A program made the position numbers and the translations under genes. The notes beneath the pieces were generated by a model. That model saw only the letters and a program-made list of their open reading frames with translations. It made no database searches and was not told the DNA's origin. Shown here piece by piece: positions 1-64,000 of a DNA stretch of 64,000 bases. Positions within the stretch are counted from its first letter, which is position 1; the number at the start of each line of letters is the position of its first letter. The DNA is from Amaricoccus solimangrovi (GTDB lineage: Bacteria > Pseudomonadota > Alphaproteobacteria > Rhodobacterales > Rhodobacteraceae): the NCBI RefSeq assembly GCF_006385685.1, contig NZ_VFRP01000012.1:1-64000 (forward strand), given 5' to 3'.

Positions 1-78
1 CTGACGGCTCGCACGGGGCTGCGCGCCGCCTTCGATCGGTTGTTCGAGCGGGTGGTCCTCGGGGCCGTGACAGCCTGA
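1..78 (+). CDS. 3' end of an unidentified gene (cut by window edge)
   Basis: An open frame enters from the left edge and stops at TGA 76-78, giving 25 residues (LTARTGLRAAFDRLFERVVL and five more). The arrangement FDRLF followed by a short hydrophobic tail resembles the last residues of LysE/RhtB-type exporters, but this is too short to assign. The transposase remnant begins about 45 bases downstream, so this may itself be a truncated gene end. Confidence 0.2.
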   Translation: MTARTGLRAAFDRLFERVVLGAVTA

Positions 79-123
79 CAGAGCCCTCTTCCGGCCGAAC
101 AGCCACGGTTCTTCAACAGCCCC

Positions 124-561
124 ACGGTTCACAAGCACCGGAACCTCCTGGCGCATGCCCCCAAGCGCCTGCACGACGAGCTGACCGAGGACTACCGCGA
201 CATGATCCATGCCGACACCGCCGCGGGGATCGAGCTCAGGCGGAAGATGTTCTTGCGGAAATGGCGCCTCAAGTGCCGGGCGGTCGCCGACAGCCTCGAG
301 GAAGCGGGAGACCGGCTCTTCAGCTTCACTCGGCTCGATCCGTCGCAATGGAAATCCGCAAGGACGACCAATGCGATCGAGCGCCTGAACGAGGAATTCC
401 GGCGCCGCGTCAAGACCCAGACCGTGCTGCCCCGCGCCGAAACCCCGCCCATGCTGCTCTGGGCCCTGCTGGCCTCCGGGCAGATCCAGATGCGCAAGGT
501 CGACGGCTGGGAAACCCTCTCTCAGCCTCTCGAGCCGATGGCTCTTGATCTCGCCGCCTGA
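124..561 (+). pseudogene. IS256/Mutator-family transposase, C-terminal remnant
   Basis: The frame is open from 79 to 561, and recognisable homology starts at about base 124 (TVHKHRNLLAHAPKRLHDEL). It runs to a normal stop and includes the segment ARTTNAIERLNEEFRRR and the ending MRKVDGWETLSQPLEPM, both typical of the C-terminal third of IS256-family DDE transposases. The N-terminal part, with the first catalytic Asp residues, is absent. The usual Cys before TVHK is replaced by unrelated codons, which places a break at about 120. About 145 of roughly 400 residues remain, so the enzyme cannot be active. It marks an old insertion-sequence scar at the island edge. Confidence 0.85.
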
Positions 562-597
562 ACGGCGCCAACTTCACGAGCCCGGAGCAGCTGCCAG

Positions 598-622
598 GGA
601 ATCTCAACCACATTCGCGACAC
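598..622. repeat. putative right terminal repeat of the IS256-type element
   Basis: The 25 bases beginning GGAATCTCAACCACATTCGC, 36 bases after the transposase stop, resemble the terminal inverted repeat expected at the right end of an IS256-family element. The left end is missing from the window, so no partner repeat can be shown. This call rests on position and recalled similarity only. Confidence 0.35.
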
Positions 623-846
623 GACCAACCCTCGTTGAAAGCCGCCAGTGTAGGGCGAACCACCCGTCACAGGTCAGCCGCAGAAGGACATGCGGTCTTG
701 CGATGCAACGGAACCATCCTGAGGAACAAATCAGCCGTGGCAAATGCGCGGATCACCCTGATTGCCGCGCGCGGGAGGAAAACTGGGCGATGGCGCGAAA
801 CAGGGGCTTGCGCAGCCCGCGGTCTGAGGCTATCTCGCACTCCGCC

Positions 847-921
847 GGGCGATTAGCTCAGTGGTAGAGCGCTTCGTTCACATCGAAGATGTCGGGGGTT
901 CAAATCCCTCATCGCCCACCA
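847..921 (+). tRNA. tRNA-Val (anticodon CAC)
   Basis: A 75-base cloverleaf. The acceptor arms GGGCGAT and ATCGCCC pair perfectly, the discriminator is A, and CCA is encoded at 919-921. The anticodon stem CTTCG/CGAAG encloses the loop TTCACAT, giving CAC, which reads GUG. The D arm (GCTCAGTGGTAGAGC) and TTCAAAT T loop are standard. A second valine tRNA follows 35 bases downstream, probably in the same transcript. Confidence 0.97.
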
Positions 922-956
922 TATCCCTCTCCGCTCGTGGGGATCGACTCCCGGCA

Positions 957-1032
957 GGGTGATTAGCTCAGTTGGTAGAGCGTCTCGTTTACACCGAGAA
1001 TGTCGGCGGTTCGAGCCCGTCATCACCCACCA
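957..1032 (+). tRNA. tRNA-Val (anticodon TAC)
   Basis: A 76-base cloverleaf. The acceptor arms GGGTGAT and ATCACCC pair perfectly, the discriminator is A, and CCA is encoded at 1030-1032. The anticodon stem TCTCG/CGAGA encloses the loop TTTACAC, giving UAC, which reads GUA and GUG. An integrase remnant ends 21 bases beyond its 3' end, so the 3' half of this gene is the likely attachment site of a former integrated element. Confidence 0.97.
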
Positions 1033-1053
1033 AAATCAATCACTTAGACAGCA

Positions 1054-1480
1054 CTACTCCGGATTGTTCCCAATCCACGCGGGCGTGTTCCCAATTTCGG
1101 GCAGCAGCAGGATTGTCTCGGCGTTGAGATGTTCCACTTCCGCCCTCCTGGCGTAGTGCCGTGCCATGGCCTCGGACATGTGCCCGAGCATCGCCTTGAC
1201 GCGGGCTATCCCGCCGAATGTGTCCGGGTTCCTGGCGACCGCCGTCGCGATCAGCGTCGCATTCGTGTGGCGCAGGCCGTGGAAGGTCGGGCGGAACGCG
1301 CCGGGCTCAAGCTCGTCGTTCCGCTCCGGGCGCAGGCCGAGGCGGATCAGTTCGGTGCGCCAGCTGGCGCCGAAGCCGGAGGCGGTCCAGGGATTCCCGC
1401 GGGAGTTCGTCAGCAGCGGCCGGCGCGGGTCGACGATCTCGGCCCTGCGCTTGGGCTCGCCTGCCGTTTCGGGCTGGTCA
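1054..1480 (-). pseudogene. tyrosine-type site-specific integrase, C-terminal remnant
   Basis: About 140 residues of the catalytic domain of a phage/island integrase remain, ending at TAG (complement of 1054-1056). The segments FHGLRHTNATLIA, LGHMSEAMARHY and ARRAEVEHLN carry the H-x-x-R, the later His and the Tyr nucleophile of the family. The N-terminal arm- and core-binding domains and the first catalytic Arg are missing. The recognisable part fades at about 1480, where it meets the stop of the adjacent lipoprotein gene, and upstream codons in this frame look like noise. It ends 21 bp from the tRNA-Val 3' end, the classic position of an island integrase. Confidence 0.85.
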
Positions 1481-2236
1481 CAGAGCTTCCATCCTCTCGC
1501 ACCCCTTCGGCAGCTTGCCGGGGCTCTCCGCATAGAGCACACGGGGTGCGAAGCCCGGGCAGCCGTAGCCGGCGACGCGATGGCCTGGCAGCTTCTGGGT
1601 CTGCGTCGGGACCGGTGGTAGAAGCAGAGATGGGGCGCCCCGTGCTGGGGCGACAGCGGCGGCCGGGATGGTGGCGGTAGATGCTATCGGCGCGGCGCTG
1701 GGCGCCACGGTCGCGGGAGTGCCAGGGCCTGCCAGAGCCATGGCGGGCGTGCCTCCTTGGACCGGAACATACTCCATAGGCGGCGTGGCGGCGGTGGGCG
1801 TCGCGGACGCGACGGCGTTCGTGGCCACGGCGAGACCAGCGACCGCCGGCGCGTTGCTCAGAGGCGCGAGAGTGACATTGAGCGGGTTGGGCTTAAGATC
1901 CAGCATAGCGCCGGTGCCGGCGTCGACTCCCGCGCCAATGATGCCGCCGAGAACCACATTGCCGGCCATTGCGACGCCCCCTCCGCCGGCCACCCCGTTG
2001 GTCACATGCGCTCGAGCGGTCTCGTATCCGAGCTTGGAGATTGTCACGTCGAACTCGGAGCGCCTGGGCATCTTCAGAGCGCAGGGGGAAACGCAAGCGA
2101 ACCCGTTTGTGGTCGTGACCTGCGCCTGGCTAGGCATGGTATTAACTTCGAACACGTCATTGGTTCCGCGAGTGATTGTGGCGCAGCCGCCAAGAAGCAG
2201 GGCCAGGCAGGGGCCGGCCATCCAACGAATTTTCAT
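1478..2236 (-). CDS. PEGA-like outer-membrane lipoprotein
   Basis: This 252-residue protein has a lipoprotein signal: a short basic start, a hydrophobic stretch and the lipobox LLGGC with the lipidated Cys at residue 18. The mature part begins with ATITRGTNDVFEVNTMPS and continues with a PEGA-like beta segment (GFACVSPCALKMPRRSEFDV, then ISKLGYE). This is followed by a Gly/Ala-rich hydrophobic stretch and a low-complexity Ala/Pro/Thr tail. Such lipoproteins are common and of unknown function, and are sometimes misnamed translation initiation factor 2. The ATG at 2236 is preferred because GAGGGAG lies six bases upstream; an ATG two codons earlier overlaps that Shine-Dalgarno sequence. The gene lies between the integrase remnant and tRNA-Ala, so it may be island cargo. 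Confidence 0.75.
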   Translation of the reverse strand: MKIRWMAGPCLALLLGGCATITRGTNDVFEVNTMPSQAQVTTTNGFACVSPCALKMPRRSEFDVTISKLGYETARAHVTNGVAGGGGVAMAGNVVLGGIIGAGVDAGTGAMLDLKPNPLNVTLAPLSNAPAVAGLAVATNAVASATPTAATPPMEYVPVQGGTPAMALAGPGTPATVAPSAAPIASTATIPAAAVAPARGAPSLLLPPVPTQTQKLPGHRVAGYGCPGFAPRVLYAESPGKLPKGCERMEAL

Positions 2237-2492
2237 AGACATCTCCCTCTGTATTTCCACGGGAGAGGAATCAACTGAGGCGGTCAACGATTCGTGATAG
2301 CGCGCCCAGTTGCTCGTTAATGATTCGTGTTGCGATCGGCACAGTTCGCGGGGGCGGACCGATGGAAATGCCAGGAAGGACGGTTCTTGTCCGTTCCGAT
2401 AGCGTCCTGAAGCTATTGGAAGGAGCCTTGGGGGAAAGACCCGGAGTGGCCTACAAATCGTCGTGTAATATCAATCGCTTGTCGGCGGGATT

Positions 2493-2568
<76 letters not shown>

Positions 2569-2682
2569 GTGGAGGCGGCTTTTAGGGGCACGGGCGGCGG
2601 GGTGCAAGGGGAAAAGAAGCGGAAATCGACGCGGTCCTCCGCTTTTTTCCGCGCCGCTTCCGGTGCCCTCGACCGGCCCGTG

Positions 2683-2714
2683 AAAAAGGCCCCGGCGCGG
2701 GAGCGGCGGGGCCT
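2683..2714 (-). terminator. intrinsic terminator of the FYDLN-acid gene
   Basis: Read on the minus strand, an 8-bp stem (AGGCCCCG with CGGGGCCT) and a 12-base loop are followed by TTTTT. It lies 45 bases beyond the stop of the FYDLN-acid protein gene and upstream of tRNA-Ala. Confidence 0.7.
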
Positions 2715-2758
2715 CGGATCTCGCGGCGGGCGTGGATGTCACGCCCGGAAGACGCGGA

Positions 2759-3085
2759 TCAGTTCTCTTCCTCGCTGTTGCCGACATCGGCGATGTCGTC
2801 GATGTCGACGTTGTCCTCCTCGTCCTCGAGGATCTCGTCGCTCATGTCGTCGTCGCCGTCGATCACGTCGTCGTCGGTGTCGAGATCGGGCAGATCCTCG
2901 ATGTCCATCGGCTCGGGCTTCGCCTTCTCCGGCCGGGGCGCCTTCGCCTTCGCGGCGGAGGAGAGGCTCTCGATCGAGAAGGTGGCGCCGCATTCGGGGC
3001 AGGTCATCGGGTCGTTGCGCAGGTCGTAGAACCGGGAGCCGCAGTGCGGGCAAACGCGCTTAACGCCCCATTCGTCCTTGGGCAT
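2759..3085 (-). CDS. FYDLN acid family protein
   Basis: A 108-residue protein of the small TIGR02300 family. The N-terminal part holds two CxxC pairs (CPHCGSRFYDLRNDPMTCPE), a zinc-ribbon-like element containing the family signature FYDL. The C-terminal half is almost entirely Asp/Glu, broken by a Lys/Pro-rich linker at about residues 44-58. The molecular role is unknown; the family is widespread in alphaproteobacteria. The ATG at 3085 (MPKDEWGVKRVCPHCG) is the usual family start. The gene is divergent from phaZ across a 203-bp spacer and is monocistronic with its own terminator. Confidence 0.9.
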   Translation of the reverse strand: MPKDEWGVKRVCPHCGSRFYDLRNDPMTCPECGATFSIESLSSAAKAKAPRPEKAKPEPMDIEDLPDLDTDDDVIDGDDDMSDEILEDEEDNVDIDDIADVGNSEEEN

Positions 3086-3288
3086 CGGAAGTCCTTCGTG
3101 TGCGTGGGAGTCGAATCCGGCGTCGCATGCCACGGAGCGGCCGGGATGTCAAAGGGGTGTTGGTCGGTAACGCGCCGTTCTCCATGCGACCAAAGAAGGG
3201 CGGCTTCCGCCCGTTCGCCGGGCGAATGCCGCTTGTCCTCGCGATCAATCGTATTATTCTCGTTGTAACAAAATTTCGTGGGGTGGGT

Positions 3289-4602
3289 ATGCTTCTTTAC
3301 CATGCATATGAAATGACGCACGCCGCGTTGTCCCCGATGCGCGCGGCGGCGCGGATAAGCCAGGAAATGGTGAGCAATCCGCTCAACCTCCTGTCGGAAA
3401 GCTACGGCAATCGCGCGGTCTCAGCCGCGCTCGACATGTTCATCCAGGCGACCCGGCGCTACGGAAAGCCCGAATTCGGGCTCGAGACGACGCTCGTCGA
3501 CGGCTTCGAGACGCCCGTCGTCGAGGAGGTGGTCTGGTCGCGTCCCTTCTGCGACCTGCTGCGGTTCCGGCGTGATTCGGCCGCCGCCGCGGCCCGGCGC
3601 GATCCGAAGGTGCTGATCGTCGCGCCGATGTCGGGGCATTACGCGACGCTCCTGCGCGGCACCGTCCAGGCGATGCTGCCCGAGCACGACGTCCACATCA
3701 CCGACTGGGTCGACGCGCGGCAGGTGCCGCTCAGCCACGGCGATTTCGATCTCGACGACTATACCGACTATCTGATCGAGATGGTCCGGACGCTGGCCCG
3801 CGACGGCGAGCGGGTGCACGTGATGGCGGTCTGCCAGCCGGGCGTGCCCGCGCTGGTCGCGGCGAGCCTCATGGCGATGGAGCGCGATCCGCTGCGCCCG
3901 GCTTCGCTGACGCTGATGGGCTCGCCCATCGACACCGCGCGCAACCCGAAACAGCCGAACGAACTCGCGCAGAGCCATCCGCTGAGCTGGTTCGAGCAGA
4001 ATGTCGTCGTGCGCGTGCCCTGGCCCAATCCCGGCGCGATGCGGCGCGTCTATCCCGGCTTCCTGCAGCTCTCGGGCTTCCTGTCGATGAATTTCGACCG
4101 GCACATGGACGCGCATATCTCGCAGTTCAAGAATCTCGTGAAGGGCGACGGCGACAGCGCCGAGGCGCACCGCCGTTTCTACGACGAATACATGGCGGTG
4201 ATGGACCTGACCGCCGGCTTCTATCTCCAGACGATCGAGCGCGTGTTCCAGCGGCGCCTGCTCGCGCTCGGCGAATACCGCTATCGCGATCGCCCGGTCG
4301 ATCCCGGCGCGATGACCGACATCGCGCTGATGACGATCGAGGGCGAGAAGGACGACATCACCGGCCTCGGCCAGACCGAGGCGGCGCAGGATCTCGCCCG
4401 GGGCCTGCCCGATTCGGAGCGGGAGCATCTCGTGGTCGAGGGGGTGGGGCATTACGGCGTCTTCAACGGGTCGCGCTGGCGCGGCTCCACCCAGCCCAGG
4501 GTGCGCGACTTCATCGCCGCGCATCGGCGCGACATCGCCCCGGCGCGGCCCCGGCTCGTCGTCTCCGACCGGATCGCCGCGGCGCCCCGGGCCGAGGTCT
4601 GA
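3289..4602 (+). CDS. phaZ: intracellular poly(3-hydroxybutyrate) depolymerase
   Basis: This 437-residue cytoplasmic alpha/beta-hydrolase mobilises stored PHB/PHA granules by cleaving polymer ester bonds. Its lipase-like box is VCQPG, with the nucleophile Cys182 instead of Ser, as in Ralstonia PhaZ1-type intracellular depolymerases. Asp355 (GEKDDITG) and His388 (GVGHYG) complete the triad at the expected spacing. There is no signal peptide, which fits action on intracellular granules. The ATG at 3289 (MLLYHAYEMTHAAL) is the usual N-terminus of the family. Upstream in-frame codons run into the spacer shared with the FYDLN gene and were excluded. No pha synthesis genes are in the window. Confidence 0.93.
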   Translation: MLLYHAYEMTHAALSPMRAAARISQEMVSNPLNLLSESYGNRAVSAALDMFIQATRRYGKPEFGLETTLVDGFETPVVEEVVWSRPFCDLLRFRRDSAAAAARRDPKVLIVAPMSGHYATLLRGTVQAMLPEHDVHITDWVDARQVPLSHGDFDLDDYTDYLIEMVRTLARDGERVHVMAVCQPGVPALVAASLMAMERDPLRPASLTLMGSPIDTARNPKQPNELAQSHPLSWFEQNVVVRVPWPNPGAMRRVYPGFLQLSGFLSMNFDRHMDAHISQFKNLVKGDGDSAEAHRRFYDEYMAVMDLTAGFYLQTIERVFQRRLLALGEYRYRDRPVDPGAMTDIALMTIEGEKDDITGLGQTEAAQDLARGLPDSEREHLVVEGVGHYGVFNGSRWRGSTQPRVRDFIAAHRRDIAPARPRLVVSDRIAAAPRAEV

Positions 4603-4632
4603 GCCGGCCGGACGGGGGAGGGCGCGTCCGGA

Positions 4633-5388
4633 GTGGCGGGTATCCTGCGGATCGGTGATCCGGAAATCGAGGTCCGCCTGCGCCGGGATGCGCGCTCGCG
4701 CCGGATGATCCTGCGCGTCGCCGGGCTCGCCTCGGGCGGGCCGGTGCTGACGATCCCGACCGCGGCGCCGCTCGCGGCCGCGCGGGCCTTTCTCGACGAT
4801 CACGAGGACTGGCTGCGGCGCCACATGGCCGCCCGCCCGCGAATCGCGGTTCGCGACGGGACGAGGCTGCCGTTCGGCGACGGGGAACTCGCGATTCGCG
4901 CGGCCTCCGGCGGGCGGCGCCTGATCCATGCCGAAGGCGCGCTCCACGTTCCCGGCCGGCCCGCGGACCTGCCGGGCCGGGTGGCCGCCTTCGTGCGCGA
5001 GGCGGCGCGGGAGGCCTGCGCCGCCGCCTGCGACCGCCACGCGGCGGCGCTCGGGCGGAGCGTCCGGCGGATCACGCTCCGCGATCCGAAGGGGCGCTGG
5101 GGCTCCTGCACCGCGCGGGGCGACCTGATGTTCTCCTGGCGCCTCGCGCTCGCGCCGCGCGCGGTGCTCGACTATGTCGCCGCGCATGAGGTCGCGCATC
5201 TCGCGGAGATGAACCATTCCGCGCGGTTCTGGGCCGTCGTCGCGGGGCTCTGCCCGGATTACGCCGCGCCGCGCGACTGGCTCCGGCGCGAAGGGGTCCG
5301 GCTGCACGGCTACGATTTCTCGCGGCCCGGCCCCGCGGAGGAGGCGGGACACGATTCCGTGCCCGGGGCCGGATCATGGCGGCCTTGA
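4633..5388 (+). CDS. YgjP-like (SprT-type) metallopeptidase domain protein
   Basis: A 251-residue protein of the DUF45/YgjP-like family of predicted zinc peptidases. The C-terminal half carries RDPKGRWGSC, then the HExxH motif in AAHEVAHLAEMNH (His185, Glu186, His189) and a probable third ligand, His195, followed by HSARFW. The N-terminal half is beta-rich, with the typical opening that recognises Arg/Lys-rich segments (RLRRDARSRRMILRV). No membrane segment is visible. GTG at 4633 is the apparent start; no ATG suits the conserved beginning. The gene lies 30 bases after phaZ and 32 before a GntR regulator, so co-transcription is possible. Its substrate is unknown. Confidence 0.8.
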   Translation: MAGILRIGDPEIEVRLRRDARSRRMILRVAGLASGGPVLTIPTAAPLAAARAFLDDHEDWLRRHMAARPRIAVRDGTRLPFGDGELAIRAASGGRRLIHAEGALHVPGRPADLPGRVAAFVREAAREACAAACDRHAAALGRSVRRITLRDPKGRWGSCTARGDLMFSWRLALAPRAVLDYVAAHEVAHLAEMNHSARFWAVVAGLCPDYAAPRDWLRREGVRLHGYDFSRPGPAEEAGHDSVPGAGSWRP

Positions 5389-5420
5389 CGGGGCGGCGCG
5401 CTTCGTGGTCCGCATCGGCG

Positions 5421-6086
5421 ATGACAGAGCCGCGCCCGATCCAGACCCTGCCCGGCGGAGACACCTCGCTCACCGCGCATGAGCGGGTCTATCGCGGCCT
5501 GCGGGCGCGGGTGATGTACGGGCTGATCGCGCCCGGCGCGGCGATGACGCTGCGCGGGATCGCCGCCGAATACGGCGTCTCGACCACCCCCGCGCGCGAG
5601 GCGGTGCGCCGGCTGGTCGCGGAGGGGGCGCTGAAGCTTTCCGCCTCCGGCCGGGTCTCGACGCCGGAACTGACCAACGAGCGGATCGAGGAACTCGCCT
5701 CCCTGCGCGCGCTGCTGGAGCCAGAACTCGCGAGCCGCGCGCTGCCGCGCGCGCATGTGGCGCTGATCGACCGGATGCAGGCGATCAACAACGTGATCGA
5801 CGAGATGATCGTGAAGGGCGACGCGGCGGGCTATGTGCGGACCAATCTCGAATTCCACCGCACGCTCTACCTGCGCGCCCAGGCGCCGGCGATGCTCGGG
5901 CTGATCGAGACGGTCTGGCTGCAGTCCGGTCCCACGATGCGCGCGCTCTACGAGCGGCTGCAGCGGCGGCAGGCGGCGGAGAACCATCGCAAGATCATCG
6001 CCGCGCTCCGCGCCGGGGACAACCCCGGCCTGAGGCTCGCCGTGCGGATGGACGTGACCCAGGGCCTGCGGATGCTGGCGGGGTAG
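5421..6086 (+). CDS. GntR-family transcriptional regulator (FCD domain)
   Basis: This 221-residue DNA-binding regulator has a winged helix at about residues 20-85 (GIAAEYGVSTTPAREAVRRL) and an all-helical FCD effector domain from about residue 95. The acidic and histidine residues in FHRTLYLRAQ and ENHRKIIAALRAGD are the metal/effector-binding positions typical of the FadR subfamily. The ATG at 5421 (MTEPRPIQTLPGGD) is favoured over an upstream ATG at 5376 that overlaps the preceding gene. The regulated genes are not evident; the downstream P-type ATPase is convergent. The effector, probably a carboxylate, cannot be told from sequence. Confidence 0.85.
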   Translation: MTEPRPIQTLPGGDTSLTAHERVYRGLRARVMYGLIAPGAAMTLRGIAAEYGVSTTPAREAVRRLVAEGALKLSASGRVSTPELTNERIEELASLRALLEPELASRALPRAHVALIDRMQAINNVIDEMIVKGDAAGYVRTNLEFHRTLYLRAQAPAMLGLIETVWLQSGPTMRALYERLQRRQAAENHRKIIAALRAGDNPGLRLAVRMDVTQGLRMLAG

Positions 6087-6118
6087 GGCGCCGGGATCCG
6101 CGCGGCCCTCCCGCGCGG

Positions 6119-8788
6119 CTAGCTCCGGAGGTCCGCGAAGAGGCCGAGCCGGCGCATCAGGAGCTTCTCCGCCTCGAGCAGCAGCATCAGCCCCACCCCG
6201 AGCGCGAGGATCATCGCCCCGTCGGCGAGGCGGAGCGGGCGGGTGTCGAAGATCGCGGCCATGAAGGGCGCGTAGGTGAAGGCGAACTGCGCGAGCACCA
6301 GCGCCGCGATCGCGCCGAGGACCGCCGGCGTGCCGAGCGCGCCGCGCCAGGTCAGCGAGCGCATCGTCAGGTAGCGCACGTTGAAGAGATAGAAGATCTC
6401 CGCGACGACCGTCATGTTGACCGCCATGGTGCGCGCGTATTCGGTCGCCTCGCCCCGGCCGAGCGCCTGGAGGAAGACGAAGAGCGTCGCCGCGGCGATC
6501 AGCGCGGAGACGAGCACGACGCGCCAGATCAGGAAGCCCGAGAGCAGCGGCGCGCCCGCGCCGCGCGGCGGGCGGGTCATGACGCCCGGCTCCGGCGGCT
6601 CGAAGGCGAGGACGAGGCCGAGGCCGACGCTCGTCACGAGGTTCACCCAGAGGATCTGCGTCGGGCTCATCGGCAGCGCGAAGCCGACGAAGATCGCGGC
6701 GATCACCGCCAGCGCCTCGCCGCCGTTGGTCGGGAGCGTCCAGGAGATCACCTTGCGGATGTTGTCGTAGACGGTGCGGCCCTCGCTCACCGCCGCGACG
6801 ATGGAGGCGAAATTGTCGTCGAGCAGCACCATCTCCGCCGCCTCGCGCGCCGCCTCGGTGCCCTGACGGCCCATCGCGGTGCCGACATCGGCCTGTTTCA
6901 GGGCCGGCGCGTCGTTCACGCCGTCGCCGGTCATCGCGACGATCGCGCCATCGGCCTGGAGCGCGCGCACGATGCGGAGCTTGTGCTCGGGGCTCGTGCG
7001 CGCGAAGACCGCCACCCCGGGCACGGCGCGGGCGAGGCCCGCGTCGTCGAGCGCGTCCACCTCCGCCCCGGTCATCGCCTCGATCCGGTCGGCGAGGCCG
7101 AGCTGGCGGCCGATCGCGAGCGCGGTGTCGGCGTGGTCGCCGGTGATCATCTTCACCGCGACGCCGGCGGAGCGGCATCGGGCGATCGCGGCCACCGCCT
7201 CCGGCCGGGGCGGGTCGAGGAAACCCATGAGCCCGAGGAACTCGACCCCCTCGGCGAGATCGGCGGGGGTGAGCTGGCCGGGCAGCGCCTCCAGGCGCTT
7301 CGCGGCGAAGCCGAGCACGCGCTCGCCCTGGCGGGCGAGATCGGCGATCCGGGCCTCCCAGTCGCCGCCCCGGGCGCCTGCCATCGCGAGCAGCGCCTCG
7401 GGCGCGCCCTTCACGTAGATCATGCCCGCGCCGTCGGGGCCTTCGTGCAGCGTCGCCATGTAGCGATGCGCGGCGTCGAACGGGATCTCGTCGCGGCGCG
7501 GCCACTGGCCCCGCGCATGGGCGGGATCGAGCCCCGCCTTCATCGCGAGCGCGACCAGCGCGCCCTCCATCGGATCGCCCCGCGTCGTCCATTCGCCCGC
7601 TTCCTCGCGCAGCGTCGCGTCGTTGCACATCATGCCGCAGGAGAGAATCGGGGAGAGCGCGGCGATCGCCCGGGCGTCGTCGCCGTGGTTCTCGGCGTTG
7701 AGCGCGCCCGTCGGCGCGTAGCCGACGCCGCCGACGCGGACATCGTGGCCGGGGACGAGCACGTGGCGTACCGTCATCTCGTTCAGCGTCAGCGTGCCGG
7801 TCTTGTCGGTGCAGATGACCGAGACCGCGCCGAGCGTCTCGACCGCGGGCAGCTTGCGCACCACCGCGCGGCGGGCCGCCATCCGGCGCACGCCGATCGC
7901 CATGGTGATCGTCATCACCGCCGGCAGCCCCTCCGGCACGACGCCGACGGTGAGCGCCACGACCGCGATCAGCGCCTCGGTCCAGTCGAAGCCGCGGGCG
8001 AAGACGGCGAAGAGGAAGAGTGCGAGCCCGGCCACCAGCACGACGCGGGTGAAGAGGATGGCGAATCGGTCGATCTGGCGCAGGAGCGGCGTCACCATCC
8101 GCTCCACATCCTGAATGAGGCGGCTGATCCGGCCGATCTCGGTCCGGGGGCCGGTCGCGACGACGACGCCCATGCCCTGGCCGGTGGCGACGAGCGTGCC
8201 CGAGAAGGCCATGCCCGCGCGGTCGCCGAGCGGCGCGTCGGGGGCGACCGGCGCCTCGGCCTTGGCGGCGGTGACGGATTCCCCGGTCAGCGGCGCCTCG
8301 TCGACGCTGAGCCCCCGGGCGCGGATGAGCCGCAGGTCGGCCGGCACCCGCTCGCCCGCCTCGAGCAGCACGACGTCCCCCGGCACCAGTTCCTCGACGC
8401 CCACGATCAGCCGCTCGCCGCCGCGCAGCACGGTGGCACGCGGCGAGATCAGGCTCCCGATCGCCCGGAGCGACTGTTCGGCGCGGCCTTCCTGCGCGAA
8501 GCCGACGATCGCGTTGATGATGACCACGACGACGATCACGCCCGCGTCGATCACATGGCCGAGCAGGCCGGCCGCGAGCGCGCCGGCGAGCAGCACGTAG
8601 ATGAGCGTGTTGTTGAACTGCGCGAGGAAGCGGAGCACGGGATGGACCGGCGCGGCCGCGGGGAGCGCGTTCGGCCCGACCTCGCCCAGCCGCCGGCTCG
8701 CCTCCGATGTCTCGAGCCCCGAGGCCCTCGACTCGACCCGCGCCAGCGCCTCGTCGCCCGTCAGCGCGTGCCATTCCTCGCCCGCCAC
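6119..8788 (-). CDS. cation-transporting P-type ATPase (P2-like)
   Basis: An 889-residue inner-membrane pump. It has an N-terminal cation-ATPase domain (residues 1-70), an actuator domain with LTGES (about 167-171), the transmembrane motif PEGLP (285-289) and the phosphorylated Asp328 in CTDKTGT. A nucleotide-binding segment KGAPEALL, the hinge [16 protein letters not shown] and four C-terminal helices follow. Architecture and motifs are those of Ca2+/Na+-type P2 ATPases. In M6 it reads NLVTSVGL, where Ca2+ pumps have NLVTDG, so one acidic cation ligand is replaced by Ser and the ion is uncertain. GTG at 8788 is chosen because GGGAGGG lies seven bases upstream. The gene is monocistronic and convergent with the GntR gene. 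Confidence 0.9.
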
Positions 8789-8877
8789 CCGTCGCCCTCC
8801 CTTCGATATGCCTCCCTTCCCGGATAGGCCAGCGCGCCCGGGAACGGAAGGCGGGGCGGGGGACAAGTCGTCGCGGC

Positions 8878-9678
8878 TCAGCCGGCGCCGGTCGCGGGCC
8901 TGGTCCGGGCGCGGGAACTGAGGCTGCCGCCGTCGATGCGGCGCAGCGAGATCTCGAGCCGCGCCTCGGCCGCGGCGATCTCGGCGAGCACCCGGCGGGT
9001 ATAGGCCATGTGCTCCTCCGCCGCCCCGCCGGCGGCGGCGGGATCGCGCGCCATCACCGCGTCGAAGATCGCGCGATGCTGCGTCAGCAGCACCTCGCGC
9101 ACCTCGGGCCGGGCATAGAGCTTCTCGCGGTTGTGGAACACGCCCCGGCGCAGCATGCCCGAGAGCGCGCGCATGATCTGGAGCAGCACGACATTGTGGC
9201 TCGCCTCGTAGATCGCGACGTGCAGGTCGACATCGGCGTCCGCCTCGTCATGCGGGTCGGCCTTGGCATGGGCGGCGTCGATGCGCTCGGCGCAGCGGCG
9301 CAGCGTGTCGCGGTCCACGTCGTTCGCGCGCGTCGCGGCGAGCGTCGCCGCCATGCCCTCGAGCGTGCCGCGCAGTTCGAGATAGTCGTTCACCACCTCG
9401 CCCCGGCTCGACATGAGCTCGATCAGCGGATCGGTGATGCTGGTCGCGAGCGGGGCGACCACGCGCGCGCCGCCCGGCTCCGCGACGAGCAGCCCGCGCT
9501 CCTCCAGGAGCTTCATTCCCTGGCGCAGCGTCGGCCGCGAGACGTTGAGCCGCAGCGCCATCTCCCGTTCGGGCAGCAGCGGCTCGCCCGGGCGGAGCGA
9601 TCCCTCGAGGATCAGGTCCTCGATGTGCCGGGCGGTGGATTCGGCGGCGCCGATCCCCTTGATGCCATCCCTCGCCAA
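8878..9678 (-). CDS. FadR/LldR-type GntR regulator of lactate genes
   Basis: This 266-residue regulator has a winged helix-turn-helix (EREMALRLNVSRPTLRQGMK) and a helical FCD domain with the metal/ligand residues of the FadR subfamily (DVDLHVAIYEASHN, LLTQHRAIFDAV). It is divergent from dld, lactate permease and lutABC, the usual place for an LldR/LutR-type lactate sensor, so control of that operon is inferred. TTG at 9678 is preferred because GGAGGGAGG lies just upstream with good spacing. Upstream in-frame codons would place the start inside the promoter and palindrome region. A 19-bp palindrome 88 bp upstream of the start is a likely operator. Confidence 0.85.
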   Translation of the reverse strand: MARDGIKGIGAAESTARHIEDLILEGSLRPGEPLLPEREMALRLNVSRPTLRQGMKLLEERGLLVAEPGGARVVAPLATSITDPLIELMSSRGEVVNDYLELRGTLEGMAATLAATRANDVDRDTLRRCAERIDAAHAKADPHDEADADVDLHVAIYEASHNVVLLQIMRALSGMLRRGVFHNREKLYARPEVREVLLTQHRAIFDAVMARDPAAAGGAAEEHMAYTRRVLAEIAAAEARLEISLRRIDGGSLSSRARTRPATGAG

Positions 9679-9765
9679 GATGCCTCCCTCCGGTCGGAGC
9701 CTGCCAGTCGCCTCTTCTAACCCGATCGCGGGACAGGGTGAAGAAGGTTTCAGGGTTGACGATCG

Positions 9766-9784
9766 TGGTAAAAATGTTTTACCA
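9766..9784. promoter_or_regulatory. 19-bp palindromic operator candidate between lldR-like gene and dld
   Basis: TGGTAAAA and TTTTACCA form a perfect 8-bp inverted repeat around ATG, centred at 9775. It is in the spacer between the FadR/LldR-type regulator and the lactate genes. A TTGACG hexamer (9755-9760) immediately upstream could be a -35 element for the dld transcript, in which case the palindrome would cover the promoter. The outer TGGT/ACCA pairs recall PdhR/LldR sites, although their spacing is wider than the TNGTNNNACNA consensus. Confidence 0.6.
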
Positions 9785-9873
9785 AACACGAAACACCGGT
9801 TCAACAAAGAGCCAGGCAGCCGGCGCGAATCTCAGGATTTCGCGCTCGCGCCGCGACGAGGAGGAAGCGCCGG

Positions 9874-9924
9874 ATGAAGTCCCCCCGACCATCGACGATG
9901 CTTGCCCGCGGGGCCACCGCGTGA
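9874..9924 (+). CDS. possible 16-codon leader peptide coupled to dld
   Basis: A short frame encodes MKSPRPSTMLARGATA. It is preceded by a strong Shine-Dalgarno sequence (GAGGAGG, seven bases before the ATG). Its TGA (9922-9924) overlaps the GTG start of dld (9921-9923). The dld start itself has no comparable ribosome binding site, so ribosomes finishing this peptide may reinitiate at dld. No homologue is known to me. It could be a real leader or only the means of loading ribosomes for dld. Confidence 0.4.
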   Translation: MKSPRPSTMLARGATA

Positions 9925-11606
9925 CCGTCGCCCCGGAAAGGCTGCTCGCCGAGCTTCGCGGCATCGTCGGCCCGGCGCATGTGCTCACGCGCGACCGCGA
10001 CACCCGCGCCTTCACGAAGGGCTTCCGCTTCGGCGGTGGGCCGGTGGTCGCGGTGGTCCGGCCCGGCACTCTCGTCGAGCAGTGGCGCGTGCTGAACGCC
10101 GCGATCGCCGCGGGGCGCGCGGTGATCTTCCAGGCGGCCAATACCGGCCTCACGGGCGGCTCGACGCCCTGGGGCGAGGACTACGGCCGCGAGATCGTGC
10201 TGGTCTCGCTCCGCCGCCTCGGGGGCATCCATCTGATCGACGCGGGCCGGCAGGTGGTCTGCCTGCCCGGCGCCACGCTCGACGCGCTCGAGAAGGCGCT
10301 CCGCCCGCTCGGGCGCGAGCCGCATTCGGTGATCGGCTCCTCCTGCATCGGCGCCTCGGTGCTGGGGGGCATCTGCAACAATTCGGGCGGCGCGCTGATC
10401 CGGCGCGGCCCGGCCTATACCGAGATGAGCCTCTACGCCGAGGTGCGCGACGACGGGACCGTGGCGCTCGTCAACCATCTCGGCCTGCCGCTCGGCAACG
10501 ATCCGGAGGAGATCCTCGCCCGGGTCGAGCGCGGCGACCTGCCGGCGCCGGAGCCGACGGAGGCCTGGGGTTCGGACCGCGAATACAGCGCCCATGTGCG
10601 CGAGGTGGACGCGGAGACGCCCGCCCGGTTCAACGCCGACCCGCGGCGGCTCCGCGAGGCGGCGGGCTGCGCCGGCAAGCTCGCGGTCTTCGCGGTGCGG
10701 CTCGACACGTTCGAGGCCGAGACGGAAACGGCGGTCTTCTACGTCGGCACCAACGACCCGGACGAGCTGACCACGATCCGCCGCCACATCCTCGCGCATT
10801 TCGAGCATCTGCCGATCGCGGGCGAATACATCCACCGCGACGCCTACGACGTGGCGGCGAGATACGGCAAGGACACCTTCCTCTTCATCCAGCGCGCGGG
10901 CACCGACCGGATGCCCGCCTTCTTCGCCGCGAAGGCGAAGGCCGACGCGCTGACCGAGCGGCTCGGCCTCGGCGCGACGCTGACCGACCGGATCGCGCAG
11001 GGAGTGGCCGCGCTCGCGCCCCAGCATCTCCCCGCGCGGATGAACGACTTCCGCGACCGCTACGAGCATCACCTGCTGCTCCGGATGGGCGGCGGCGGGA
11101 TCGCCGAGGCGCGGGCCTGGCTCGGGACGCTGTTCCCCTCCGCGACCGGCGACGTCTTCGAATGCACGGCCGAGGAGGGCAAGGCCGCCTTCCTGCACCG
11201 CTTCGCCGTCGCGGGCGCCGCGAACCGCTATCGCGCCGTCCACGCGCGCGAGGTCGAGGACATCCTCGCGCTCGACATCGCGCTGCGCCGCGACGATCGC
11301 GACTGGGTCGAGCATCTTCCGCCCGAGATGGAGGCGAAGATAGAAAAGAAGCTCTATTACGGGCACTTCTTCTGTCATGTCTTTCACCAGGACTACGTGG
11401 TAAGGAAGGGGCATGACTGCCTCGCGCTCGAACACGAGATGTGGCGGCTGCTCGACGACCGCGGCGCGGAATATCCGGCCGAGCACAATGTCGGCCACCT
11501 CTACCACGCGAAGCCCGCGCTCGCGGACTTCTACCGGTCGCTCGATCCCACCAACAGCCTCAATCCCGGGATCGGCCAGACCTCGAAGCGCGCCCACTGG
11601 CACTGA
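9921..11606 (+). CDS. dld: quinone-dependent D-lactate dehydrogenase
   Basis: This 561-residue FAD enzyme closely matches E. coli Dld, a peripheral membrane protein that oxidises D-lactate to pyruvate and passes electrons to quinone. The FAD-binding PCMH domain fills the N-terminal third (QAANTGLTGGSTP, EPHSVIGSSCIGASV, GGICNNSGGALI). The Dld-specific membrane-binding domain lies in the middle and at the end (GDVFECTAEEGKAAFLHRFA, FHQDYVVRKGHD, PAEHNVGHLYHA). The GTG at 9921 begins the family N-terminus (VTVAPERLLAELRGIVG) and overlaps the stop of a 16-codon leader. Dld opens a five-gene lactate operon with permease and lutABC, probably under the divergent LldR-type regulator. Confidence 0.95.
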   Translation: MTVAPERLLAELRGIVGPAHVLTRDRDTRAFTKGFRFGGGPVVAVVRPGTLVEQWRVLNAAIAAGRAVIFQAANTGLTGGSTPWGEDYGREIVLVSLRRLGGIHLIDAGRQVVCLPGATLDALEKALRPLGREPHSVIGSSCIGASVLGGICNNSGGALIRRGPAYTEMSLYAEVRDDGTVALVNHLGLPLGNDPEEILARVERGDLPAPEPTEAWGSDREYSAHVREVDAETPARFNADPRRLREAAGCAGKLAVFAVRLDTFEAETETAVFYVGTNDPDELTTIRRHILAHFEHLPIAGEYIHRDAYDVAARYGKDTFLFIQRAGTDRMPAFFAAKAKADALTERLGLGATLTDRIAQGVAALAPQHLPARMNDFRDRYEHHLLLRMGGGGIAEARAWLGTLFPSATGDVFECTAEEGKAAFLHRFAVAGAANRYRAVHAREVEDILALDIALRRDDRDWVEHLPPEMEAKIEKKLYYGHFFCHVFHQDYVVRKGHDCLALEHEMWRLLDDRGAEYPAEHNVGHLYHAKPALADFYRSLDPTNSLNPGIGQTSKRAHWH

Positions 11607-11675
11607 CGCCGGGCGTCCCCGTCAAGAACAAGATCAACCGGGACCGCCGAGGGCGGCCCATTACCGGAGGGAAAG

Positions 11676-13448
11676 ATGCCAGGATTCCTGACATTCCTGC
11701 TCGCCTTGCTGCCGATCGCGACGGTATTCGTGCTGCTCGTCGTGCTCGCGCGCTCGGCCAAGTTCTCGATGCTCGTCGCCTATGTCGTCACCGTCATCAC
11801 CGCGCTCCTCGTCTGGGGCACCGATCTCGCGAAGGTCGCGGGCGCCACGGTGAACGGCGTCGTGACGGCGATCAGCCTGCTCTACATCGTCTTCGGCGCG
11901 ATCCTGATGCTCTACGCGCTCGAGGAGAGCGGCGGCATCCGGGCGATCCGGAACGGCTTCACCCGGATCTCCCCCGACCGGCGGATCCAGGCCATCATCA
12001 TCGCCTGGCTCTTCGGCTCGCTGATCGAGGGCGCCTCGGGCTTCGGCACGCCGGCGGCGATCGCCGCGCCGCTCCTGGTCGCGATCGGCTTCCCGGCCAT
12101 GGCCGCGGTCATGGTCACGCTCATCATCCAGTCGACGCCGGTCTCCTTCGGCGCGGTCGGCACCCCGATCCTCGTCGGCGTCAAGACCGGGCTCGCGGAT
12201 CAGGCGATCGTCAACTCGACCATCGCGCCGACGCCCTTCCTCGAATACCTGTTCCAGATCGCCGCCAAGGTCGCGATGATCCACGGGCTGATCGGCTTCC
12301 TGATCCCGCTCATCATGATCGGCATGCTGACCCGCTTCTTCGGCGCCAACCGCTCCTTCGCGGAAGGATTCCGGGTCTGGAAGTTCGCGCTCTTCGCGGG
12401 CCTCGCTTTCACCGTGCCCTATTACCTGATCGCCTCGATCCTCGGGCCGGAGTTCCCGTCGCTCCTCGGCGGCCTGATCGGCCTCGCCATCGTGATCCCG
12501 GCCGCGCGCCGCGGTTTCCTGATGCCGGCGGACACGTTCGAATTCCCGGCGCGCAAGGACTGGGATCCGGCCTGGGTCGGCAAGCTCGACGATCTCGAGG
12601 ACCACAGGGCCGGCCAGCCGCTCATGTCGCTCGCCAAGGCCTGGGCTCCCTACGTCTTCGTCGTGGCGCTGCTGGTGCTGACGCGCACCATCCTGCCGGT
12701 GAAGGCCTGGCTGACCTCGCCCGAGATGACGCTCGCCTTCGACAACCTCTTCGGCTCGGGCATCAACGCGCGGGTGCAGGTGCTCTACCTGCCGGGCACG
12801 ATCCTGATCCTCGCCTCGCTCTTCACCTTCTTCCTGCACCGGATGACGGCGAAGGACTACGGCCGGGCGCTGCGCTCCTCCGGCTCCGCGATGGTGGCGG
12901 CGGCCCCGGCGCTCATGCTCGCCGTGCCGATGGTGCAGGTGTTCCTGAACTCGGCCTCCGACCGGCTCGCCTCGATGCCGATCGTGCTCGCCGAGGGCGT
13001 CTCGAACGCGGTGGGCCAGGCCTGGCCGATGTTCGCGCCGCTGATCGGGGCGATGGGCGCCTTCGTCGCCGGGTCGAACACGATCTCGAACATGATGTTC
13101 TCGCTCTTCCAGTTCTCGACGGCGGAGCAGATCGGCCTCGGGGCCACCGGCGCGATGCTGGTCGTGGCGCTGCAGGCGATCGGCGGCGCGGCGGGCAACA
13201 TGATCTGCGTGCACAACGTCGTCGCGGCCTCGGCCACGGTCGGCCTCGTCGACCGCGAGGGCGAGATCATCCGCAAGACGCTGATCCCGATGGCCTATTA
13301 CGTTGTGCAGGGCGGGCTCATCGGCACCGCGCTGATCGCGGGCGGCTTCAACATGTGGTGGATCGCGGCGATCGTCTGGGCGGTGGCGGTGATCGGCTTC
13401 ATGGCGGTGAACCGCGGCCGGACGGCCCCGGCCGTCGCGGCGGAGTGA
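11676..13448 (+). CDS. lctP: L-lactate permease (LctP family)
   Basis: A 590-residue polytopic inner-membrane symporter of the LctP family, importing lactate and possibly glycolate with protons. Many hydrophobic helices are evident. Family motifs include [32 protein letters not shown] and, near the C-terminus, [20 protein letters not shown]. The ATG at 11676 follows a good GGAGGGAAAG site. It lies 69 bases after dld and 7 before lutA, so uptake is co-transcribed with oxidation. Confidence 0.95.
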
Positions 13449-13455
13449 GGCGGCC

Positions 13456-14223
13456 ATGACCCAGGCATCCGGCCCCCGCGTCGCACTCTTCGTCACCTGC
13501 CTCGTCGATGCGATGCGGCCCCGGATCGGCTTCGCCGCGATCCGGGTGCTGGAGGAGGCCGGATGCGTGGTCGAGGTCCCCGAGGCGCAGACCTGCTGCG
13601 GCCAGCCCGCCTTCAACAGCGGCGACGACGCCGACACGAAGGCGCTGGCCCGCCAGGTGATCTCGGTCTTCGATGGCTACGACCACGTGGTCGTGCCCTC
13701 GGGCTCCTGCGCCGGGACCATCGCGCATGGCTATCCCGAGCTTCTCGCGGATGACCCGGTCTGGGGGCCGCGCGCGAAGGCGCTGGCGGGGAAGACGCGC
13801 GAGATCCTGAGCTTCCTCGTCGACGTGATGGGCTACCGGCCGGAAGGCCGGAGCCTGCCCGCGAGCGCGACCTATCACGACAGCTGCTCGGGGCTCCGCG
13901 AGATGGGCGTGAAGGCCCAACCCCGCGCGCTCCTCGCTGGAATCGACGGGCTCGAGATGCGCCCGCTCGAGGGCGCGGAGGTCTGCTGCGGCTTCGGCGG
14001 GACCTTCTGCGTGAAATACCCCGCGATCTCGAACGGGATCGTGGGCGAGAAGGCGGCGGCGATCGAGGCCACGGGCGCCGACCTGCTGCTCGCGGGCGAT
14101 CTCGGGTGTCTCATGAACATGGCGGGCAAGCTCCATCGCGAGGGCTCGAAGGTCCGCTGCTTCCACACGGTGGAGGTCGTGGCCGGCATGGCCGACGGCC
14201 CGGCGATCGGAGAGGCCGAATGA
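13456..14223 (+). CDS. lutA: lactate utilisation iron-sulfur protein LutA
   Basis: A 255-residue protein with two cysteine-rich CCG domains: CLVDAMRP with QTCCGQPAFNSGDD in the first half, and DSCSGLREM with VCCGFGGTFCVKYP in the second. LutA works with LutB and LutC to oxidise L-lactate to pyruvate, feeding electrons to the respiratory chain. It sits in the order lutA-lutB-lutC with 4-base ATGA overlaps, indicating translational coupling. The length fits the family (about 240-260 residues). Confidence 0.93.
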   Translation: MTQASGPRVALFVTCLVDAMRPRIGFAAIRVLEEAGCVVEVPEAQTCCGQPAFNSGDDADTKALARQVISVFDGYDHVVVPSGSCAGTIAHGYPELLADDPVWGPRAKALAGKTREILSFLVDVMGYRPEGRSLPASATYHDSCSGLREMGVKAQPRALLAGIDGLEMRPLEGAEVCCGFGGTFCVKYPAISNGIVGEKAAAIEATGADLLLAGDLGCLMNMAGKLHREGSKVRCFHTVEVVAGMADGPAIGEAE

Positions 14224-15641
14224 GCGACGCGCCCCATGCCGAGGCCGAGGCGCCGGATTTCAAGACCCGCGCCGGGATCGCGCTCGCGGACCGCACGCTG
14301 AAGATCGCGATCGACCGCACCACCAACACGGCCGAGACGAAGCGCGCCGCCGCGGTCGGCGCCTTCCCGGAATTCGAGGCGGCGCGCGAGCGGGGCAGGG
14401 CGATCAAGGACCACGTGATCGCCAATCTCGGCCACTACCTCGAGACCTTCGAGCGCAACGCCACCGCCTCCGGCGCGAAGGTTCACTGGGCCGCCGACGA
14501 CGCGGAGGCCCGCGCCATCGTCGTCCGGCTCTGCCGCGAGGCGGGCGCGCGCAGCGTCACGCGCTCGAAATCCATGCTCGGCGAGGAGATCGGCCTGCCC
14601 GACGCGCTCGCCGAGGCGGGGATCGAGCGGGTGGAGACCGATCTCGCCGAACACATCATCCAGCTCGCCGGCGAGCACCCCTCGCACATCATCTGGCCCG
14701 CGATGCACCGCACCCGCGAGCAGGTGGCCGATCTCTTCCGCGAGGGCCATGTGCCCCCGCCGAGCGCCGAGGATCCGGGCTCGATGGTGCGAAGCGCCCG
14801 GCGCGTGCTGCGCGAGAAGTTCCTCGGCGCGGACGTGGGCATCTCGGGCGCGAACTTCCTGATCGCGGACACCGGCGCCACCTGCACCGTGACGAACGAG
14901 GGCAACGCCGAGCTCACCACCACGCCGCCCCGCGTCCATATCGTGACCGCCGGGATCGAGAAGCTGGTGCCCTCGACCGCCCATGCCTTCGCGCTGCTGC
15001 GGCTGCTCGTGCGCTCCGCGACCGGGGGCGAGATGACGCAGTACACCACCTTCCACCGCGGGCCGAAACGGCCGGGCGACGCGGACGGGCCGGAGGAGAT
15101 GCACATCGTCCTCGTCGACAACGGCCGCTCCCGGATGCTCGGCGACGAGTTCCGCGACATGCTCCGCTGCATCCGCTGCGGCGCCTGCATGAACCACTGC
15201 GTCGTCTACCGCCAGATCGGCGGCCATGCCTATGGCGGCACCTATCCCGGACCGATGGGCGCGGTGCTGACGCCGGTGCTCGACGGGCTCGCCAAATCGC
15301 GCGACCTGCCCTTCGCCTGCACGATGAACGGCCGCTGCGCCGAGGTCTGCCCGGTCCGGATCCCGCTCCCGACGCTGCTCCGCGCCTGGCGCGGGCGGAG
15401 CTGGCGCGAGAATCTGGAGCCGCGGGCGATGCGCGCGGGGCTCGGCCTCTGGGCCTGGGTCGCGCGGCGACCCCGGCTCTACCGCCTCGCGAGCGGGCTC
15501 GGCGTCCGGGCGCTCCGTCTCATGGGCAAGGGCGGCTGGGTCGGCTCCGTGCCGCTCGCGGGCGGCTGGACCGCCTATCGCGACCTGCCGCGACCTTCGG
15601 GGAAGACCTTCATGGAACAGTACCGGGGGGGCCGGAAATGA
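14220..15641 (+). CDS. lutB: lactate utilisation iron-sulfur protein LutB
   Basis: This 473-residue subunit of the LutABC L-lactate oxidation system has an LUD domain in the N-terminal two thirds (TRSKSMLGEEIGLPDALAEA, GADVGISGANFLIADTGA). It is followed by two [4Fe-4S] ferredoxin motifs: CIRCGACMNHC from Cys317 and CTMNGRCAEVCP from Cys367. The C-terminal segment with VYRQIGGHAYGGTYPGPMGA is characteristic. The start ATG at 14220 overlaps the lutA stop and its stop overlaps the lutC start, so all three proteins are probably made in stoichiometric amounts. Confidence 0.94.
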   Translation: MSDAPHAEAEAPDFKTRAGIALADRTLKIAIDRTTNTAETKRAAAVGAFPEFEAARERGRAIKDHVIANLGHYLETFERNATASGAKVHWAADDAEARAIVVRLCREAGARSVTRSKSMLGEEIGLPDALAEAGIERVETDLAEHIIQLAGEHPSHIIWPAMHRTREQVADLFREGHVPPPSAEDPGSMVRSARRVLREKFLGADVGISGANFLIADTGATCTVTNEGNAELTTTPPRVHIVTAGIEKLVPSTAHAFALLRLLVRSATGGEMTQYTTFHRGPKRPGDADGPEEMHIVLVDNGRSRMLGDEFRDMLRCIRCGACMNHCVVYRQIGGHAYGGTYPGPMGAVLTPVLDGLAKSRDLPFACTMNGRCAEVCPVRIPLPTLLRAWRGRSWRENLEPRAMRAGLGLWAWVARRPRLYRLASGLGVRALRLMGKGGWVGSVPLAGGWTAYRDLPRPSGKTFMEQYRGGRK

Positions 15642-16276
15642 GCGCGCGCGAACGGATCTTCTCGGCCGTGCGGGCCGAGCTCAGCGCAGCCCGCGACCCG
15701 GCTCAGATCGCGGGGGAGGCCGCGGCGCTGCTCGCCGAGCCAGACGCGGTCCGCCCGCGCCTCGCCGGGGCGACGCTCGCGGAGAGCTTCGCGATCAAGG
15801 CCACCGCGCTCGGCACCACGATCGACCGGGTGCCCGCGCTCGACGCGGTGCCGGAGGCGGTGGCGCGCTACCTCGCGGGGCAGGGGCTCCGCCCCTCGGT
15901 CGCGCTCGACGGCGCGCCGGAGTTGCGCGGGCTCGACTGGGGCGCGGTCGAAACCCATTCCGCCATCGCCCCGGACGAGGCGGCGGGGGTCGGGCTCGCG
16001 CGCTTCGGCGTCGCGGAGAGCGGTTCCATCGTGATCCATTCGGGTCCCGAGACGCCGATCCTGCTCGCCTTCCTGCCTCTCCATCACGTCGTGGTGCTGC
16101 GGGTGGCGGACATGCTCGCCCATCTCGAGGATTACGCGGCCCGGCTCGAGGGGACGGAGCCGCCGAGGAACGCGATCCTGATCACCGGGCCGAGCGGCAC
16201 CACCGACATCGAGGGCAGCTACGTCCGGGGCGCGCATGGCCCGGGCTTCGTGCACGTCATCCTCGTGGAGGAATGA
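15638..16276 (+). CDS. lutC: lactate utilisation protein LutC
   Basis: The 212-residue third member of the LutABC system. It is a single LUD domain with the family segments GVGLARFGVAESGSIVIHS, LPLHHVVVLR and ILITGPSGTTDIEGSYVRGA. It starts by ATGA overlap with lutB and ends the lactate operon. No recognisable terminator follows; the next 183 bases separate it from the convergent ABC permease gene. Confidence 0.93.
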   Translation: MSARERIFSAVRAELSAARDPAQIAGEAAALLAEPDAVRPRLAGATLAESFAIKATALGTTIDRVPALDAVPEAVARYLAGQGLRPSVALDGAPELRGLDWGAVETHSAIAPDEAAGVGLARFGVAESGSIVIHSGPETPILLAFLPLHHVVVLRVADMLAHLEDYAARLEGTEPPRNAILITGPSGTTDIEGSYVRGAHGPGFVHVILVEE

Positions 16277-16459
16277 CGCCGCGGACCATGACCGGCCATG
16301 ATGGTAAACCGGATAACCACCGCGCCCCCCGATCTACCGGTAGCAGCCCGCGGGCCGGGGCGGGAGATCCTTCCCGTCGGTCAGGTTAACGAGCGGAGCC
16401 CGGCCCCGGCCGCGCCGATGCGATCCGCGTCGCGCAGGGGTGGGTGCCCGCACCCACCT

Positions 16460-17689
16460 TCACCCCCGCAGCGCCGCCGCCGGCGACTGGCGGTAGGCGA
16501 TCGCCGCCGGGATCAGCGCGCAGGCGCCCGCCGCCGCGAGCAGGCCGAGGACGAGCCCGAGATCACTGGCTGCGAATTCGACCGGCATCGCCACGCCGCT
16601 CGCCGCTTCGATCCGGGCGGAGATGAGGCGCGCGGCGAGCCAGCCGAGGCCGATCCCGGCCGCGACGCCCGCCGCGGCGATCAGCGCCACCTCGCCCCAG
16701 ACGATCAGGAAGATGACGCCCCGGCTCGCGCCGAAGGCGCGGAGCGCGCCGATCTGGCGCTGCCGCTGCGTCACATGGAGAAGCGCGACCAGCAGCACCG
16801 CCGCGGCGACAAGCGCCTGCGCGGCGATCGCGACCGCGGAGAGCACGCTCCGCGCGTCGCCGAGTGTCCCGTAGAGCCGGGTCAGCACCTCGGCCGGGAA
16901 GACCGCCACGGACCGGTCTCCCCGGTAGTGCTGGCGCAGGTTGTAGGCGTCCGCGATCGTGTGGCCGCGCACAACGATGGCGGGCACGCCCGGCGCGTTG
17001 GGGGCGGCGACCGCGGCGGGGTTCACCGGCTGATCCGCGTCGAGCGCCCCTTCGTGATGCCGCGCGTCGCCTTCCTTGTCATGGCCCGCTTCCATCCCGT
17101 GGCTCTGCCAGACCGCCTCGATCGGCACGAGGATCGCCCGGTCCCAGGGGGAGCCGGTCGGACTCAGCACGCCGCGCACCGTATAGGTCGTGCCCTGATG
17201 CACCTCCCCCTCGGCGGCGAGTTCGGCATGGACCGGGTGGAACGTGTCGCCCGGCGCCATCGGCACCCGCGCGCCCACCACCGCGTCGCCGAGCCGCGCG
17301 AAGCCCTGGCCCTTCGCGATTCCGCCGAGCCCGTCGATCAGCGCCCCGGTCGTCCCGACCACCGGCCAGCCCTCGTGCGCGTCGCCGAAGCCGATCGGCG
17401 CGGCCCAGGCCACGCGCGGATCGGCGGCGAGTTCGCCCATCACCGCGCCCGGCATCAGCGGCAGCGGCGCGGGCTGCAGGAAGACGGACGAGAGCACGAG
17501 CTGCGTCTCGCTCGCCGGCGCGCCGATCACGAGGTCGAAGGCGTCCGCCGCCCGGGCGCTGCCGAGCCGGAGCGCGCGTTCCTGCAGCGTCACGGTGATG
17601 CCGAGCGCGGTGGCGAAGGCGATGATGAGCGCGATCGCGAGCGCGCCCGGCCAGGCCCGGCGCAGGTCGGCGAGGATGAAGCGGAGCAA
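16460..17689 (-). CDS. FtsX-type ABC transporter permease with His-rich loop
   Basis: A 409-residue inner-membrane permease of the MacB/LolC/FtsX class. One N-terminal helix (about residues 12-35) is followed by a large periplasmic domain of roughly 230 residues and three C-terminal helices, with ALLHVTQRQRQIGALRAFGA before the third helix, as in the class. The periplasmic domain contains a His/Asp-rich insertion (HGMEAGHDKEGDARHHEGAL), suggesting metal binding. It forms an operon with the ATPase gene 12 bases upstream and an exported OB-fold-like protein. The arrangement recalls the zinc-responsive PA4063-PA4066/zrg cassettes, but no DUF2796 protein is present, so a metal-related role is inference. 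Confidence 0.75.
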   Translation of the reverse strand: MLRFILADLRRAWPGALAIALIIAFATALGITVTLQERALRLGSARAADAFDLVIGAPASETQLVLSSVFLQPAPLPLMPGAVMGELAADPRVAWAAPIGFGDAHEGWPVVGTTGALIDGLGGIAKGQGFARLGDAVVGARVPMAPGDTFHPVHAELAAEGEVHQGTTYTVRGVLSPTGSPWDRAILVPIEAVWQSHGMEAGHDKEGDARHHEGALDADQPVNPAAVAAPNAPGVPAIVVRGHTIADAYNLRQHYRGDRSVAVFPAEVLTRLYGTLGDARSVLSAVAIAAQALVAAAVLLVALLHVTQRQRQIGALRAFGASRGVIFLIVWGEVALIAAAGVAAGIGLGWLAARLISARIEAASGVAMPVEFAASDLGLVLGLLAAAGACALIPAAIAYRQSPAAALRG

Positions 17690-17701
17690 GTCGGTCTCCT
17701 C

Positions 17702-18367
17702 TCAGGCGGCGAGCCGGCCCGCGGTCAGATGCGCCACCCGGCCGATCCGCTCGATGAGTTCGGGATCGTGGGTGGCGACGACGAGCGTGGCGCCGGTCTC
17801 GCGGGCGAGATCGGTCAGGAGCGCGCCGACCGCCGCGCCCGCCTCGGCGTCGAGACTCGCGGTCGGCTCGTCCGCGACGAGGATCGCCGGCCGGCCGAGG
17901 AGCGCGCGCGCGACCGCGACGCGCTGCGACTGGCCGCGCGAGAGCGTCTCGACCGGCTGGTCCGGCCGGGGCACGCCGGTCCGCCGCAGGAGCCCCAGCG
18001 CCTCCTCCCGCGCGCCCTTCTCCGCGCCGCGCCAGCGCAGGCGCCGGGGCAGGAGCACGTTCTCGAGCGCCGAGAGGCCGGGAAAGAGGTGGAAATCCTG
18101 CATCACCAGCCCGACGTTCGCCGCGCGCCAGCGGTCGCGCGCGCCTTCGCCGAGCGTCGCGAGATCGATGCCGTCCCAGGTTACGTGCCCCTCCGGCACG
18201 CGCGCGAGGCCGGTCAGCATGTTGAGGAAGGTGGTCTTGCCCGAGCCGGAAGGCCCGCGCAGCGCGATCCGCGCGCCCGCGTCGAGGTCGAAGGCGGGTA
18301 CGTCGAGCGCGGGCTGGTCGAGGCCGGGGAACCGCGCGACGAGGTTCCGGATCGCGAGGCGCGCCAT
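17702..18367 (-). CDS. ABC transporter ATP-binding protein (LolD/MacB type)
   Basis: A 221-residue ATPase with Walker A GPSGSGKT (about residues 38-45), a Q-loop in LVMQDFHLFPG, the signature LSRGQSQRVAVARAL (SRGQS in place of SGGQQ), Walker B ILVADEPTASLD and the switch His in VATHD. It is the motor for the downstream FtsX-type permease. It starts three bases after the stop of the exported protein gene, so the three genes form one minus-strand operon. The substrate is not evident. Confidence 0.88.
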   Translation of the reverse strand: MARLAIRNLVARFPGLDQPALDVPAFDLDAGARIALRGPSGSGKTTFLNMLTGLARVPEGHVTWDGIDLATLGEGARDRWRAANVGLVMQDFHLFPGLSALENVLLPRRLRWRGAEKGAREEALGLLRRTGVPRPDQPVETLSRGQSQRVAVARALLGRPAILVADEPTASLDAEAGAAVGALLTDLARETGATLVVATHDPELIERIGRVAHLTAGRLAA

Positions 18368-18370
18368 GGC

Positions 18371-18820
18371 TCAGACCCGGTCGAACCGCGCGCCGACGAT
18401 GCGCACCTGGCTGACGAAGCCTGTCTCGGGATCGGTCCAGGAGCCGACCTCGAGCGTGCCCGTCACCTCGATGAGCGCATTGGCCTGTTCGAAGGTCTGT
18501 GCGCGGTCGAGATAGACGACGACGATATCCGCCGGCCAGTCGGCGTCCGAGGAGCAGAACGGGCAGAGCGCCATCGGCCGTTTCGTCAGCACGAAGAACT
18601 TCGCCTCGGCCTTGAGCGGCGGCGCCATGAAGCCCTTCATCCGGACGGTCTGGCCTTTCAGCGCCCTGAGCTTGTCGGAGAAGGAAAGGCCGAGCACGCC
18701 GACCTTGCCGTAAAGCTCGTCGAAGGCGAGCGTGCCCGAGCCTTCGCCCGCCCGCGCGGCCGCCGCGACGGCGAGGCAGACGGTGGCGAGAAGGACGGCG
18801 CGGCGGCTCTGGCGGATCAT
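18371..18820 (-). CDS. exported OB-fold-like protein of the ABC cassette
   Basis: A 149-residue protein with a Sec signal peptide (basic start, LLATVCLAVAAAARA, cleavage at about residue 24). The mature domain is beta-rich with MKGFMAPPLKAEAKFFVLTK, a CPFCSSDADWPADIVVVYL segment and ANALIEVTGTLEVGSW, which suggests an OB fold. The Cys pair in CPFC could bind metal or form a disulfide. The place of this gene ahead of an ATPase and an FtsX-type permease resembles the DUF3299-type partner in zinc-responsive cassettes, although the central motif differs. Function is unknown. Confidence 0.6.
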   Translation of the reverse strand: MIRQSRRAVLLATVCLAVAAAARAGEGSGTLAFDELYGKVGVLGLSFSDKLRALKGQTVRMKGFMAPPLKAEAKFFVLTKRPMALCPFCSSDADWPADIVVVYLDRAQTFEQANALIEVTGTLEVGSWTDPETGFVSQVRIVGARFDRV

Positions 18821-18843
18821 CGGGCGGCTCCGGAAAATGCTCT

Positions 18844-18868
18844 CCCCGGGGAGGCGGGCTCCCCGGGG
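18844..18868 (-). terminator. hairpin terminator after phoA
   Basis: CCCCGGGGAG and CTCCCCGGGG form a 10-bp stem around a five-base loop, 22 bases beyond the phoA stop. On the minus strand it is followed after a few bases by ATTTTCC rather than a pure U run. It separates phoA from the ABC cassette. Confidence 0.55.
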
Positions 18869-18890
18869 TTTCGGTTCAGGCGGTCAGGCC

Positions 18891-20633
18891 TCAGTTGCCG
18901 GGCTTGGCCGGGGCGAGCGCCATAAGCTCGGCGATCACCCGGTAGACGTCGCTCTGCTCCATGTAGCCGTGGAACTTCTCGGCGCCCGCGCCCGAGGCCT
19001 GCAGCACGACGTCGTCGACGGCGTGCACGGCGGTATCGGCCGATTTCGGCAGGTTGCCCTCGCGCAGCACCGCGCCGGGGACGTCCTTGTACTCCGCATT
19101 CGCGACATAGTCGCCGTTCTCGTCCTTGACCGCCGGTTCGAACGGATCGTCGAGCTTCGGCCCCCACGTCTCGTAATAGTCCGGGAAATTGTTCGAGAAC
19201 ATCGCGATCCGGGGCGCGACGTTCAGGTCGTCCGGATAGCCGTCGCCATTCTCGTCCCTGTAGCCGAGAAAGCCCGCGTCGGCGTAGACGCCCACGCTCT
19301 CGCGGCCCTCGCCCCGGGCAGGGTCGATCGTGCCGATCAGCGAATTGCCGTGGGTATGGTCGCCCGTGACGACGAGCAGCGTGTCGGGATGCGCCGCGAC
19401 GAAGTCCCGGGCGACGCCGACGGCCTGATCGAACTCGATCGTGTCGATCATCGCGCGCTCCCAGTCCATCGGGTGCTTCATCTTGTCGACCGTGGCGGCC
19501 TCGATCATCACGAAGAACCCGTCCGGATCCTTCGCCAGCTGGTCGATCGCGACGCGGGTCATCTCGACGAGGCCGGGCTGGTTCGGGAAGTCCTGCACCG
19601 TGCCCTTGCCCAGGAACTTGCGGTCGAGCGCCGTGTCCATGTTGCCGGTGTGGAACAGGCCGAGGATCCTGCCCGAGTTCGAGCCCCCGGCGGCCTTCAG
19701 CCCCTCCGCGTCGGTCGCGAGCGCGTAGCCCGCGTCCTGGAACTTCTCGACGAGGTTCTCGTCGTCCTTGCGCTTCGAGCCCGGCGTCGACCGGGGCAGG
19801 AAATAGGCCGAGCCGCCGCCGAGGATCACCTCGGGCTGATGCGCGAGGAGCATGTCGGCGATCTCGGGCTTGTCGGCGCGCTTGCGGGTATGGGCGATGA
19901 GCGCCGCGGGCGTCGCATCCTCGATCTCGGCGGTCGAGACGATGCCGACCGACTTGCCGCCGGTGCGCCGGAGCGCCTCGGAGATGAGCTCGACCTTCGG
20001 ATCGTCGAGCGTGTCCTCGGTCCGGTCGGCATAGACGCCGAGCGCGTTCACCGCCGTCTTGTGGCCGGTCATGTAGGCCGAGGCGGTATTGGCGCTGTCG
20101 GTCGCGATCGAGCCGGTCGAGGAGGTGCCGATGAAGGCGGCGTAGTCGAGATCGTCCATGTTGAGCCGGCCGTCGGCCTTGCCGCCGGTCATGCCCTTCG
20201 ACATCAGACGCGCGGTGGTGCGGTCGGCGACGCTGAGCCCGTCGGCGATCATGAAGATCACGTTCTTCACGACCGGCGTCCCGGGCGTGCCGTAGACATC
20301 CCAGGTCACCGACTTCGTCTCGTCGCCGGCCTTCGCCTCGACGGTGTAGCTGCCGGGGGTCGCGATGCTCACGCCGTCGATCCGGACGGCGGAGGCGTCG
20401 ACGCCCTCCTCCCTCTCGATGAAGGTCGCGTCCTTGCCGAGCAGGCCGGCGGCCGGCTCGCCGTTGATCGTCACGGAGACGTCGCCCGGCTTCACCACGC
20501 CGTCGAACTCGACCTTCATGTCGAAGGGCGAGCCGGCGAGAATGGTCGCGCGGTCGAGCGGCATGATCTCGGCGGCATGGGCCGCGGGGACGAGGCAGGT
20601 GCTGGCGGCCAGCAGGAACAGGGTTCGGCGCAT
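18891..20633 (-). CDS. phoA: secreted alkaline phosphatase
   Basis: A 580-residue periplasmic or secreted phosphomonoesterase of the PhoA superfamily. The signal peptide is at residues 1-20 (MRRTLFLLAASTCLVPAAHA). An N-terminal beta domain of about 110 residues precedes the catalytic core. NVIFMIADGLS carries a metal-binding Asp, TDSANTASAYMTG the nucleophile Ser, and VVTGDHTHG and TAVHAVDDV further zinc ligands. It is longer than E. coli PhoA (about 470) because of this N-terminal domain and an insertion near DENGDGYPDDLN. The ATG at 20633 begins the signal peptide; upstream codons are promoter sequence. It diverges from a sigma54-controlled alcohol dehydrogenase. No clear pho box was found. 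Confidence 0.92.
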   Translation of the reverse strand: MRRTLFLLAASTCLVPAAHAAEIMPLDRATILAGSPFDMKVEFDGVVKPGDVSVTINGEPAAGLLGKDATFIEREEGVDASAVRIDGVSIATPGSYTVEAKAGDETKSVTWDVYGTPGTPVVKNVIFMIADGLSVADRTTARLMSKGMTGGKADGRLNMDDLDYAAFIGTSSTGSIATDSANTASAYMTGHKTAVNALGVYADRTEDTLDDPKVELISEALRRTGGKSVGIVSTAEIEDATPAALIAHTRKRADKPEIADMLLAHQPEVILGGGSAYFLPRSTPGSKRKDDENLVEKFQDAGYALATDAEGLKAAGGSNSGRILGLFHTGNMDTALDRKFLGKGTVQDFPNQPGLVEMTRVAIDQLAKDPDGFFVMIEAATVDKMKHPMDWERAMIDTIEFDQAVGVARDFVAAHPDTLLVVTGDHTHGNSLIGTIDPARGEGRESVGVYADAGFLGYRDENGDGYPDDLNVAPRIAMFSNNFPDYYETWGPKLDDPFEPAVKDENGDYVANAEYKDVPGAVLREGNLPKSADTAVHAVDDVVLQASGAGAEKFHGYMEQSDVYRVIAELMALAPAKPGN

Positions 20634-20703
20634 GGGATTTCCAGGATCCGTTGGGGTCGCGCCCCGGTTACCGCCGCCGGATGACAGAACGGCGACGCTT
20701 CCG

Positions 20704-20719
20704 CGACACTCCTGTGTCG
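20704..20719. promoter_or_regulatory. inverted repeat in the adh/phoA spacer
   Basis: CGACAC and GTGTCG form a perfect 6-bp inverted repeat around TCCT, centred about 50 bp upstream of the predicted sigma54 transcription start. It is a candidate activator or repressor site for the alcohol dehydrogenase gene, or for the divergent phoA gene. Confidence 0.45.
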
Positions 20720-20735
20720 GATGGCCGCGAAAACC

Positions 20736-20751
20736 TGGCACGGTTGTTGCT
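20736..20751 (+). promoter_or_regulatory. sigma54 promoter of alcohol dehydrogenase gene
   Basis: TGGCACGGTTGTTGCT matches the -24/-12 consensus TGGCACG-N4-TTGCW exactly. The expected start at about 20763 leaves a 31-base leader before the ATG at 20794, which includes a GGGAGGAG ribosome binding site. Sigma54 promoters need an enhancer-binding activator; the MimR-like protein encoded at 33994-36048 is the nearest candidate. Confidence 0.88.
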
Positions 20752-20793
20752 TTTCAGGAGGTGAACACAACCAGTCCCCGGGAGGAGACGCGC

Positions 20794-21846
20794 ATGAAAG
20801 CCCAGGTACTCGAACGCTACGACGAGGCACTGACCGCCAACGAATGGGTGACGCTCCAGGACGTGCCGGACCCGAAGATCCGCAAGTCGACCGACGTGAT
20901 CGTCAGGATCGGCGGCGCCGGCGTCTGCCGCACCGACCTGCACATCATCGAGGGCGTCTGGAAGCCGCACATGGACCCGAACGGGAACCAGCTCCTGCCG
21001 CTCATCATGGGCCACGAGAACGCGGGCTGGGTCGAGGAGGTCGGCAAGGAGGTCGAGGGGCTCAGGGTCGGCGACCCGGTGATCGTGCATCCGAAGATCT
21101 CCGGCGGCACCTGCCTCGCCTGCCGCCGGGGCTTCGACATGCACGCGCCCGGCACCTTCCCGGGGCTCGATTCCAACGGCGGCTACGCCGAATATCTCGC
21201 GACCTCGGAGCGCAACATCGTGGCGCTCCCGAAGTCGCTGGCGCCGAAGGAGGTCGCGCCCTACGCCGACGCGGGGCTGACCGCCTATCGCGCGGTCAAG
21301 AAGGCGACGCGCCACCTGCTGCCGGGTGAAAGCGTCGTCGTGATCGGCGCGGGCGGGCTCGGCCATATCGCGATCCAGTGCCTCAAGGCGATGTGCGCGG
21401 CCGATGTGATCGTCGTCGACAAGTCCGACGCCTCGCTGGAACTCGCGCGGAAGAAGGGCGCGGACAAGCTCGTGAAGGCCGATGGCAACGAGGTCGAGGC
21501 GGTGCTGGCCGAGACCGGCGGCGCGGGCGCGGAGGCGGTGATCGACTTCGTGGGCGAGAAGGGCATGACCGCGAAGGGCCTCGCGATGACCCGGCCGATG
21601 GGGAGCTACTACGTCGTCGGCTATGGCGAGAACATCGTCGTGCCGACCGTCGACATGGTGATCACCGAGAAGAACATCATCGGCAATCTCGTCGGCACCT
21701 GGGCCGAGCTCGTCGAGCTGATGGCGCTGGCCGACCGCGGGCTCTGCGACCTGACGACGGTCGAGTATTCGCTCGCCGACGCCAACCGCGCGCTGCACGA
21801 TCTGAACGCCGGCCAGATCCACGGCCGCGCGGTCCTGATCCCCTGA
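20794..21846 (+). CDS. zinc-dependent NAD alcohol dehydrogenase
   Basis: A 350-residue medium-chain dehydrogenase. Catalytic zinc ligands are Cys45 (GVCRTDLH) and His74-Glu75 (MGHEN), and the NAD-binding motif is VVIGAGGLGHIAIQ. The structural zinc loop reads SGGTCLACRRGFDMHA, so only two of the four usual Cys remain (Gly104, Cys107, Cys110, Ala118). It probably oxidises a primary or aromatic alcohol. It has its own perfect sigma54 promoter, like the monooxygenase operon 3 kb downstream, so it may oxidise the alcohol made by that enzyme. The ATG at 20794 follows a strong GGGAGGAG site. Confidence 0.88.
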   Translation: MKAQVLERYDEALTANEWVTLQDVPDPKIRKSTDVIVRIGGAGVCRTDLHIIEGVWKPHMDPNGNQLLPLIMGHENAGWVEEVGKEVEGLRVGDPVIVHPKISGGTCLACRRGFDMHAPGTFPGLDSNGGYAEYLATSERNIVALPKSLAPKEVAPYADAGLTAYRAVKKATRHLLPGESVVVIGAGGLGHIAIQCLKAMCAADVIVVDKSDASLELARKKGADKLVKADGNEVEAVLAETGGAGAEAVIDFVGEKGMTAKGLAMTRPMGSYYVVGYGENIVVPTVDMVITEKNIIGNLVGTWAELVELMALADRGLCDLTTVEYSLADANRALHDLNAGQIHGRAVLIP

Positions 21847-21908
21847 GACGGGGGGCGGGGGCGGCCGGGCCGGCCGTCCCCGGGCCGGGCGTGGTGGAAG
21901 CGGAGCGG

Positions 21909-22178
21909 ATGCGCGGCATGGTCGCGAAAGCCGGACCCGGGCCGTTCCGCCGGGTCAGCCGGTCGCTCCGGATCGGGGGGCATGCGACGAGCCTGCAGCT
22001 CGAGGCGGCGTTCTGGGACGTGCTCGACGCGATGGCGGAACGGGAGGGGCTGACGACGCCGAAGCTGCTCGCGGCGCTGCACGCGGAGACGGCGGAGCAT
22101 CAGGGCGACGTCGCGAATTTCGCCTCGGCGCTCCGGACGATCTGCCTGCTCTACCATCGGGGCGCCGCGCCGGAATGA
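21909..22178 (+). CDS. ribbon-helix-helix domain protein
   Basis: An 89-residue protein whose middle (SRSLRIGGHATSLQLEAAFW, then LDAMAEREGLTTPKLLAALH) is a typical RHH_4 ribbon-helix-helix domain, a small dimeric DNA-binding fold common in alphaproteobacteria. The target is unknown. The ATG at 21909 has GGAAGCGGAG upstream; GTG codons at 21891 and 21894 are alternatives. It follows the alcohol dehydrogenase by 62 bases on the same strand and ends inside a strong hairpin, so it may be the last gene of the sigma54 transcript. There is no toxin-like partner gene. Confidence 0.75.
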   Translation: MRGMVAKAGPGPFRRVSRSLRIGGHATSLQLEAAFWDVLDAMAEREGLTTPKLLAALHAETAEHQGDVANFASALRTICLLYHRGAAPE

Positions 22179-22190
22179 CGGCGCGGCGCC
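22161..22190. terminator. bidirectional hairpin between convergent genes
   Basis: GGCGCCGCGCCG and CGGCGCGGCGCC form a perfect 12-bp stem around GAATGA. It covers the stop codon of the RHH gene and lies just before the stop of the convergent 65-aa gene. There is no U run on either strand, so termination would rely on stem strength or Rho. Confidence 0.55.
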
Positions 22191-22195
22191 TCGCT

Positions 22196-22393
22196 TCAGT
22201 GCGGCTTCGGCTGGCCGATCCGGCCCTCGGCGATCCAGCGCGCGGCGAGAACCAGCGCGCCCATCGCGAAATCGCGGCCATGGGCGGTCACCATCTCCTG
22301 CGAGATCTCGCCGAGCCGGGTGAAGAACAGGTCCTTGCTCTGTTCCTCGGGGGTGAGCGTGGCGGCCGGGGCCTCGGTCTCGGGGGTGGTCAT
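22196..22393 (-). CDS. small conserved-looking protein, function unknown
   Basis: A 65-residue soluble protein with an Ala/Thr/Pro/Glu-rich N-terminus, then SKDLFFTRLGEISQEMVTAH and DFAMGALVLAARWIAEG, which predict two helices. Its ATG at 22393 has a GGAGATCC site and starts 12 bases after the stop of the WD40-like gene, so the two are co-transcribed. The coding bias matches its neighbours. I do not recognise the family. Its place beside the monooxygenase region makes an accessory role possible but unproven. Confidence 0.6.
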   Translation of the reverse strand: MTTPETEAPAATLTPEEQSKDLFFTRLGEISQEMVTAHGRDFAMGALVLAARWIAEGRIGQPKPH

Positions 22394-22405
22394 GGAAGGA
22401 TCTCC

Positions 22406-23485
22406 TTACTTGAACATGCGGGCGGGAAAGGTGGCGATCGCGGCGACGCCGGCGGCGTCGCCGATCGCGAGATGCCGGCCGTCGGGCGAGAAGGCGAGCG
22501 CGGTGACCGCCGCGCCCTCGTGGCGGAGCAGAAGCTCGTCGCGGGCGCCGATCTGGGCGATCACGACCTGGCCATTGGCGAAACCCGCCGCGAGGAGCGG
22601 CCGGGACGGATGCGCCGCCAGCGCCTCGACGGCGACGAGGCCGGGCTGTCCCGTCAGGAGCGGCCGGTCGGTCGCGGGCAGCGCCTCGGCGTCCCAGGCG
22701 GCGACGCGGAAGGCGCCCGGGGCGGCGAAGGCGTGGCCGGGCGCGCTCCAGACGAGGTCGCGCGCCGGGGCCGGGAAGCCGCCGAGGCGGATCGGGGCCG
22801 CGGGGGCGGCCGGGTCGACGAGCGCGATCCCCTCCGCGCCGAGCGCCGCGCCGAGCCAGGCGCCGTCGCCGCGCCAGCGCAGCCGGAGCGCGCCGGCGAG
22901 GGGCACGGCCGGGGAGGCGTCGTCGCGCCCGAGAAGGCGCACCGCGCCCGCGTCGGCGGCGGCGAGCCCGCCGCCCGCGTGGAGCGCGAGCGCCACCGTC
23001 CCGGGCAGGTCCCGGCGCCGCGCGCCGTCGCGGTTCAGCAGCGTGACGCCGCCCGCGTCGGCGGCGGCGACCGCGCCGCCCGCCTGGTCGAGCGCGACGA
23101 CCGGCCCTTCGAGCGTCAGCACCGTCGTGGCGGCGCCGTCGGGGCCGAGCTCGAGTACGCGGCCCGCCGCGTCGCCGACGAGAAACCCGCTCCCGCGCGC
23201 GGCGATCGGCGGCGCGCCATCGGCGAGGCCGGTGACGGGGACGAGCGCCGGCGGCTCCTTCGTCCGGGGCCGGATCGTGGTCTGGCCGAGGTCGCCGGTC
23301 ACGCGGATCCGGCTCTCCGGCGGTTCGGGGTCGGCGGCTCCCGCGATCAGCACCGCGCCCGCGGCCGTCGCGAAGGCGGTGGCGCCGCCATCGGTCGCGA
23401 AGCGGATCGCGGTGATCGGGGCCTCGGTCCGCCAGCGGCGGGCGAGCAGGTCGTGGAGCGTGAGCGGGCGGTCAGGCTGGTTCAT
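22406..23485 (-). CDS. WD40-like beta-propeller protein
   Basis: A 359-residue protein made of repeated segments of about 40 residues with the WD40-type pattern of small hydrophobic strands and Asp/Gly turns. Examples are AAITAIRF-like strands at the N-terminus, VAALTAHPSRPLLAAG-like strands in the middle, and the clear C-terminal repeat VTALAFSPDGRHLAIGDAAG. There is no signal peptide. Such propellers are scaffolds for protein complexes. The ATG at 23485 (MNQPDRPLTLHDLLARRW) is chosen because upstream codons fall in the divergent promoter. It pairs with the 65-aa gene. The real partner is unknown. Confidence 0.7.
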   Translation of the reverse strand: MNQPDRPLTLHDLLARRWRTEAPITAIRFATDGGATAFATAAGAVLIAGAADPEPPESRIRVTGDLGQTTIRPRTKEPPALVPVTGLADGAPPIAARGSGFLVGDAAGRVLELGPDGAATTVLTLEGPVVALDQAGGAVAAADAGGVTLLNRDGARRRDLPGTVALALHAGGGLAAADAGAVRLLGRDDASPAVPLAGALRLRWRGDGAWLGAALGAEGIALVDPAAPAAPIRLGGFPAPARDLVWSAPGHAFAAPGAFRVAAWDAEALPATDRPLLTGQPGLVAVEALAAHPSRPLLAAGFANGQVVIAQIGARDELLLRHEGAAVTALAFSPDGRHLAIGDAAGVAAIATFPARMFK

Positions 23486-23577
23486 GGGGCGTTCCTTCCC
23501 GCGCGGCGGGCATGCCCCCCGCGACGTGTCTTTTTCCGGTGCCAAGCAAGGACCGGGCCAATGAAGGAGAGGATGCG

Positions 23578-23829
23578 ATGTTCGAGAACGCGGGCCGGGT
23601 GATCTTCACCACGCTCCACGAGGTGGCGCTGGCGAAGCTGGGCGCGGGGCACGCCTGCGTGAGCGCGCTCGCGCGCGCCGCGGCCGAGCCGGAGGCCGCC
23701 GCGGTCGCCGAGGCGGAGACCGCGCTCCGCGCGCTGCCCGAGGCGGAGCGGACGGCGATCATGGGCGCGGCCCATGCGCGGCTGCGAAGCGACCCCGCCG
23801 CCTGGCTCGCCCTCTGGCCCGCCCCGTAG
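23578..23829 (+). CDS. small protein, function unknown
   Basis: An 83-residue Ala/Glu-rich, mainly helical protein (MFENAGRVIFTTLHEVALAK at the start, then EAERTAIMGAAHARLRSDP). GGAGAGG lies seven bases before the ATG at 23578. It diverges from the WD40-like gene across 92 bases and is followed at once by a large palindromic repeat that includes its stop codon. I do not recognise the family; its codon bias is like that of its neighbours. The alternative is a chance frame, since GC-rich DNA has many. Confidence 0.45.
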   Translation: MFENAGRVIFTTLHEVALAKLGAGHACVSALARAAAEPEAAAVAEAETALRALPEAERTAIMGAAHARLRSDPAAWLALWPAP

Positions 23830-23920
23830 GGCGGACATCTGTCCGCCTTCGCGCCCGGGATGGCGGACCGTTCCGCGATGGCGGGATGAGCCCGGGATGG
23901 CGGACAGATGTCCGCCCTAC
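23826..23920. repeat. pair of REP-like palindromes in inverted orientation
   Basis: Two copies of a 22-base unit, 23826-23847 and 23899-23920, are exact reverse complements. Each contains its own near-perfect hairpin (GGCGGACA, two bases, TGTCCGCC) and starts or ends with GTAGGG. A related imperfect stretch (ATGGCGGACCGTTCCGCGAT) lies between them. The structure sits between the convergent 83-aa and 144-aa genes. Related GTAGGG palindromes occur at 26531-26554 and 33975-33997. Confidence 0.75.
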
Positions 23921-24351
23921 GGCGCCCGGTAGCCTTCGAGCTGGTCGGGCAGGGCATCCGCCTGCGCGCGGAACTGGCGCTCGGCGGTCTCGATATGGCC
24001 GCGCAGGTCGTCCCAGATGTCGACGCTCAGCACGGAGGTCGTGTCGCCGAGCAGCCGCTCGATCTCGCCGAGGCGCAGCTGATGTGTCATCGCGACGCCC
24101 GAGAGGACGAAGTCGCGCAGGAGCAGCGCGTGCGTCTCGATGAAGCCCCGGATCATCGGATGGCTCTCCGCCGTCACGCCGCGCCCGGCGAGTTCGCGCG
24201 CGATGACCTCCTCGAAATGCGCGCGCAGCCGGTGCTGGCTCTCCCCGAGGAAGCGCAGGGTGTAGACGGCGTCGCGCGGCATCAGCCGGGCAAGCTCGGC
24301 GGCGACCTCCTCGGGCGCCCGGGGGCGGCTGGGATCCTGCGACTCGGCCAC
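23917..24351 (-). CDS. all-helical protein of unknown function, divergent from monooxygenase operon
   Basis: A 144-residue soluble protein predicted to be a helical bundle (RDAVYTLRFLGESQHRLRAH, GFIETHALLLRDFVLSGVAM). GTG at 24351 is favoured because GGGAGG lies exactly six bases upstream. The ATG at 24357 would abut that Shine-Dalgarno sequence with no spacing. It is transcribed away from the monooxygenase operon, and the shared spacer contains several palindromes. I do not recognise it; it could be an accessory protein or a small regulator. The stop codon lies in a palindromic repeat. Confidence 0.6.
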   Translation of the reverse strand: MAESQDPSRPRAPEEVAAELARLMPRDAVYTLRFLGESQHRLRAHFEEVIARELAGRGVTAESHPMIRGFIETHALLLRDFVLSGVAMTHQLRLGEIERLLGDTTSVLSVDIWDDLRGHIETAERQFRAQADALPDQLEGYRAP

Positions 24352-24407
24352 GGTCATCCTCCCGCTGGACTGACGATCACATAGGCCGCGCATTACTCCC
24401 CGTCTAC

Positions 24408-24442
24408 TTCGCAGCTGCGAATAATCACTTCGCGTAAGCGAA
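24408..24442. promoter_or_regulatory. tandem palindromic operator sites, centres 21 bp apart
   Basis: TTCGCAGCTGCGAA (24408-24421) is a perfect 14-bp palindrome. TTCGCGTAAGCGAA (24429-24442) repeats the same TTCGC/GCGAA arms. Their centres, 24414.5 and 24435.5, are 21 bp apart, two helical turns, so two dimers would bind on the same face. They lie 57-92 bp upstream of the 144-aa gene start and about 150-185 bp upstream of the expected sigma54 transcription start. Confidence 0.65.
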
Positions 24443-24443
24443 A

Positions 24444-24493
24444 TGTCATCGGCGCGACAAGTGTAAATTACAGGTGTAACGCCTCGTTACACC
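24444..24493. promoter_or_regulatory. cluster of inverted repeats, likely activator sites
   Basis: Three further dyads follow: TGTC-N8-GACA (24444-24459); TGTAAATTACA (24462-24472), a perfect odd palindrome; and GGTGTAAC-N5-GTTACACC (24473-24493), a perfect 8-bp inverted repeat. The last is centred about 108 bp upstream of the expected sigma54 start, within the usual range for enhancer-binding activators. The local AT content is higher than in flanking DNA. Confidence 0.6.
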
Positions 24494-24564
24494 CTTCGGC
24501 CCGCGCCGCCGCGCCCGGGGCCGGGAAGCGGCGCGCGGCCCGTCGCGGCGGGTATGGAAAAGGC

Positions 24565-24580
24565 TGGCACGCAACTTGCA
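24565..24580 (+). promoter_or_regulatory. sigma54 promoter of the monooxygenase operon
   Basis: TGGCACGCAACTTGCA is a perfect -24/-12 element (TGGCAC-N5-TTGCA). The expected transcription start is about 24592. A sigma54 activator is encoded at the other end of the cluster (33994-36048), and upstream dyads offer binding sites. Confidence 0.92.
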
Positions 24581-24591
24581 TCGCAGCTGGC

Positions 24592-24852
24592 AGAAGAAGC
24601 CCACCGGGTGCTCGCCCGGTGCCACAAGAACGAAGGGGAGGCCGCCGGCCCGAGGATCGCGAGAGACCGCCGAGGCGTGGTCCGGATCCGAATGCCCGCC
24701 ACCGACACCTTTGCCGGATCCACCGAACGGCCGGTCCCCGGGGTCATCCGATCCGAGGCCCGCCGTTCGACAGAAGAACTGGCGGCGCATGGCGCCGCGA
24801 CCGGCCCGGGCGATGGGGCCCGAGGGCGCAACAGGGTGGAGGCTTTCAGACG
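24592..24852 (+). other. long 5' leader of the monooxygenase operon
   Basis: About 260 bases separate the predicted transcription start from the first ATG. A hairpin (CACCGGG, six bases, CCCGGTG; 24602-24621) lies near the start and another (GCGGCGC, ATG, GCGCCGC; 24782-24798) further on. One frame stays open across the leader and its TGA (24854-24856) overlaps the hydroxylase ATG; an internal ATG at 24692 would give a 54-codon peptide. No good ribosome binding site supports that ATG. Confidence 0.4.
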
Positions 24853-26523
24853 ATGACGTCCTTGACGCTCAACAAGATCACCGCGCAGCGGGGCATTCCC
24901 GTCGGCGAGGCGACGAAACGGATTTCCGACCTCGGGTGGCAACCCACCTATGTGCAGGAAGCGAATACCTTCCCGACCGACTACAAGATCTCCAGGGCGC
25001 CGCGCGACCCGATGAAGCAGGTGCTGCGCTCCTACTTCCCGATGCAGGAGGAGAAGGACAACCGCGTCTACGGCGCGCTCGACGCCGCGCTCCGGGGCGA
25101 CATGTTCCGCAACGTGGAGCCGCGCTGGGTCGAGTGGATGAAGCTCTTCCTCGCGATCATCCCCTTCCCGGAAATCTCGGCTGCGCGCTCGATGGCGATG
25201 GTCGCCCGCCTCGCGCCGGGCGAGGATCTGCGGACCGGGTTCACGATGCAGATGGTGGACGAGTTCCGCCATTCGACCATCCAGATGAACCTCAAGAAAT
25301 GGTACATGGAGAACTACATCGACCCGGCCGGGTTCGACATCACCGAGGAAGCCTTCGGCAAGTGCTACGCCACCACGATCGGCCGACAGTTCGGCGAGGG
25401 TTTCATCACCGGCGACACGATGACCGCCGCCTGCATGTACCTCACCGTGGTCGCGGAGACCGCCTTCACCAACACGCTCTTCGTCGCCATGCCGTCGGAG
25501 GCCGCCCGTAACGGCGACTACGCGCTCCCGACGGTGTTCCTCTCGGTGCAGTCCGACGAGAGCCGGCACATCGGCAACGGCCATTCGATGCTGATGGCGG
25601 CGCTGAAGGAGCCGGAGAACCACCTGCTGCTCGAGCGCGACCTGCGCTACGCCTTCTGGCAGAACCACGCGATCGTCGACGCCGCGATCGGCACCTTCAT
25701 CGAATACGGCACCACCAACCGCGACAAGAACAAGGAATCCTACGCGGAGATGTGGCACCGCTGGATCTTCGAGGACTACTACCGCACCTACATGCTGCCG
25801 CTCGAGAAATACGGCGTGAAGGTGCACCACGACGACGTGCACGAGGCCTGGAACCGGATCACCAAGAAGCACTACGTCCACAAGGTCGCGCAGTTCTTCG
25901 CGGTCGGCTGGCCGGTGAACTTCTGGCGGATCGAGGCGCAGCGCGACGCCGACTTCGAATGGTTCGAGTCGAAGTATCCGGGCTGGTACGCCGAGTTCGG
26001 CGATTTCTGGAAATGGTACGACAAGCTCTCGAAGAAGGGCCAGAAGGTCATCACCTTCGCGGGCGAGGAGACGGGCTACGTCTATCCGCACCGCTGCTGG
26101 TCCTGCCTCGTGCCCTGCCTGATCCGCGAGGACATGGTGGTGGACGAGATCGACGGCCAGCTTCACACCTTCGCGCATGAACTCGACCGCTGGACGGCGG
26201 TGGAAGCCTTCGCCGAGGAATACCAGGGCCGGCCGACGCCCGCCATGGGCCGCTTCTCCGGCAAGCGCGAGTGGGAGACGCTCTACCACGGCTGGGATCT
26301 GGCCGACGCGATCAGGGACCTGAACTTCGTCCGCTCCGACGGCAGGACGCTGGTCCCGCAGCCGCATCTGCGCTTCGACGACAAGGAGATGTGGACGCTC
26401 GACGACGTGAAGGGCAACACGCTGCTCTCCCCGCTCACGCTGCTGCGCGAGATGACCCCCGAGGCGCGGGAGGCGCATATCGCGGAGTACAAGGCGGGCT
26501 TCACGATCAAGCCCTGCCACTGA
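24853..26523 (+). CDS. mimA: soluble diiron monooxygenase, hydroxylase large subunit (MimA/PrmA type)
   Basis: This 556-residue alpha subunit holds the diiron centre that activates oxygen and hydroxylates short alkanes, acetone or phenols. The ligands are Glu107, Glu137, His140, Glu202, Glu236 and His239 (DEFRHS and SDESRH). The spacings (30, 3, 62, 34, 3) equal those of methane monooxygenase MmoX. Long stretches such as RSYFPMQEEKDNRVYGALDA and TIGRQFGEGFITGD are characteristic of the propane monooxygenase group. Near the C-terminus CWSC (Cys415, Cys418) is kept, but the second Cys pair I recall from PrmA is replaced by AHELD. The ATG at 24853 follows GGAGG at 10 bases. First gene of the sigma54 operon. 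Confidence 0.95.
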   Translation: MTSLTLNKITAQRGIPVGEATKRISDLGWQPTYVQEANTFPTDYKISRAPRDPMKQVLRSYFPMQEEKDNRVYGALDAALRGDMFRNVEPRWVEWMKLFLAIIPFPEISAARSMAMVARLAPGEDLRTGFTMQMVDEFRHSTIQMNLKKWYMENYIDPAGFDITEEAFGKCYATTIGRQFGEGFITGDTMTAACMYLTVVAETAFTNTLFVAMPSEAARNGDYALPTVFLSVQSDESRHIGNGHSMLMAALKEPENHLLLERDLRYAFWQNHAIVDAAIGTFIEYGTTNRDKNKESYAEMWHRWIFEDYYRTYMLPLEKYGVKVHHDDVHEAWNRITKKHYVHKVAQFFAVGWPVNFWRIEAQRDADFEWFESKYPGWYAEFGDFWKWYDKLSKKGQKVITFAGEETGYVYPHRCWSCLVPCLIREDMVVDEIDGQLHTFAHELDRWTAVEAFAEEYQGRPTPAMGRFSGKREWETLYHGWDLADAIRDLNFVRSDGRTLVPQPHLRFDDKEMWTLDDVKGNTLLSPLTLLREMTPEAREAHIAEYKAGFTIKPCH

Positions 26524-26530
26524 GCCAGGC

Positions 26531-26554
26531 GGGTGGGCGGATCGCCCACCCTAC
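26531..26554. repeat. REP-like palindrome between mimA and mimB
   Basis: GGGTGGGCG, GAT, CGCCCACCC is a perfect 9-bp hairpin ending in TAC; read in reverse it begins GTAGGGTGGGCGATC. It lies eight bases after the hydroxylase stop, and a degenerate partner (GGGTGGGTGATTGACCCGCCC) follows at about 26568-26588. It could stabilise the upstream mRNA end or lower reductase expression. Confidence 0.6.
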
Positions 26555-26653
26555 CCGCAACCCGCGGGGTGGGTGATTGACCCGCCCCCGTCAGCCAACC
26601 CTCCCCGCGCCCCGGGGAGGGACCGGGGAAGAAGTGGAAGCGAGGCAAACGGA

Positions 26654-27730
26654 ATGACCCATACGGTCCGCCTGGAACCGGTCGGCGTCGAATTCGAGGT
26701 CGAGGACGGTGAAACGGTCCTGAACGCCGCCTTCCGGCAAGGCATCGCCCTGCCGCATGGCTGCAAGGAGGGACAGTGCTCGGCCTGCAAATGCGTGTTG
26801 AACGAGGGCGAGGTCGATCTGCTCAAGTACTCGACCTTCGCGCTCAACGACATGGAGCGCGAGAGCGGGCACATCCTGCTCTGCCGGGCGATCGCCTATT
26901 CGGACATGGAGGTGGAGCTCCTCAACTACGACGAGGAGGTCCTGTCGAAATCCATCGCGGTGAAGACCTTCGAGGGTCGCATCACCGAGATCGGAAAGCT
27001 GACCCATGACATCCGGGGCATCGCCATCGCGCTCAACGCGCCGATCAAGTTCTGGGCCGGGCAATATGTCGACATCACCGTCACCACCGAGGAAGGGCAG
27101 ACGATTACGCGCTCGTTTTCCATGGCAAATACGCCGGAGCAAGCCGAAACCCTGCGCTTCATCATCAAGAAGTACCCCGAAGGAAGATTCTCCTCCGAGC
27201 TCGACTCGGGAGGGATCCGCGTCGGCGCCGAGGTCTCCGTCACCGGACCCTACGGCACCTGCTTCCGCCGCGAGGACCGCGAAGGACCCATGATCCTCGT
27301 CGGGGCGGGCTCCGGCCTCTCGCCGATCTGGTCGATCCTGCACGACCATGTGGCGAGCGGCGAGGACCGCGAGGTCTTCTTCTTCTACGGCGCCCGGACG
27401 CGCGACGACCTGTTCTACCTCGACCGGATCGCCGCGCTGACGGAGGCCAACCCCTCGGTCCATTTCATCCCCGTGCTCAGCCACGCGGAGGAGGATGCCG
27501 GGTGGGAGGGGGCGCGGGGCTTCGTCCACGAGCGGGTCGCCGACAAGCTCAGGGAACTCGACATCGACGGCGCGGGCGACGTCTACGCCTGCGGGCCGCC
27601 GCCGATGATCGACGCGCTCGAACCCGTGCTCTTCATGGCGGGCTTCGAGAGCGAACGCATCCACTTCGACCGTTTCACCACTTCGTCGAGCGCGACCCCG
27701 GGCCAGCTCGAGCCGGCCCGGTCCCACTGA
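26654..27730 (+). CDS. mimB: monooxygenase reductase component (2Fe-2S, FAD)
   Basis: A 358-residue NADH-dependent reductase that passes electrons to the hydroxylase. The N-terminal plant-type [2Fe-2S] domain uses Cys37, Cys42, Cys45 and Cys77 (GCKEGQCSACKC, LLCRA). The FAD domain carries RSFSMANTPE, and the NAD domain carries GAGSGLSPIWS and CGPPPMIDALEP. The layout and length match MmoC/PrmB-type reductases. The ATG at 26654 lies 130 bases after the hydroxylase gene, and the gap contains a REP-like hairpin. The order large subunit, reductase, small subunit, coupling protein is that of mimABCD/prmABCD. Confidence 0.94.
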   Translation: MTHTVRLEPVGVEFEVEDGETVLNAAFRQGIALPHGCKEGQCSACKCVLNEGEVDLLKYSTFALNDMERESGHILLCRAIAYSDMEVELLNYDEEVLSKSIAVKTFEGRITEIGKLTHDIRGIAIALNAPIKFWAGQYVDITVTTEEGQTITRSFSMANTPEQAETLRFIIKKYPEGRFSSELDSGGIRVGAEVSVTGPYGTCFRREDREGPMILVGAGSGLSPIWSILHDHVASGEDREVFFFYGARTRDDLFYLDRIAALTEANPSVHFIPVLSHAEEDAGWEGARGFVHERVADKLRELDIDGAGDVYACGPPPMIDALEPVLFMAGFESERIHFDRFTTSSSATPGQLEPARSH

Positions 27731-27760
27731 ACGAAACACGAGATCAAGGAGCGAAACGTC

Positions 27761-28816
27761 ATGCCAGCCATTTCCAGCTCGGTTGGATCGGGCGCCGCGG
27801 GCGCTGCCATCTTCGCGGACAGCGACAGCCGCAAGTACCGCTACTTCCAGCCGCGCGGCCAGCGCGCGACCCATTACGAGGACGTGACCGTCGACGTCCA
27901 GCCGGATCCGGAACGCTACCTGATCCAGAACTGGATCATCGAATTCGCCGACGGCAACGGCGCCTACATGAAGGACTACACCCGCGCGCTGTCGTCGAAC
28001 TGGCACGCCTTCCGCGCCCCGGACCAGGAGTGGGAGCGCACCCATTACCAGCGCCAGTCCCGCATCGAGACCATGGTGCAGTCGGTCATCGCCAACGCGC
28101 GCAAGTCCGGCGCGCCGCGCGCCTTCGACCGCGTGTGGCAGAAGGTCCTGATGAACCATCTCGGCGCGTGGAAACACGCCGAATTCGGCCTCGGCACCTC
28201 GCTCATGCAGGCGCAGCGCTACGGCTACACCCAGATGATCAACAACGCGACGCTGACCAACAGCTCCTACAAGCTCAGGCTCGCGCAGGACATCACCCTC
28301 TATCTCGCCGAGATCGGCATGGAGATCGAGGGCTGGGACGACGGCGCCGGCAAGGAGCACTGGCTCAACGATCCGATCTGGCAGGGCACCCGCGAGGCGA
28401 TCGAGACGATCATGGGGACCTCCGACTATCTGGAGCAGTACTTCGCGATCAACCTCGTCTTCGAGCCGCTGGTGGGCGAGCTCTTCCGCTCCGGCTTCCT
28501 GATGCGGGTGGCCGCGGCCAACAACGACTTCGTGACGCCGCCCGTGATCTCCGCCGCCGAGGCCGATTACGAGCGCAACCTCGCGAATGCGATCGACCTC
28601 ATGTACCTGCTCGTGAACGACGAGAAGCATGCCGAGCACAACCGCTCGCTCTTCAAGGCCTGGCTCACGATCCACCGCCCGCTCGCGGAGAAGGCGGCCC
28701 GCGGGCTCCAGCCGATCTGGTCGGAGCCGCATTCCAAACCCGTCTCGTTCGAGGACGTGCGGGCGCAGTCCGAGGAGCGCATCACGCAGATCCTCGGCGA
28801 ACTCGGCCTCAACTAA
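27761..28816 (+). CDS. mimC: soluble diiron monooxygenase, hydroxylase small subunit
   Basis: The 351-residue beta subunit of the hydroxylase, structurally a ferritin-like helical bundle that scaffolds the alpha subunit and lacks iron. Typical segments are RYFQPRGQRATHYEDVTVDV near the start, QNWIIEFADGNGAYMKDYTR, and the C-terminal YLLVNDEKHAEHNRSLF. Full length for the family. The ATG at 27761 is preceded by AAGGAGCG. It is 30 bases after the reductase gene and 11 before the coupling protein gene, so it belongs to the same transcript. Confidence 0.94.
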   Translation: MPAISSSVGSGAAGAAIFADSDSRKYRYFQPRGQRATHYEDVTVDVQPDPERYLIQNWIIEFADGNGAYMKDYTRALSSNWHAFRAPDQEWERTHYQRQSRIETMVQSVIANARKSGAPRAFDRVWQKVLMNHLGAWKHAEFGLGTSLMQAQRYGYTQMINNATLTNSSYKLRLAQDITLYLAEIGMEIEGWDDGAGKEHWLNDPIWQGTREAIETIMGTSDYLEQYFAINLVFEPLVGELFRSGFLMRVAAANNDFVTPPVISAAEADYERNLANAIDLMYLLVNDEKHAEHNRSLFKAWLTIHRPLAEKAARGLQPIWSEPHSKPVSFEDVRAQSEERITQILGELGLN

Positions 28817-28827
28817 GGGAGACGGAC

Positions 28828-29205
28828 ATGTCGACAGAGACGGCCAAGCGGGACTCCGCCAAGCACGACACGATCTTCAAGTCGATGAAGGACATCACCT
28901 TCGAGCAGACGATCTCCGACCAGTGCGGGGTCACCATGAACGACTCGGTCGAGGCGCGCGCCATCGCCGAGTTCATGGGCTCGAAGGAGGGCGTGATCGT
29001 CACCTACCAGCCGGCGATGATCCGGATCGACGGCCATGACAAGCTGATCTTCAAGATGGACGAGATCAGCGACTATCTCGGCCGCGAGATGACGGCGGAG
29101 ATCTTCGAGGTGAACACCTCGACCCACTACGGCCGCATGGTCCGGGTCGACGACAACACCGTCATCCTCTTCGGCAACATGGACGAGGTGATGGAATACA
29201 TCTGA
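28828..29205 (+). CDS. mimD: monooxygenase coupling (effector) protein
   Basis: This 125-residue MmoB/DmpM-type regulatory protein has no cofactor; it binds the hydroxylase and tunes oxygen reactivity. The core DSVEARAIAEFMGSKEGVIV and the segment MTAEIFEVNTSTHYGRMVRV fit the family. An N-terminal tail of about 25 residues precedes it. The ATG at 28828 has AGGGAGACG upstream. It ends the four-gene monooxygenase core; 94 bases with an imperfect GC-rich hairpin precede the next gene. Confidence 0.93.
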   Translation: MSTETAKRDSAKHDTIFKSMKDITFEQTISDQCGVTMNDSVEARAIAEFMGSKEGVIVTYQPAMIRIDGHDKLIFKMDEISDYLGREMTAEIFEVNTSTHYGRMVRVDDNTVILFGNMDEVMEYI

Positions 29206-29299
29206 CCTCGGTCAAGGACGGGCGGCGGGAAGGGCGCAGTCTCTCCCCGCCGTCGAGGGAACGCGCCAGCGATTCCCGCGGCCAGAATCGGAGGGAAGA

Positions 29300-30373
29300 A
29301 TGGCCAGGATGAAAGCCGCCGTTTTCGTCGAGAAGAACCGGATCGTGCTCGAGGACAAGCCGATCCCGGACGTGGGGCCGATGGACGCGCTGATCCGCGT
29401 CACCACGACGACGATCTGCGGCACCGACGTGCATATCCTGAAGGGCGAGTATCCGGTCGAGAAGGGCCTGACCATCGGCCACGAACCTGTGGGCGTGATC
29501 GAGAAGCTCGGCTCCGCGGTGACCGGGTTCAGCGAGGGCCAGCGGGTGATCGCCGGCGCCATCACCCCCTCGGGCTGGTCGAACGCCTGCCTCTGCGGCT
29601 TCTGCAGCCAGGACGGCGCGGGCACGAGACACGGCTGGAAGCCGATCGGCGGCTGGAAGTTCGGCAACACGATCGACGGCTGCCAGGCGGAATACGTGCT
29701 GGTCCCGGACGCGATGGCGAATCTCGCCCCCGTCCCCGACGGGCTGACCGACGAGCAGGTGCTGATGTGCCCCGACATCATGTCGACGGGCTTCGCGGGC
29801 GCGGAGAACGGCGGAATCCGGATCGGCGACACGGTGGCGGTCTTCGCGCAAGGGCCGATCGGGCTCTGCGCCACGGCGGGGGCGAAGCTCCTCGGCGCGA
29901 CGCGGATCATCACGGTGGACGCGGTCGCCGCGCGGATGGAGGTCTCGCGCAGGCTCGGCGCCGACGAGGTGGTGAACTTCCGGGAGGTGAACCCGGTCGA
30001 GGCGATCATGGACCTGACCGACGGCCGCGGCGTCGATGTCTCGATCGAGGCGCTCGGCACCCAGGCCACCTTCGAGGCGGCGCTCCGGATCCTGCGCCCG
30101 GGCGGCACGCTGTCGAGCCTCGGCGTCTATTCGACGGACCTCAGGATCCCGCTCGACGCCTTCTCGGCCGGGCTCGGCGACAACGCGATCAAGACCGCGC
30201 TCTGCCCGGGCGGCAAGGAGCGGATGCGGCGGATGATGGAGGTGATCTCCTCGGGCCGCGTCGACCTGAAGCCGCTCGTCACCCACCACTACAAGCTCGA
30301 TGACATCGAGGCGGCCTACGACCTCTTCTCGCACCAGCGCGACGGGGTGCTGAAGGTCGCGATCACGACATAA
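29300..30373 (+). CDS. zinc-dependent secondary-alcohol (isopropanol-type) dehydrogenase
   Basis: A 357-residue medium-chain dehydrogenase. Cys40 (TICGTDVH) and His61-Glu62 (IGHEP) are catalytic zinc ligands, and VAVFAQGPIGLCATAGAKLL is the nucleotide-binding motif. Segments such as RVIAGAITPSGWSNA, GWKFGNTIDGCQAEYVLV, CPDIMSTGFAGAE and TALCPGGKERMRRMMEV match the isopropanol dehydrogenases of Clostridium and Thermoanaerobacter. In this cluster it would interconvert 2-propanol and acetone. It is the fifth gene of the operon, with GGAGGGAAG before the ATG. Confidence 0.88.
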   Translation: MARMKAAVFVEKNRIVLEDKPIPDVGPMDALIRVTTTTICGTDVHILKGEYPVEKGLTIGHEPVGVIEKLGSAVTGFSEGQRVIAGAITPSGWSNACLCGFCSQDGAGTRHGWKPIGGWKFGNTIDGCQAEYVLVPDAMANLAPVPDGLTDEQVLMCPDIMSTGFAGAENGGIRIGDTVAVFAQGPIGLCATAGAKLLGATRIITVDAVAARMEVSRRLGADEVVNFREVNPVEAIMDLTDGRGVDVSIEALGTQATFEAALRILRPGGTLSSLGVYSTDLRIPLDAFSAGLGDNAIKTALCPGGKERMRRMMEVISSGRVDLKPLVTHHYKLDDIEAAYDLFSHQRDGVLKVAITT

Positions 30374-30406
30374 CGGACAAGCCAACCCGGGACTGGGAGG
30401 AAAGCC

Positions 30407-31429
30407 ATGTACATCACTCCGGAAGGCAAGGAAATCTTCGTCGTCGACGGGCACATCCACTTCTGGGATGGCAGCCCGGAGAACCAGCGCAACATCCACG
30501 GCAAGCAGTTCATCGAATGCTTCTACGCCTATCACAACGCCCTCTCGCCCGCGGAGCAGCGCTGGGAGAAGTCGCATTTCGAGAAGTATTCCGCCGATGA
30601 CGTCTACCGCGATCTCTTCATCGACGGCCCCGACGACATGGCGATCATCCAGACCACGGTGCTGGGCGATTTCTACAAGACCGGGTTCGGCTGCATCAAG
30701 CGCAGCCACGAGATGGCCGCCCGCGCGAAGGACCGGTTCATCATCAACGGCTCCTACGACCCGCGCGATGGCGAGCAGGCGCTCGAATACATCCACTTCA
30801 TGAAGGAGACCTACGACATCAAGGGCGTGAAGCTCTACACCGCCGAATGGAAGGGCGAGAGCAAGGGCTGGAAGCTCAACGACCCCTGGGCGTACAAGTG
30901 CTTCGAACTGCTCGACAAGCTCGGGATCCGGAACGTCCACATCCACAAGGGGCCGACGATCATCCCGCTCAACAAGGACGCCTTCGACGTCCACGACGTC
31001 GACTACTGCGCCACCGACTTCCAGAACCTCAACTTCATCGTCGAGCATTGCGGCCAGCCGAGGCTCGACGATTTCTGCTGGATCGCGGTGCAGGAGACGA
31101 ACGTCTACGGCGGGCTCGCCGTGGTGCTGCCCTTCATCCACTCGCGGCCGCGCTATTTCGGCGAGATGATCGCGGAACTGCTGTTCTGGGTCGGGCCGGA
31201 CAAGCTGCTCTTCTCCTCCGACTACGCGATCTGGACGCCGAAATGGCTGGTCGAGAAGTTCTGGGCCTACCAGATCCCCGAGGACATCGCCGCCGAGCGG
31301 GGCGTGCAGCTGACCGACGAGATCAAGGAGAAGATCCTCGGGCTGAACGCCGCGAAGCTCTACGACATCGATATCGAGGACCGGAAGGCGAAGCTGCGCG
31401 CCGATCCGGTCAGGATCGCGGCGGAGTGA
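30407..31429 (+). CDS. amidohydrolase-family metal-dependent hydrolase/decarboxylase
   Basis: A 340-residue TIM-barrel protein of the Amidohydro_2 (ACMSD-like) family. Metal-binding residues are His16 and His18 (VDGHIHFWDG), a His in NVHIHKGP and EHCG, and the Asp in LLFSSDYAIW. It is always near mim/prm-type monooxygenases in the clusters I know, but its substrate there is not settled. A hydrolytic or decarboxylating step, or a role in hydroxylase maturation, is possible. Good GGAGG site before the ATG; 33 bases after the dehydrogenase gene. Confidence 0.85.
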   Translation: MYITPEGKEIFVVDGHIHFWDGSPENQRNIHGKQFIECFYAYHNALSPAEQRWEKSHFEKYSADDVYRDLFIDGPDDMAIIQTTVLGDFYKTGFGCIKRSHEMAARAKDRFIINGSYDPRDGEQALEYIHFMKETYDIKGVKLYTAEWKGESKGWKLNDPWAYKCFELLDKLGIRNVHIHKGPTIIPLNKDAFDVHDVDYCATDFQNLNFIVEHCGQPRLDDFCWIAVQETNVYGGLAVVLPFIHSRPRYFGEMIAELLFWVGPDKLLFSSDYAIWTPKWLVEKFWAYQIPEDIAAERGVQLTDEIKEKILGLNAAKLYDIDIEDRKAKLRADPVRIAAE

Positions 31430-31434
31430 ACCCG

Positions 31435-32211
31435 ATGCATGGCATGTGCGCGGAACGCGAGGCCGAGGTCTGGCAGGCGCTGGACCGGGTCACCGATCCC
31501 GAACTCGACGAGGCCGTCACCGAGATGGGCTTCGTCGAGAACGTCGAGATCGAGGGTCCCTCGGTCCTGGTGAGCTTCCGGCTCCCCACCTACTGGTGCT
31601 CGCCGAACTTCGCCTTCCTGATGTGCGAGGGCATCGTGCGGGAGGTCGGCCGGCTCCCCTGGGTCGCGCGCGCCCGCGTGCGGCTCGAGGACCACATGCA
31701 TGCCGAGGAGGTGATGGCCGTCGTCAATGACGGCCGTCCCTTCTCGGAAGCCTTCGCCGGTCTCTGCGACGGCGACGATCTCGACGCGCTCCGCGAGAAA
31801 TTCGCGGAGAAGGCGTTCCAGCGGCGGCAGGAGGCGGTGCTGCTCCGCCTCCGCGCGCTCGGCCATTCGCCCGAGGCGATCGCCGCGATGACGCTGCGCG
31901 AACTCGAATTCACCGAGGTCGAGGAGGACAGGCTCGCGCGCTACCGCGAGGCGCTGACGGGCAGGGGCCTTGCCAAATGGCCCGGCGATCTCGCCTTCCG
32001 CGACTGGGCGGGCGTGGCGCTGACGGCCGAGGGGCTGCCCGCGCATCTCGCGACACTGAGGCAGGTCCGTCTCAACATGGAGTTCAACGGCACGCTCTGC
32101 CAGGGCCTGCGCGGGGCGCGCTACAAGGAGGCCGTCGAGGTCGACGGCGAGCCGACCCTGGTCGATTTCATCCTCGGCCGGGTTCCGCCCCGGCCGCAGG
32201 CGGCCCGGTAA
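31435..32211 (+). CDS. DUF59/MIP18-type iron-sulfur assembly-like protein of the cluster
   Basis: A 258-residue protein. The first 100 residues are a DUF59 (PaaD/SufT-like) domain: EVWQALDRVTDPELDEAVTE, then VSFRLPTYWCSPNFAFLMCE with two Cys. The remaining 150 residues are a helical extension found with monooxygenase clusters and not in ordinary DUF59 proteins. It may help metallate the hydroxylase or reductase. The ATG at 31435 has GGAG eight bases upstream; a GTG at 31426 would overlap the previous stop as GTGA and is the alternative start. It sits just before the dedicated GroEL. Confidence 0.82.
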   Translation: MHGMCAEREAEVWQALDRVTDPELDEAVTEMGFVENVEIEGPSVLVSFRLPTYWCSPNFAFLMCEGIVREVGRLPWVARARVRLEDHMHAEEVMAVVNDGRPFSEAFAGLCDGDDLDALREKFAEKAFQRRQEAVLLRLRALGHSPEAIAAMTLRELEFTEVEEDRLARYREALTGRGLAKWPGDLAFRDWAGVALTAEGLPAHLATLRQVRLNMEFNGTLCQGLRGARYKEAVEVDGEPTLVDFILGRVPPRPQAAR

Positions 32212-32277
32212 TTTCCGGGCCACCCAGATGACTATCCAAGGACATAATCGCCGGTTCGACCGGCGGCGGGAGGGAAT

Positions 32278-33906
32278 ATGCCCAAGCTCATGATCCACAA
32301 TTCCGACGCGCGGCGCGCGCTCGCCCGCGGCGTCTCGCAACTCGCCGCCGCCGTCGAGCCCACGCTCGGGCCGAAGGGCATGAACGCGATGATCGACCGG
32401 CCCCTCGGCACGCCGATGGTGACGCGCGACGGCGTCTCGATCGCCTCCGAGATCGAACTCTTCGACCGGTTCGAGAACATGGGCGCCCAGGTGGTGCGCG
32501 AGGTCTCGATGCAGACGAACGAGGTCGCGGGCGACGGGACCACCACGGCGATCGTGCTCGCGAACGCGCTGGTGCAGAAGGGCGTCGAGGCGAGCGAGCG
32601 GGGGGCCAAGACCGTCGATCTCTGCCGGGGCATCGATCTCGCCGTCGACCGCGTGGTGGAGGCGCTGCGGGCCTCCGCCAAGCCCGCGCGGAACGGCGCG
32701 CTCGCCGCCGTCGCGACCATCGCCGCGACCGAGCCGAAACTCGGCGCGCTGGTCGCGGAGGCCTTCGAGCGGGTCGGCGCCGACGGGGTGATCACCACCG
32801 ATTTCAGCGTGACGACCGACACGCTGCTCGACGTGGTGGAAGGCATGTCCTTCGACCGCGGCTATCTCTCGCATCACATGGTCACCGACCAGGAGCGGAT
32901 GGAGGCGGTGCTGGAGCGCCCGCTCATCCTGATGACCGACCTCAAGATCAAGGATCCCGCCGCGCTCGACGGCGTGCGCGCCCTCGCCGACGCGGAGGGG
33001 CGCCCGCTTCTCGTCATCGCCGAGGAAGTCTCGCCCGAGGTGGTGGTGACGCTGCTCGGCAAGGAGGGAACGGGGCGCTATCTCGTCGTCCACGCGCCGG
33101 AATACGGCCACTGGCGCAAGGCGCTGATGGAGGATCTCGCCATCGTCACCGGCGGCCGGGTGATCGCGCGCGACCTCGGCGGCCGGATCGAGGCCGCGAC
33201 GCGCGAGGATCTCGGCGGCGCCGAGCGGGTGCGCGCGAGCGCCGGCCATACCTCGGTGCTGCGGGGCGAGGGCGCGGCCGCGGCGATCACCGCCCGCCGC
33301 GCCCAGGTGCAGCGCCAGCACGACGCCGCCCCGCCCAACATCGAGCAGGACAAGCTCCGCGAGCGGCTGGCGAAGCTCTCCGGCGGCACGGCGGTGCTCT
33401 ACGCCGGCGGCGTGACGCCGGTGGAGCAGAAGCGCACGATCCAGCTCATCGAGGATTCGCTCTCCGCCGTCCGCGCCGCGGTCGAGGAGGGCGTGGTCGC
33501 GGGCGGCGGCGTCGCGCTCGCCCAGATCCGGCCGGTGGTCGACAAGGCCATAGCCGAGGTCTCGGGCGACGTGGCCGAGGGGGCCAAACTGGTGCGCGAG
33601 GTGCTGACCCGGCCGCTCTGGCGGATCGTGCGCAACTCGGGCGGCGACGCCGAGGAGGTGGTCGCGAAGGTCTCCGCCGTCAACGGCGGCTTCGGCTACA
33701 ACGCCGCCCAGGGCGACTACGGCAACATGTACGAGGCCGGGATCATCGACCCGGTCCGCGTCACCTGCGCCGCGCTCCAGAACGCCGCCTCGGTGGCGAA
33801 GCTCATCCTCACCACCGAGACGCTGGTGGGCGACCTGCACGAGGACGAGGATCCGACCGCCGGCCCCGCGCTGGGCGGCGGCGCGGAGAAGCTCGGCCGG
33901 CCCTGA
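32278..33906 (+). CDS. mimG: dedicated GroEL-like chaperonin (MimG type)
   Basis: A 542-residue group I chaperonin subunit. ATP-site residues are conserved (GPKGMNAMIDRPLG, Asp86 in AGDGTTT, Asp in IEDSLSAVRAAVEEG, VVAGGGVAL). It lacks the C-terminal GGM repeats of housekeeping GroEL and ends in GGGAEKLGRP. No groES lies beside it, so it would have to borrow the housekeeping GroES. In mycobacteria the equivalent MimG is needed to fold the hydroxylase large subunit, and the same role is inferred here. Last gene of the operon, followed by a strong terminator. Confidence 0.92.
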   Translation: MPKLMIHNSDARRALARGVSQLAAAVEPTLGPKGMNAMIDRPLGTPMVTRDGVSIASEIELFDRFENMGAQVVREVSMQTNEVAGDGTTTAIVLANALVQKGVEASERGAKTVDLCRGIDLAVDRVVEALRASAKPARNGALAAVATIAATEPKLGALVAEAFERVGADGVITTDFSVTTDTLLDVVEGMSFDRGYLSHHMVTDQERMEAVLERPLILMTDLKIKDPAALDGVRALADAEGRPLLVIAEEVSPEVVVTLLGKEGTGRYLVVHAPEYGHWRKALMEDLAIVTGGRVIARDLGGRIEAATREDLGGAERVRASAGHTSVLRGEGAAAAITARRAQVQRQHDAAPPNIEQDKLRERLAKLSGGTAVLYAGGVTPVEQKRTIQLIEDSLSAVRAAVEEGVVAGGGVALAQIRPVVDKAIAEVSGDVAEGAKLVREVLTRPLWRIVRNSGGDAEEVVAKVSAVNGGFGYNAAQGDYGNMYEAGIIDPVRVTCAALQNAASVAKLILTTETLVGDLHEDEDPTAGPALGGGAEKLGRP

Positions 33907-33933
33907 CCGCCGGCCGGGGGGACTTCCCCGCCT

Positions 33934-33962
33934 GCCGCGATCCTCCGGGATCGCGGCCTTTT
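33934..33962 (+). terminator. intrinsic terminator of the monooxygenase operon
   Basis: A 10-bp stem (GCCGCGATCC with GGATCGCGGC, loop TCCG) is followed by CTTTT. It lies 28 bases after the chaperonin stop and before the convergent regulator gene, whose 3' end carries a REP-like palindrome. Confidence 0.85.
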
Positions 33963-33974
33963 GTGAAGGGAAAG

Positions 33975-33997
33975 GGGCGGACCGAGGTCCGCCCTAC
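33975..33997. repeat. REP-like palindrome at the 3' end of the regulator gene
   Basis: GGGCGGACC, GA, GGTCCGCCC is a perfect 9-bp hairpin followed by TAC; in reverse it begins GTAGGGCGGACC, like the pair at 23826-23920. It overlaps the TAG stop of the sigma54 activator gene. Confidence 0.7.
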
Positions 33998-36048
33998 TGG
34001 AAGGTTCGGCGGATGCCGTGGTGGTCGAGCTTGCGGTAGAGCGTCGGGCGCGAGATGCCGAGCCGCCGCGCCACCCGGGTCAGGTTGCCCTGCTCGGCCT
34101 CGAGCGCGTCGCGGAGCGCGGCGAGTTCCGCCTCCGCGAAGCTGCTCGCCGTCGCGTGGGCGGCGCGCTCGGCGGGCCGGACACACGCCGCCTCGCCACC
34201 GTCGGGCGCGCCCTCCGGGGCGGCCCCGGGGTTCAGGATCTCGCGCGGCAGTTCGGCGGGCGTCACCCGCGGGGTCCGCGCGAGAAGGTGCAGCCGCTCC
34301 ACGAGGTTGCGGAGCTCGCGCACATTGCCCGGCCAGCGATAGGCGGCGAGCAGGTCGAGCACTTCCGCCGAGAAGACCAGCGGATCGCGGCCGGAGCGGT
34401 CGGCGATCAGCCCGTTGAAATGCTCGAGCAGCAGCATCGCGTCCCGGCCACGCTCGCGCAGCGGCGGCACCCGGACCGAGACCGCGCCGATCCGGTAGTA
34501 GAGATCGCGCCGGAAGCGTCCGGCCTCCACCTCGGCGCGCAGGTCGCGGTTCGTGGAGGCGATCAGCCGCACGTCGACCGGCCTCGGCTTGCTGTCGCCG
34601 ATCCGCTGCACGGCGCGATCCTCGAGCACGCGCAGCAGGAAGGGCTGGATGTCGAGCGGCAGTTCCCCGATCTCGTCGAGGGTCAGCGCGCCGCCGTGGG
34701 CGAGTTCGAAGACGCCCGGCTTGCCCTCGCGCGCCGCCCCGGTGAAGGCGCCCGCGACATGGCCGAAGAGCTCGCTTCCGATCAGTTCCCGGGTGATGCC
34801 GCCGCAGTTGATCGCGATGTAGCGCCCCGCCGGCCGCGACGCGCCGACGAGACGCGCGAAGAGTTCCTTGCCGACGCCGGTCTCGCCCTCGATCAGCAGC
34901 GAACTCACCTCGTCGCCCCGGGCGACGCGGCAGGCGATGTCGATCACCTCGCGCAGCGCCGGGCTCTCGCCCAGGATCGCCGCGGCCGCCTCCTCCACCG
35001 GATCCCCGCCCTTCGCCTTGCGCGGCCGCGCCGGCGCGGGCAGCACCAGCGCCGCGCCCCTGAGCGCGCCGTCGAGCCGGAGCGGCGTCAGGTGGCAGCC
35101 GCTCATGTCGGGCGGCAGCGCGCGGGTGAGGTCGTCGAGGAAGCCCGCGGCCTTGCCCGTCGCCGGCCCCAGCGTCGGCCCGCCGCGCAGCGGGAAGCGC
35201 CCGGAAACCTCGCAGGGAATGTTCGCGCAATGGACCGGCCGCGCCCGGCGGTCGAGGATCATCAGCCCGTCGCCCCGGCGGTAGTTGGGCGCGGAGGCGA
35301 TGAAGGCCTCGAGCAGGCGCGAGCGTTCCTCGCTCTGCTGCTCGGCCAGCGCCTTCTCGATCTCGCGCGCCGCGGCGGCGACGAGCACGGTATTGTGCGG
35401 GCGGAAGATGCCGGGATGGCCGGAGAGATCGACCACGCCGAGCACCCGCCCGTCGAGCGGGTCGCGGATCGGCGCGCCGGCGCAGGTCCAGCCCTTGATC
35501 CCGGCGCAGAAATGCTCGGCGGCGTGCACGAAGACCGGCTCGCCCGCGAAGAGCGCGGTGCCGATCCCGTTGGTACCCGCCGCCTCCTCGGTCCATTTGC
35601 CGCCGATGCCGAGATGGATGTCCATGCCGGCGTTCAGCGTGCGCTGGTCGCCGATCGCATCGATCAGCACCCCCTCGTGGTCGGCGAGGACCAGCATCGC
35701 GCCGGTGCCCTCGAGCAGGCTGCCGATGCTCGCGAAGGAGCGGCGGGCGGCGGCGAGCAGGTCGGCGCTGGCGCGGCCGATCTCCTCGACCGTGTCGGCC
35801 TCGGCCATCATCGGCGCCTCGGCCCGGCTCGCGTCGATGCCCCCCTCGGCGCAGCGCGCCCAGGAATCACCGATCAGCGCGCGGACCTGGCAGGAGGTGG
35901 CGCAGCCCGCCGCGCCGGAGAGCAGCTGCTCCCAGGCGCCCATCGTCGCCCGCTCGTCGTAATCGGCGATGCGCGACGCGCCCCCGCAGGCCGGGGTCGG
36001 GGGGCGCCGGCCTGCCGCGTTGGGGACTGGGTTCGACTTGTGGCTCAT
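33994..36048 (-). CDS. sigma54-dependent activator, AcoR/MimR type
   Basis: A 684-residue enhancer-binding protein. The N-terminal GAF-type sensor region (about 100-240; ADHEGVLIDAIGD, GTNGIGTALFAGEPV) should bind the inducer. The AAA+ domain (about 355-590) has Walker A GETGVGKE (388-395), the sigma54-contacting GAFTGA (433-438) and Walker B ALTLDEIGE (454-462). A Fis-type helix-turn-helix is at 654-678 (NLTRVARRLGISRPTLYRKL). There is no receiver domain, so it is ligand- rather than kinase-controlled. By position it should activate the sigma54 promoter at 24565 and perhaps the one at 20736. It lies convergent to the operon, 60 bases after the 158-aa gene. Confidence 0.92.
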   Translation of the reverse strand: MSHKSNPVPNAAGRRPPTPACGGASRIADYDERATMGAWEQLLSGAAGCATSCQVRALIGDSWARCAEGGIDASRAEAPMMAEADTVEEIGRASADLLAAARRSFASIGSLLEGTGAMLVLADHEGVLIDAIGDQRTLNAGMDIHLGIGGKWTEEAAGTNGIGTALFAGEPVFVHAAEHFCAGIKGWTCAGAPIRDPLDGRVLGVVDLSGHPGIFRPHNTVLVAAAAREIEKALAEQQSEERSRLLEAFIASAPNYRRGDGLMILDRRARPVHCANIPCEVSGRFPLRGGPTLGPATGKAAGFLDDLTRALPPDMSGCHLTPLRLDGALRGAALVLPAPARPRKAKGGDPVEEAAAAILGESPALREVIDIACRVARGDEVSSLLIEGETGVGKELFARLVGASRPAGRYIAINCGGITRELIGSELFGHVAGAFTGAAREGKPGVFELAHGGALTLDEIGELPLDIQPFLLRVLEDRAVQRIGDSKPRPVDVRLIASTNRDLRAEVEAGRFRRDLYYRIGAVSVRVPPLRERGRDAMLLLEHFNGLIADRSGRDPLVFSAEVLDLLAAYRWPGNVRELRNLVERLHLLARTPRVTPAELPREILNPGAAPEGAPDGGEAACVRPAERAAHATASSFAEAELAALRDALEAEQGNLTRVARRLGISRPTLYRKLDHHGIRRTFQ

Positions 36049-36107
36049 GAAACGTGCGTTCGATCTTTCCGGTGCTTCGGGCCTCCAGGTCAGTCGAATG
36101 GGCGAAG

Positions 36108-36584
36108 TCAGAGACGAAGCCGCGCGCCGATCGCCTCGGTCAGGCCGCGTTCGGCCTCCGGACCCTCGAGCGCCTGGCCGTCGAGATCGGCGATCGCCTC
36201 GGCGATCTCCGGCTCGACCGGCGAGAAGAAGCCGTTCTCCCGCGTCGCGAGGCGGAAGCTGGTGATCCCGTCGCGCCGCCTTATGTCGCCGAGATGATGC
36301 ATCTGCCGGCCGGTATCGAGGTCGACGAGGCTGACGCGGCCGTTGACGGCGATCCGGACGAAGGGGCGCGGGGGCTCGCTTCGCGCGGTGGCGCGCGCGG
36401 TATGGATGATGAGGCCCTCGGGCTCCGGCCCCGTCTTCGCCGGCGCGTTCCGGCGCGCCGACCAGGCGCCGTTGGTCAGATGGTCGGCGAGCTTGTCGAT
36501 CACCGGCCGGTTGGCCTCGATCACCTTGCGCGCGCGCTCGTCCTCCGGCCGCGGTCCGCTCCGTTTCGAAACGATGTCGATCAT
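36108..36584 (-). CDS. 158-aa protein of unknown function upstream of the activator
   Basis: A soluble alpha/beta protein. It begins MIDIVSKRSGPRPEDERARK and has a Lys/Arg-rich first third, a beta-rich middle (RIAVNGRVSLVDLDTGRQMH) and an acidic helical end (EIAEAIADLDGQALEGPEAE). GGAGG lies seven bases before the ATG at 36584. It is followed after 60 bases by the sigma54 activator on the same strand, so the two likely form an operon. No family is recognised. It could modulate the activator or belong to the monooxygenase system. Confidence 0.65.
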   Translation of the reverse strand: MIDIVSKRSGPRPEDERARKVIEANRPVIDKLADHLTNGAWSARRNAPAKTGPEPEGLIIHTARATARSEPPRPFVRIAVNGRVSLVDLDTGRQMHHLGDIRRRDGITSFRLATRENGFFSPVEPEIAEAIADLDGQALEGPEAERGLTEAIGARLRL

Positions 36585-36894
36585 CCAGTCCTCCCTGGCC
36601 GCCCGGTCTTCGCCTTGGGTCGGCCGACGCATCCTAGCCCAGCGGAGCCATGGATGCCACAATATCAAGGTAGCGCCCCGCGTCCCCGGGCGGGTAGTAG
36701 CGCGCTACCACTTCCCTCACTTCCCCCGGCGGGCAGGATCCCGCCCGCGGGATCGAAGCGGCCCGGATTAGGTCCGTTCCGGAAAGAATGATCTCCCGCG
36801 CGGACGGCTGGTCGGCCGCGCCGTCCGGGGCTACGTCGGTGGCGGGAACGGGATCCGGGCGCGGCGAGGCGCGCCCCAGCGACGGGAGAGCGGC
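36585..36894. other. 310-bp intergenic region between divergent genes
   Basis: This holds the promoters for the 158-aa/activator genes and for the glutathionyl-hydroquinone reductase gene. A perfect 12-bp palindrome, GTAGCGCGCTAC (36697-36708), and a GGCGGG/CCCGCC hairpin at about 36728-36745 are visible. No sigma54 element, RNA gene or convincing open frame was found. Confidence 0.5.
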
Positions 36895-37869
36895 ATGCTC
36901 GTGGATGGCATCTGGACGGAGAACTGGCAGCCGGTGCAGGCTGTCGATGCGAAGGGCGGCTTCGTGCGCCAGATCTCGGGCTTCCGGAACTGGGTCACGC
37001 CCGACGGCGCGGCCGGGCCGACCGGCGAGGGTGGGTTCCGGGCCGAGGCCGGGCGCTATCATCTCTATGTCGCGCTCATCTGCCCCTGGGCCTCGCGCAC
37101 GCTGATCGGGCGCCGGCTGAAGGGGCTCGGGGAGGCGATCTCCGTCTCGGTGGTCGAGCCGGCGATGCGCGATCAGGGCTGGCGCTTCGGCGACTATCCC
37201 GGCGCGGACCGCGACACGGTGAACGGCGCGACCTGGCTGCACGAGATCTACACCCGCGCGGACCCGCGCCATACCGGCCGCGCCACGGTGCCGGTGCTCT
37301 GGGACAAGCTGCGCGGCACGATCGTGAACAACGAATCCGCCGACATCCTGCGGATGCTGAATTCCGGCTTCGGCGATCTCGCGCGCTCCGACATCGATCT
37401 CTATCCGGCCGATCTCGCCGCCGGGATCGACGCGCTGAACGCGCGGATCTATCCCGCGCTCAACAACGGCGTCTACCGCGCCGGCTTCGCGACCACGCAG
37501 ATCGCCTACGAGGAAGCCTTCCGGGGCGTGTTCGTCATGCTCGACGCGCTCGAGGAGCGTCTCGCGGGCGCGGGCCCCTTCCTCTTCGGGGAGCGGTTCA
37601 CCGAAGCCGACATCCGGCTCTTCGTGACGCTGGTCCGTTTCGACGCGGCCTATCACGGGCTCTTCAAGTGCAACCTGCGCCGGCTCGCGGACTATCCCGG
37701 CCTCTCCGCCTATCTCGCCCGCGTGCTCGCGGTGCCGGGGATCCGGGAGACGGTGAGCATCGACCACATCAAGCGCGGCTATTACGCGATCCGGGCGCTG
37801 AACCCGACCGGAATCGTGCCGGTCGGGCCGGACCTGCCCGGGCTCGACCCGGTGTCCCTGGCCGTCTGA
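36895..37869 (+). CDS. yqjG: glutathionyl-hydroquinone reductase (xi-class GST)
   Basis: A 324-residue cytosolic enzyme of the YqjG/ECM4 family, which removes glutathione from glutathionyl-hydroquinones. The thioredoxin-like half carries the catalytic CPWA motif (LICPWASRTLIGRRLKG) and VPVLWDKLRGTIVNNESADI. The helical half carries FGERFTEADIRLFVTLVRFD. GGGAGAG precedes the ATG at 36895. The gene is single. If the nearby monooxygenase makes hydroquinones or quinones from aromatics, this enzyme could protect the cell, but no shared control is visible. Its TGA abuts the stop of the convergent next gene. Confidence 0.92.
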   Translation: MLVDGIWTENWQPVQAVDAKGGFVRQISGFRNWVTPDGAAGPTGEGGFRAEAGRYHLYVALICPWASRTLIGRRLKGLGEAISVSVVEPAMRDQGWRFGDYPGADRDTVNGATWLHEIYTRADPRHTGRATVPVLWDKLRGTIVNNESADILRMLNSGFGDLARSDIDLYPADLAAGIDALNARIYPALNNGVYRAGFATTQIAYEEAFRGVFVMLDALEERLAGAGPFLFGERFTEADIRLFVTLVRFDAAYHGLFKCNLRRLADYPGLSAYLARVLAVPGIRETVSIDHIKRGYYAIRALNPTGIVPVGPDLPGLDPVSLAV

Positions 37870-39663
37870 TCAGCCCCTCGCGGCGCGATAGGCGCGCCAG
37901 CCGCCGAAACCGGTGATCTCCTCGGCGCCGTCGAGCGCGTGGCCCTCGCAGAGGAAGCCCGGCACGGCGGAGCCGTCGGCGAGCAGCACCTTGCCGATGC
38001 CGAGCGGCGCGGGGATCGCCGCGACGAAGGCGCCGAAGGCCGCCGGCGGCAGCGCCCAGAGCTCGACCGCGATGCCGGGGCCTTCGAAGCCCGGCGCGTG
38101 GGCGAGGCCGGGCTTGGGCGGCACGGTGCCCGCGAGCGCGTAGAGCCGGTAGCCCGGCGCGGTCGTGGCCGCGCCGACGAGGACGCCGCCCGGCGCGGTC
38201 AGTTCGGTGTTGAGCGGCATGCCGGAGAGATGCGCGCCGACGACCGCGAGCGTGATCCAGCCCCCCGGCACGAAGGGCGCGGGCGGCGGCGGCACCGGCG
38301 CCGCGCGGTCGCGCCCGAGCCCCGAAGCCGCCGCGTGGTGCATCGCCGCGGCGAAGGGCGCGAGCGCGTCGTCGGTGAAGGCGGGGCCGACCAGCGTCAC
38401 GCCCGCGGGCAGGCCGGAGGGGCCGAAGCCGCCGGGTACCGCGATCGCGGCGAGGCCCATCAGGTTCGCGAAATTGGTGTAGCGGCCGAATTTCGAATTC
38501 TCCCCCACCGGATCGGCCAGCATCGCCGCGACCGTCGCGGTGGTGGGCGAAGTCGGCAGCATCAGCATGTCGACCGCGTCCCAGACCGGCTGGACCGCCT
38601 GGATGTAGCTCTCGAGCGCGTAGCGGCCCCGGAACGCCTCGACCGCCGTCCTGTCCCTGGCGCCCTCGATGATCGCGCGCACCGTCGGGTCGAAATCCGC
38701 CGCGTTGGTCGCGAGGAAATCCTCGACCGCCGCCAGCCGCTCGGCGACGAAGGGGCCGTCGTAGAGCAGCGCCGCCGCGGCGCGGAAGGGCGCGTAGTCG
38801 AAGGGGACGATGGTCGCGCCCAGCGCCTCGGCCCGCGCGATCGCCGCGTCGTAGAGCGCCTCCTTCTCCGCGTCGCCAAAGAACTCGCGCTCGGCGCCTG
38901 CGAGCACGCCGATCCGGGGCGCCGGCGGAATGCCCGCGGGCCTCGCGGGGCGGGAGAACGGATCGGCGAGGTCGTAGCCCTCCATCAGCCGCCGCACCTC
39001 GACCGCGTCTCCGACCGTGGGCGCGAAGACGGTGATCACGTCGATCGAGCGGCAGGCGGGCACGAGGCCGGCGTTCGAGACGAGGCCCGGCGTCGGCTTC
39101 ACGCCGACGATGTTGTTGAACATCGCCGGCACGCGGCCCGAGCCGGCGGTGTCGGTGCCGAGCGCGAAGGCGCAGATCCCGGCCGCGACCGCGACGGCGG
39201 AACCCGAGGAGGAGCCGCCGGAGACGTAGTCGGCGTCGAAGACGCAGCGCGGCGCGCCATAGGGCGAGCGGGTGCCGTTCAGCCCGGTCGCGAACTGGTC
39301 GAGATTGGTCTTGCCGATCATGAGCGCGCCCGCGGCGCGCAGCTTCGCGACCGCCGCCGCGTCCGCCTCGGGGAGATAGGCGAAGGCGGGGCAGGCGGCG
39401 GTGGTGGGAAGCGGCGTCGCGTCGATATTGTCCTTGACCGCGAAGGGCATGCCCCAGAGCGGCAGGGAATTGGGTTCCGGCGCGCGGGCGACGAGCGCCT
39501 CGGCCTCGGCGATCAGCGCCTCGGCCGGGGTCGGCGCGATGAAGACGGCCGGATCGGGCCAGGCCTCGCGGCGGCGGATCACCTCCTCCGCCAGCGCGCG
39601 GGGCGTGAGGCCGCCCGCGTAGGCGGCGCGGAGCGAATCAAGCGTCAGGATCTCGGGCGGCAT
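37870..39663 (-). CDS. atzF: allophanate hydrolase
   Basis: A 597-residue amidase-signature enzyme that splits allophanate to ammonia and CO2. The N-terminal amidase domain (1-440) has the Lys of FAVKDNIDATPLPTTAACPA and the Ser pair of SGGSSSGSAVAVAAG. The C-terminal domain of about 150 residues (GGWITLAVVGAHLSGMPLN, AVPGFLCEGHAL) is the hallmark that separates allophanate hydrolases from simple amidases. Urea carboxylase, its usual partner, is not within the window, so it may be elsewhere or the gene may serve another route. It is monocistronic and convergent with yqjG. Confidence 0.9.
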   Translation of the reverse strand: MPPEILTLDSLRAAYAGGLTPRALAEEVIRRREAWPDPAVFIAPTPAEALIAEAEALVARAPEPNSLPLWGMPFAVKDNIDATPLPTTAACPAFAYLPEADAAAVAKLRAAGALMIGKTNLDQFATGLNGTRSPYGAPRCVFDADYVSGGSSSGSAVAVAAGICAFALGTDTAGSGRVPAMFNNIVGVKPTPGLVSNAGLVPACRSIDVITVFAPTVGDAVEVRRLMEGYDLADPFSRPARPAGIPPAPRIGVLAGAEREFFGDAEKEALYDAAIARAEALGATIVPFDYAPFRAAAALLYDGPFVAERLAAVEDFLATNAADFDPTVRAIIEGARDRTAVEAFRGRYALESYIQAVQPVWDAVDMLMLPTSPTTATVAAMLADPVGENSKFGRYTNFANLMGLAAIAVPGGFGPSGLPAGVTLVGPAFTDDALAPFAAAMHHAAASGLGRDRAAPVPPPPAPFVPGGWITLAVVGAHLSGMPLNTELTAPGGVLVGAATTAPGYRLYALAGTVPPKPGLAHAPGFEGPGIAVELWALPPAAFGAFVAAIPAPLGIGKVLLADGSAVPGFLCEGHALDGAEEITGFGGWRAYRAARG

Positions 39664-39857
39664 CGGCTACTCCGTGGGGCGCGCTCGGGCGCGGACGGGG
39701 GCGATGATCGCGGGGTTCCGGCCCGCTGTCACCTGCTCTCGCACCCGCGCGCCCGCCTTTCCGCCCCGATCGCGCCGCGGGCGCGGGATGGTGGCACCGG
39801 CGGACGGGCGCGCCTATGCTGCCACCGCGCCGGCAATCCGCGGGGGGAGAGAGCGAA

Positions 39858-41576
39858 TTGGAACAGGATCAGACCGGGACGGGGCGGCTCGAAGCCCGGA
39901 TCGCGCAGGGGCGGGGCGACGTGCCCGCCGATCTCGTGCTGCGCGGCGGCCGGGTCTTCGATCTCGTCACCGGCGCGCTGACCGAGGGCGACGTGGCGAT
40001 CTGCGGCGACACCATCGTCGGCGTCGAGGCCCATTACGAGGGGCGCGAGGTGATCGACGTCGCGGGCCTCACGCTGGTGCCGGGCTTCATCGACACGCAT
40101 CTCCATGTCGAGAGCTCGCTCGTCACCCCGTTCGAATTCGACCGCTGCGTGACGCCGAGGGGCGTCACCACGGCGATCTGCGACCCGCACGAGATCGCCA
40201 ACGTGATCGGGCTCGACGGCATCCGCTACTTCCAGGAGGCGAGCGCGCATACGCTCCTTGACCTGCGCGTGCAGCTTTCCTCCTGCGTGCCCGCGACCGA
40301 CATGGAAACCTCCGGCGCGCGGATCGAGGCTGGGGATCTCGCGGCGGTGATGAACCATCCTTCCGGCATCGGCCTCGCGGAATTCATGAACTATCCCGGC
40401 GTGATCCACCGCGATCCGCGCGCGATGGCGAAGCTCCGGCTCTTCGAGGGTGGCCATGTCGACGGCCATTGTCCCCGGCTCTCGGGGCGCGATCTCAACG
40501 CCTATGTCGCCGCCGGAATCCGGACCGAGCACGAGGCGACGACGCCGGAGGAGGCGCTGGAGAAGCTCCGGAAGGGCATGCGCGTGCTGATCCGCGAGGG
40601 CTCGGTCTCGAAGGATCTGGAGGCGCTGGCGCCGATCCTGAACGACGCGACCTCCGCCTATCTCTGCCTCTGCACCGATGACCGCAACCCGCTCGACATC
40701 GCCGAGCAGGGGCATCTCGACTACATGATCCGCCGGCTGATCGAACGCGGCGCCTCGCCGCTCGCCGCCTATCGCGCCGCCTCGCTCTCGGGCGCCGAGG
40801 CCTTCGGGCTGCGCGACCGCGGGCTGATCGCGCCGGGGCGGCGGGCGGATATCGTGGGGGTGCGGACGCTCGAGGCCTGCGACGCGCAGATCGTGCTCTG
40901 CGCCGGGCGCCGGGTGACGGCGGAGGCCTTCGCCGCGCGGGGATCGGTCGCGCCCGTCGGCCGGCATTCGGTCAAGGCCCGGCGCCTCGCCCCGGAGGAT
41001 TTCCGCTCCGCCGCCAACCGCGAGGAGACCGACGTGATCGGGGTGATCGAGGGCAAGATCATCACCGAGCATCTGCGCGAGACGATCCCGATCGCGGACA
41101 ACGACAAGCGGCCCGACCCCGCGCGCGACCTGATCCGCGTCGCGGTGGTGGAGCGGCACGGGATGAACGACAACCGCGCCACCGGCTTCGTGAAGGGCTT
41201 CGGGCTGCGGGAGGGCGCGATCGCCTCGACCGTCTGCCACGACCACCACAACATCGCCGTGATCGGCGCCGATTACGCGGACATGGCGCTGGCGGCGAAC
41301 CGGCTCGCGGAGATCGAGGGCGGCTTCGTCGTCGCCCGCGACGGCGTGATCCTCGCCGAACTGCCGCTGCCGGTCGCGGGGCTGATGAGCCTCGAACCCT
41401 TCGAGGTGGTGCGCGACACGCTGGTCGAACTCCGCGCCGCGGCGAAAAGCCTCGGCGTCACGCTGGAGGAGCCGTTCCTGCAGCTCGCCTTCCTCGCGCT
41501 CCCGGTCATTCCGGCGCTGAAGATCACCGACCGGGGCATGGTGGACGTCGCGCGGTTCGAACTGATCCCCGGCTAG
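39858..41576 (+). CDS. ade: adenine deaminase
   Basis: A 572-residue amidohydrolase converting adenine to hypoxanthine. Metal-site motifs are [20 protein letters not shown] and [11 protein letters not shown], with [12 protein letters not shown] and TDDRNPLDI further on. The C-terminal adenine deaminase domain ([36 protein letters not shown]) is complete. TTG at 39858 is the best start because GGGGAGAG lies about seven bases upstream and no earlier in-frame ATG fits. Its TAG stop shares bases with the stop of the convergent permease gene. Confidence 0.92.
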
Positions 41577-42685
41577 CGCAGGAAGCGGCGGAAGCGCCAG
41601 AGCGCGAGCGCGAAGCAGATCCCGCCGATCCCGATCAGCGCGAGAAGCTGGGGCCAGATCACCCCGAGCCCGGCGCTCCGGAACAGGATCGCCTGGGCGA
41701 GCATCACGAAATGCGTGTTCGGCGCGGCGAGCATCAGCGTCTGGAGCACCTCCGGCATGCTCTCGCGCGGGGTGACCGCGCCCGAGAGCATCTGGAGCGG
41801 GATCAGCACCAGCATCATCAGGAGCCCGAACTGCGGCATCGCGCCGGCGAGCGTCGCGAGGAAGATGCCGAGGCAGGTGGTCGCGAAGAGCTGCAGCGCG
41901 GTCGCGAGCAGGAAGAGCGCGAGCGAGCCCCCGAGCGGCACGCCGAGCCAGCCGCGCACGACGAGGACGAGCGAGAGCACCGTGGCGCAGAGCACGACGA
42001 GCCCCATCGACCAGACCTTGCCCAGCATGATCTCGGCCGGGCGCACCGGCATCACCAGCAGATGCTCGATCGTGCCGTGCTCGCGCTCGCGGATCAGCGC
42101 GGCGCCGGTCAGGATGATCGCGAGCATCGTGATCGCGTTGATCAGGCTGGTGACCGCGCCGAAATTCCGCTGGCTCAGCGTCTGGTTGAAGCGGATCCGG
42201 GGCGAGAGCGCGACCGGAGCCTCCGTGTCCGCGCGATGGCGGGCGAGGAATGCCGCCACCTCCCCGGCGACGATGCTCTGGACGTAGTTGCCGCCGCTGA
42301 AGGCCTGCGTCATCCGCGTCGCGTCGATGTTGAGCTGGATCCGGGGCACGCGCCCGCCCACCACGTCGGCCTCGAAACCGGGCGGGATGACGAGGGCGAA
42401 GGTGTCGAGCCCGCGATCGAGCCGCGCGTCCATCTCCGACACGTCGACCATGTGCGGTTCGCTGAAATAGGGCGGGTAGAAGGCGCCCGCGATCCGCGCC
42501 GAGAGGGGGGAGCGGTCCTCGTCGACGATGGCGATCGCGGCCCGGCTCAGCGTCTCGGGCATCGCGCGCGAGAAGGAATAGACCTGGATCGTGAAGGAGA
42601 AGACGATGAGGATCATCATCGCCGGATCGCGCGCGAGGCCGCGCATCTCCTTCACGCCGAGTCGGAGGATGTTCGAGACCCGCAT
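41573..42685 (-). CDS. yhhJ: ABC-2 type permease (YhhJ-like)
   Basis: A 370-residue inner-membrane permease. One N-terminal helix ([19 protein letters not shown]) is followed by an extracytoplasmic domain of about 140 residues and five C-terminal helices. The motif [27 protein letters not shown] is typical of ABC-2 permeases. It is the last gene of a HlyD-like, RbbA-like, YhhJ-like operon, as in E. coli yhiI-rbbA-yhhJ, and starts one base after the RbbA-like stop. The complex probably exports a hydrophobic compound. Confidence 0.88.
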
Positions 42686-42686
42686 C

Positions 42687-45407
42687 TCAGCGCGCCCGCT
42701 TGCCGAGGAAGGCCGCCGCGAGGCCGAGCAGGACCGGCGCGGCGGCGGCGAGCGCGAGGAAATCGGGCGCGAGCGGGCCGATGGCGAGGCCCTTCGAGAA
42801 GATGCCGCGCGCGATGGTGACGAAATGGCTCGCCGGGAACAGCGCGCCGAAGACCGCGCCGCCGCCGTCGAGCGAGGAAACGGGCGTGAGCAGGCCCGAG
42901 AACTGGATCGTCGGGATGATCGTGGCCAGCGCCGTGGCGAAGATCGCCGCGATCTGGCTCGACATGAAGGTCGAGATCACGAGGCCGATCCCGGTCGCGG
43001 CGAAGGCGTAGATCAGCGCGGCGAGCGTGAGCGCGGGAAAGCTGCCCGTCAGCGGCACGCGGAAGAAGAAGACCGCGAACCCCGCCAGCATCAGGAAGTT
43101 CAGCATCGCGATCGCGACATAGGGCAGCTGCTTGCCGAGCAGGAATTCGAGCCGCGTGACCGGGGTGACGTGGAAGTTCACGATCGAGCCCAGCTCCTTC
43201 TCGCGCACGATCGAGAGCGTGGCGAGCATCGCCGGGATCATCAGGAGCAGCATCGGGATCACCGCGGGCACCATCGCGACGAGGCTCTCGACGCCGGGGT
43301 TGTAGCGGTAGCGCGGGGCGAGGTCGAAGGCGGCCCCCGCCGCCGCCGCGTGGTTCTCGCGCGCCTTGCGCGCCAGCCAGTCGGCGTGCATGCCCCGCGC
43401 GTAGCCCCGGATCGTCTCGGCGCGCGTCGGCATCGCCCCGTCGATCCAGGCCGCGACCTCGACCGGCGTTCCCCGCGCGACGTCGCGCGCGAATCCCGGC
43501 GGGATCTCGAGCGCGAGGCTGATTTCGCCCGCCCGCATCCGCCGGTCGAGATCGTCGTAGCTCGTGATCGGCGGCTGTTCGGAGAAATAGCGCGAGCCCG
43601 CGATGTCGCTCACATAGTCGCGGCTCGTCGCGGTGGCGTCGCGGTCGAGCACGGCGAAGCCGAGGTTTCGCACGTCGAGATTGATGCCGTAGCCGATCAC
43701 GAACATCAGGATCAGGCTGCCGGCGAAGGCGAGCGCCGCGCGGATCGGGTCGCGCCGCAGCTCCAGCGCCTCGAGCCGGCTGTAGGCGAGCATCCGGCGC
43801 GGATCGAAGGCCCGCCGCCGCCGGGTCTCCGCTTCCGCCGGAGCCTCCGTCACCGGGGGCGGAGCGGACGCCTCCGGCCCCGTCGCCGCCTCGAGAAAGG
43901 CGATGAACGCCTCCTCGAGACTCGCCGCGCCCTTCGCGGCCATGATCGCGCCGGGCGTGTCGCTCGCCAGCACCCGGCCCGCGTGCATGAGCGAGATCCG
44001 GTCACAGAGCGCGGCCTCGTTCATGAAATGGGTCGAGACGAAGATCGTCACCCCGTCGCGGCGCGAAAGCTCGCCCAGCGTCCGCCAGAACCCCGCCCGC
44101 GCCACCGGATCGACGCCCGAGGTCGGCTCGTCGAGGATCAGGATGTCGGGCGCGTGGATGAGCGCCACGGCGAGGCTCAGCCGCTGCCGCGCGCCGAGCG
44201 GCAGCGCCTCGGGCAGCGCGTCGAGCACGGCGCCGAGGTCGAAACGGTCCACCATCTCCGCGATCCGCCCCGGGATCCCGGCGCGCGGCAGGTCGAAGAG
44301 ATGCGCGTGCAGCTCCAGATTGCCGCGCACGGTGAGCTCGGCGTAGAGCGAGAAGGCCTGGCTCATGTAGCCGACGCGCCGGCGCGTCTCGATGTCGCGC
44401 GGATCGACCCGGGCACCGAGAAGCTTCGCCTCGCCCTCGCTCGCGGGCAGGAGGCCGGTCAGCATCTTCATCGTCGTCGTCTTGCCCGACCCGTTGGAGC
44501 CGAGGAAGCCGAAGATCTCGCCCCGGCGGATCCGGAAGCTCACGTGGTCGACGGCGGTGAAGCCGCCGAAGCGCATCGTGAGCCCCTCCGCCTCGATCAC
44601 CGGCGCCTCGTCCGGCCGGGCGGGCGGCGGCGCGAAGCGCGGCGGGGCATAGCCGCGCCGCCGCACCTCCGGCAGGAGCGCGACGAAGGCGGCGTCGAGA
44701 TCGTCCGTCCCCGCGCGCGCCATCAGCTCGCCCGGCGTCCCGGTCGCGAGGATCCGGCCCGCCTCCATCGCGACGAGCCAGTCGAATCCCGCCGCTTCCT
44801 CCATGTAGGCGGTGGCGACGATCACGCTCATCCCCGGCCGGCGCGCCCGGATGCCGCCGACGAGTTCCCAGAACTGGCGGCGCGACAGCGGATCGACGCC
44901 CGTCGTCGGCTCGTCGAGGATCAGCAGGTCGGGATCGTGGATGAGCGCGCAGCAGAGGCCGAGCTTCTGCTTCATGCCGCCCGAGAGCTTGCCCGCCGGG
45001 CGGTCCGCGAAGGGCGCGAGCCCGGTGCCGGCGAGAAGCCGCGCGATCCGCGCCCGCCGCTCCGGCCCGTCCTGGCCGAACAGCCGGCCGAAGAAGTCGC
45101 AGTTCTCCGCGACCGAGAGCGTCGGGTAGAGATTGCGCCCGAGCCCCTGCGGCATGTAGGCGATCCGGGGCCGGACCCGCGCGAGATGGGCGTCCGCGCC
45201 GATGTCGCCGCCGAGCACTTCGACGCGTCCCGCCGCGACCCGCCGCGCCCCCGCGACGAGGGAGAGCAGCGTCGACTTCCCCACGCCGTCGGGACCGATC
45301 AGGCCGACGACCCGCCCGGGCGGAATGTCGAGCGTCACCCCGTCGAGCGCCCGCGTCGCGCCGAAGGACAGCGCGACCTCCTCCAGCCGGGCGACGGGAG
45401 GGGTCAT
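42687..45407 (-). CDS. rbbA: RbbA-type double ABC ATPase fused to ABC-2 permease
   Basis: A 906-residue fusion. The first ABC domain (about 5-215) has [19 protein letters not shown] and [13 protein letters not shown]. The second (about 270-480) has GSNGSGKTT and [13 protein letters not shown], but its signature is degenerate (PLGARQRLS instead of LSGGQ). The C-terminal 380 residues are an ABC-2 permease with six helices and [21 protein letters not shown]. coli RbbA was named for ribosome association, but the fused permease fits an exporter. The ATG at 45407 overlaps the HlyD-like stop by ATGA; translation is coupled. Confidence 0.9.
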
Positions 45408-46480
45408 TCGACGAGGTTCCGCGCGAGGAAGTCCGGCCATTCCGCCTCCGGATCGAGGCGGACATAGGCGACGCCGGGCAGGCCGGTCTTCACGTAGCGC
45501 ATGTACTTGCGCAGCAGTTCGCGCGGCAGTCGCGCGCGCACGCGGAACATGAGCTTCTGGCGCTCCTCCTCGGTCTCGACCGTCTTGGGCGTGAACTGCG
45601 CGACGTCGGCGACGAAGCTGATCCTCGCGGGCACCACGCGATCCGGCGCGGCGTCGAGCACGAGCCGGACCTCGGTCCCGATCGCGACGCGGCCCGCCTC
45701 GGCGGTCGGCAGGAAGAAGGTCATGTAGACATCGCCGAGATCGACCATGTTGAGGACGCGCCCGCCCGCCGCCAGCACCTCGCCCGGCTCGGCGACGCGG
45801 TACTGCACCCGGCCGTCGCGCGGCGCGCGCAGCGTCGAATCGTCGATATCGGCGCGCACCGCCTCGATCGCCGCCTCCGCGGCGGTGATGGCGGCCCCGG
45901 CGTCCACCACCGTCGCCTTCGCCGCGTTGATCGCCGCTTCGGCGGCGGCGAGCTGCGCCTCGGCCGCGGCGACCGCCGCCTGGGCGGAGCGCGCGGCGGC
46001 GCGGTCGTTGTCGAGGGTCGATTGCGGCACCGTGTTCGACCGGGCCAGCGGCTCGGACCGGGCAAGCTGGCTCTGGGCCGCGTCGCTCTCGGCGCGGCGC
46101 TGCTCGATCACCGCCTGCGCGGCGCGGTGCTCGGCCTCGCGCTGGGTGACGAGGCTGCGCGCGGTCTCGACGCCGATCCGCGCGCGTTCGAGCTCCGCCT
46201 CCGCCTGACGCGCCTTCGCCTCGAGCTGGACCGTGTCCATGCGCGCGAGTTCCTGGCCCCGGGTGACGAAATCGCCCTCGTCCGCCAGGATCTCGGCGAG
46301 CCGCCCGGCCACCTTGGTCGAGATGTCGATCTCGACCGCCTCGATCCGGCCGTTGCCGCGCGCGAACCCCGCCGGCGGGGTATCGCCGCCGAGCCGCGTC
46401 CAGGCGAGATAGCCTGCGAGCAGGAGCGCGGCGAGGACGGCGGCGGCCGGGAGCAGGCGGCTCGGTCGGGGCGGCTTCAT
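45404..46480 (-). CDS. yhiI: HlyD-family periplasmic adaptor (YhiI-like)
   Basis: A 358-residue membrane-fusion protein. One N-terminal anchor helix (residues 9-26) precedes a biotinyl-lipoyl-like segment ([20 protein letters not shown]), a long Ala/Glu/Gln-rich coiled coil (about 85-215) and the second lipoyl half ([20 protein letters not shown]). A beta-barrel domain ends the protein. It should link the RbbA/YhhJ-type inner-membrane exporter to the outer membrane. It is the first gene of the operon; 146 bases separate it from the divergent lldD. Confidence 0.9.
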
Positions 46481-46626
46481 CTCTCTCCCTTTCGCGCGGT
46501 CCCGCTGCCGTATTTCTGGCCGAAGAGGCGGAAGCCTCGCAAGGGCCGCCTGCGCGGCGGGCCGTGCCGCTGGCCTTTCGGGACGCCCGGGACTAGATCC
46601 GGCGCCGGAACGGAGGGAAGGGTTCG

Positions 46627-47766
46627 ATGCTCGAGACCGCGCTGACGATCGGGGACCTGAAGCGCCGCGCGCGCCGGCGGGTGCCGAGGATGTTCTTCGA
46701 CTACGCCGATTCCGGCGCCTATACCGAGGCGACCTATCGCGCGAACGAGGCCGATTTCGCGAAGATCCGGCTGCGCCAGCGCGTGCTCGTCGACATGACC
46801 GACCGGAGCCTCGCGAGCGAGATGGCGGGCGAGCCGGTCGCCATGCCCGTCGCCCTCGCCCCGACCGGGCTCACCGGCATGCAGCACGCCGATGGCGAGA
46901 TCCTCGCCGCCCAGGCGGCCGAGGCCTTCGGCGTGCCCTTCTGCCTCTCCACCATGTCGATCTGCTCGATCGAGGACGTGGCGGCGCATACGCGCAAGCC
47001 CTTCTGGTTCCAGCTCTACGTGATGCGCGACCGCGATTTCATCGAGCGGCTGATCCGGCGGGCGAAGGCCGCCGGCTGCTCGGCGCTGGTGCTGACGCTC
47101 GACCTGCAGATCCTCGGCCAGCGGCACAAGGACATCCGCAACGGCCTTTCCGCCCCGCCGAAATTCACGCCCCGCCACCTCTGGCAGATGGCGACCCGGC
47201 CGCGCTGGTGCGCCGGGATGCTCGGCACGCGGCGGCGGGGCTTCGGCAACATCGTCGGCCATGCGAAGGACGTGGCCGATCTCTCCTCGCTCTCCTCCTG
47301 GACGGCGGAGCAGTTCGATCCCCGGCTTTCCTGGGACGACGTGGCCTGGATCAAGGAGAAATGGGGCGGGAAGCTGATCCTGAAGGGGATCCTCGACCCC
47401 GAGGACGCGCGCATGGCGCTCGATTCCGGCGCGGACGCGCTCATCGTCTCGAACCACGGCGGGCGGCAGCTCGACGGCGCGCGCTCGGCGATCTCGGCCC
47501 TGCCCGGGATCGTCGCCGCGGTGGACGGCGCGATGGAGGTGCACATGGACGGGGGCGTGCGCTCCGGCCAGGACGTGCTGAGGGCGGTGGCGCTGGGCGC
47601 GAAGGGGGTCTGGATCGGCCGGCCCTTCCTCTACGGGCTCGGCGCGGGCGGCCGGGCCGGGGTGACGCGCGCGCTCGAGATCATCCGGAACGAGCTCGAC
47701 ATCTCTATGGCGCTCTGCGGCCGGCGCGACATCCGCGCGGTGAACGCGGAGATTCTCGACCTCTGA
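46627..47766 (+). CDS. lldD: FMN-dependent L-lactate dehydrogenase / alpha-hydroxy-acid oxidase
   Basis: A 379-residue TIM-barrel flavoenzyme. FMN and substrate residues are visible in [31 protein letters not shown] and [12 protein letters not shown], and the catalytic His277 in [11 protein letters not shown]. The C-terminal FMN phosphate site is [19 protein letters not shown]. LldD is membrane-associated and feeds electrons from L-lactate to quinone. The sequence cannot exclude glycolate or mandelate as substrate. It is separate from the dld-lutABC operon, so its regulation may differ. GGAGGGAAGG precedes the ATG. Confidence 0.9.
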
Positions 47767-47880
47767 GGCCCGGGGCGGGAGATTCGCGCGCCGAAGCGTC
47801 GGGATTGGAACAGCCGGCGCGGCCGTTTTCCGCGAGGCAGCACGGGCGCGCGTCCCGATCGGCGGCGAAGGAGGAAAGTC

Positions 47881-48765
47881 ATGGAAGAGTTCATCATCAC
47901 GGTCGCCTGCCCGTCGCGGCGCGGCATCGTCGCGGCGGTCTCGGGCGCGCTCGCCGAGCAGGGCTGCAACATCGTCGACAGTTCGCAGTTCAACGATCTC
48001 GACAACGGCCGCTTCTTCATGCGGGTCAGCGTCGTCTCCGAGAACGGCGCGTCCCGCGAGGCGGTCGCGGCGGCGCTGGCGCCCATCGCCGAGGGTTTCG
48101 ACATGGACGTGGCCGTCCATGACGCGGCCGAGCGGGTGAAGGTGATGCTGATGGTCTCGCGCTTCGGCCACTGTCTCAACGACCTGCTCTACCGCTCCCG
48201 CATCGGCGCGCTGCCGATCGACATCGTCGGCGTGGTCTCGAACCATTTCGACTACCAGAAGGTGGTGGTGAACCACGACATCCCGTTCCACCACGTGCGG
48301 GTGACGAAGGAGAACAAGCCCGAGGCCGAGGCGCGGCTGATGGCGCTGGTCGAGGAAAGCGGGGCGGAGCTCATCGTGCTCGCGCGCTACATGCAGGTGC
48401 TGTCGGATTCGCTCTGCCAGAAGATGTCCGGGCGGATCATCAACATCCACCACTCCTTCCTGCCCTCCTTCAAGGGCGCGAACCCCTACAAGCAGGCGCA
48501 TGAGCGCGGCGTGAAGCTGATCGGCGCCACGGCGCATTTCGTGACCGCCGATCTCGACGAGGGGCCGATCATCGAGCAGGACGTGGCGCGGGTGACGCAC
48601 GCGCAGTCGGCGGAGGATTACGTGAGCCTCGGCCGCGACGTCGAGGCGCAGGTTCTGGCGCGCGCGATCCACGCCTATATCCACCGCCGGGCCTTCATGA
48701 ACGGCAACCGGACCGTGGTCTTCCCGGCGAGCCCCGGCAGCTACGCCTCCGAGCGGATGGGCTGA
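47881..48765 (+). CDS. purU: formyltetrahydrofolate deformylase
   Basis: A 294-residue enzyme that hydrolyses 10-formyl-THF to THF and formate, balancing one-carbon pools. An N-terminal ACT domain (residues 1-80, ITVACPSRRGIVAAVSGALA) precedes a formyltransferase domain. The latter has VSNHFDYQKVVVNHDIPFHH, YMQVLSD, the catalytic Asn/His in IINIHHSFLPSFKGANPY and the Asp in GPIIEQDVARV. GAAGGAGGAAAG lies just before the ATG. It is a single gene with a terminator 45 bases downstream. Confidence 0.94.
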   Translation: MEEFIITVACPSRRGIVAAVSGALAEQGCNIVDSSQFNDLDNGRFFMRVSVVSENGASREAVAAALAPIAEGFDMDVAVHDAAERVKVMLMVSRFGHCLNDLLYRSRIGALPIDIVGVVSNHFDYQKVVVNHDIPFHHVRVTKENKPEAEARLMALVEESGAELIVLARYMQVLSDSLCQKMSGRIINIHHSFLPSFKGANPYKQAHERGVKLIGATAHFVTADLDEGPIIEQDVARVTHAQSAEDYVSLGRDVEAQVLARAIHAYIHRRAFMNGNRTVVFPASPGSYASERMG

Positions 48766-48809
48766 GCCGGCCCGTCGCACGCCCGCTTCGGGCCAACAAG
48801 CATATGCAT

Positions 48810-48843
48810 AAGCCGGGGGCGCGCGATCCGCGCCTCCGGCTTT
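48810..48843. terminator. terminator after purU
   Basis: A 14-bp stem with one G-U type mismatch (AAGCCGGGGGCGCG with CGCGCCTCCGGCTT, loop CGATC) is followed by TTTGC. Short TATGCATA elements flank it on both sides (about 48801-48809 and 48853-48861), adding an outer inverted repeat. Confidence 0.7.
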
Positions 48844-48960
48844 GCGCCATTATGTCTATGCATATTCTGGCCGTCACGCCCGCCGTGACCGGCCATGCGC
48901 GGGCCGCGGGGCTGTCCCGCGGGCGGGCAGGATTGCGCGCGCGGGATCTGGCGTGCTAGT

Positions 48961-48982
48961 CATTTCGGAAATTTCTGAAATG
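48961..48982. promoter_or_regulatory. 22-bp near-perfect palindrome upstream of the GbsR-type gene
   Basis: The stretch starts CATTTCGGAAA and ends TTTCTGAAATG; 10 of 11 base pairs are symmetric, with the only mismatch at the seventh position. It ends 10 bp before the ATG of the GbsR/MarR-type regulator that opens the cyd operon, so it is a likely autoregulatory operator. It contains two TTTCNGAAA elements in tandem. Confidence 0.65.
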
Positions 48983-48992
48983 ACGGTATGTC

Positions 48993-49559
48993 ATGAACCT
49001 TTCGCCGCTCGTCCAGTCCTTCGTGCTCCATTTCGGCGAAATGGGCAGCCGCTGGGGCATCAACCGGACGGTGGGGCAGATCTACGCGCTGCTCTACGTG
49101 TCGGAGGATGCGCTCTGCGCCGAGGAAATCGTTGAAATGCTCGGCATCTCGCGCTCCAATGTCTCCATGAGCCTGCGTGAACTGCAGACCTGGAACCTGG
49201 TTCTGCTCCGCCACAAGCCCGGAGACCGTCGTGATTTCTTCACGACCCCGTCCGATGTCTGGGCGATACTGCGCACCCTGGCCGAGGAGCGGAAGAAGCG
49301 GGAGATCGATCCCACCCTCTCGGTCCTGCGCGACCTGATCCTGGTGGAGGCCGGCGACGAGGCGGAGCGTCACGCCCAGGCGCGGATGGCGGAGATGCAC
49401 GGGCTGATCGAGCAGCTGGTGACCTGGTACGACGATGTGAAGACCCTCGACAGCGACCGCCTCGCGACGCTGCTCGCGCTGGGCGCGAAGGTCACGCGGC
49501 TGCTGGAGGCGAAGGACCGGCTGACGCGCTGGCCGCGCAGGACGGATGAGGGGGCCTGA
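48993..49559 (+). CDS. GbsR/MarR-type transcriptional regulator of the cyd operon
   Basis: A 188-residue regulator. The N-terminal part (SFVLHFGEMGSRWGINRTVG) and winged helix (EIVEMLGISRSNVSMSLREL, then LVLLRHKPGDRRDFF) are typical of the GbsR family. The C-terminal half is helical, for dimerisation. It starts 10 bp after a 22-bp palindrome and ends five bases before cydD, so it is the first gene of the operon and probably controls it. In alphaproteobacteria such regulators often precede cydDCAB. The signal sensed is unknown. Confidence 0.85.
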   Translation: MNLSPLVQSFVLHFGEMGSRWGINRTVGQIYALLYVSEDALCAEEIVEMLGISRSNVSMSLRELQTWNLVLLRHKPGDRRDFFTTPSDVWAILRTLAEERKKREIDPTLSVLRDLILVEAGDEAERHAQARMAEMHGLIEQLVTWYDDVKTLDSDRLATLLALGAKVTRLLEAKDRLTRWPRRTDEGA

Positions 49560-49563
49560 GGCG

Positions 49564-51219
49564 ATGGAGCGGGACGCGAGGACGGATGGCCGGCTCGCGC
49601 GCGCCTCGGCGCTCCTCGCCGTCGCGCCGCTCCTCTGGATCCCGCAGGCGGCGCTGATCGCCCTCGCGCTCGGGCGCATCGCAGGCGGCGGGGGCGTCGC
49701 CGGTGTGCTCCTTCCCGCGGCCGGGCTCGTCGCGCTCGCCGCGCTCCGCGCGCTTCTCGAAACCGCGGGCGGGTGGCTCGCCTTCGTTGCCGCGCGGTCC
49801 CGGCTCTCGGCGGCCCGGGCCGCGGCGCTGGCGCGGGTCGCGGCGGGCTCGCCCCTCGATCGCGCGCGCGCGCCTTCGGGGCGGGTCGCGAGCGTGGTCG
49901 CGGAGGAGGCCGAGGCGGTCACGCCCTCTCTGGCACGGTTCCGGCCCGCCCGGCTGCGCGCGGTGGTCGTCCCGCTCGGCATCCTTCTCGCGGTCCTGCC
50001 GCTCTCCTGGCTCGTCGCGCTCCTGCTCCTGATCGCGGCGCCGCTCGTTCCGGTCTTCATGGCGCTCGTCGGCTGGCGCGCCCAGGCGGCGAGCGCGGAG
50101 CGGCTGGGGCATGTCGCCGACATGAACGCGGCGCTGCTCGACCGGCTGCGCGGGATCGCGACGATCCGGGCGCTCGGCGCGGCCAATCTCGCGGCGAGGC
50201 GGCTCCGCGCCGAGGCGGAGCGGTTCCGAGCGGGCACGATGGCGGTGCTCCGGATCGCCTTCCTCTCCTCCGCCGTGCTGGAACTCTTCGCCGCGCTCGG
50301 CGTCGCGATGGTCGCGGTCTTCGTCGGCTTCCACCTGCTCGGCCAGATCGGCTTCGGCGCCTGGGGCGCGAAGCTGACGCTCGGGCAGGGGGTCTTCCTG
50401 CTCCTGCTCGCCCCCGCCTTCTTCGAACCCCTGCGCGAGCTTTCCGCCGTCTGGCACGACCGCGCCTCGGGCGAGGCGGCGCTGGCCGCGCTCGACGCGC
50501 TCGGCCAGGGGGCCGCGGTCCTGCCCGGCGCGGGAGAGGCGGCGGAAGCCCCCTTCGCAGGCACGCCCGCCGTCGCGGTTTCCGGGCTGTGCTTCCGCCA
50601 TGCCGGCCGCGCGGAGGCGGCGCTCGACGGGGTCGCGTTCGATCTGGCGCCGGGCGAGTCCCTCGCCGTCACCGGGCCGAGCGGCGCGGGAAAGTCCACG
50701 CTGCTCGCGCTCGTCGCGGGGCTCGCGACGCCGGAGGCCGGCGAGATCCGGATCGGCGGGCGGCGCCTCGACGCGGAAAGCGCGGCGGAGTTGCGCGCGG
50801 GCATGGCCTGGATCGGCCAGTCGGCCCGGATCTTTCCGGGCACGCTCGCGCGCAACGTCACGCTCGGGCGGTCGATCGGACCCGGGGAGGTGGCCGAGGC
50901 GCTGCGCTTCGCCCGGCTCGACGGGGTGGCGGCGGCGCGCGGCCGCGCGCTGATCGGCGAGGGCGGGTACGGGCTCTCGGGCGGGGAGGCGCTGCGCCTC
51001 ACGATCGCGCGCGCCGCGGCGACGCCCGGCGCGCGGCTGATCCTCGCCGACGAGCCGACCGCGCATCTCGACGCGGAGACCGCCGCCGAGGTGACGGAAC
51101 TCCTGCTCGCGCTCGCGCGGGGGCGCACGCTGATCGTCGCGACCCATGATCCGCTGCTCGCGGCCCGGCTCGACCGGCACCTCGCGCTGGCGGCCCCCGG
51201 GCTGGAGGCCGCCGCGTGA
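49564..51219 (+). CDS. cydD: heterodimeric ABC exporter subunit CydD
   Basis: A 551-residue inner-membrane ABC half-transporter with six helices in the first 310 residues and a C-terminal ATPase. The ATPase has Walker A GPSGAGKST, signature LSGGEALRLTIARA, Walker B LILADEPTAHLD and the switch His in VATHD. CydDC exports cysteine or glutathione and is needed to assemble cytochrome bd haem. The start at 49564 follows the regulator stop by four bases; an upstream ATG at 49546 would overlap it. The stop overlaps the cydC GTG start. Confidence 0.9.
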   Translation: MERDARTDGRLARASALLAVAPLLWIPQAALIALALGRIAGGGGVAGVLLPAAGLVALAALRALLETAGGWLAFVAARSRLSAARAAALARVAAGSPLDRARAPSGRVASVVAEEAEAVTPSLARFRPARLRAVVVPLGILLAVLPLSWLVALLLLIAAPLVPVFMALVGWRAQAASAERLGHVADMNAALLDRLRGIATIRALGAANLAARRLRAEAERFRAGTMAVLRIAFLSSAVLELFAALGVAMVAVFVGFHLLGQIGFGAWGAKLTLGQGVFLLLLAPAFFEPLRELSAVWHDRASGEAALAALDALGQGAAVLPGAGEAAEAPFAGTPAVAVSGLCFRHAGRAEAALDGVAFDLAPGESLAVTGPSGAGKSTLLALVAGLATPEAGEIRIGGRRLDAESAAELRAGMAWIGQSARIFPGTLARNVTLGRSIGPGEVAEALRFARLDGVAAARGRALIGEGGYGLSGGEALRLTIARAAATPGARLILADEPTAHLDAETAAEVTELLLALARGRTLIVATHDPLLAARLDRHLALAAPGLEAAA

Positions 51220-52886
51220 TCCGCGTCCTTCTCCCGCTTTCGCGCGGCACCCGCGGCCGGCTCGCGCTCGGACTCCTGCTCGCGGCGGCGACGCTGCTCG
51301 CGGGCGTCGGGCTCATCGGTCTCTCGGGCTGGTTCATCACCGCGACGGGCCTCGCCGGGGCGAGCGTCGCGACCGCGCTCGCCTTCGACGTCTTCGCGCC
51401 GGCGGCGGCGATCCGGCTGCTCGCGATCCTTCGGACCGGCGCGCGCTACGGCGAGCGGCTGACGACGCATGACGCGGCGCTCGCGAGCCTCGCGGCGCTG
51501 CGCGAGCGGCTGTTCCGGGGGATGGTCCGGGGCGACGCGGCGCCGGACCTGGTCCGGGGGCCGAGCCGGCGGCTCTTCCGGCTCACGCTCGACGTGGACG
51601 CGCTCGACGCGGTCTATTTGCGCGGGATCGTCCCGGCCGCGGCGCTCGGCTGCGCCGCGGGCGCGGTCGGGCTCGGCCTGGGGCTGATGGATGCTCGGGC
51701 GGGCGTGGCGGTGGCGCTGGCGCTGCTCGGGCTGGGGCTCGGGTTTCCGGCGCTGGCGCTCGTCCGCGGGCGGCGGCCGGCGCGGGACCGGGCGCGGCTG
51801 CTGGAAACGCTGCGCGCCGGGGCGGCGGATCTCGCCCATGGCCAGACCGACCTGCTGATGGCGGGCCGGCTCGGCGCCGCGCGGGCGCGGCTCGCGGCGG
51901 CGGATGCGCGGCTCGCGCGGACCGACGCGGCGCTCGACCGGCTGGAGCGGCGGACCGGCGCGGGTCTCGCGCTCGGCCAGGCGGGCCTGCTCGCGGGCAC
52001 GCTTCTCATCGTCGCGGCGCTGGCGGAGCGGGGGGCGATCGGCGCGCCGGTGGCGGCGCTCGGGCTGCTCGGCGTCTTCGCCGCGACCGAACCCTTCGCC
52101 GCGCTGCGCCGCGCGGGCGGCGACCTCGCCCGCGCGCGCCTCGCCGCCCAACGCCTCGGGCCGGGGCTCGCGCCCCGCGCGCCCGTTCCGGCGCCGGCCA
52201 CGCCCGGGCCGGGCCTCGCGGTGGCGCTTCGCGGTGTCGCAGTGAGACATCCAGGCGCGGCGGCGCCCGTGCTCGACGGCATTGACCTGAGCATCGCGGA
52301 GGGCGAGCGGGTCGCGGTGGTCGGCGCCTCCGGGGCGGGGAAATCCACGCTGATCGCGCTCCTGTCCGGCGCGCTCGCACCCGAAGGCGGCGCCGCCGCC
52401 GCGCTGCCCGCCACGCCGCTCGGCCAGCGGACCGAACTCTTCCGCGACAGCCTGCGCGGCAATCTGGCGCTCGCCGCTCCCGGCGCCTCGGATGCCCGGC
52501 TTCTCGGCGCGCTCGACGCCGCCGGGCTCGGATCCTTCGTCGCGGGCCTCGCCGAGGGGCTCGGAACGGAACTCGGGGAGGGCGGGCTCGGCCTCTCCGG
52601 CGGGCAGGGGCGGCGGCTCGCGCTCGCCCGCGCGCTCCTCCACGACCGCCCGCTCTGGCTGCTCGACGAGCCGACGGACGGGCTCGACGCCGCGACCGCC
52701 GCCCGGGTGCTCGGCCGCCTCGACCGGGCGGCGAAGGGGCGGACGCTTCTCATCGCCACGCATATCCGCCGCGAGGCGGCGCTCGCGCACCGGATCGTCG
52801 CGCTTTCGGGCGGCCGGATCGTCGCGGACGCCGCCCGCGGCCAACCCGCCTTCGACAGCCTTCTCGCCGGACTTCGGCCCGACTGA
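51216..52886 (+). CDS. cydC: heterodimeric ABC exporter subunit CydC
   Basis: The 556-residue partner of CydD. It begins with the CydC-type segment VGLIGLSGWFITATGLAG and continues through six helices to an ATPase with GASGAGKST, LSGGQGRRLALARALL and LLDEPTDGLD. The start is GTG at 51216, overlapping the cydD stop as GTGA. The next gene, cydA, begins 22 bases after its stop. The product works with CydD in redox control of the periplasm for cytochrome bd maturation. Confidence 0.9.
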   Translation: MIRVLLPLSRGTRGRLALGLLLAAATLLAGVGLIGLSGWFITATGLAGASVATALAFDVFAPAAAIRLLAILRTGARYGERLTTHDAALASLAALRERLFRGMVRGDAAPDLVRGPSRRLFRLTLDVDALDAVYLRGIVPAAALGCAAGAVGLGLGLMDARAGVAVALALLGLGLGFPALALVRGRRPARDRARLLETLRAGAADLAHGQTDLLMAGRLGAARARLAAADARLARTDAALDRLERRTGAGLALGQAGLLAGTLLIVAALAERGAIGAPVAALGLLGVFAATEPFAALRRAGGDLARARLAAQRLGPGLAPRAPVPAPATPGPGLAVALRGVAVRHPGAAAPVLDGIDLSIAEGERVAVVGASGAGKSTLIALLSGALAPEGGAAAALPATPLGQRTELFRDSLRGNLALAAPGASDARLLGALDAAGLGSFVAGLAEGLGTELGEGGLGLSGGQGRRLALARALLHDRPLWLLDEPTDGLDAATAARVLGRLDRAAKGRTLLIATHIRREAALAHRIVALSGGRIVADAARGQPAFDSLLAGLRPD

Positions 52887-52908
52887 ACCCGTCATGTCAG
52901 GAAGCCTC

Positions 52909-54486
52909 ATGGAACTCGACATCGTCGCGCTCTCCCGGTTGCAATTCGCAACCACGGCGCTCTTTCACTTCCTCTTCGTACCGCTCACCCTCGGCCTCTC
53001 GGTGCTGCTCGCGATCATGGAGACGGTCTATGTGATGACCGGCCGGACGATCTGGCGCCAGATGACGAAGTTCTGGGGCGTGCTCTTCGGCATCAACTTC
53101 GTCGTCGGCGTTGCCACCGGCATCGTGATGGAGTTCCAGTTCGGGATGAACTGGAGCTATTACAGCCAGTACGTGGGCGACATCTTCGGCGCGCCGCTCG
53201 CGATCGAGGGGATGATGGCCTTCTTCCTCGAGGCGACCTTCGTGGGCCTGTTCTTCTTCGGCTGGGACCGGCTCTCGAAGATCGGGCATCTGGCGGCGAC
53301 CTGGGCGGTGGCGCTCGGCTCGAACTTCTCGGCGCTCTGGATCCTGATCGCGAACGGCTGGATGCAGAACCCGGTCGGCTCGGCCTTCAACCCCGAGACG
53401 ATGCGGATGGAGATCACGAGCTTCTTCGACGTGATGTTCAACCCGGTCGCGCAGGCGAAATTCGTCCATACCGTCTCGGCGGGCTATGTGACGGCCTCGA
53501 TCTTCGTGCTCGGCGTCTCGGCCTGGTATCTGCTCAACGGGCGGCACCTGAAGCTCGCGCGGCGCTCGATGACGGTCGCGGCCTCCTTCGGCCTCGCCGC
53601 CTCGCTCTCGGTCGTCGTGCTGGGCGACGAGAGCGGGTATCTCACGACCGAGCACCAGCGCATGAAGATGGCGGCGATGGAGGGCATGTGGCACACCGAG
53701 CCCGCGCCGGCCGCCTTCAACCTGATCGGCCTTCCGGACCAGCGGGCGCGCGAGACGCATTTCGCGGTGCAGGTTCCGGGTGTGCTCGGGCTGATCGGCA
53801 CGCGCTCGCTCACGCGCGAGATCCCCGGCATCTTCGATCTGGTCGAGGAGGCGAAGGACCATATCCGCGACGGGATCCGGGCCTATGACGCGCTCCAGGC
53901 GATCCGCGCGGCGCCGAACGGCGACGCGGCCCCGGCGGAGGCTAAGGCGACCTTCGGGGATCTCGGCCACCGGCTCGGCTACGCGCTCCTGCTCCTGCGC
54001 TATGTCGAGGATCCGCGCCGGGCGACGGAGGCCGATATCGAGAAGGCGGCCTGGGACACGGTGCCGAACGTGCCGACGATGTTCTTCGCCTTCCGGACGA
54101 TGGTGGGCCTCGGCTTCTTCTTCATCCTCTTGACCGGCACCTTCTTCTGGCTCTCGGCGCGGCGCGCGCTCGACCGGCGGCGGTGGCTGCTCCGGGTCGC
54201 GGTGATCGCGATTCCGCTGCCCTGGCTCGCGGCGGAACTCGGCTGGGTCGTCGCCGAGGTCGGGCGGCAGCCCTGGAGCATCGAGGGCGTGCTGCCGACG
54301 GCGGCCGCGGTCTCGAATCTCGGCGCCTCGACGGTGCTGACGACGCTGCTGGGCTTCATCGCCATCTACACCTGCCTCTTCATCGTCGAGATGGGGCTGA
54401 TGCTCCGCGCGATCCGCAAGGGGCCCGATCCCGATACCGGGCCGGAGGCGCCGCTCGCCCCCGGCGCCCTCGTGGCCGCGGAGTGA
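52909..54486 (+). CDS. cydA: cytochrome bd ubiquinol oxidase subunit I
   Basis: A 525-residue haem-bearing subunit of the bd oxidase. It begins MELDIVALSRLQFATTALFH with the haem-ligand His20 and continues with SYYSQYVGDIFGAPLAIEGM, FFLEATFVGLFFFGW and GYLTTEHQRMKMAAMEG. The GWVVAEVGRQPW segment is conserved. The length fits a long Q-loop form like that of E. coli. The ATG at 52909 is preferred over one at 52894 because AGGAAG lies seven bases upstream and family proteins begin MELD. The oxidase serves high-affinity oxygen reduction. Confidence 0.96.
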   Translation: MELDIVALSRLQFATTALFHFLFVPLTLGLSVLLAIMETVYVMTGRTIWRQMTKFWGVLFGINFVVGVATGIVMEFQFGMNWSYYSQYVGDIFGAPLAIEGMMAFFLEATFVGLFFFGWDRLSKIGHLAATWAVALGSNFSALWILIANGWMQNPVGSAFNPETMRMEITSFFDVMFNPVAQAKFVHTVSAGYVTASIFVLGVSAWYLLNGRHLKLARRSMTVAASFGLAASLSVVVLGDESGYLTTEHQRMKMAAMEGMWHTEPAPAAFNLIGLPDQRARETHFAVQVPGVLGLIGTRSLTREIPGIFDLVEEAKDHIRDGIRAYDALQAIRAAPNGDAAPAEAKATFGDLGHRLGYALLLLRYVEDPRRATEADIEKAAWDTVPNVPTMFFAFRTMVGLGFFFILLTGTFFWLSARRALDRRRWLLRVAVIAIPLPWLAAELGWVVAEVGRQPWSIEGVLPTAAAVSNLGASTVLTTLLGFIAIYTCLFIVEMGLMLRAIRKGPDPDTGPEAPLAPGALVAAE

Positions 54487-54490
54487 GACC

Positions 54491-55648
54491 ATGATCCTGC
54501 ACGACCTCATCGCCTATGACACGCTGCGCCTGATCTGGTGGGTGCTGCTCGGCGTGCTCCTGATCGGCTTCGCCGTGATGGACGGTTTCGACCTCGGCAC
54601 GCAGATCCTGCTGCCCTTCGTCGCGGAGAACGATCTGGAGCGCCGCGTCGTCATCAACGCGGTCGGCCCGGTCTGGGAGGGAAACCAGGTCTGGCTGATC
54701 CTCGGCGGCGGCGCGATCTTCGCCGCCTGGCCGCCGCTCTACGCGGTCAGCTTCTCGGGCTTCTACCTCGCGATGTTCCTGATCCTCTTCGCGCTGATCC
54801 TGCGGCCGGTCGGGTTCAAGTACCGCTCCAAGCGCGAGGGGCCGGGCTGGCGCGCGGGCTGGGACTGGGGGCTCTTCGTCGGCGGGCTCGTGCCCGCGCT
54901 GGTGGTCGGCGTCGCGGTCGGAAACGTGCTGAGGGGCGTGCCCTTCCGGTTCGACGATGCGATGCGGATCTTCTACGACGGCACGACGCTCTTCGAACTG
55001 CTCAACCCCTTCGCGCTGCTCGCGGGGCTCATCTCGGTCGCGATGCTCACGATGCATGGCGCGGCCTGGCTGATGCTGAAGACCTCCGGCCCGGTCGAGA
55101 CGCGGGCGCGCGGCTATGGCATCTCCGCGGCGCTGCTGACCGCGATCCTCTACGCGCTCGCCGGGATCTGGCTCTGGCTCGGCGTCGACGGCTACGCGGT
55201 CACGAGCACGGTCGTGACGGACGGGCCGTCGAACCCGCTCGCCAAGTCGGTGGAGGTGGCCGCGGGCGCCTGGTTCCGGAACTACGAGGCCCATCCCTGG
55301 ATGATGGTCGCGCCCGCGCTCGGCCTCGCCGGGCCGCTGATCGCCGCGGGGCTGATGGCGCTCGGCCGGGGCGGGCTGGCGCTGCTCGCGAGCGGGCTCT
55401 CGATCTTCGGGATCGTCGCGAGCGTCGGCCTCGCGATGTTCCCCTTCATCCTGCCCTCCTCGGTCGATCCCCGTTCGAGCCTCACCGTCTGGGACGCCTC
55501 GTCGAGCCACATGACGCTCTTCGTCATGCTCGCGGCCACGGTGATCTTCCTGCCGCTGATCATCGCCTACACGACCTGGGTCTATCGCGTGCTTTGGGGC
55601 AAGGTCGACGCGCGCGCGATCCAGGACGGCAGGGGCCATTCCTACTGA
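54491..55648 (+). CDS. cydB: cytochrome bd ubiquinol oxidase subunit II
   Basis: A 385-residue integral membrane subunit with the family start LRLIWWVLLGVLLIGFAVMD, then GFDLGTQILLP, GPVWEGNQVWLILGGGAIFA and the C-terminal segment SSVDPRSSLTVWDASSSHMT. It starts four bases after the cydA stop. Normal length for CydB (about 380). Confidence 0.96.
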   Translation: MILHDLIAYDTLRLIWWVLLGVLLIGFAVMDGFDLGTQILLPFVAENDLERRVVINAVGPVWEGNQVWLILGGGAIFAAWPPLYAVSFSGFYLAMFLILFALILRPVGFKYRSKREGPGWRAGWDWGLFVGGLVPALVVGVAVGNVLRGVPFRFDDAMRIFYDGTTLFELLNPFALLAGLISVAMLTMHGAAWLMLKTSGPVETRARGYGISAALLTAILYALAGIWLWLGVDGYAVTSTVVTDGPSNPLAKSVEVAAGAWFRNYEAHPWMMVAPALGLAGPLIAAGLMALGRGGLALLASGLSIFGIVASVGLAMFPFILPSSVDPRSSLTVWDASSSHMTLFVMLAATVIFLPLIIAYTTWVYRVLWGKVDARAIQDGRGHSY

Positions 55649-55668
55649 AACCCGAAAGGAGACGAGAG

Positions 55669-55833
55669 ATGTGGTATTTCGCCTGGATCCTCGGCCTGCC
55701 GCTGGCCGCGGCCTTCGCGGTGTTGAATGCGATGTGGTACGAACTGATGGCGGACAAGGCCGCGGCGGCGCGCCCGCCGGCGCGGGCGAAGCCGGGAACG
55801 CAACCGCGCGGCGCGGGCGAGGACGCGATCTGA
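55669..55833 (+). CDS. cydX: small bd-oxidase subunit CydX
   Basis: A 54-residue protein with one transmembrane helix, starting MWYFAWILGLPLAAAFAVLN, the hallmark of CydX, which binds CydAB and stabilises the haems. A GAAAGGAGACGAG site lies just before the ATG. The C-terminal tail after AMWYELM is a basic Ala/Pro-rich extension. It completes the order regulator-cydD-cydC-cydA-cydB-cydX. Confidence 0.93.
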   Translation: MWYFAWILGLPLAAAFAVLNAMWYELMADKAAAARPPARAKPGTQPRGAGEDAI

Positions 55834-55888
55834 CCCCGCGCCGAGGGCGCCGCGCGCCGGATCGCGCGCGCGGCGGGGGAGGACGGGA

Positions 55889-57361
55889 ATGGCGACGGCG
55901 CTCGGACTGGATCTCGGCACCTCGGCCCTGAAGGCGGTGCTGATCGACGCGGGCGGCGTGCGCGCCGCCGCCGAGGCGCCGGTTCCGGTCCGGAGCCCCG
56001 GGCCCGGCGCCTCGGAACAGGATCCGGAGGACTGGTGGCGCGCGCTCGAAGCCGCGCTCGGCGCGCTCCGCGCCGACGCGCCCCGGGAGTTCGCGGCGGT
56101 GGGGGCGATCGGGCTTTCGGGGCAGATGCATGGCGCGGTCTGGCTCGACGGTGCCGACCGGCCGCTCCGCCCGGCGATCCTCTGGAACGACACCCGCGCC
56201 ACGCGGGAGGCGGCGGAGGCCGCGGCGCTCCCCTGGCTCGAGGCGGCGGCGGGACTGCGGCCGGGTCCGGGCATGACCGCCTGCAAGCATGTCTGGCTCG
56301 CACGCCACGAGCCGGACGTCGCGGCGGCCACCCGCCGGCTGACGCTCTGCAAGGATTACCTGCGCCTGAGGATGACCGGGGAACATGCGACCGATCCCTG
56401 CGACGCCGCCGGCACGCTGCTGCTCGACGAGGCGGCGCGGGACTGGTCGGACCGCGCGCTCGACCACTTCGGCATGCCGAGGGTGAGCCTGCCGCGCGTC
56501 GTCGAGGGGCCGGAGCCGACCGGCAGGCTGCGGCCCGCGCTCGCGGCGGCCTGGGGGCTCGACGCGGCGCCCGTCGTGATCGCCGGGGCGGGGGATGGCG
56601 CGGCCGGGGCGCTCGGCCTCGGGCTCGTCGCGCCGGGGGAGGGGTTCGTCTCGCTCGGCACCTCGGCGCAGATCACGATCACCGCGGACGTCTGGCGCCC
56701 GGCGCCCGGCAGCGGGCTGCAGGTGCTGGCGCACGGGCTGCCCGGCCTCTGGTACCGCGCGGCGGCGCTCCAGAGCGGGGCGGGGGCGATCGCCTGGGCG
56801 GCGCGGATGACCGGGCGGAGCGTGCCGGAACTGCTCGCCGAGGCGGCGGCGCTCGATCCCGCGGAGGAGGCGCCGGTCTTCCTGCCCTATCTCGCGGGCG
56901 AGCGCACCCCGCATGACGATCCGGACGCGCGCGGCGTCGTCTTCGGCCTCGGCCTCGCGCACGGGCCGGCGCATCTCGGCCGGGCGGTGCTGCGCGGCCT
57001 CGCCTGCGCGCTCGCCGACGGGCTCGCCGCGCTCCGGGGCGCGGGCGGGGTGCCGGCGGAGCTTTCGGTGGTGGGCGGGGGCACGCGCTCGCCCGATCTG
57101 CTGGCGCTGGTGGCCGCGGCGCTCGACACGCCGCTCGTGCTGCGCGACGGCGGCGGCTCGGGCGCGGCGCTCGGCGTCGCGCGGGTGGCGCTGGCGACGC
57201 TCGAGGGGGCGGAGCCCGCGACCTTCCTGACCCCGGCGCCGGAGGCGGGGCGGATCCTGCCCGATCCGGATCTCGCCCGCGCGCTCGCCGGGGCGCTGCC
57301 CCGGTACCGCGCGCTCTACCGGGCGCTGCGCCCGTCCTTCGCCGCGCTGGCCCGGGCATGA
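55889..57361 (+). CDS. xylB: xylulokinase (FGGY family)
   Basis: A 490-residue sugar kinase. The ATP/substrate fold starts ALGLDLGTSALKAVLID, followed by GLSGQMHGAVWLDGADRPLR and ILWNDTRATREA, all typical of XylB. The C-terminal half has PYLAGERTPHDDPDARGVVF and ELSVVGGGTRSPDLL. It should phosphorylate D-xylulose or a similar ketose. No xylose isomerase, transporter or regulator is nearby. It lies 55 bases after cydX on the same strand and may be read through from the cyd operon, which is odd for a sugar kinase. Confidence 0.88.
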   Translation: MATALGLDLGTSALKAVLIDAGGVRAAAEAPVPVRSPGPGASEQDPEDWWRALEAALGALRADAPREFAAVGAIGLSGQMHGAVWLDGADRPLRPAILWNDTRATREAAEAAALPWLEAAAGLRPGPGMTACKHVWLARHEPDVAAATRRLTLCKDYLRLRMTGEHATDPCDAAGTLLLDEAARDWSDRALDHFGMPRVSLPRVVEGPEPTGRLRPALAAAWGLDAAPVVIAGAGDGAAGALGLGLVAPGEGFVSLGTSAQITITADVWRPAPGSGLQVLAHGLPGLWYRAAALQSGAGAIAWAARMTGRSVPELLAEAAALDPAEEAPVFLPYLAGERTPHDDPDARGVVFGLGLAHGPAHLGRAVLRGLACALADGLAALRGAGGVPAELSVVGGGTRSPDLLALVAAALDTPLVLRDGGGSGAALGVARVALATLEGAEPATFLTPAPEAGRILPDPDLARALAGALPRYRALYRALRPSFAALARA

Positions 57362-57391
57362 GAAAGGCGCGCCCCGGGGGGCGCGCCTTTC
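57362..57391. terminator. bidirectional terminator between xylB and dctA
   Basis: GAAAGGCGCGCCCC and GGGGCGCGCCTTTC form a perfect 14-bp stem around GG. The stem starts at the xylB stop and ends 22 bases before the dctA stop, giving a short U run on either strand. It serves both convergent genes. Confidence 0.85.
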
Positions 57392-57413
57392 CTGCTTCGA
57401 GTGGCGGGGGAAG

Positions 57414-58754
57414 TCAGGCGGCGGCGGCCGTTCCGTCGAGGGGCTCGCCCTGTTCGTCCACCGCGATCTCGCCGTTCAGCACCGCGTGGAGCCGCTCCTG
57501 GTCGAGCTCGCCCTCCCAGCGGGCGACGACCAGCGTCGCGACCGCGTTGCCGACGAAGTTCGTGAGCGCGCGGCATTCGGACATGAAGCGGTCGACGCCG
57601 AGGATCAGCGCCATGCCGGCGACGGGGACCGAGGGCACGACCGAGAGGGTCGCGGCCAGCGTGATGAAACCCGCGCCGGTGATGCCCGCGGCGCCCTTCG
57701 AGGACAGCATCGCGACGAGGAGGAGCAGGATCTGCTCGCCAAGCGAGAGATGGGTGTTCGTCGCCTGCGCGATGAAGAGAGCGGCCAGCGTCATGTAGAT
57801 GTTGGTGCCGTCGAGGTTGAAGCTGTAGCCGGTCGGAACCACGAGGCCGACGACCGAACGCTTCGCGCCGGCGTTCTCGAGCTTCTCCATCAGCGAGGGC
57901 AGCGCCGCTTCCGAGGACGAGGTGCCGAGCACGAGCAGCAGCTCTTCCTTGAGGTAGCGGATCAGCTTCAGGATCGAGAAGCCGTTGAAGCGGGCGACCG
58001 CGCCGAGCACGACGAGCACGAAGATGAGCGCCGTGAGGTAGAAGGTGCCGACGAGGAAGGCGAGATTCAGCACCGCGCCGATGCCGTACTTGCCGATCGT
58101 GAAGGCCATCGCGCCGAAGGCGCCCACGGGAGCGGCCTTCATCAGGATCGCGACGAGCCTGAACATCGGCTCGGTCAGCGCCTGGAGGAAGCTCAGCACC
58201 GGCGCGCCGCGTTCGCCCACCATGCCGAGCGCGATGCCGAAGAGGACGGAGATGAAAAGCACCTGCAGGATGTCACCATCGGCGAAGGCGCCGACGAGCG
58301 TGGCCGGGATGATGCCCGAGAGGAAGCCCACCACGGTCGTGTCATGCGCCTTGCTCGCGTAGTCGGCCACGGCCGCGGCGTCGAGCGAGGCCGGGTCGAT
58401 GTTGAGCCCGGCGCCCGGCTGGATCAGGTTGCCGATGATGAGGCCGACGATCAGCGCGAGCGTCGAGAAGGTCAGGAAATAGGCGAAGGCCTTGCCCGCG
58501 ACCCGGCCGACCTTCCTGAGGTCGCTCATGCCGGCGATGCCGGTGGTGACGGTCAGGAAGATGACCGGCGCGATGATCATCTTGACGAGCTTCACGAAGG
58601 CGTCGCCGAGCGGCTTCAGGCTCGCGCCGATCTCGGGCCAGAAATGGCCGATGGTGATGCCGAGCGCGATCGCGACCAGCACCTGGACGTAGAGCTGCCT
58701 GTAGAGCGGGGTCGCCGCGCGGATTTCGCCGGGGGCGGGGGGTGCGAGATGCAT
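57414..58754 (-). CDS. dctA: C4-dicarboxylate transporter DctA
   Basis: A 446-residue symporter of the DAACS family for succinate, fumarate and malate. Family motifs are [60 protein letters not shown] and [20 protein letters not shown]. Full length. It is transcribed away from dctBD, and the spacer holds a sigma54 promoter and DctD-like sites, the classic rhizobial arrangement. The ATG at 58754 has GGAGGAACACGC upstream. Confidence 0.96.
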
Positions 58755-58838
58755 GCGTGTTCCTCCGTTATCGGGGGATCGCCCGCGTCGGCGCGCCCCG
58801 CTTTCCGTCCGGACCGCCGCCCGGATGAAAGGCGTTCA

Positions 58839-58854
58839 AGCATGTTTCGTGCCA
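58839..58854 (-). promoter_or_regulatory. sigma54 promoter of dctA
   Basis: On the minus strand, TGGCACGAAACATGCT fits the -24/-12 consensus except for one base (ATGC instead of TTGC). It lies 85 bp upstream of the dctA ATG. The sigma54 activator DctD is encoded next door. Confidence 0.78.
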
Positions 58855-58930
58855 GGTGGCCGGAGGGACGGAATGTCCTTGCGGCATGGCCGCTTGCCGC
58901 CGGACGCATGGCCCGGTGACGCGCGCGCGG

Positions 58931-58978
58931 GGCGGGATTCCGCACCGCCCGGACTGGCCGAGTGCGGAAATCCGCACT
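58931..58978. promoter_or_regulatory. DctD-type upstream activator sites
   Basis: AGTGCGGAAATCCGCACT (58961-58978) is a perfect 8-bp inverted repeat around AA and matches, as I recall, the DctD site of rhizobia. A weaker copy (reverse strand GGTGCGGAATCCCGCC, 58931-58946) is 31 bp away, three helical turns. The strong site is centred about 140 bp upstream of the expected dctA start and directly in front of dctB. Confidence 0.75.
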
Positions 58979-58989
58979 AGCTTCGGGCG

Positions 58990-60777
58990 ATGGACGATCC
59001 CGTTCCGCCCGCGGCATCCGCCGCGCCTTCGCGCCGGAAGGTCCGGCTCGCGCTTCTCCTCGGGCTTCTCGCCGTGATCGGCCTCGCCCTGCTCGCGGCG
59101 CGGATCGCCGGGGAGCGGGCGGCGGCGGCCGAGCTCGGGCGGGTGGCGGCGGCGCTGCCGCTCGCCTCGAGCGCGCTGACCGGCGTGGTCGAGAAGCAGC
59201 GCGTCGTCCCGGTCGTGCTCGCCCGCGATCCGGAGGTGCGCGCGGCGCTGGCGGAGGGGGCCGGCCGGGCGGAGCTCGATGCCAAGCTCGCCGCGATCGC
59301 GACGGAATCGGGCGCCTCGGTCATCTATGTGATCGGGCGCGACGGCGTGGCGATCTCGGCGAGCAACGCGGGGCGGCCGGACAGTTTCGTCGGCGCCGAC
59401 TACGGGTTCCGCGCCTATTTCACGCGGGCGCTGCGCGAGGGAGCGGCGGCGCAATACGCGCTCGGCACGGTGAGCGGGCGGCCGGGGCTCTATCTCTCGC
59501 ACCGGGTCGAGGGGCCGGCCGGGCCGCTCGGCGTCGTCGTGGTGAAGGTCGAGTTCGACGAGCTCGAGGCGCGCTGGCGCGAGAGCGGGCTCGTCGCGCT
59601 GGTGATCGACGAGCGCGGCGTCGTGCTCGCGACCAGCGCGCCGGAACGGCGCTTCACCGCGACGCGCGAGCTTGGCGATCCGGCCGAGGCGCGGCGGGCG
59701 CTGCAACTGGGCGCGGCGCCGATCCCGGTGGTGCCGATCGACTGGACGGGCGAGGGTTTCGCCCGGCTCGACGGGCGGATCCATGCGAGCGCGGCGGGGC
59801 CGGTGACCGAGGCGGGGCTCCGCTGGCGGCTGATGCTCTTCGCGCCGGTCGCCGGCGGGATCGCGGCCGCGGCCTGGAACGCGGCGCTGACGACGCTGCT
59901 CGCCGGGCTCCTGCTCGTCGCGGGCGCCTACGCGCTCTGGCGGCGGCGGCGGCGCGCGGCGGAGCGGGCGCGGGCGCTCGCGGAGATGAACGCGGAACTG
60001 GAGCGGCGGGTGGCGGCGCGGACCGAGGAGCTGCGCGCCGAGATCGCGGAGCGCGAGGGCGCGGAGAACCGCGCGCGGCGGCTGCGCGAGGAACTGGCGC
60101 AGGCGAACCGGCTCTCGATCCTCGGCCAGATCGCGGCCGGGGTCGCGCACGAGATCAACCAGCCGCTCGCCGCGATCCGCGCCTATGCCGATACCGGGGC
60201 GCGGTTCGCGGCGCTCGGGAACGCCGAGGAGGCGCGCGGGAATTTCGGCGCCATCGCGAAGGTGACGGAGCGGATCGGCGCGATCACCGCGCAGTTGCGC
60301 GGCTTCGCCCGCCGCGGCGCGGCGGAGGAGCGGCGCGTCGGCGTGGAGGAGGCGATCGAGGGCGCGCTGGCGCTCCTCTCGGGCCGGATCCGCGAGGCGG
60401 GGGTGGAGATCCGGAGGGGACCGCTCAGCGGCGCGGCGGTGCGCGCGGGCCGGATCCGCCTCGAGCAGATCCTCGTCAACCTGCTCGGCAATGCGCTCGA
60501 CGCGCTGCGGGGGCGGGAGGCGCCCCAGATCCGGATCGCGGTGGCGGAGGGGCCGGAGACGGTCTCGATCTCGATCCGCGACAACGGCCCCGGAATCGGC
60601 GCGGCGGCGCGGGAGACGCTGTTCCTGCCCTTCAACACGACGAAGGAGACGGGGCTCGGCCTCGGCCTCGTGATCTCGGGCGACCTCGCGCGCGAATTCG
60701 GCGGCGAGCTTCGGCTCGATCCGGAGGACGGGACGCTGGGCGCCTCGTTCACGCTGGAGCTGAGGAGGGTGGAATGA
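58990..60777 (+). CDS. dctB: C4-dicarboxylate sensor histidine kinase DctB
   Basis: A 595-residue membrane sensor. The first helix (about 20-42) and the second (about 291-318) enclose a periplasmic double-PAS-like sensing domain ([34 protein letters not shown]). A coiled linker leads to the kinase core: His387 in [20 protein letters not shown], the N box in [13 protein letters not shown], and G boxes in DNGPGIG and [12 protein letters not shown]. It phosphorylates DctD, whose gene overlaps its stop by ATGA. It starts 12 bp after a DctD-type site, so DctD may also affect dctBD itself. Confidence 0.94.
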
Positions 60778-62102
60778 CGCAGCCGATCCTGCTGGTGGAG
60801 GACGACGCGGACCTGCGCGCGGCGACGCGGCAGATGCTGGCGCTGGCGGGGTTCGATGTCCGCGCCTTCGAGGCGGCGGAGCCGGCGCTCGCGGCGCTCG
60901 GCGCGGATTTCGAGGGGCCGGTCATCACCGACATCCGGATGCCCAGGATGAGCGGGCTCCAGCTCTTCGACCAGGTGAGGGCGCTCGATCCCGACCTGCC
61001 GGTGATCCTCGTGACCGGGCATGGCGACATCGACCTCGCGGTGGCGGCGCTGAAGGAGGGGGCCTACGACTTCATCCCGAAGCCCTTCGACGCGGAGCGG
61101 CTTCTGGGCGCGGCGCGGCGGGCGGCGGAAAAGCGGCGGCTGGTGCTCGAGAACCGGCGGCTGCGCGCGGCCGCGGCGGCGGCGCCCGACGAGGTGCCGC
61201 TGCTCGGCGACGCGCCCGCGATGCGGCGGCTGCGCGAGACGATTCGGGGCGTGGCGGCGATGGACGTCGACGTGCTGATCCTCGGCGAGACCGGCTCGGG
61301 CAAGGAGGTAGTGGCGCGGCTGCTGCACCACTGGAGCGGCCGGGCGAAGCATCATTTCGTCGCGCTCAACTGCGGCGCGCTGCCCGAGAGCGTGCTCGAG
61401 AGCGAGCTCTTCGGCCACGAGGCGGGCGCCTTCACCGGCGCGCAGAAGCGGCGGGTCGGGCGGATCGAGCACGCGCACAGGGGGACGCTCTTCCTCGACG
61501 AGATCGAATCCTGCGCGCCCGCGACGCAGGTGAAGCTGCTCCGGGTGCTCGAGACGCGCGAGGTGGAACCGCTCGGCACCAACGAGCGGCGCGCGCTCGA
61601 CCTGCGCGTGGTCGCGGCGACCAAGGTCGATCTCGGCGATCCCGCGGCGCGGGGGAGCTTCCGCGAGGATCTCTACTACCGGCTGAACGTCGTCACGCTG
61701 CGCATCCCGCCGCTTCGGGAGCGCAGGGAGGACGCGCCGCTGCTCTTCGCGCATTTCGCCCAGGCCGCGGCGGCGCGGTTCGGGCGGCCGGCGCCGGAGA
61801 TCGGCCCCGCCATCGCCGCGCGGCTCGCCACGCACGACTGGCCGGGGAATGTGCGCGAACTCGCCCATTACGCCGACCGCGTGGTGCTGGGCGTCGAGCC
61901 GCCGGAGGCGCCTCCGGCGGCGGCGGGTCCGACGCTGCCCGAACGGGTGGAACGGTTCGAGGCGGAGGAGATCCGCGCCGCGCTCCGCGCGAGCGGCGGC
62001 GATCCGAGGGCGACGATGGAAAGCCTCGGCCTGCCGAAGAAGACCTTCTACGACAAGCTGCGCCGCTACGGCATCGCCCGCGCCGATTTCGCCGAGGGCT
62101 GA
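60774..62102 (+). CDS. dctD: sigma54-dependent response regulator DctD
   Basis: A 442-residue activator with a receiver domain (phosphoacceptor Asp53 in [12 protein letters not shown]), an AAA+ domain with [18 protein letters not shown] and [10 protein letters not shown], and a C-terminal Fis-type helix-turn-helix ([20 protein letters not shown]). When phosphorylated by DctB it should drive dctA from the sigma54 promoter at 58839-58854. The 3' end overlaps the convergent glycosyltransferase gene by 37 bp. Confidence 0.95.
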
Positions 62103-63295
62103 GCGGGCGAGGCCGCGTCGATCAGCCCGGCGAAGCGGGCGGCGCGGCTGTCCCAGGTGTGATGCGCGCGGATATTGGCGAGCGCCGCGCGCGACGCGGC
62201 GGCGTAGGTTTCGGCATCGGTCAACCGGATCAGCGCCTCCGCGAAGCCGCCGATGACGGCTTCCGGCGGGCCGACCGGCACGAGCAGGCCGCCGCCCGGG
62301 GGCAGGATCTCCGCGGCGCCCTGATGGTCGAGCGCCACGACCGGAATGCCCGCCGCCAGCGCCTCCAGCACCACGTTGCCGGAGGTGTCCTGAAGGCTCG
62401 TGAAGGCGAGCACATCCGCCGCGGCATAGACGTCGCCGATCGCGGCGAAGGGGATCTCGCCCCGGACGGCGAGGCCGGGGATATCCAGGGCGGCGGCGCG
62501 GATCTCCGCGAGGAGCGGGCCGGCCCCGATCATCGTGAAGGCGAAGTCGCCGGGCCGGGCGATGGAGAGCGCGCGCGCGACGCCGAGGAGCAGCCCCGGC
62601 GCCTTGCGCGGCTCGAACCGGCCGACCCAGAGCACGCGGAGGGGATCCCGCGCCTGCCGGGGCGTCGCGGCCGGCGGGTCGATCGCCGTCTCCAGCATCC
62701 GCCGGACGCGGCCGGACCGCGCGAGCGGCGCGAGCCGGGCCTCCGTCTCGGCGTTGGCGGCGAGCACCAGCGTGGCGCGGGCGAGGGCGAGGCGGACGAA
62801 GGGATTGAAGCGCAGCCCCGCCTTCATCCGCGCGCGCCAGACCTGGCGCCGCCAGCCCGCGCCGTAGAAGGCGGCGAGGGCGCGGGGCGGCGTCTGGCCG
62901 CCCCCGGCCGGCCCCCAGAGGAACCGGGGCCCCGGGATCGCCCAGAGCAGTCCGGGGAAATCGACCGCGTTGTAGGTGACGTGATGGATGTCGGTGATCC
63001 GCTCCCGCCGGACGATCCAGGCCGCGTAGGGCAGGACCGCGATCTGCCAGAGGATGTAATAGAGCTTCATCAGCCGGTGGCGGTGGTCGAGCCCGGCGAG
63101 GAAGGGCAGGTCGAAGAAGCGGAACTCGAGCCCGTCGCCCGCGTGGGGCGCGAGCGCGGCGCGGTGGTGGCGGCGGGTCAGCACGATGCGCGCGTGCCCG
63201 GCATGAACGCGCCGCGCCCAGTGCCAGCCGACATAGGGTTCCGATCCCGCTCGCGGGTCGCAGGCGAAGCAGGAGAGCAGGAAGCGGCGGCTCAT
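62066..63295 (-). CDS. GT4-family glycosyltransferase
   Basis: A 409-residue GT-B fold enzyme. The acceptor-side N-terminal domain has [20 protein letters not shown]. The nucleotide-sugar domain has [20 protein letters not shown], a [10 protein letters not shown]-type strand and [20 protein letters not shown], followed by the Glu of QGAAEIL, typical of GT4. It probably builds a surface polysaccharide. The ATG at 63295 overlaps the stop of the upstream gene by ATGA, so the two are translationally coupled. The 3' end overlaps dctD by 37 bp. The sugar donor is unknown. Confidence 0.88.
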
Positions 63296-64000
63296 GGCGC
63301 GGGTGCCGGGTGGAACGGGTCGCGCAGCCGGAGCCGCCGCGTCGCCGCGTGATAGCGCGCCTTGGCCCGCTCGCCGCGCTCGAATTCCTCCGGGGAGATG
63401 GTCACGAAGGGCTCGACCGGCGTCGGGGCGAGGCGGGGGGCGCCCGGGCGCGGGATGCCGCGCCGGGCGGCCTCGGCCAGCCAGTCCTTGGCTCCCGAAC
63501 TGGCATGGAAGCACTTGAGCCGGTGGGCGCGTTCGAGCCGGAGCAGGCCGGGTCCGCCGAGCCCGGCGAGCATCAGGAGCCGCTTTCCCGCCGACCGCTC
63601 CCAGCAGGCCCAGGCGCGGGGCGAGAGATAGCCGCCGCCGATCCGCGCCGCGATCATCGCCCAGAGGATCGATTCGACATGAGCGACGCGCGGCAGGCTC
63701 TCGCCGCCGATCCGGGCGATGGCCTCCTCGATCCAGTCCCAGGGCAGGGGGCCGTGCTGGGCCACGCCGATGTCGGTGTGATGGACGAGCGCGTAGCCGG
63801 CGCGGAAGGCGGCGCGGACCACCTCCGCCGGCAGCAGGCAGTGGCGGCGCTGGCGCATCAGCAGGAGCCGGCCGGGCGGCGCCGGTTCGAAGGTGAAGGG
63901 GTTCGGGAACACGAGATCCGGGTCGAGCACGACGATCTCCGCGCCCGGCGCGGCGAAGAGCGTCGGGTCGGTGATCTTGCGCCAGCAGGGGTGGCCCCGG
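63292..64000 (-). CDS. glycosyltransferase-like protein, 5' part outside the window
   Basis: The frame is open to the right edge; 235 residues are visible. The first seen are RGHPCWRKITDPTLFAAPGA, followed by EIVVLDPDLVFPNPF, where LDPD could be the DxD metal motif of a GT-A transferase. Later segments (YALVHHTDIGVAQHG, WDWIEEAIARIGGESLPRVA) are not family-specific to me. It ends by ATGA overlap with the GT4 gene, so both belong to one operon, likely for a cell-surface glycan. The true start lies beyond base 64000. Confidence 0.6.
   Translation of the reverse strand, partial: RGHPCWRKITDPTLFAAPGAEIVVLDPDLVFPNPFTFEPAPPGRLLLMRQRRHCLLPAEVVRAAFRAGYALVHHTDIGVAQHGPLPWDWIEEAIARIGGESLPRVAHVESILWAMIAARIGGGYLSPRAWACWERSAGKRLLMLAGLGGPGLLRLERAHRLKCFHASSGAKDWLAEAARRGIPRPGAPRLAPTPVEPFVTISPEEFERGERAKARYHAATRRLRLRDPFHPAPAP

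Follow-up and report, generated by a model that had tools for sequence, protein, structure and literature searches.

The window analyzed here, a 64-kb stretch of DNA from Amaricoccus solimangrovi, contains a diiron monooxygenase cluster, which raises the question of what kind of enzyme is encoded, which of the surrounding genes belong to it and from where the cluster was obtained. The best explanation overall, to which we assign a probability of roughly 0.7, is that the locus is a proteobacterial operon of the propane/acetone type of SDIMO group 5, which would operate by the mechanism proposed below and be served by two accessory proteins, hp63 and a WD40-repeat protein.

The core of the cluster is composed of nine ORFs, all in frame and each supported by Pfam. 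Eight are located on the forward strand: prmA (24853–26523), encoding the 556-aa large subunit of the diiron hydroxylase (assigned also by alignment with MmoX and by the tree); prmB (26654–27730), encoding the reductase (2Fe-2S, FAD, NAD); prmC (27761–28816), encoding the hydroxylase small subunit (Pfam and NCBIfam); prmD (28828–29205), encoding the coupling protein; and genes for a zinc alcohol dehydrogenase (the cluster ADH, 29300–30373), an amidohydrolase (Amidohydro_2, 30407–31429), a DUF59 (FeS_assembly_P) protein extended at its C terminus (31435–32211) and a dedicated copy of GroEL (32278–33906; Pfam and NCBIfam). The ninth gene, on the reverse strand, encodes a GAF-AAA-Fis sigma54 activator (33994–36048). 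Two terminator-like hairpins were found (33934–33957 on the forward strand and 33994–33975 on the reverse strand), compared with a mean of 0.6 in shuffled sequences. This arrangement is in agreement with the preliminary description of the locus, in which eight genes in one orientation are followed by a terminator and a convergent activator gene. No gamma-subunit family was found by Pfam among the nine cluster proteins.

The order of large subunit, reductase, small subunit and coupling protein is that of SDIMO group 5, and all four genes were present in each of the best 80 of 536 loci that encode a PrmA relative, as identified in a scan of GTDB species genomes. In the same best 80 of 536 loci, GroEL and the amidohydrolase were each found in 79, the DUF59 protein in 77, the activator (at least 45% identity) in 62, and the cluster ADH (at least 75% identity) in only 10. 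Besides the cluster GroEL, the genome encodes two others, to which it is 44% and 42% identical; it corresponds to a dedicated GroEL of the MimG type. The best NCBIfam model for PrmD, and its single match, is MimD (NF045941, E 7e-33), with a score of 113.2 bits that lies below the cut-off of 150, and the MimD model does not place the cluster among mim systems. All six iron ligands of PrmA are present (E107, E137, H140, E202, E236 and H239, in the order E-E-H-E-E-H), and residues 33–521 align with MmoX (phmmer E 5e-64, 220 bits), in line with the MmoX-like iron site that had been proposed. The kinship with MmoX is remote, and the enzyme does not belong to the soluble methane monooxygenases (group 3).

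A phylogeny of the 556-aa subunit, which had been suggested as a check, placed it with group 5. In the 42-row tree, PrmA of the window pairs with that of Amaricoccus macauensis (100/99) within a 26-row alphaproteobacterial clade (100/100), itself part of a proteobacterial clade of 32 rows (96/96) to which Caballeronia, Azospirillum and Methylocella also belong. The row immediately outside is Rhodococcus JS3073, which joins them in a 33-row clade (100/100). ThmA comes next (98/77), and EtnC, group-6 PrmA and TmoA are further out, among outer rows for which the tree program gave a long-branch warning; the tree contains one actinobacterial PrmA/MimA-like row, with no named MimA or TY-5 PrmA. The cluster is an SDIMO group-5 propane/acetone monooxygenase, which is a known kind. 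Its occurrence in alphaproteobacteria is ordinary and not rare: 79 of the best 80 of 536 loci carry alphaproteobacterial names (one is labelled only ‘Proteobacteria bacterium’), and two reports describe Methylocella enzymes as a distinct group-5 cluster shared with organisms that are not known for alkane growth (PMC7660913) and group-5 clusters, several of them alphaproteobacterial, in seep genomes (PMC9213486).

Acquisition from actinobacteria had also been proposed. In the sense of a recent transfer, this is very improbable, even though the Rhodococcus JS3073 locus has the same gene order, including an ADH between prmD and the amidohydrolase, and the spread of prmA is patchy (3/11 genomes of the genus, 0/14 other genomes of the family and 12/390 of the order). 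PrmA is 65% identical to its Rhodococcus counterpart (two actinobacterial sequences are 65% identical), compared with 97% for A. macauensis, the closest among the best 80 of 536, and 90–94% for many alphaproteobacteria. It is nested in the proteobacterial clade, and the patchiness fits with exchange among alphaproteobacteria or with loss. Third-position G+C is 0.89–0.96 across the 17 genes measured in the cluster and its surroundings, so the cluster resembles its neighbors. A foreign origin was also considered for the dip in total G+C at 24–32 kb; since third-position G+C is uniform, the dip reflects protein composition and this origin was rejected. Rhizobiales and Rhodobacterales rows are intermixed in the tree, which suggests that the genes have been exchanged among alphaproteobacteria. 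Relatives of PrmA were found in 4/387 genomes of the class sample (at least 75% identity) and in 18 plasmid records (at least 70% identity, two of them partial); in phage records, only remote toluene-monooxygenase-like matches were found, in two records.

Sigma54 control of the operon, another claim of the preliminary description, is supported by a strict -24/-12 site on the forward strand (24565–24579), 288 bp past which the prmA operon begins, together with the activator gene; one clear rpoN gene is located elsewhere in the genome. When both strands of the window were searched, only one other strict site was found (20736–20750, forward strand), 58 bp before a second zinc alcohol dehydrogenase gene, ADH2, and a sigma54 site also precedes 14 of 26 ADH2 genes (at least 60% identity). 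The canonical prmA site was present in 61/65 loci without a linked rpoN. A palindrome, TGTAAC-N5-GTTACA (24475–24491), is located 90 bp ahead of the main sigma54 site and is a likely activator site. With at most one mismatch and within 800 bp upstream of prmA, it was found in 59/90 loci (and was absent from 31), compared with 8/1675 control windows; many of the loci in these promoter and palindrome counts are close relatives, so the counts are not independent. Among the 56 loci with both elements, the spacing between the palindrome and the -24 element is 89–92 bp in 37, 68–69 bp in five and 112–113 bp in three, with 11 outside these peaks. The steps of 21–23 bp amount to approximately two turns of the helix, the pattern that an activator site should show. 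Among the papers listed by a search of the open-access literature, none dealt clearly with this palindrome.

The cluster proved complete, as the preliminary description had stated, but its borders (24565–36584) had been set too narrowly, since the palindrome, the sigma54 site at 20736 and a group of linked genes (20794–24357) are located outside them. Comparison with annotated plasmid clusters and fetched loci indicated that the linked block begins at ∼20.7 kb. It comprises ADH2 (20794–21846, forward strand), which is 88% identical to the enzyme encoded beside an Aminobacter cluster; a ribbon-helix-helix protein (RHH_4, 21909–22178, forward strand); and, on the reverse strand, hp63 (22196–22393), a 65-aa predicted helical hairpin, the WD40-repeat protein (22406–23485) and hp155 (23917–24357), a helical protein without an assigned family. 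By tblastn, hp63 and WD40 were each detected in 79 of the best 80 of 536 loci, and the single locus that lacks them contains just 2.8 kb upstream of prmA (L066). In those 79 loci, hp63 ends 2.4–3.6 kb ahead of prmA. The other genes were less frequent in the best 80 of 536 loci (hp155 in 65, hp105 in 56, RHH in 24 and ADH2, counted from 80% identity upwards, in 20). Neither Pfam nor NCBIfam gave a convincing family for hp63, hp155, hp105 or hp322, and the structures predicted for hp155 and hp63 (mean pLDDT 85.8 and 85.5) had no match in the PDB with an E value of 0.001 or lower. In the open-access literature, no paper was found on this accessory block, nor, among the matches listed, on a WD40 protein alongside a propane or diiron monooxygenase.

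The association of hp63 with prmA was examined in three genome samples and among plasmids. In the order sample (390 genomes), prmA was found in 12 genomes and hp63 in 13, with all 12 shared; in the thirteenth (G428), hp63 is located beside separate remnants of prmA, rpoN, WD40 and the activator gene. In the class sample (387 genomes), hp63 matched strongly in G000 and G321, where prmA is located close by, and weakly (21 bits) in G122. In the phylum sample (397 genomes) there were six strong matches, and the three new ones among them (G832, G850 and G924) all have prmA in the vicinity. A weak match of 26 bits (G966) has no prmA in the 9 kb read. The three samples overlap, and together they contain 17 genomes with a strong hp63 match; prmA is no more than 3.2 kb away in 16 of them and present as remnants in the other (G428). 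Since the first screen scored no more than 16 hp63 candidates in each genome, further cases may have been missed. Among plasmids, hp63 was found in 13 records, 11 of them with prmA (E 1e-20), the other two being from Phyllobacterium zundukense and Rhizobium CB3171.

The converse does not hold in every case. prmA occurs without hp63 in G383 (79% identity) and G048 (75%), and in 7 of the 18 plasmid records with prmA at 70% identity or more (four from Azospirillum, two from Methylocella and one partial record from Indioceanicola); hp63 is likewise missing from the loci read in Methylocella, Azospirillum and Rhodococcus (two loci in the last). In Methylocella, Azospirillum, G383 and G048, the core enzyme has no hp63, WD40, amidohydrolase or DUF59 gene nearby, so each of them is dispensable for at least some enzymes of the clade. 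WD40 is in turn missing beside hp63 in the stretches read from G321 and Skermanella.

It is unlikely that hp63 and WD40 are hitchhikers that were retained through chance synteny. Alphaproteobacterial clusters do travel as blocks, and the Phyllobacterium zundukense plasmid carries WD40 and hp63, with RHH, VOC and GMC genes, between transposases and without prmA. However, at least four arrangements (divergent, in the same direction beyond rpoN, directly upstream, and downstream of GroEL) all keep hp63 near prmA, which is close to hp63 in 16/17 genomes, and hp63 is under purifying selection in six of six pairs (omega 0–0.23). Somewhat less unlikely, though still doubtful, is a role of hp63, WD40 and hp155 as regulators that sense a substrate or product and modulate the sigma54 activator, instead of assembly factors. 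WD40 proteins are scaffolds, which would be compatible with such a role, as would the fact that the three genes are transcribed divergently next to the control region, in the window as in many other loci. However, no DNA-binding family was found in hp63, WD40 or hp155, and no sigma54 site precedes the divergent genes (0/68 for hp155 and 0/73 for WD40). In addition, hp63 lies downstream of GroEL in Skermanella and across an rpoN gene in the Roseobacter type. Our reading is that hp63, usually together with WD40, serves as an accessory factor dedicated to the prmA enzyme. As a first guess, a role in assembly or stability is more likely than one in regulation, because it is the enzyme that the two genes accompany, whatever the promoter layout. 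Whether a broader proposal is correct appears to us evenly balanced: that hp63 (a helical hairpin of ∼60 residues), usually with the WD40 propeller and hp105/hp155, would form an accessory system dedicated to the propane/acetone monooxygenases of proteobacteria, supplying a step in assembly, stability or activity control that enzymes of the actinobacterial and Methylocella types skip or solve otherwise, and that Rhodobacterales clusters also gained private sigma54 factors with matching promoter changes.

By analogy with characterized relatives, propane and acetone are plausible substrates. Published work ties the PrMO of the Methylocella lineage to growth of M. silvestris on propane, 2-propanol and acetone (PMC7660913), and describes as abundant on acetone a Mim cluster that includes MimG, Adh1 and an amidohydrolase-like protein (PMC7176365). 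In the proposed mechanism, electrons from NADH would pass through PrmB to the diiron hydroxylase formed by PrmA and PrmC, with PrmD as a gate, and oxygen from O2 would be inserted into a small substrate, most likely propane, giving 2-propanol, which the dehydrogenases would convert to acetone, and acetone, giving acetol. PrmA would be folded by the cluster GroEL. The GAF activator would bind the palindrome, which lies ∼90 bp ahead of the -24 element, and drive sigma54-dependent transcription of the operon, ADH2 would be transcribed from the second sigma54 promoter, and hp63, usually with WD40, would act as a dedicated accessory factor of the enzyme. A different physiological substrate (phenols, ethers or plant volatiles), with use of propane or acetone being incidental, is possible but improbable. 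The rarity of the cluster ADH among the best 80 of 536 loci and the many carriers that are root-nodule genera would fit with it, but the nearest lineage with genetics, in the Methylocella work cited above, uses 2-propanol/acetone and propane by means of the enzyme, and the window contains two linked alcohol dehydrogenases.

For the amidohydrolase and DUF59 protein, a pure maturation function for the monooxygenase was considered, and it is weakened by four plasmid loci (Thermomicrobium, Halorarius, Peribacillus and Rhizobium N324) in which the pair occurs without a monooxygenase in the stretches read; in Thermomicrobium and Halorarius it is located beside an NAD-type alcohol dehydrogenase. The loss of the pair in clusters of the Methylocella/Azospirillum type and its separate occurrence elsewhere make a role in metabolism, or a more general one, more likely than a function restricted to the monooxygenase.

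With this cluster, a widespread, under-studied group of short-chain alkane and ketone oxidizers gains one more carrier. Heterologous expression of such enzymes needs a special GroEL, and MimG is named as a maturation factor in PMC7176365. Should hp63 and WD40 prove to be additional helpers, they may account for cases in which heterologous expression fails, and they would be useful parts.

Among the closest known systems, the clusters of Mesorhizobium, Rhizobium, Aminobacter, Gemmobacter and other alphaproteobacteria share the operon (PrmA 89–97% identical) and have hp63 and WD40 upstream. However, they mostly lack the cluster ADH (present in 10/80, best of 536), and some contain additional aquaporin or GMC genes or a copy of rpoN. 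The Methylocella PrMO (M. tundrae) is similar in its enzyme subunits (77%, 56%, 62% and 68% identity for A, B, C and D) and in the GroEL and Fis-type activator genes that follow. In contrast, its 31-kb stretch contains no amidohydrolase, DUF59, hp63 or WD40 gene, its activator gene points in the same direction, and GMC oxidoreductase genes come after. MmoX shares the six iron ligands and a counterpart of its Thr213 (T206 in PrmA), whereas Gln144 of PrmA occupies the position of Cys151 in MmoX, and the gene order is different. Actinobacterial prmABCD/mimABCD clusters with mimG contain A, B, C, D, ADH, amidohydrolase, DUF59, GroEL and a Fis-type activator, and the same downstream gene set is described in PMC4428276; the Rhodococcus JS3073 locus reads A-B-C-D-ADH-amidohydrolase-DUF59-ADH-GroEL. 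The shared gene set noted in the preliminary description therefore stands. However, A is just 65% and GroEL 43% identical to the proteins of the window, a second ADH precedes GroEL, and hp63, WD40 and hp155 are absent from the two actinobacterial loci L090 and L125.

The adjacent amidohydrolase and DUF59 genes, which in the window lie between the prmD/ADH genes and GroEL, also occur as a pair without a nearby monooxygenase in four fetched loci whose stretches were read (L119, L120, L121 and L122). Two of these solitary pairs are from a thermophile and a haloarchaeon, the others from a Peribacillus and from a plasmid of Rhizobium, and the neighboring genes encode ADH, a sigma54 activator or glyoxalase-like proteins. 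In locus L103 (genome G428, ~6600–9300), the gene for the family-less 65-aa protein hp63 belongs to a decayed cluster, in which it is adjoined by separate remnants of prmA, rpoN, WD40 and an activator. On a Phyllobacterium plasmid (L123, 8876–13905), WD40, hp63, RHH, VOC, Tat-signal and GMC genes are flanked by ISL3 transposases, and prmA was not found on this plasmid at E 1e-20.

An aquaporin gene is located after or near GroEL in loci such as L088, L024 and L028, with a count of 18 among the best 80 of 536 relatives, and its product perhaps serves acetol or glycerol-like solutes. In locus L104 (genome G321), a small ORF judged by eye to resemble CDGSH iron-sulfur proteins (9391–9633) sits between ADH2 and hp105-hp63-prmA. 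A small ORF on the + strand of the window (23512–23829) occupies the same place as hp91, a small + strand gene of relatives such as genome G009, and no match to hp91 was found in the window. A second sigma54-activator-like stretch of the window (61200–62081) matches cluster-linked activators at 27–36%.

Many Rhodobacterales clusters (loci among L003–L093) carry their own copy of rpoN, and there the prmA promoter differs. With site classes defined post hoc and lineage ignored in the comparison, the canonical sigma54 -24/-12 site precedes prmA in 61 of 65 loci without linked rpoN vs 3 of 25 rpoN-linked loci, the remainder of the latter having a -12 element with CTGC (8), a -24 element with TGGAAC (9) or no site (5). 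In Cereibacter sphaeroides, RpoN copies are reported to be promoter-specific (PMC11999139).
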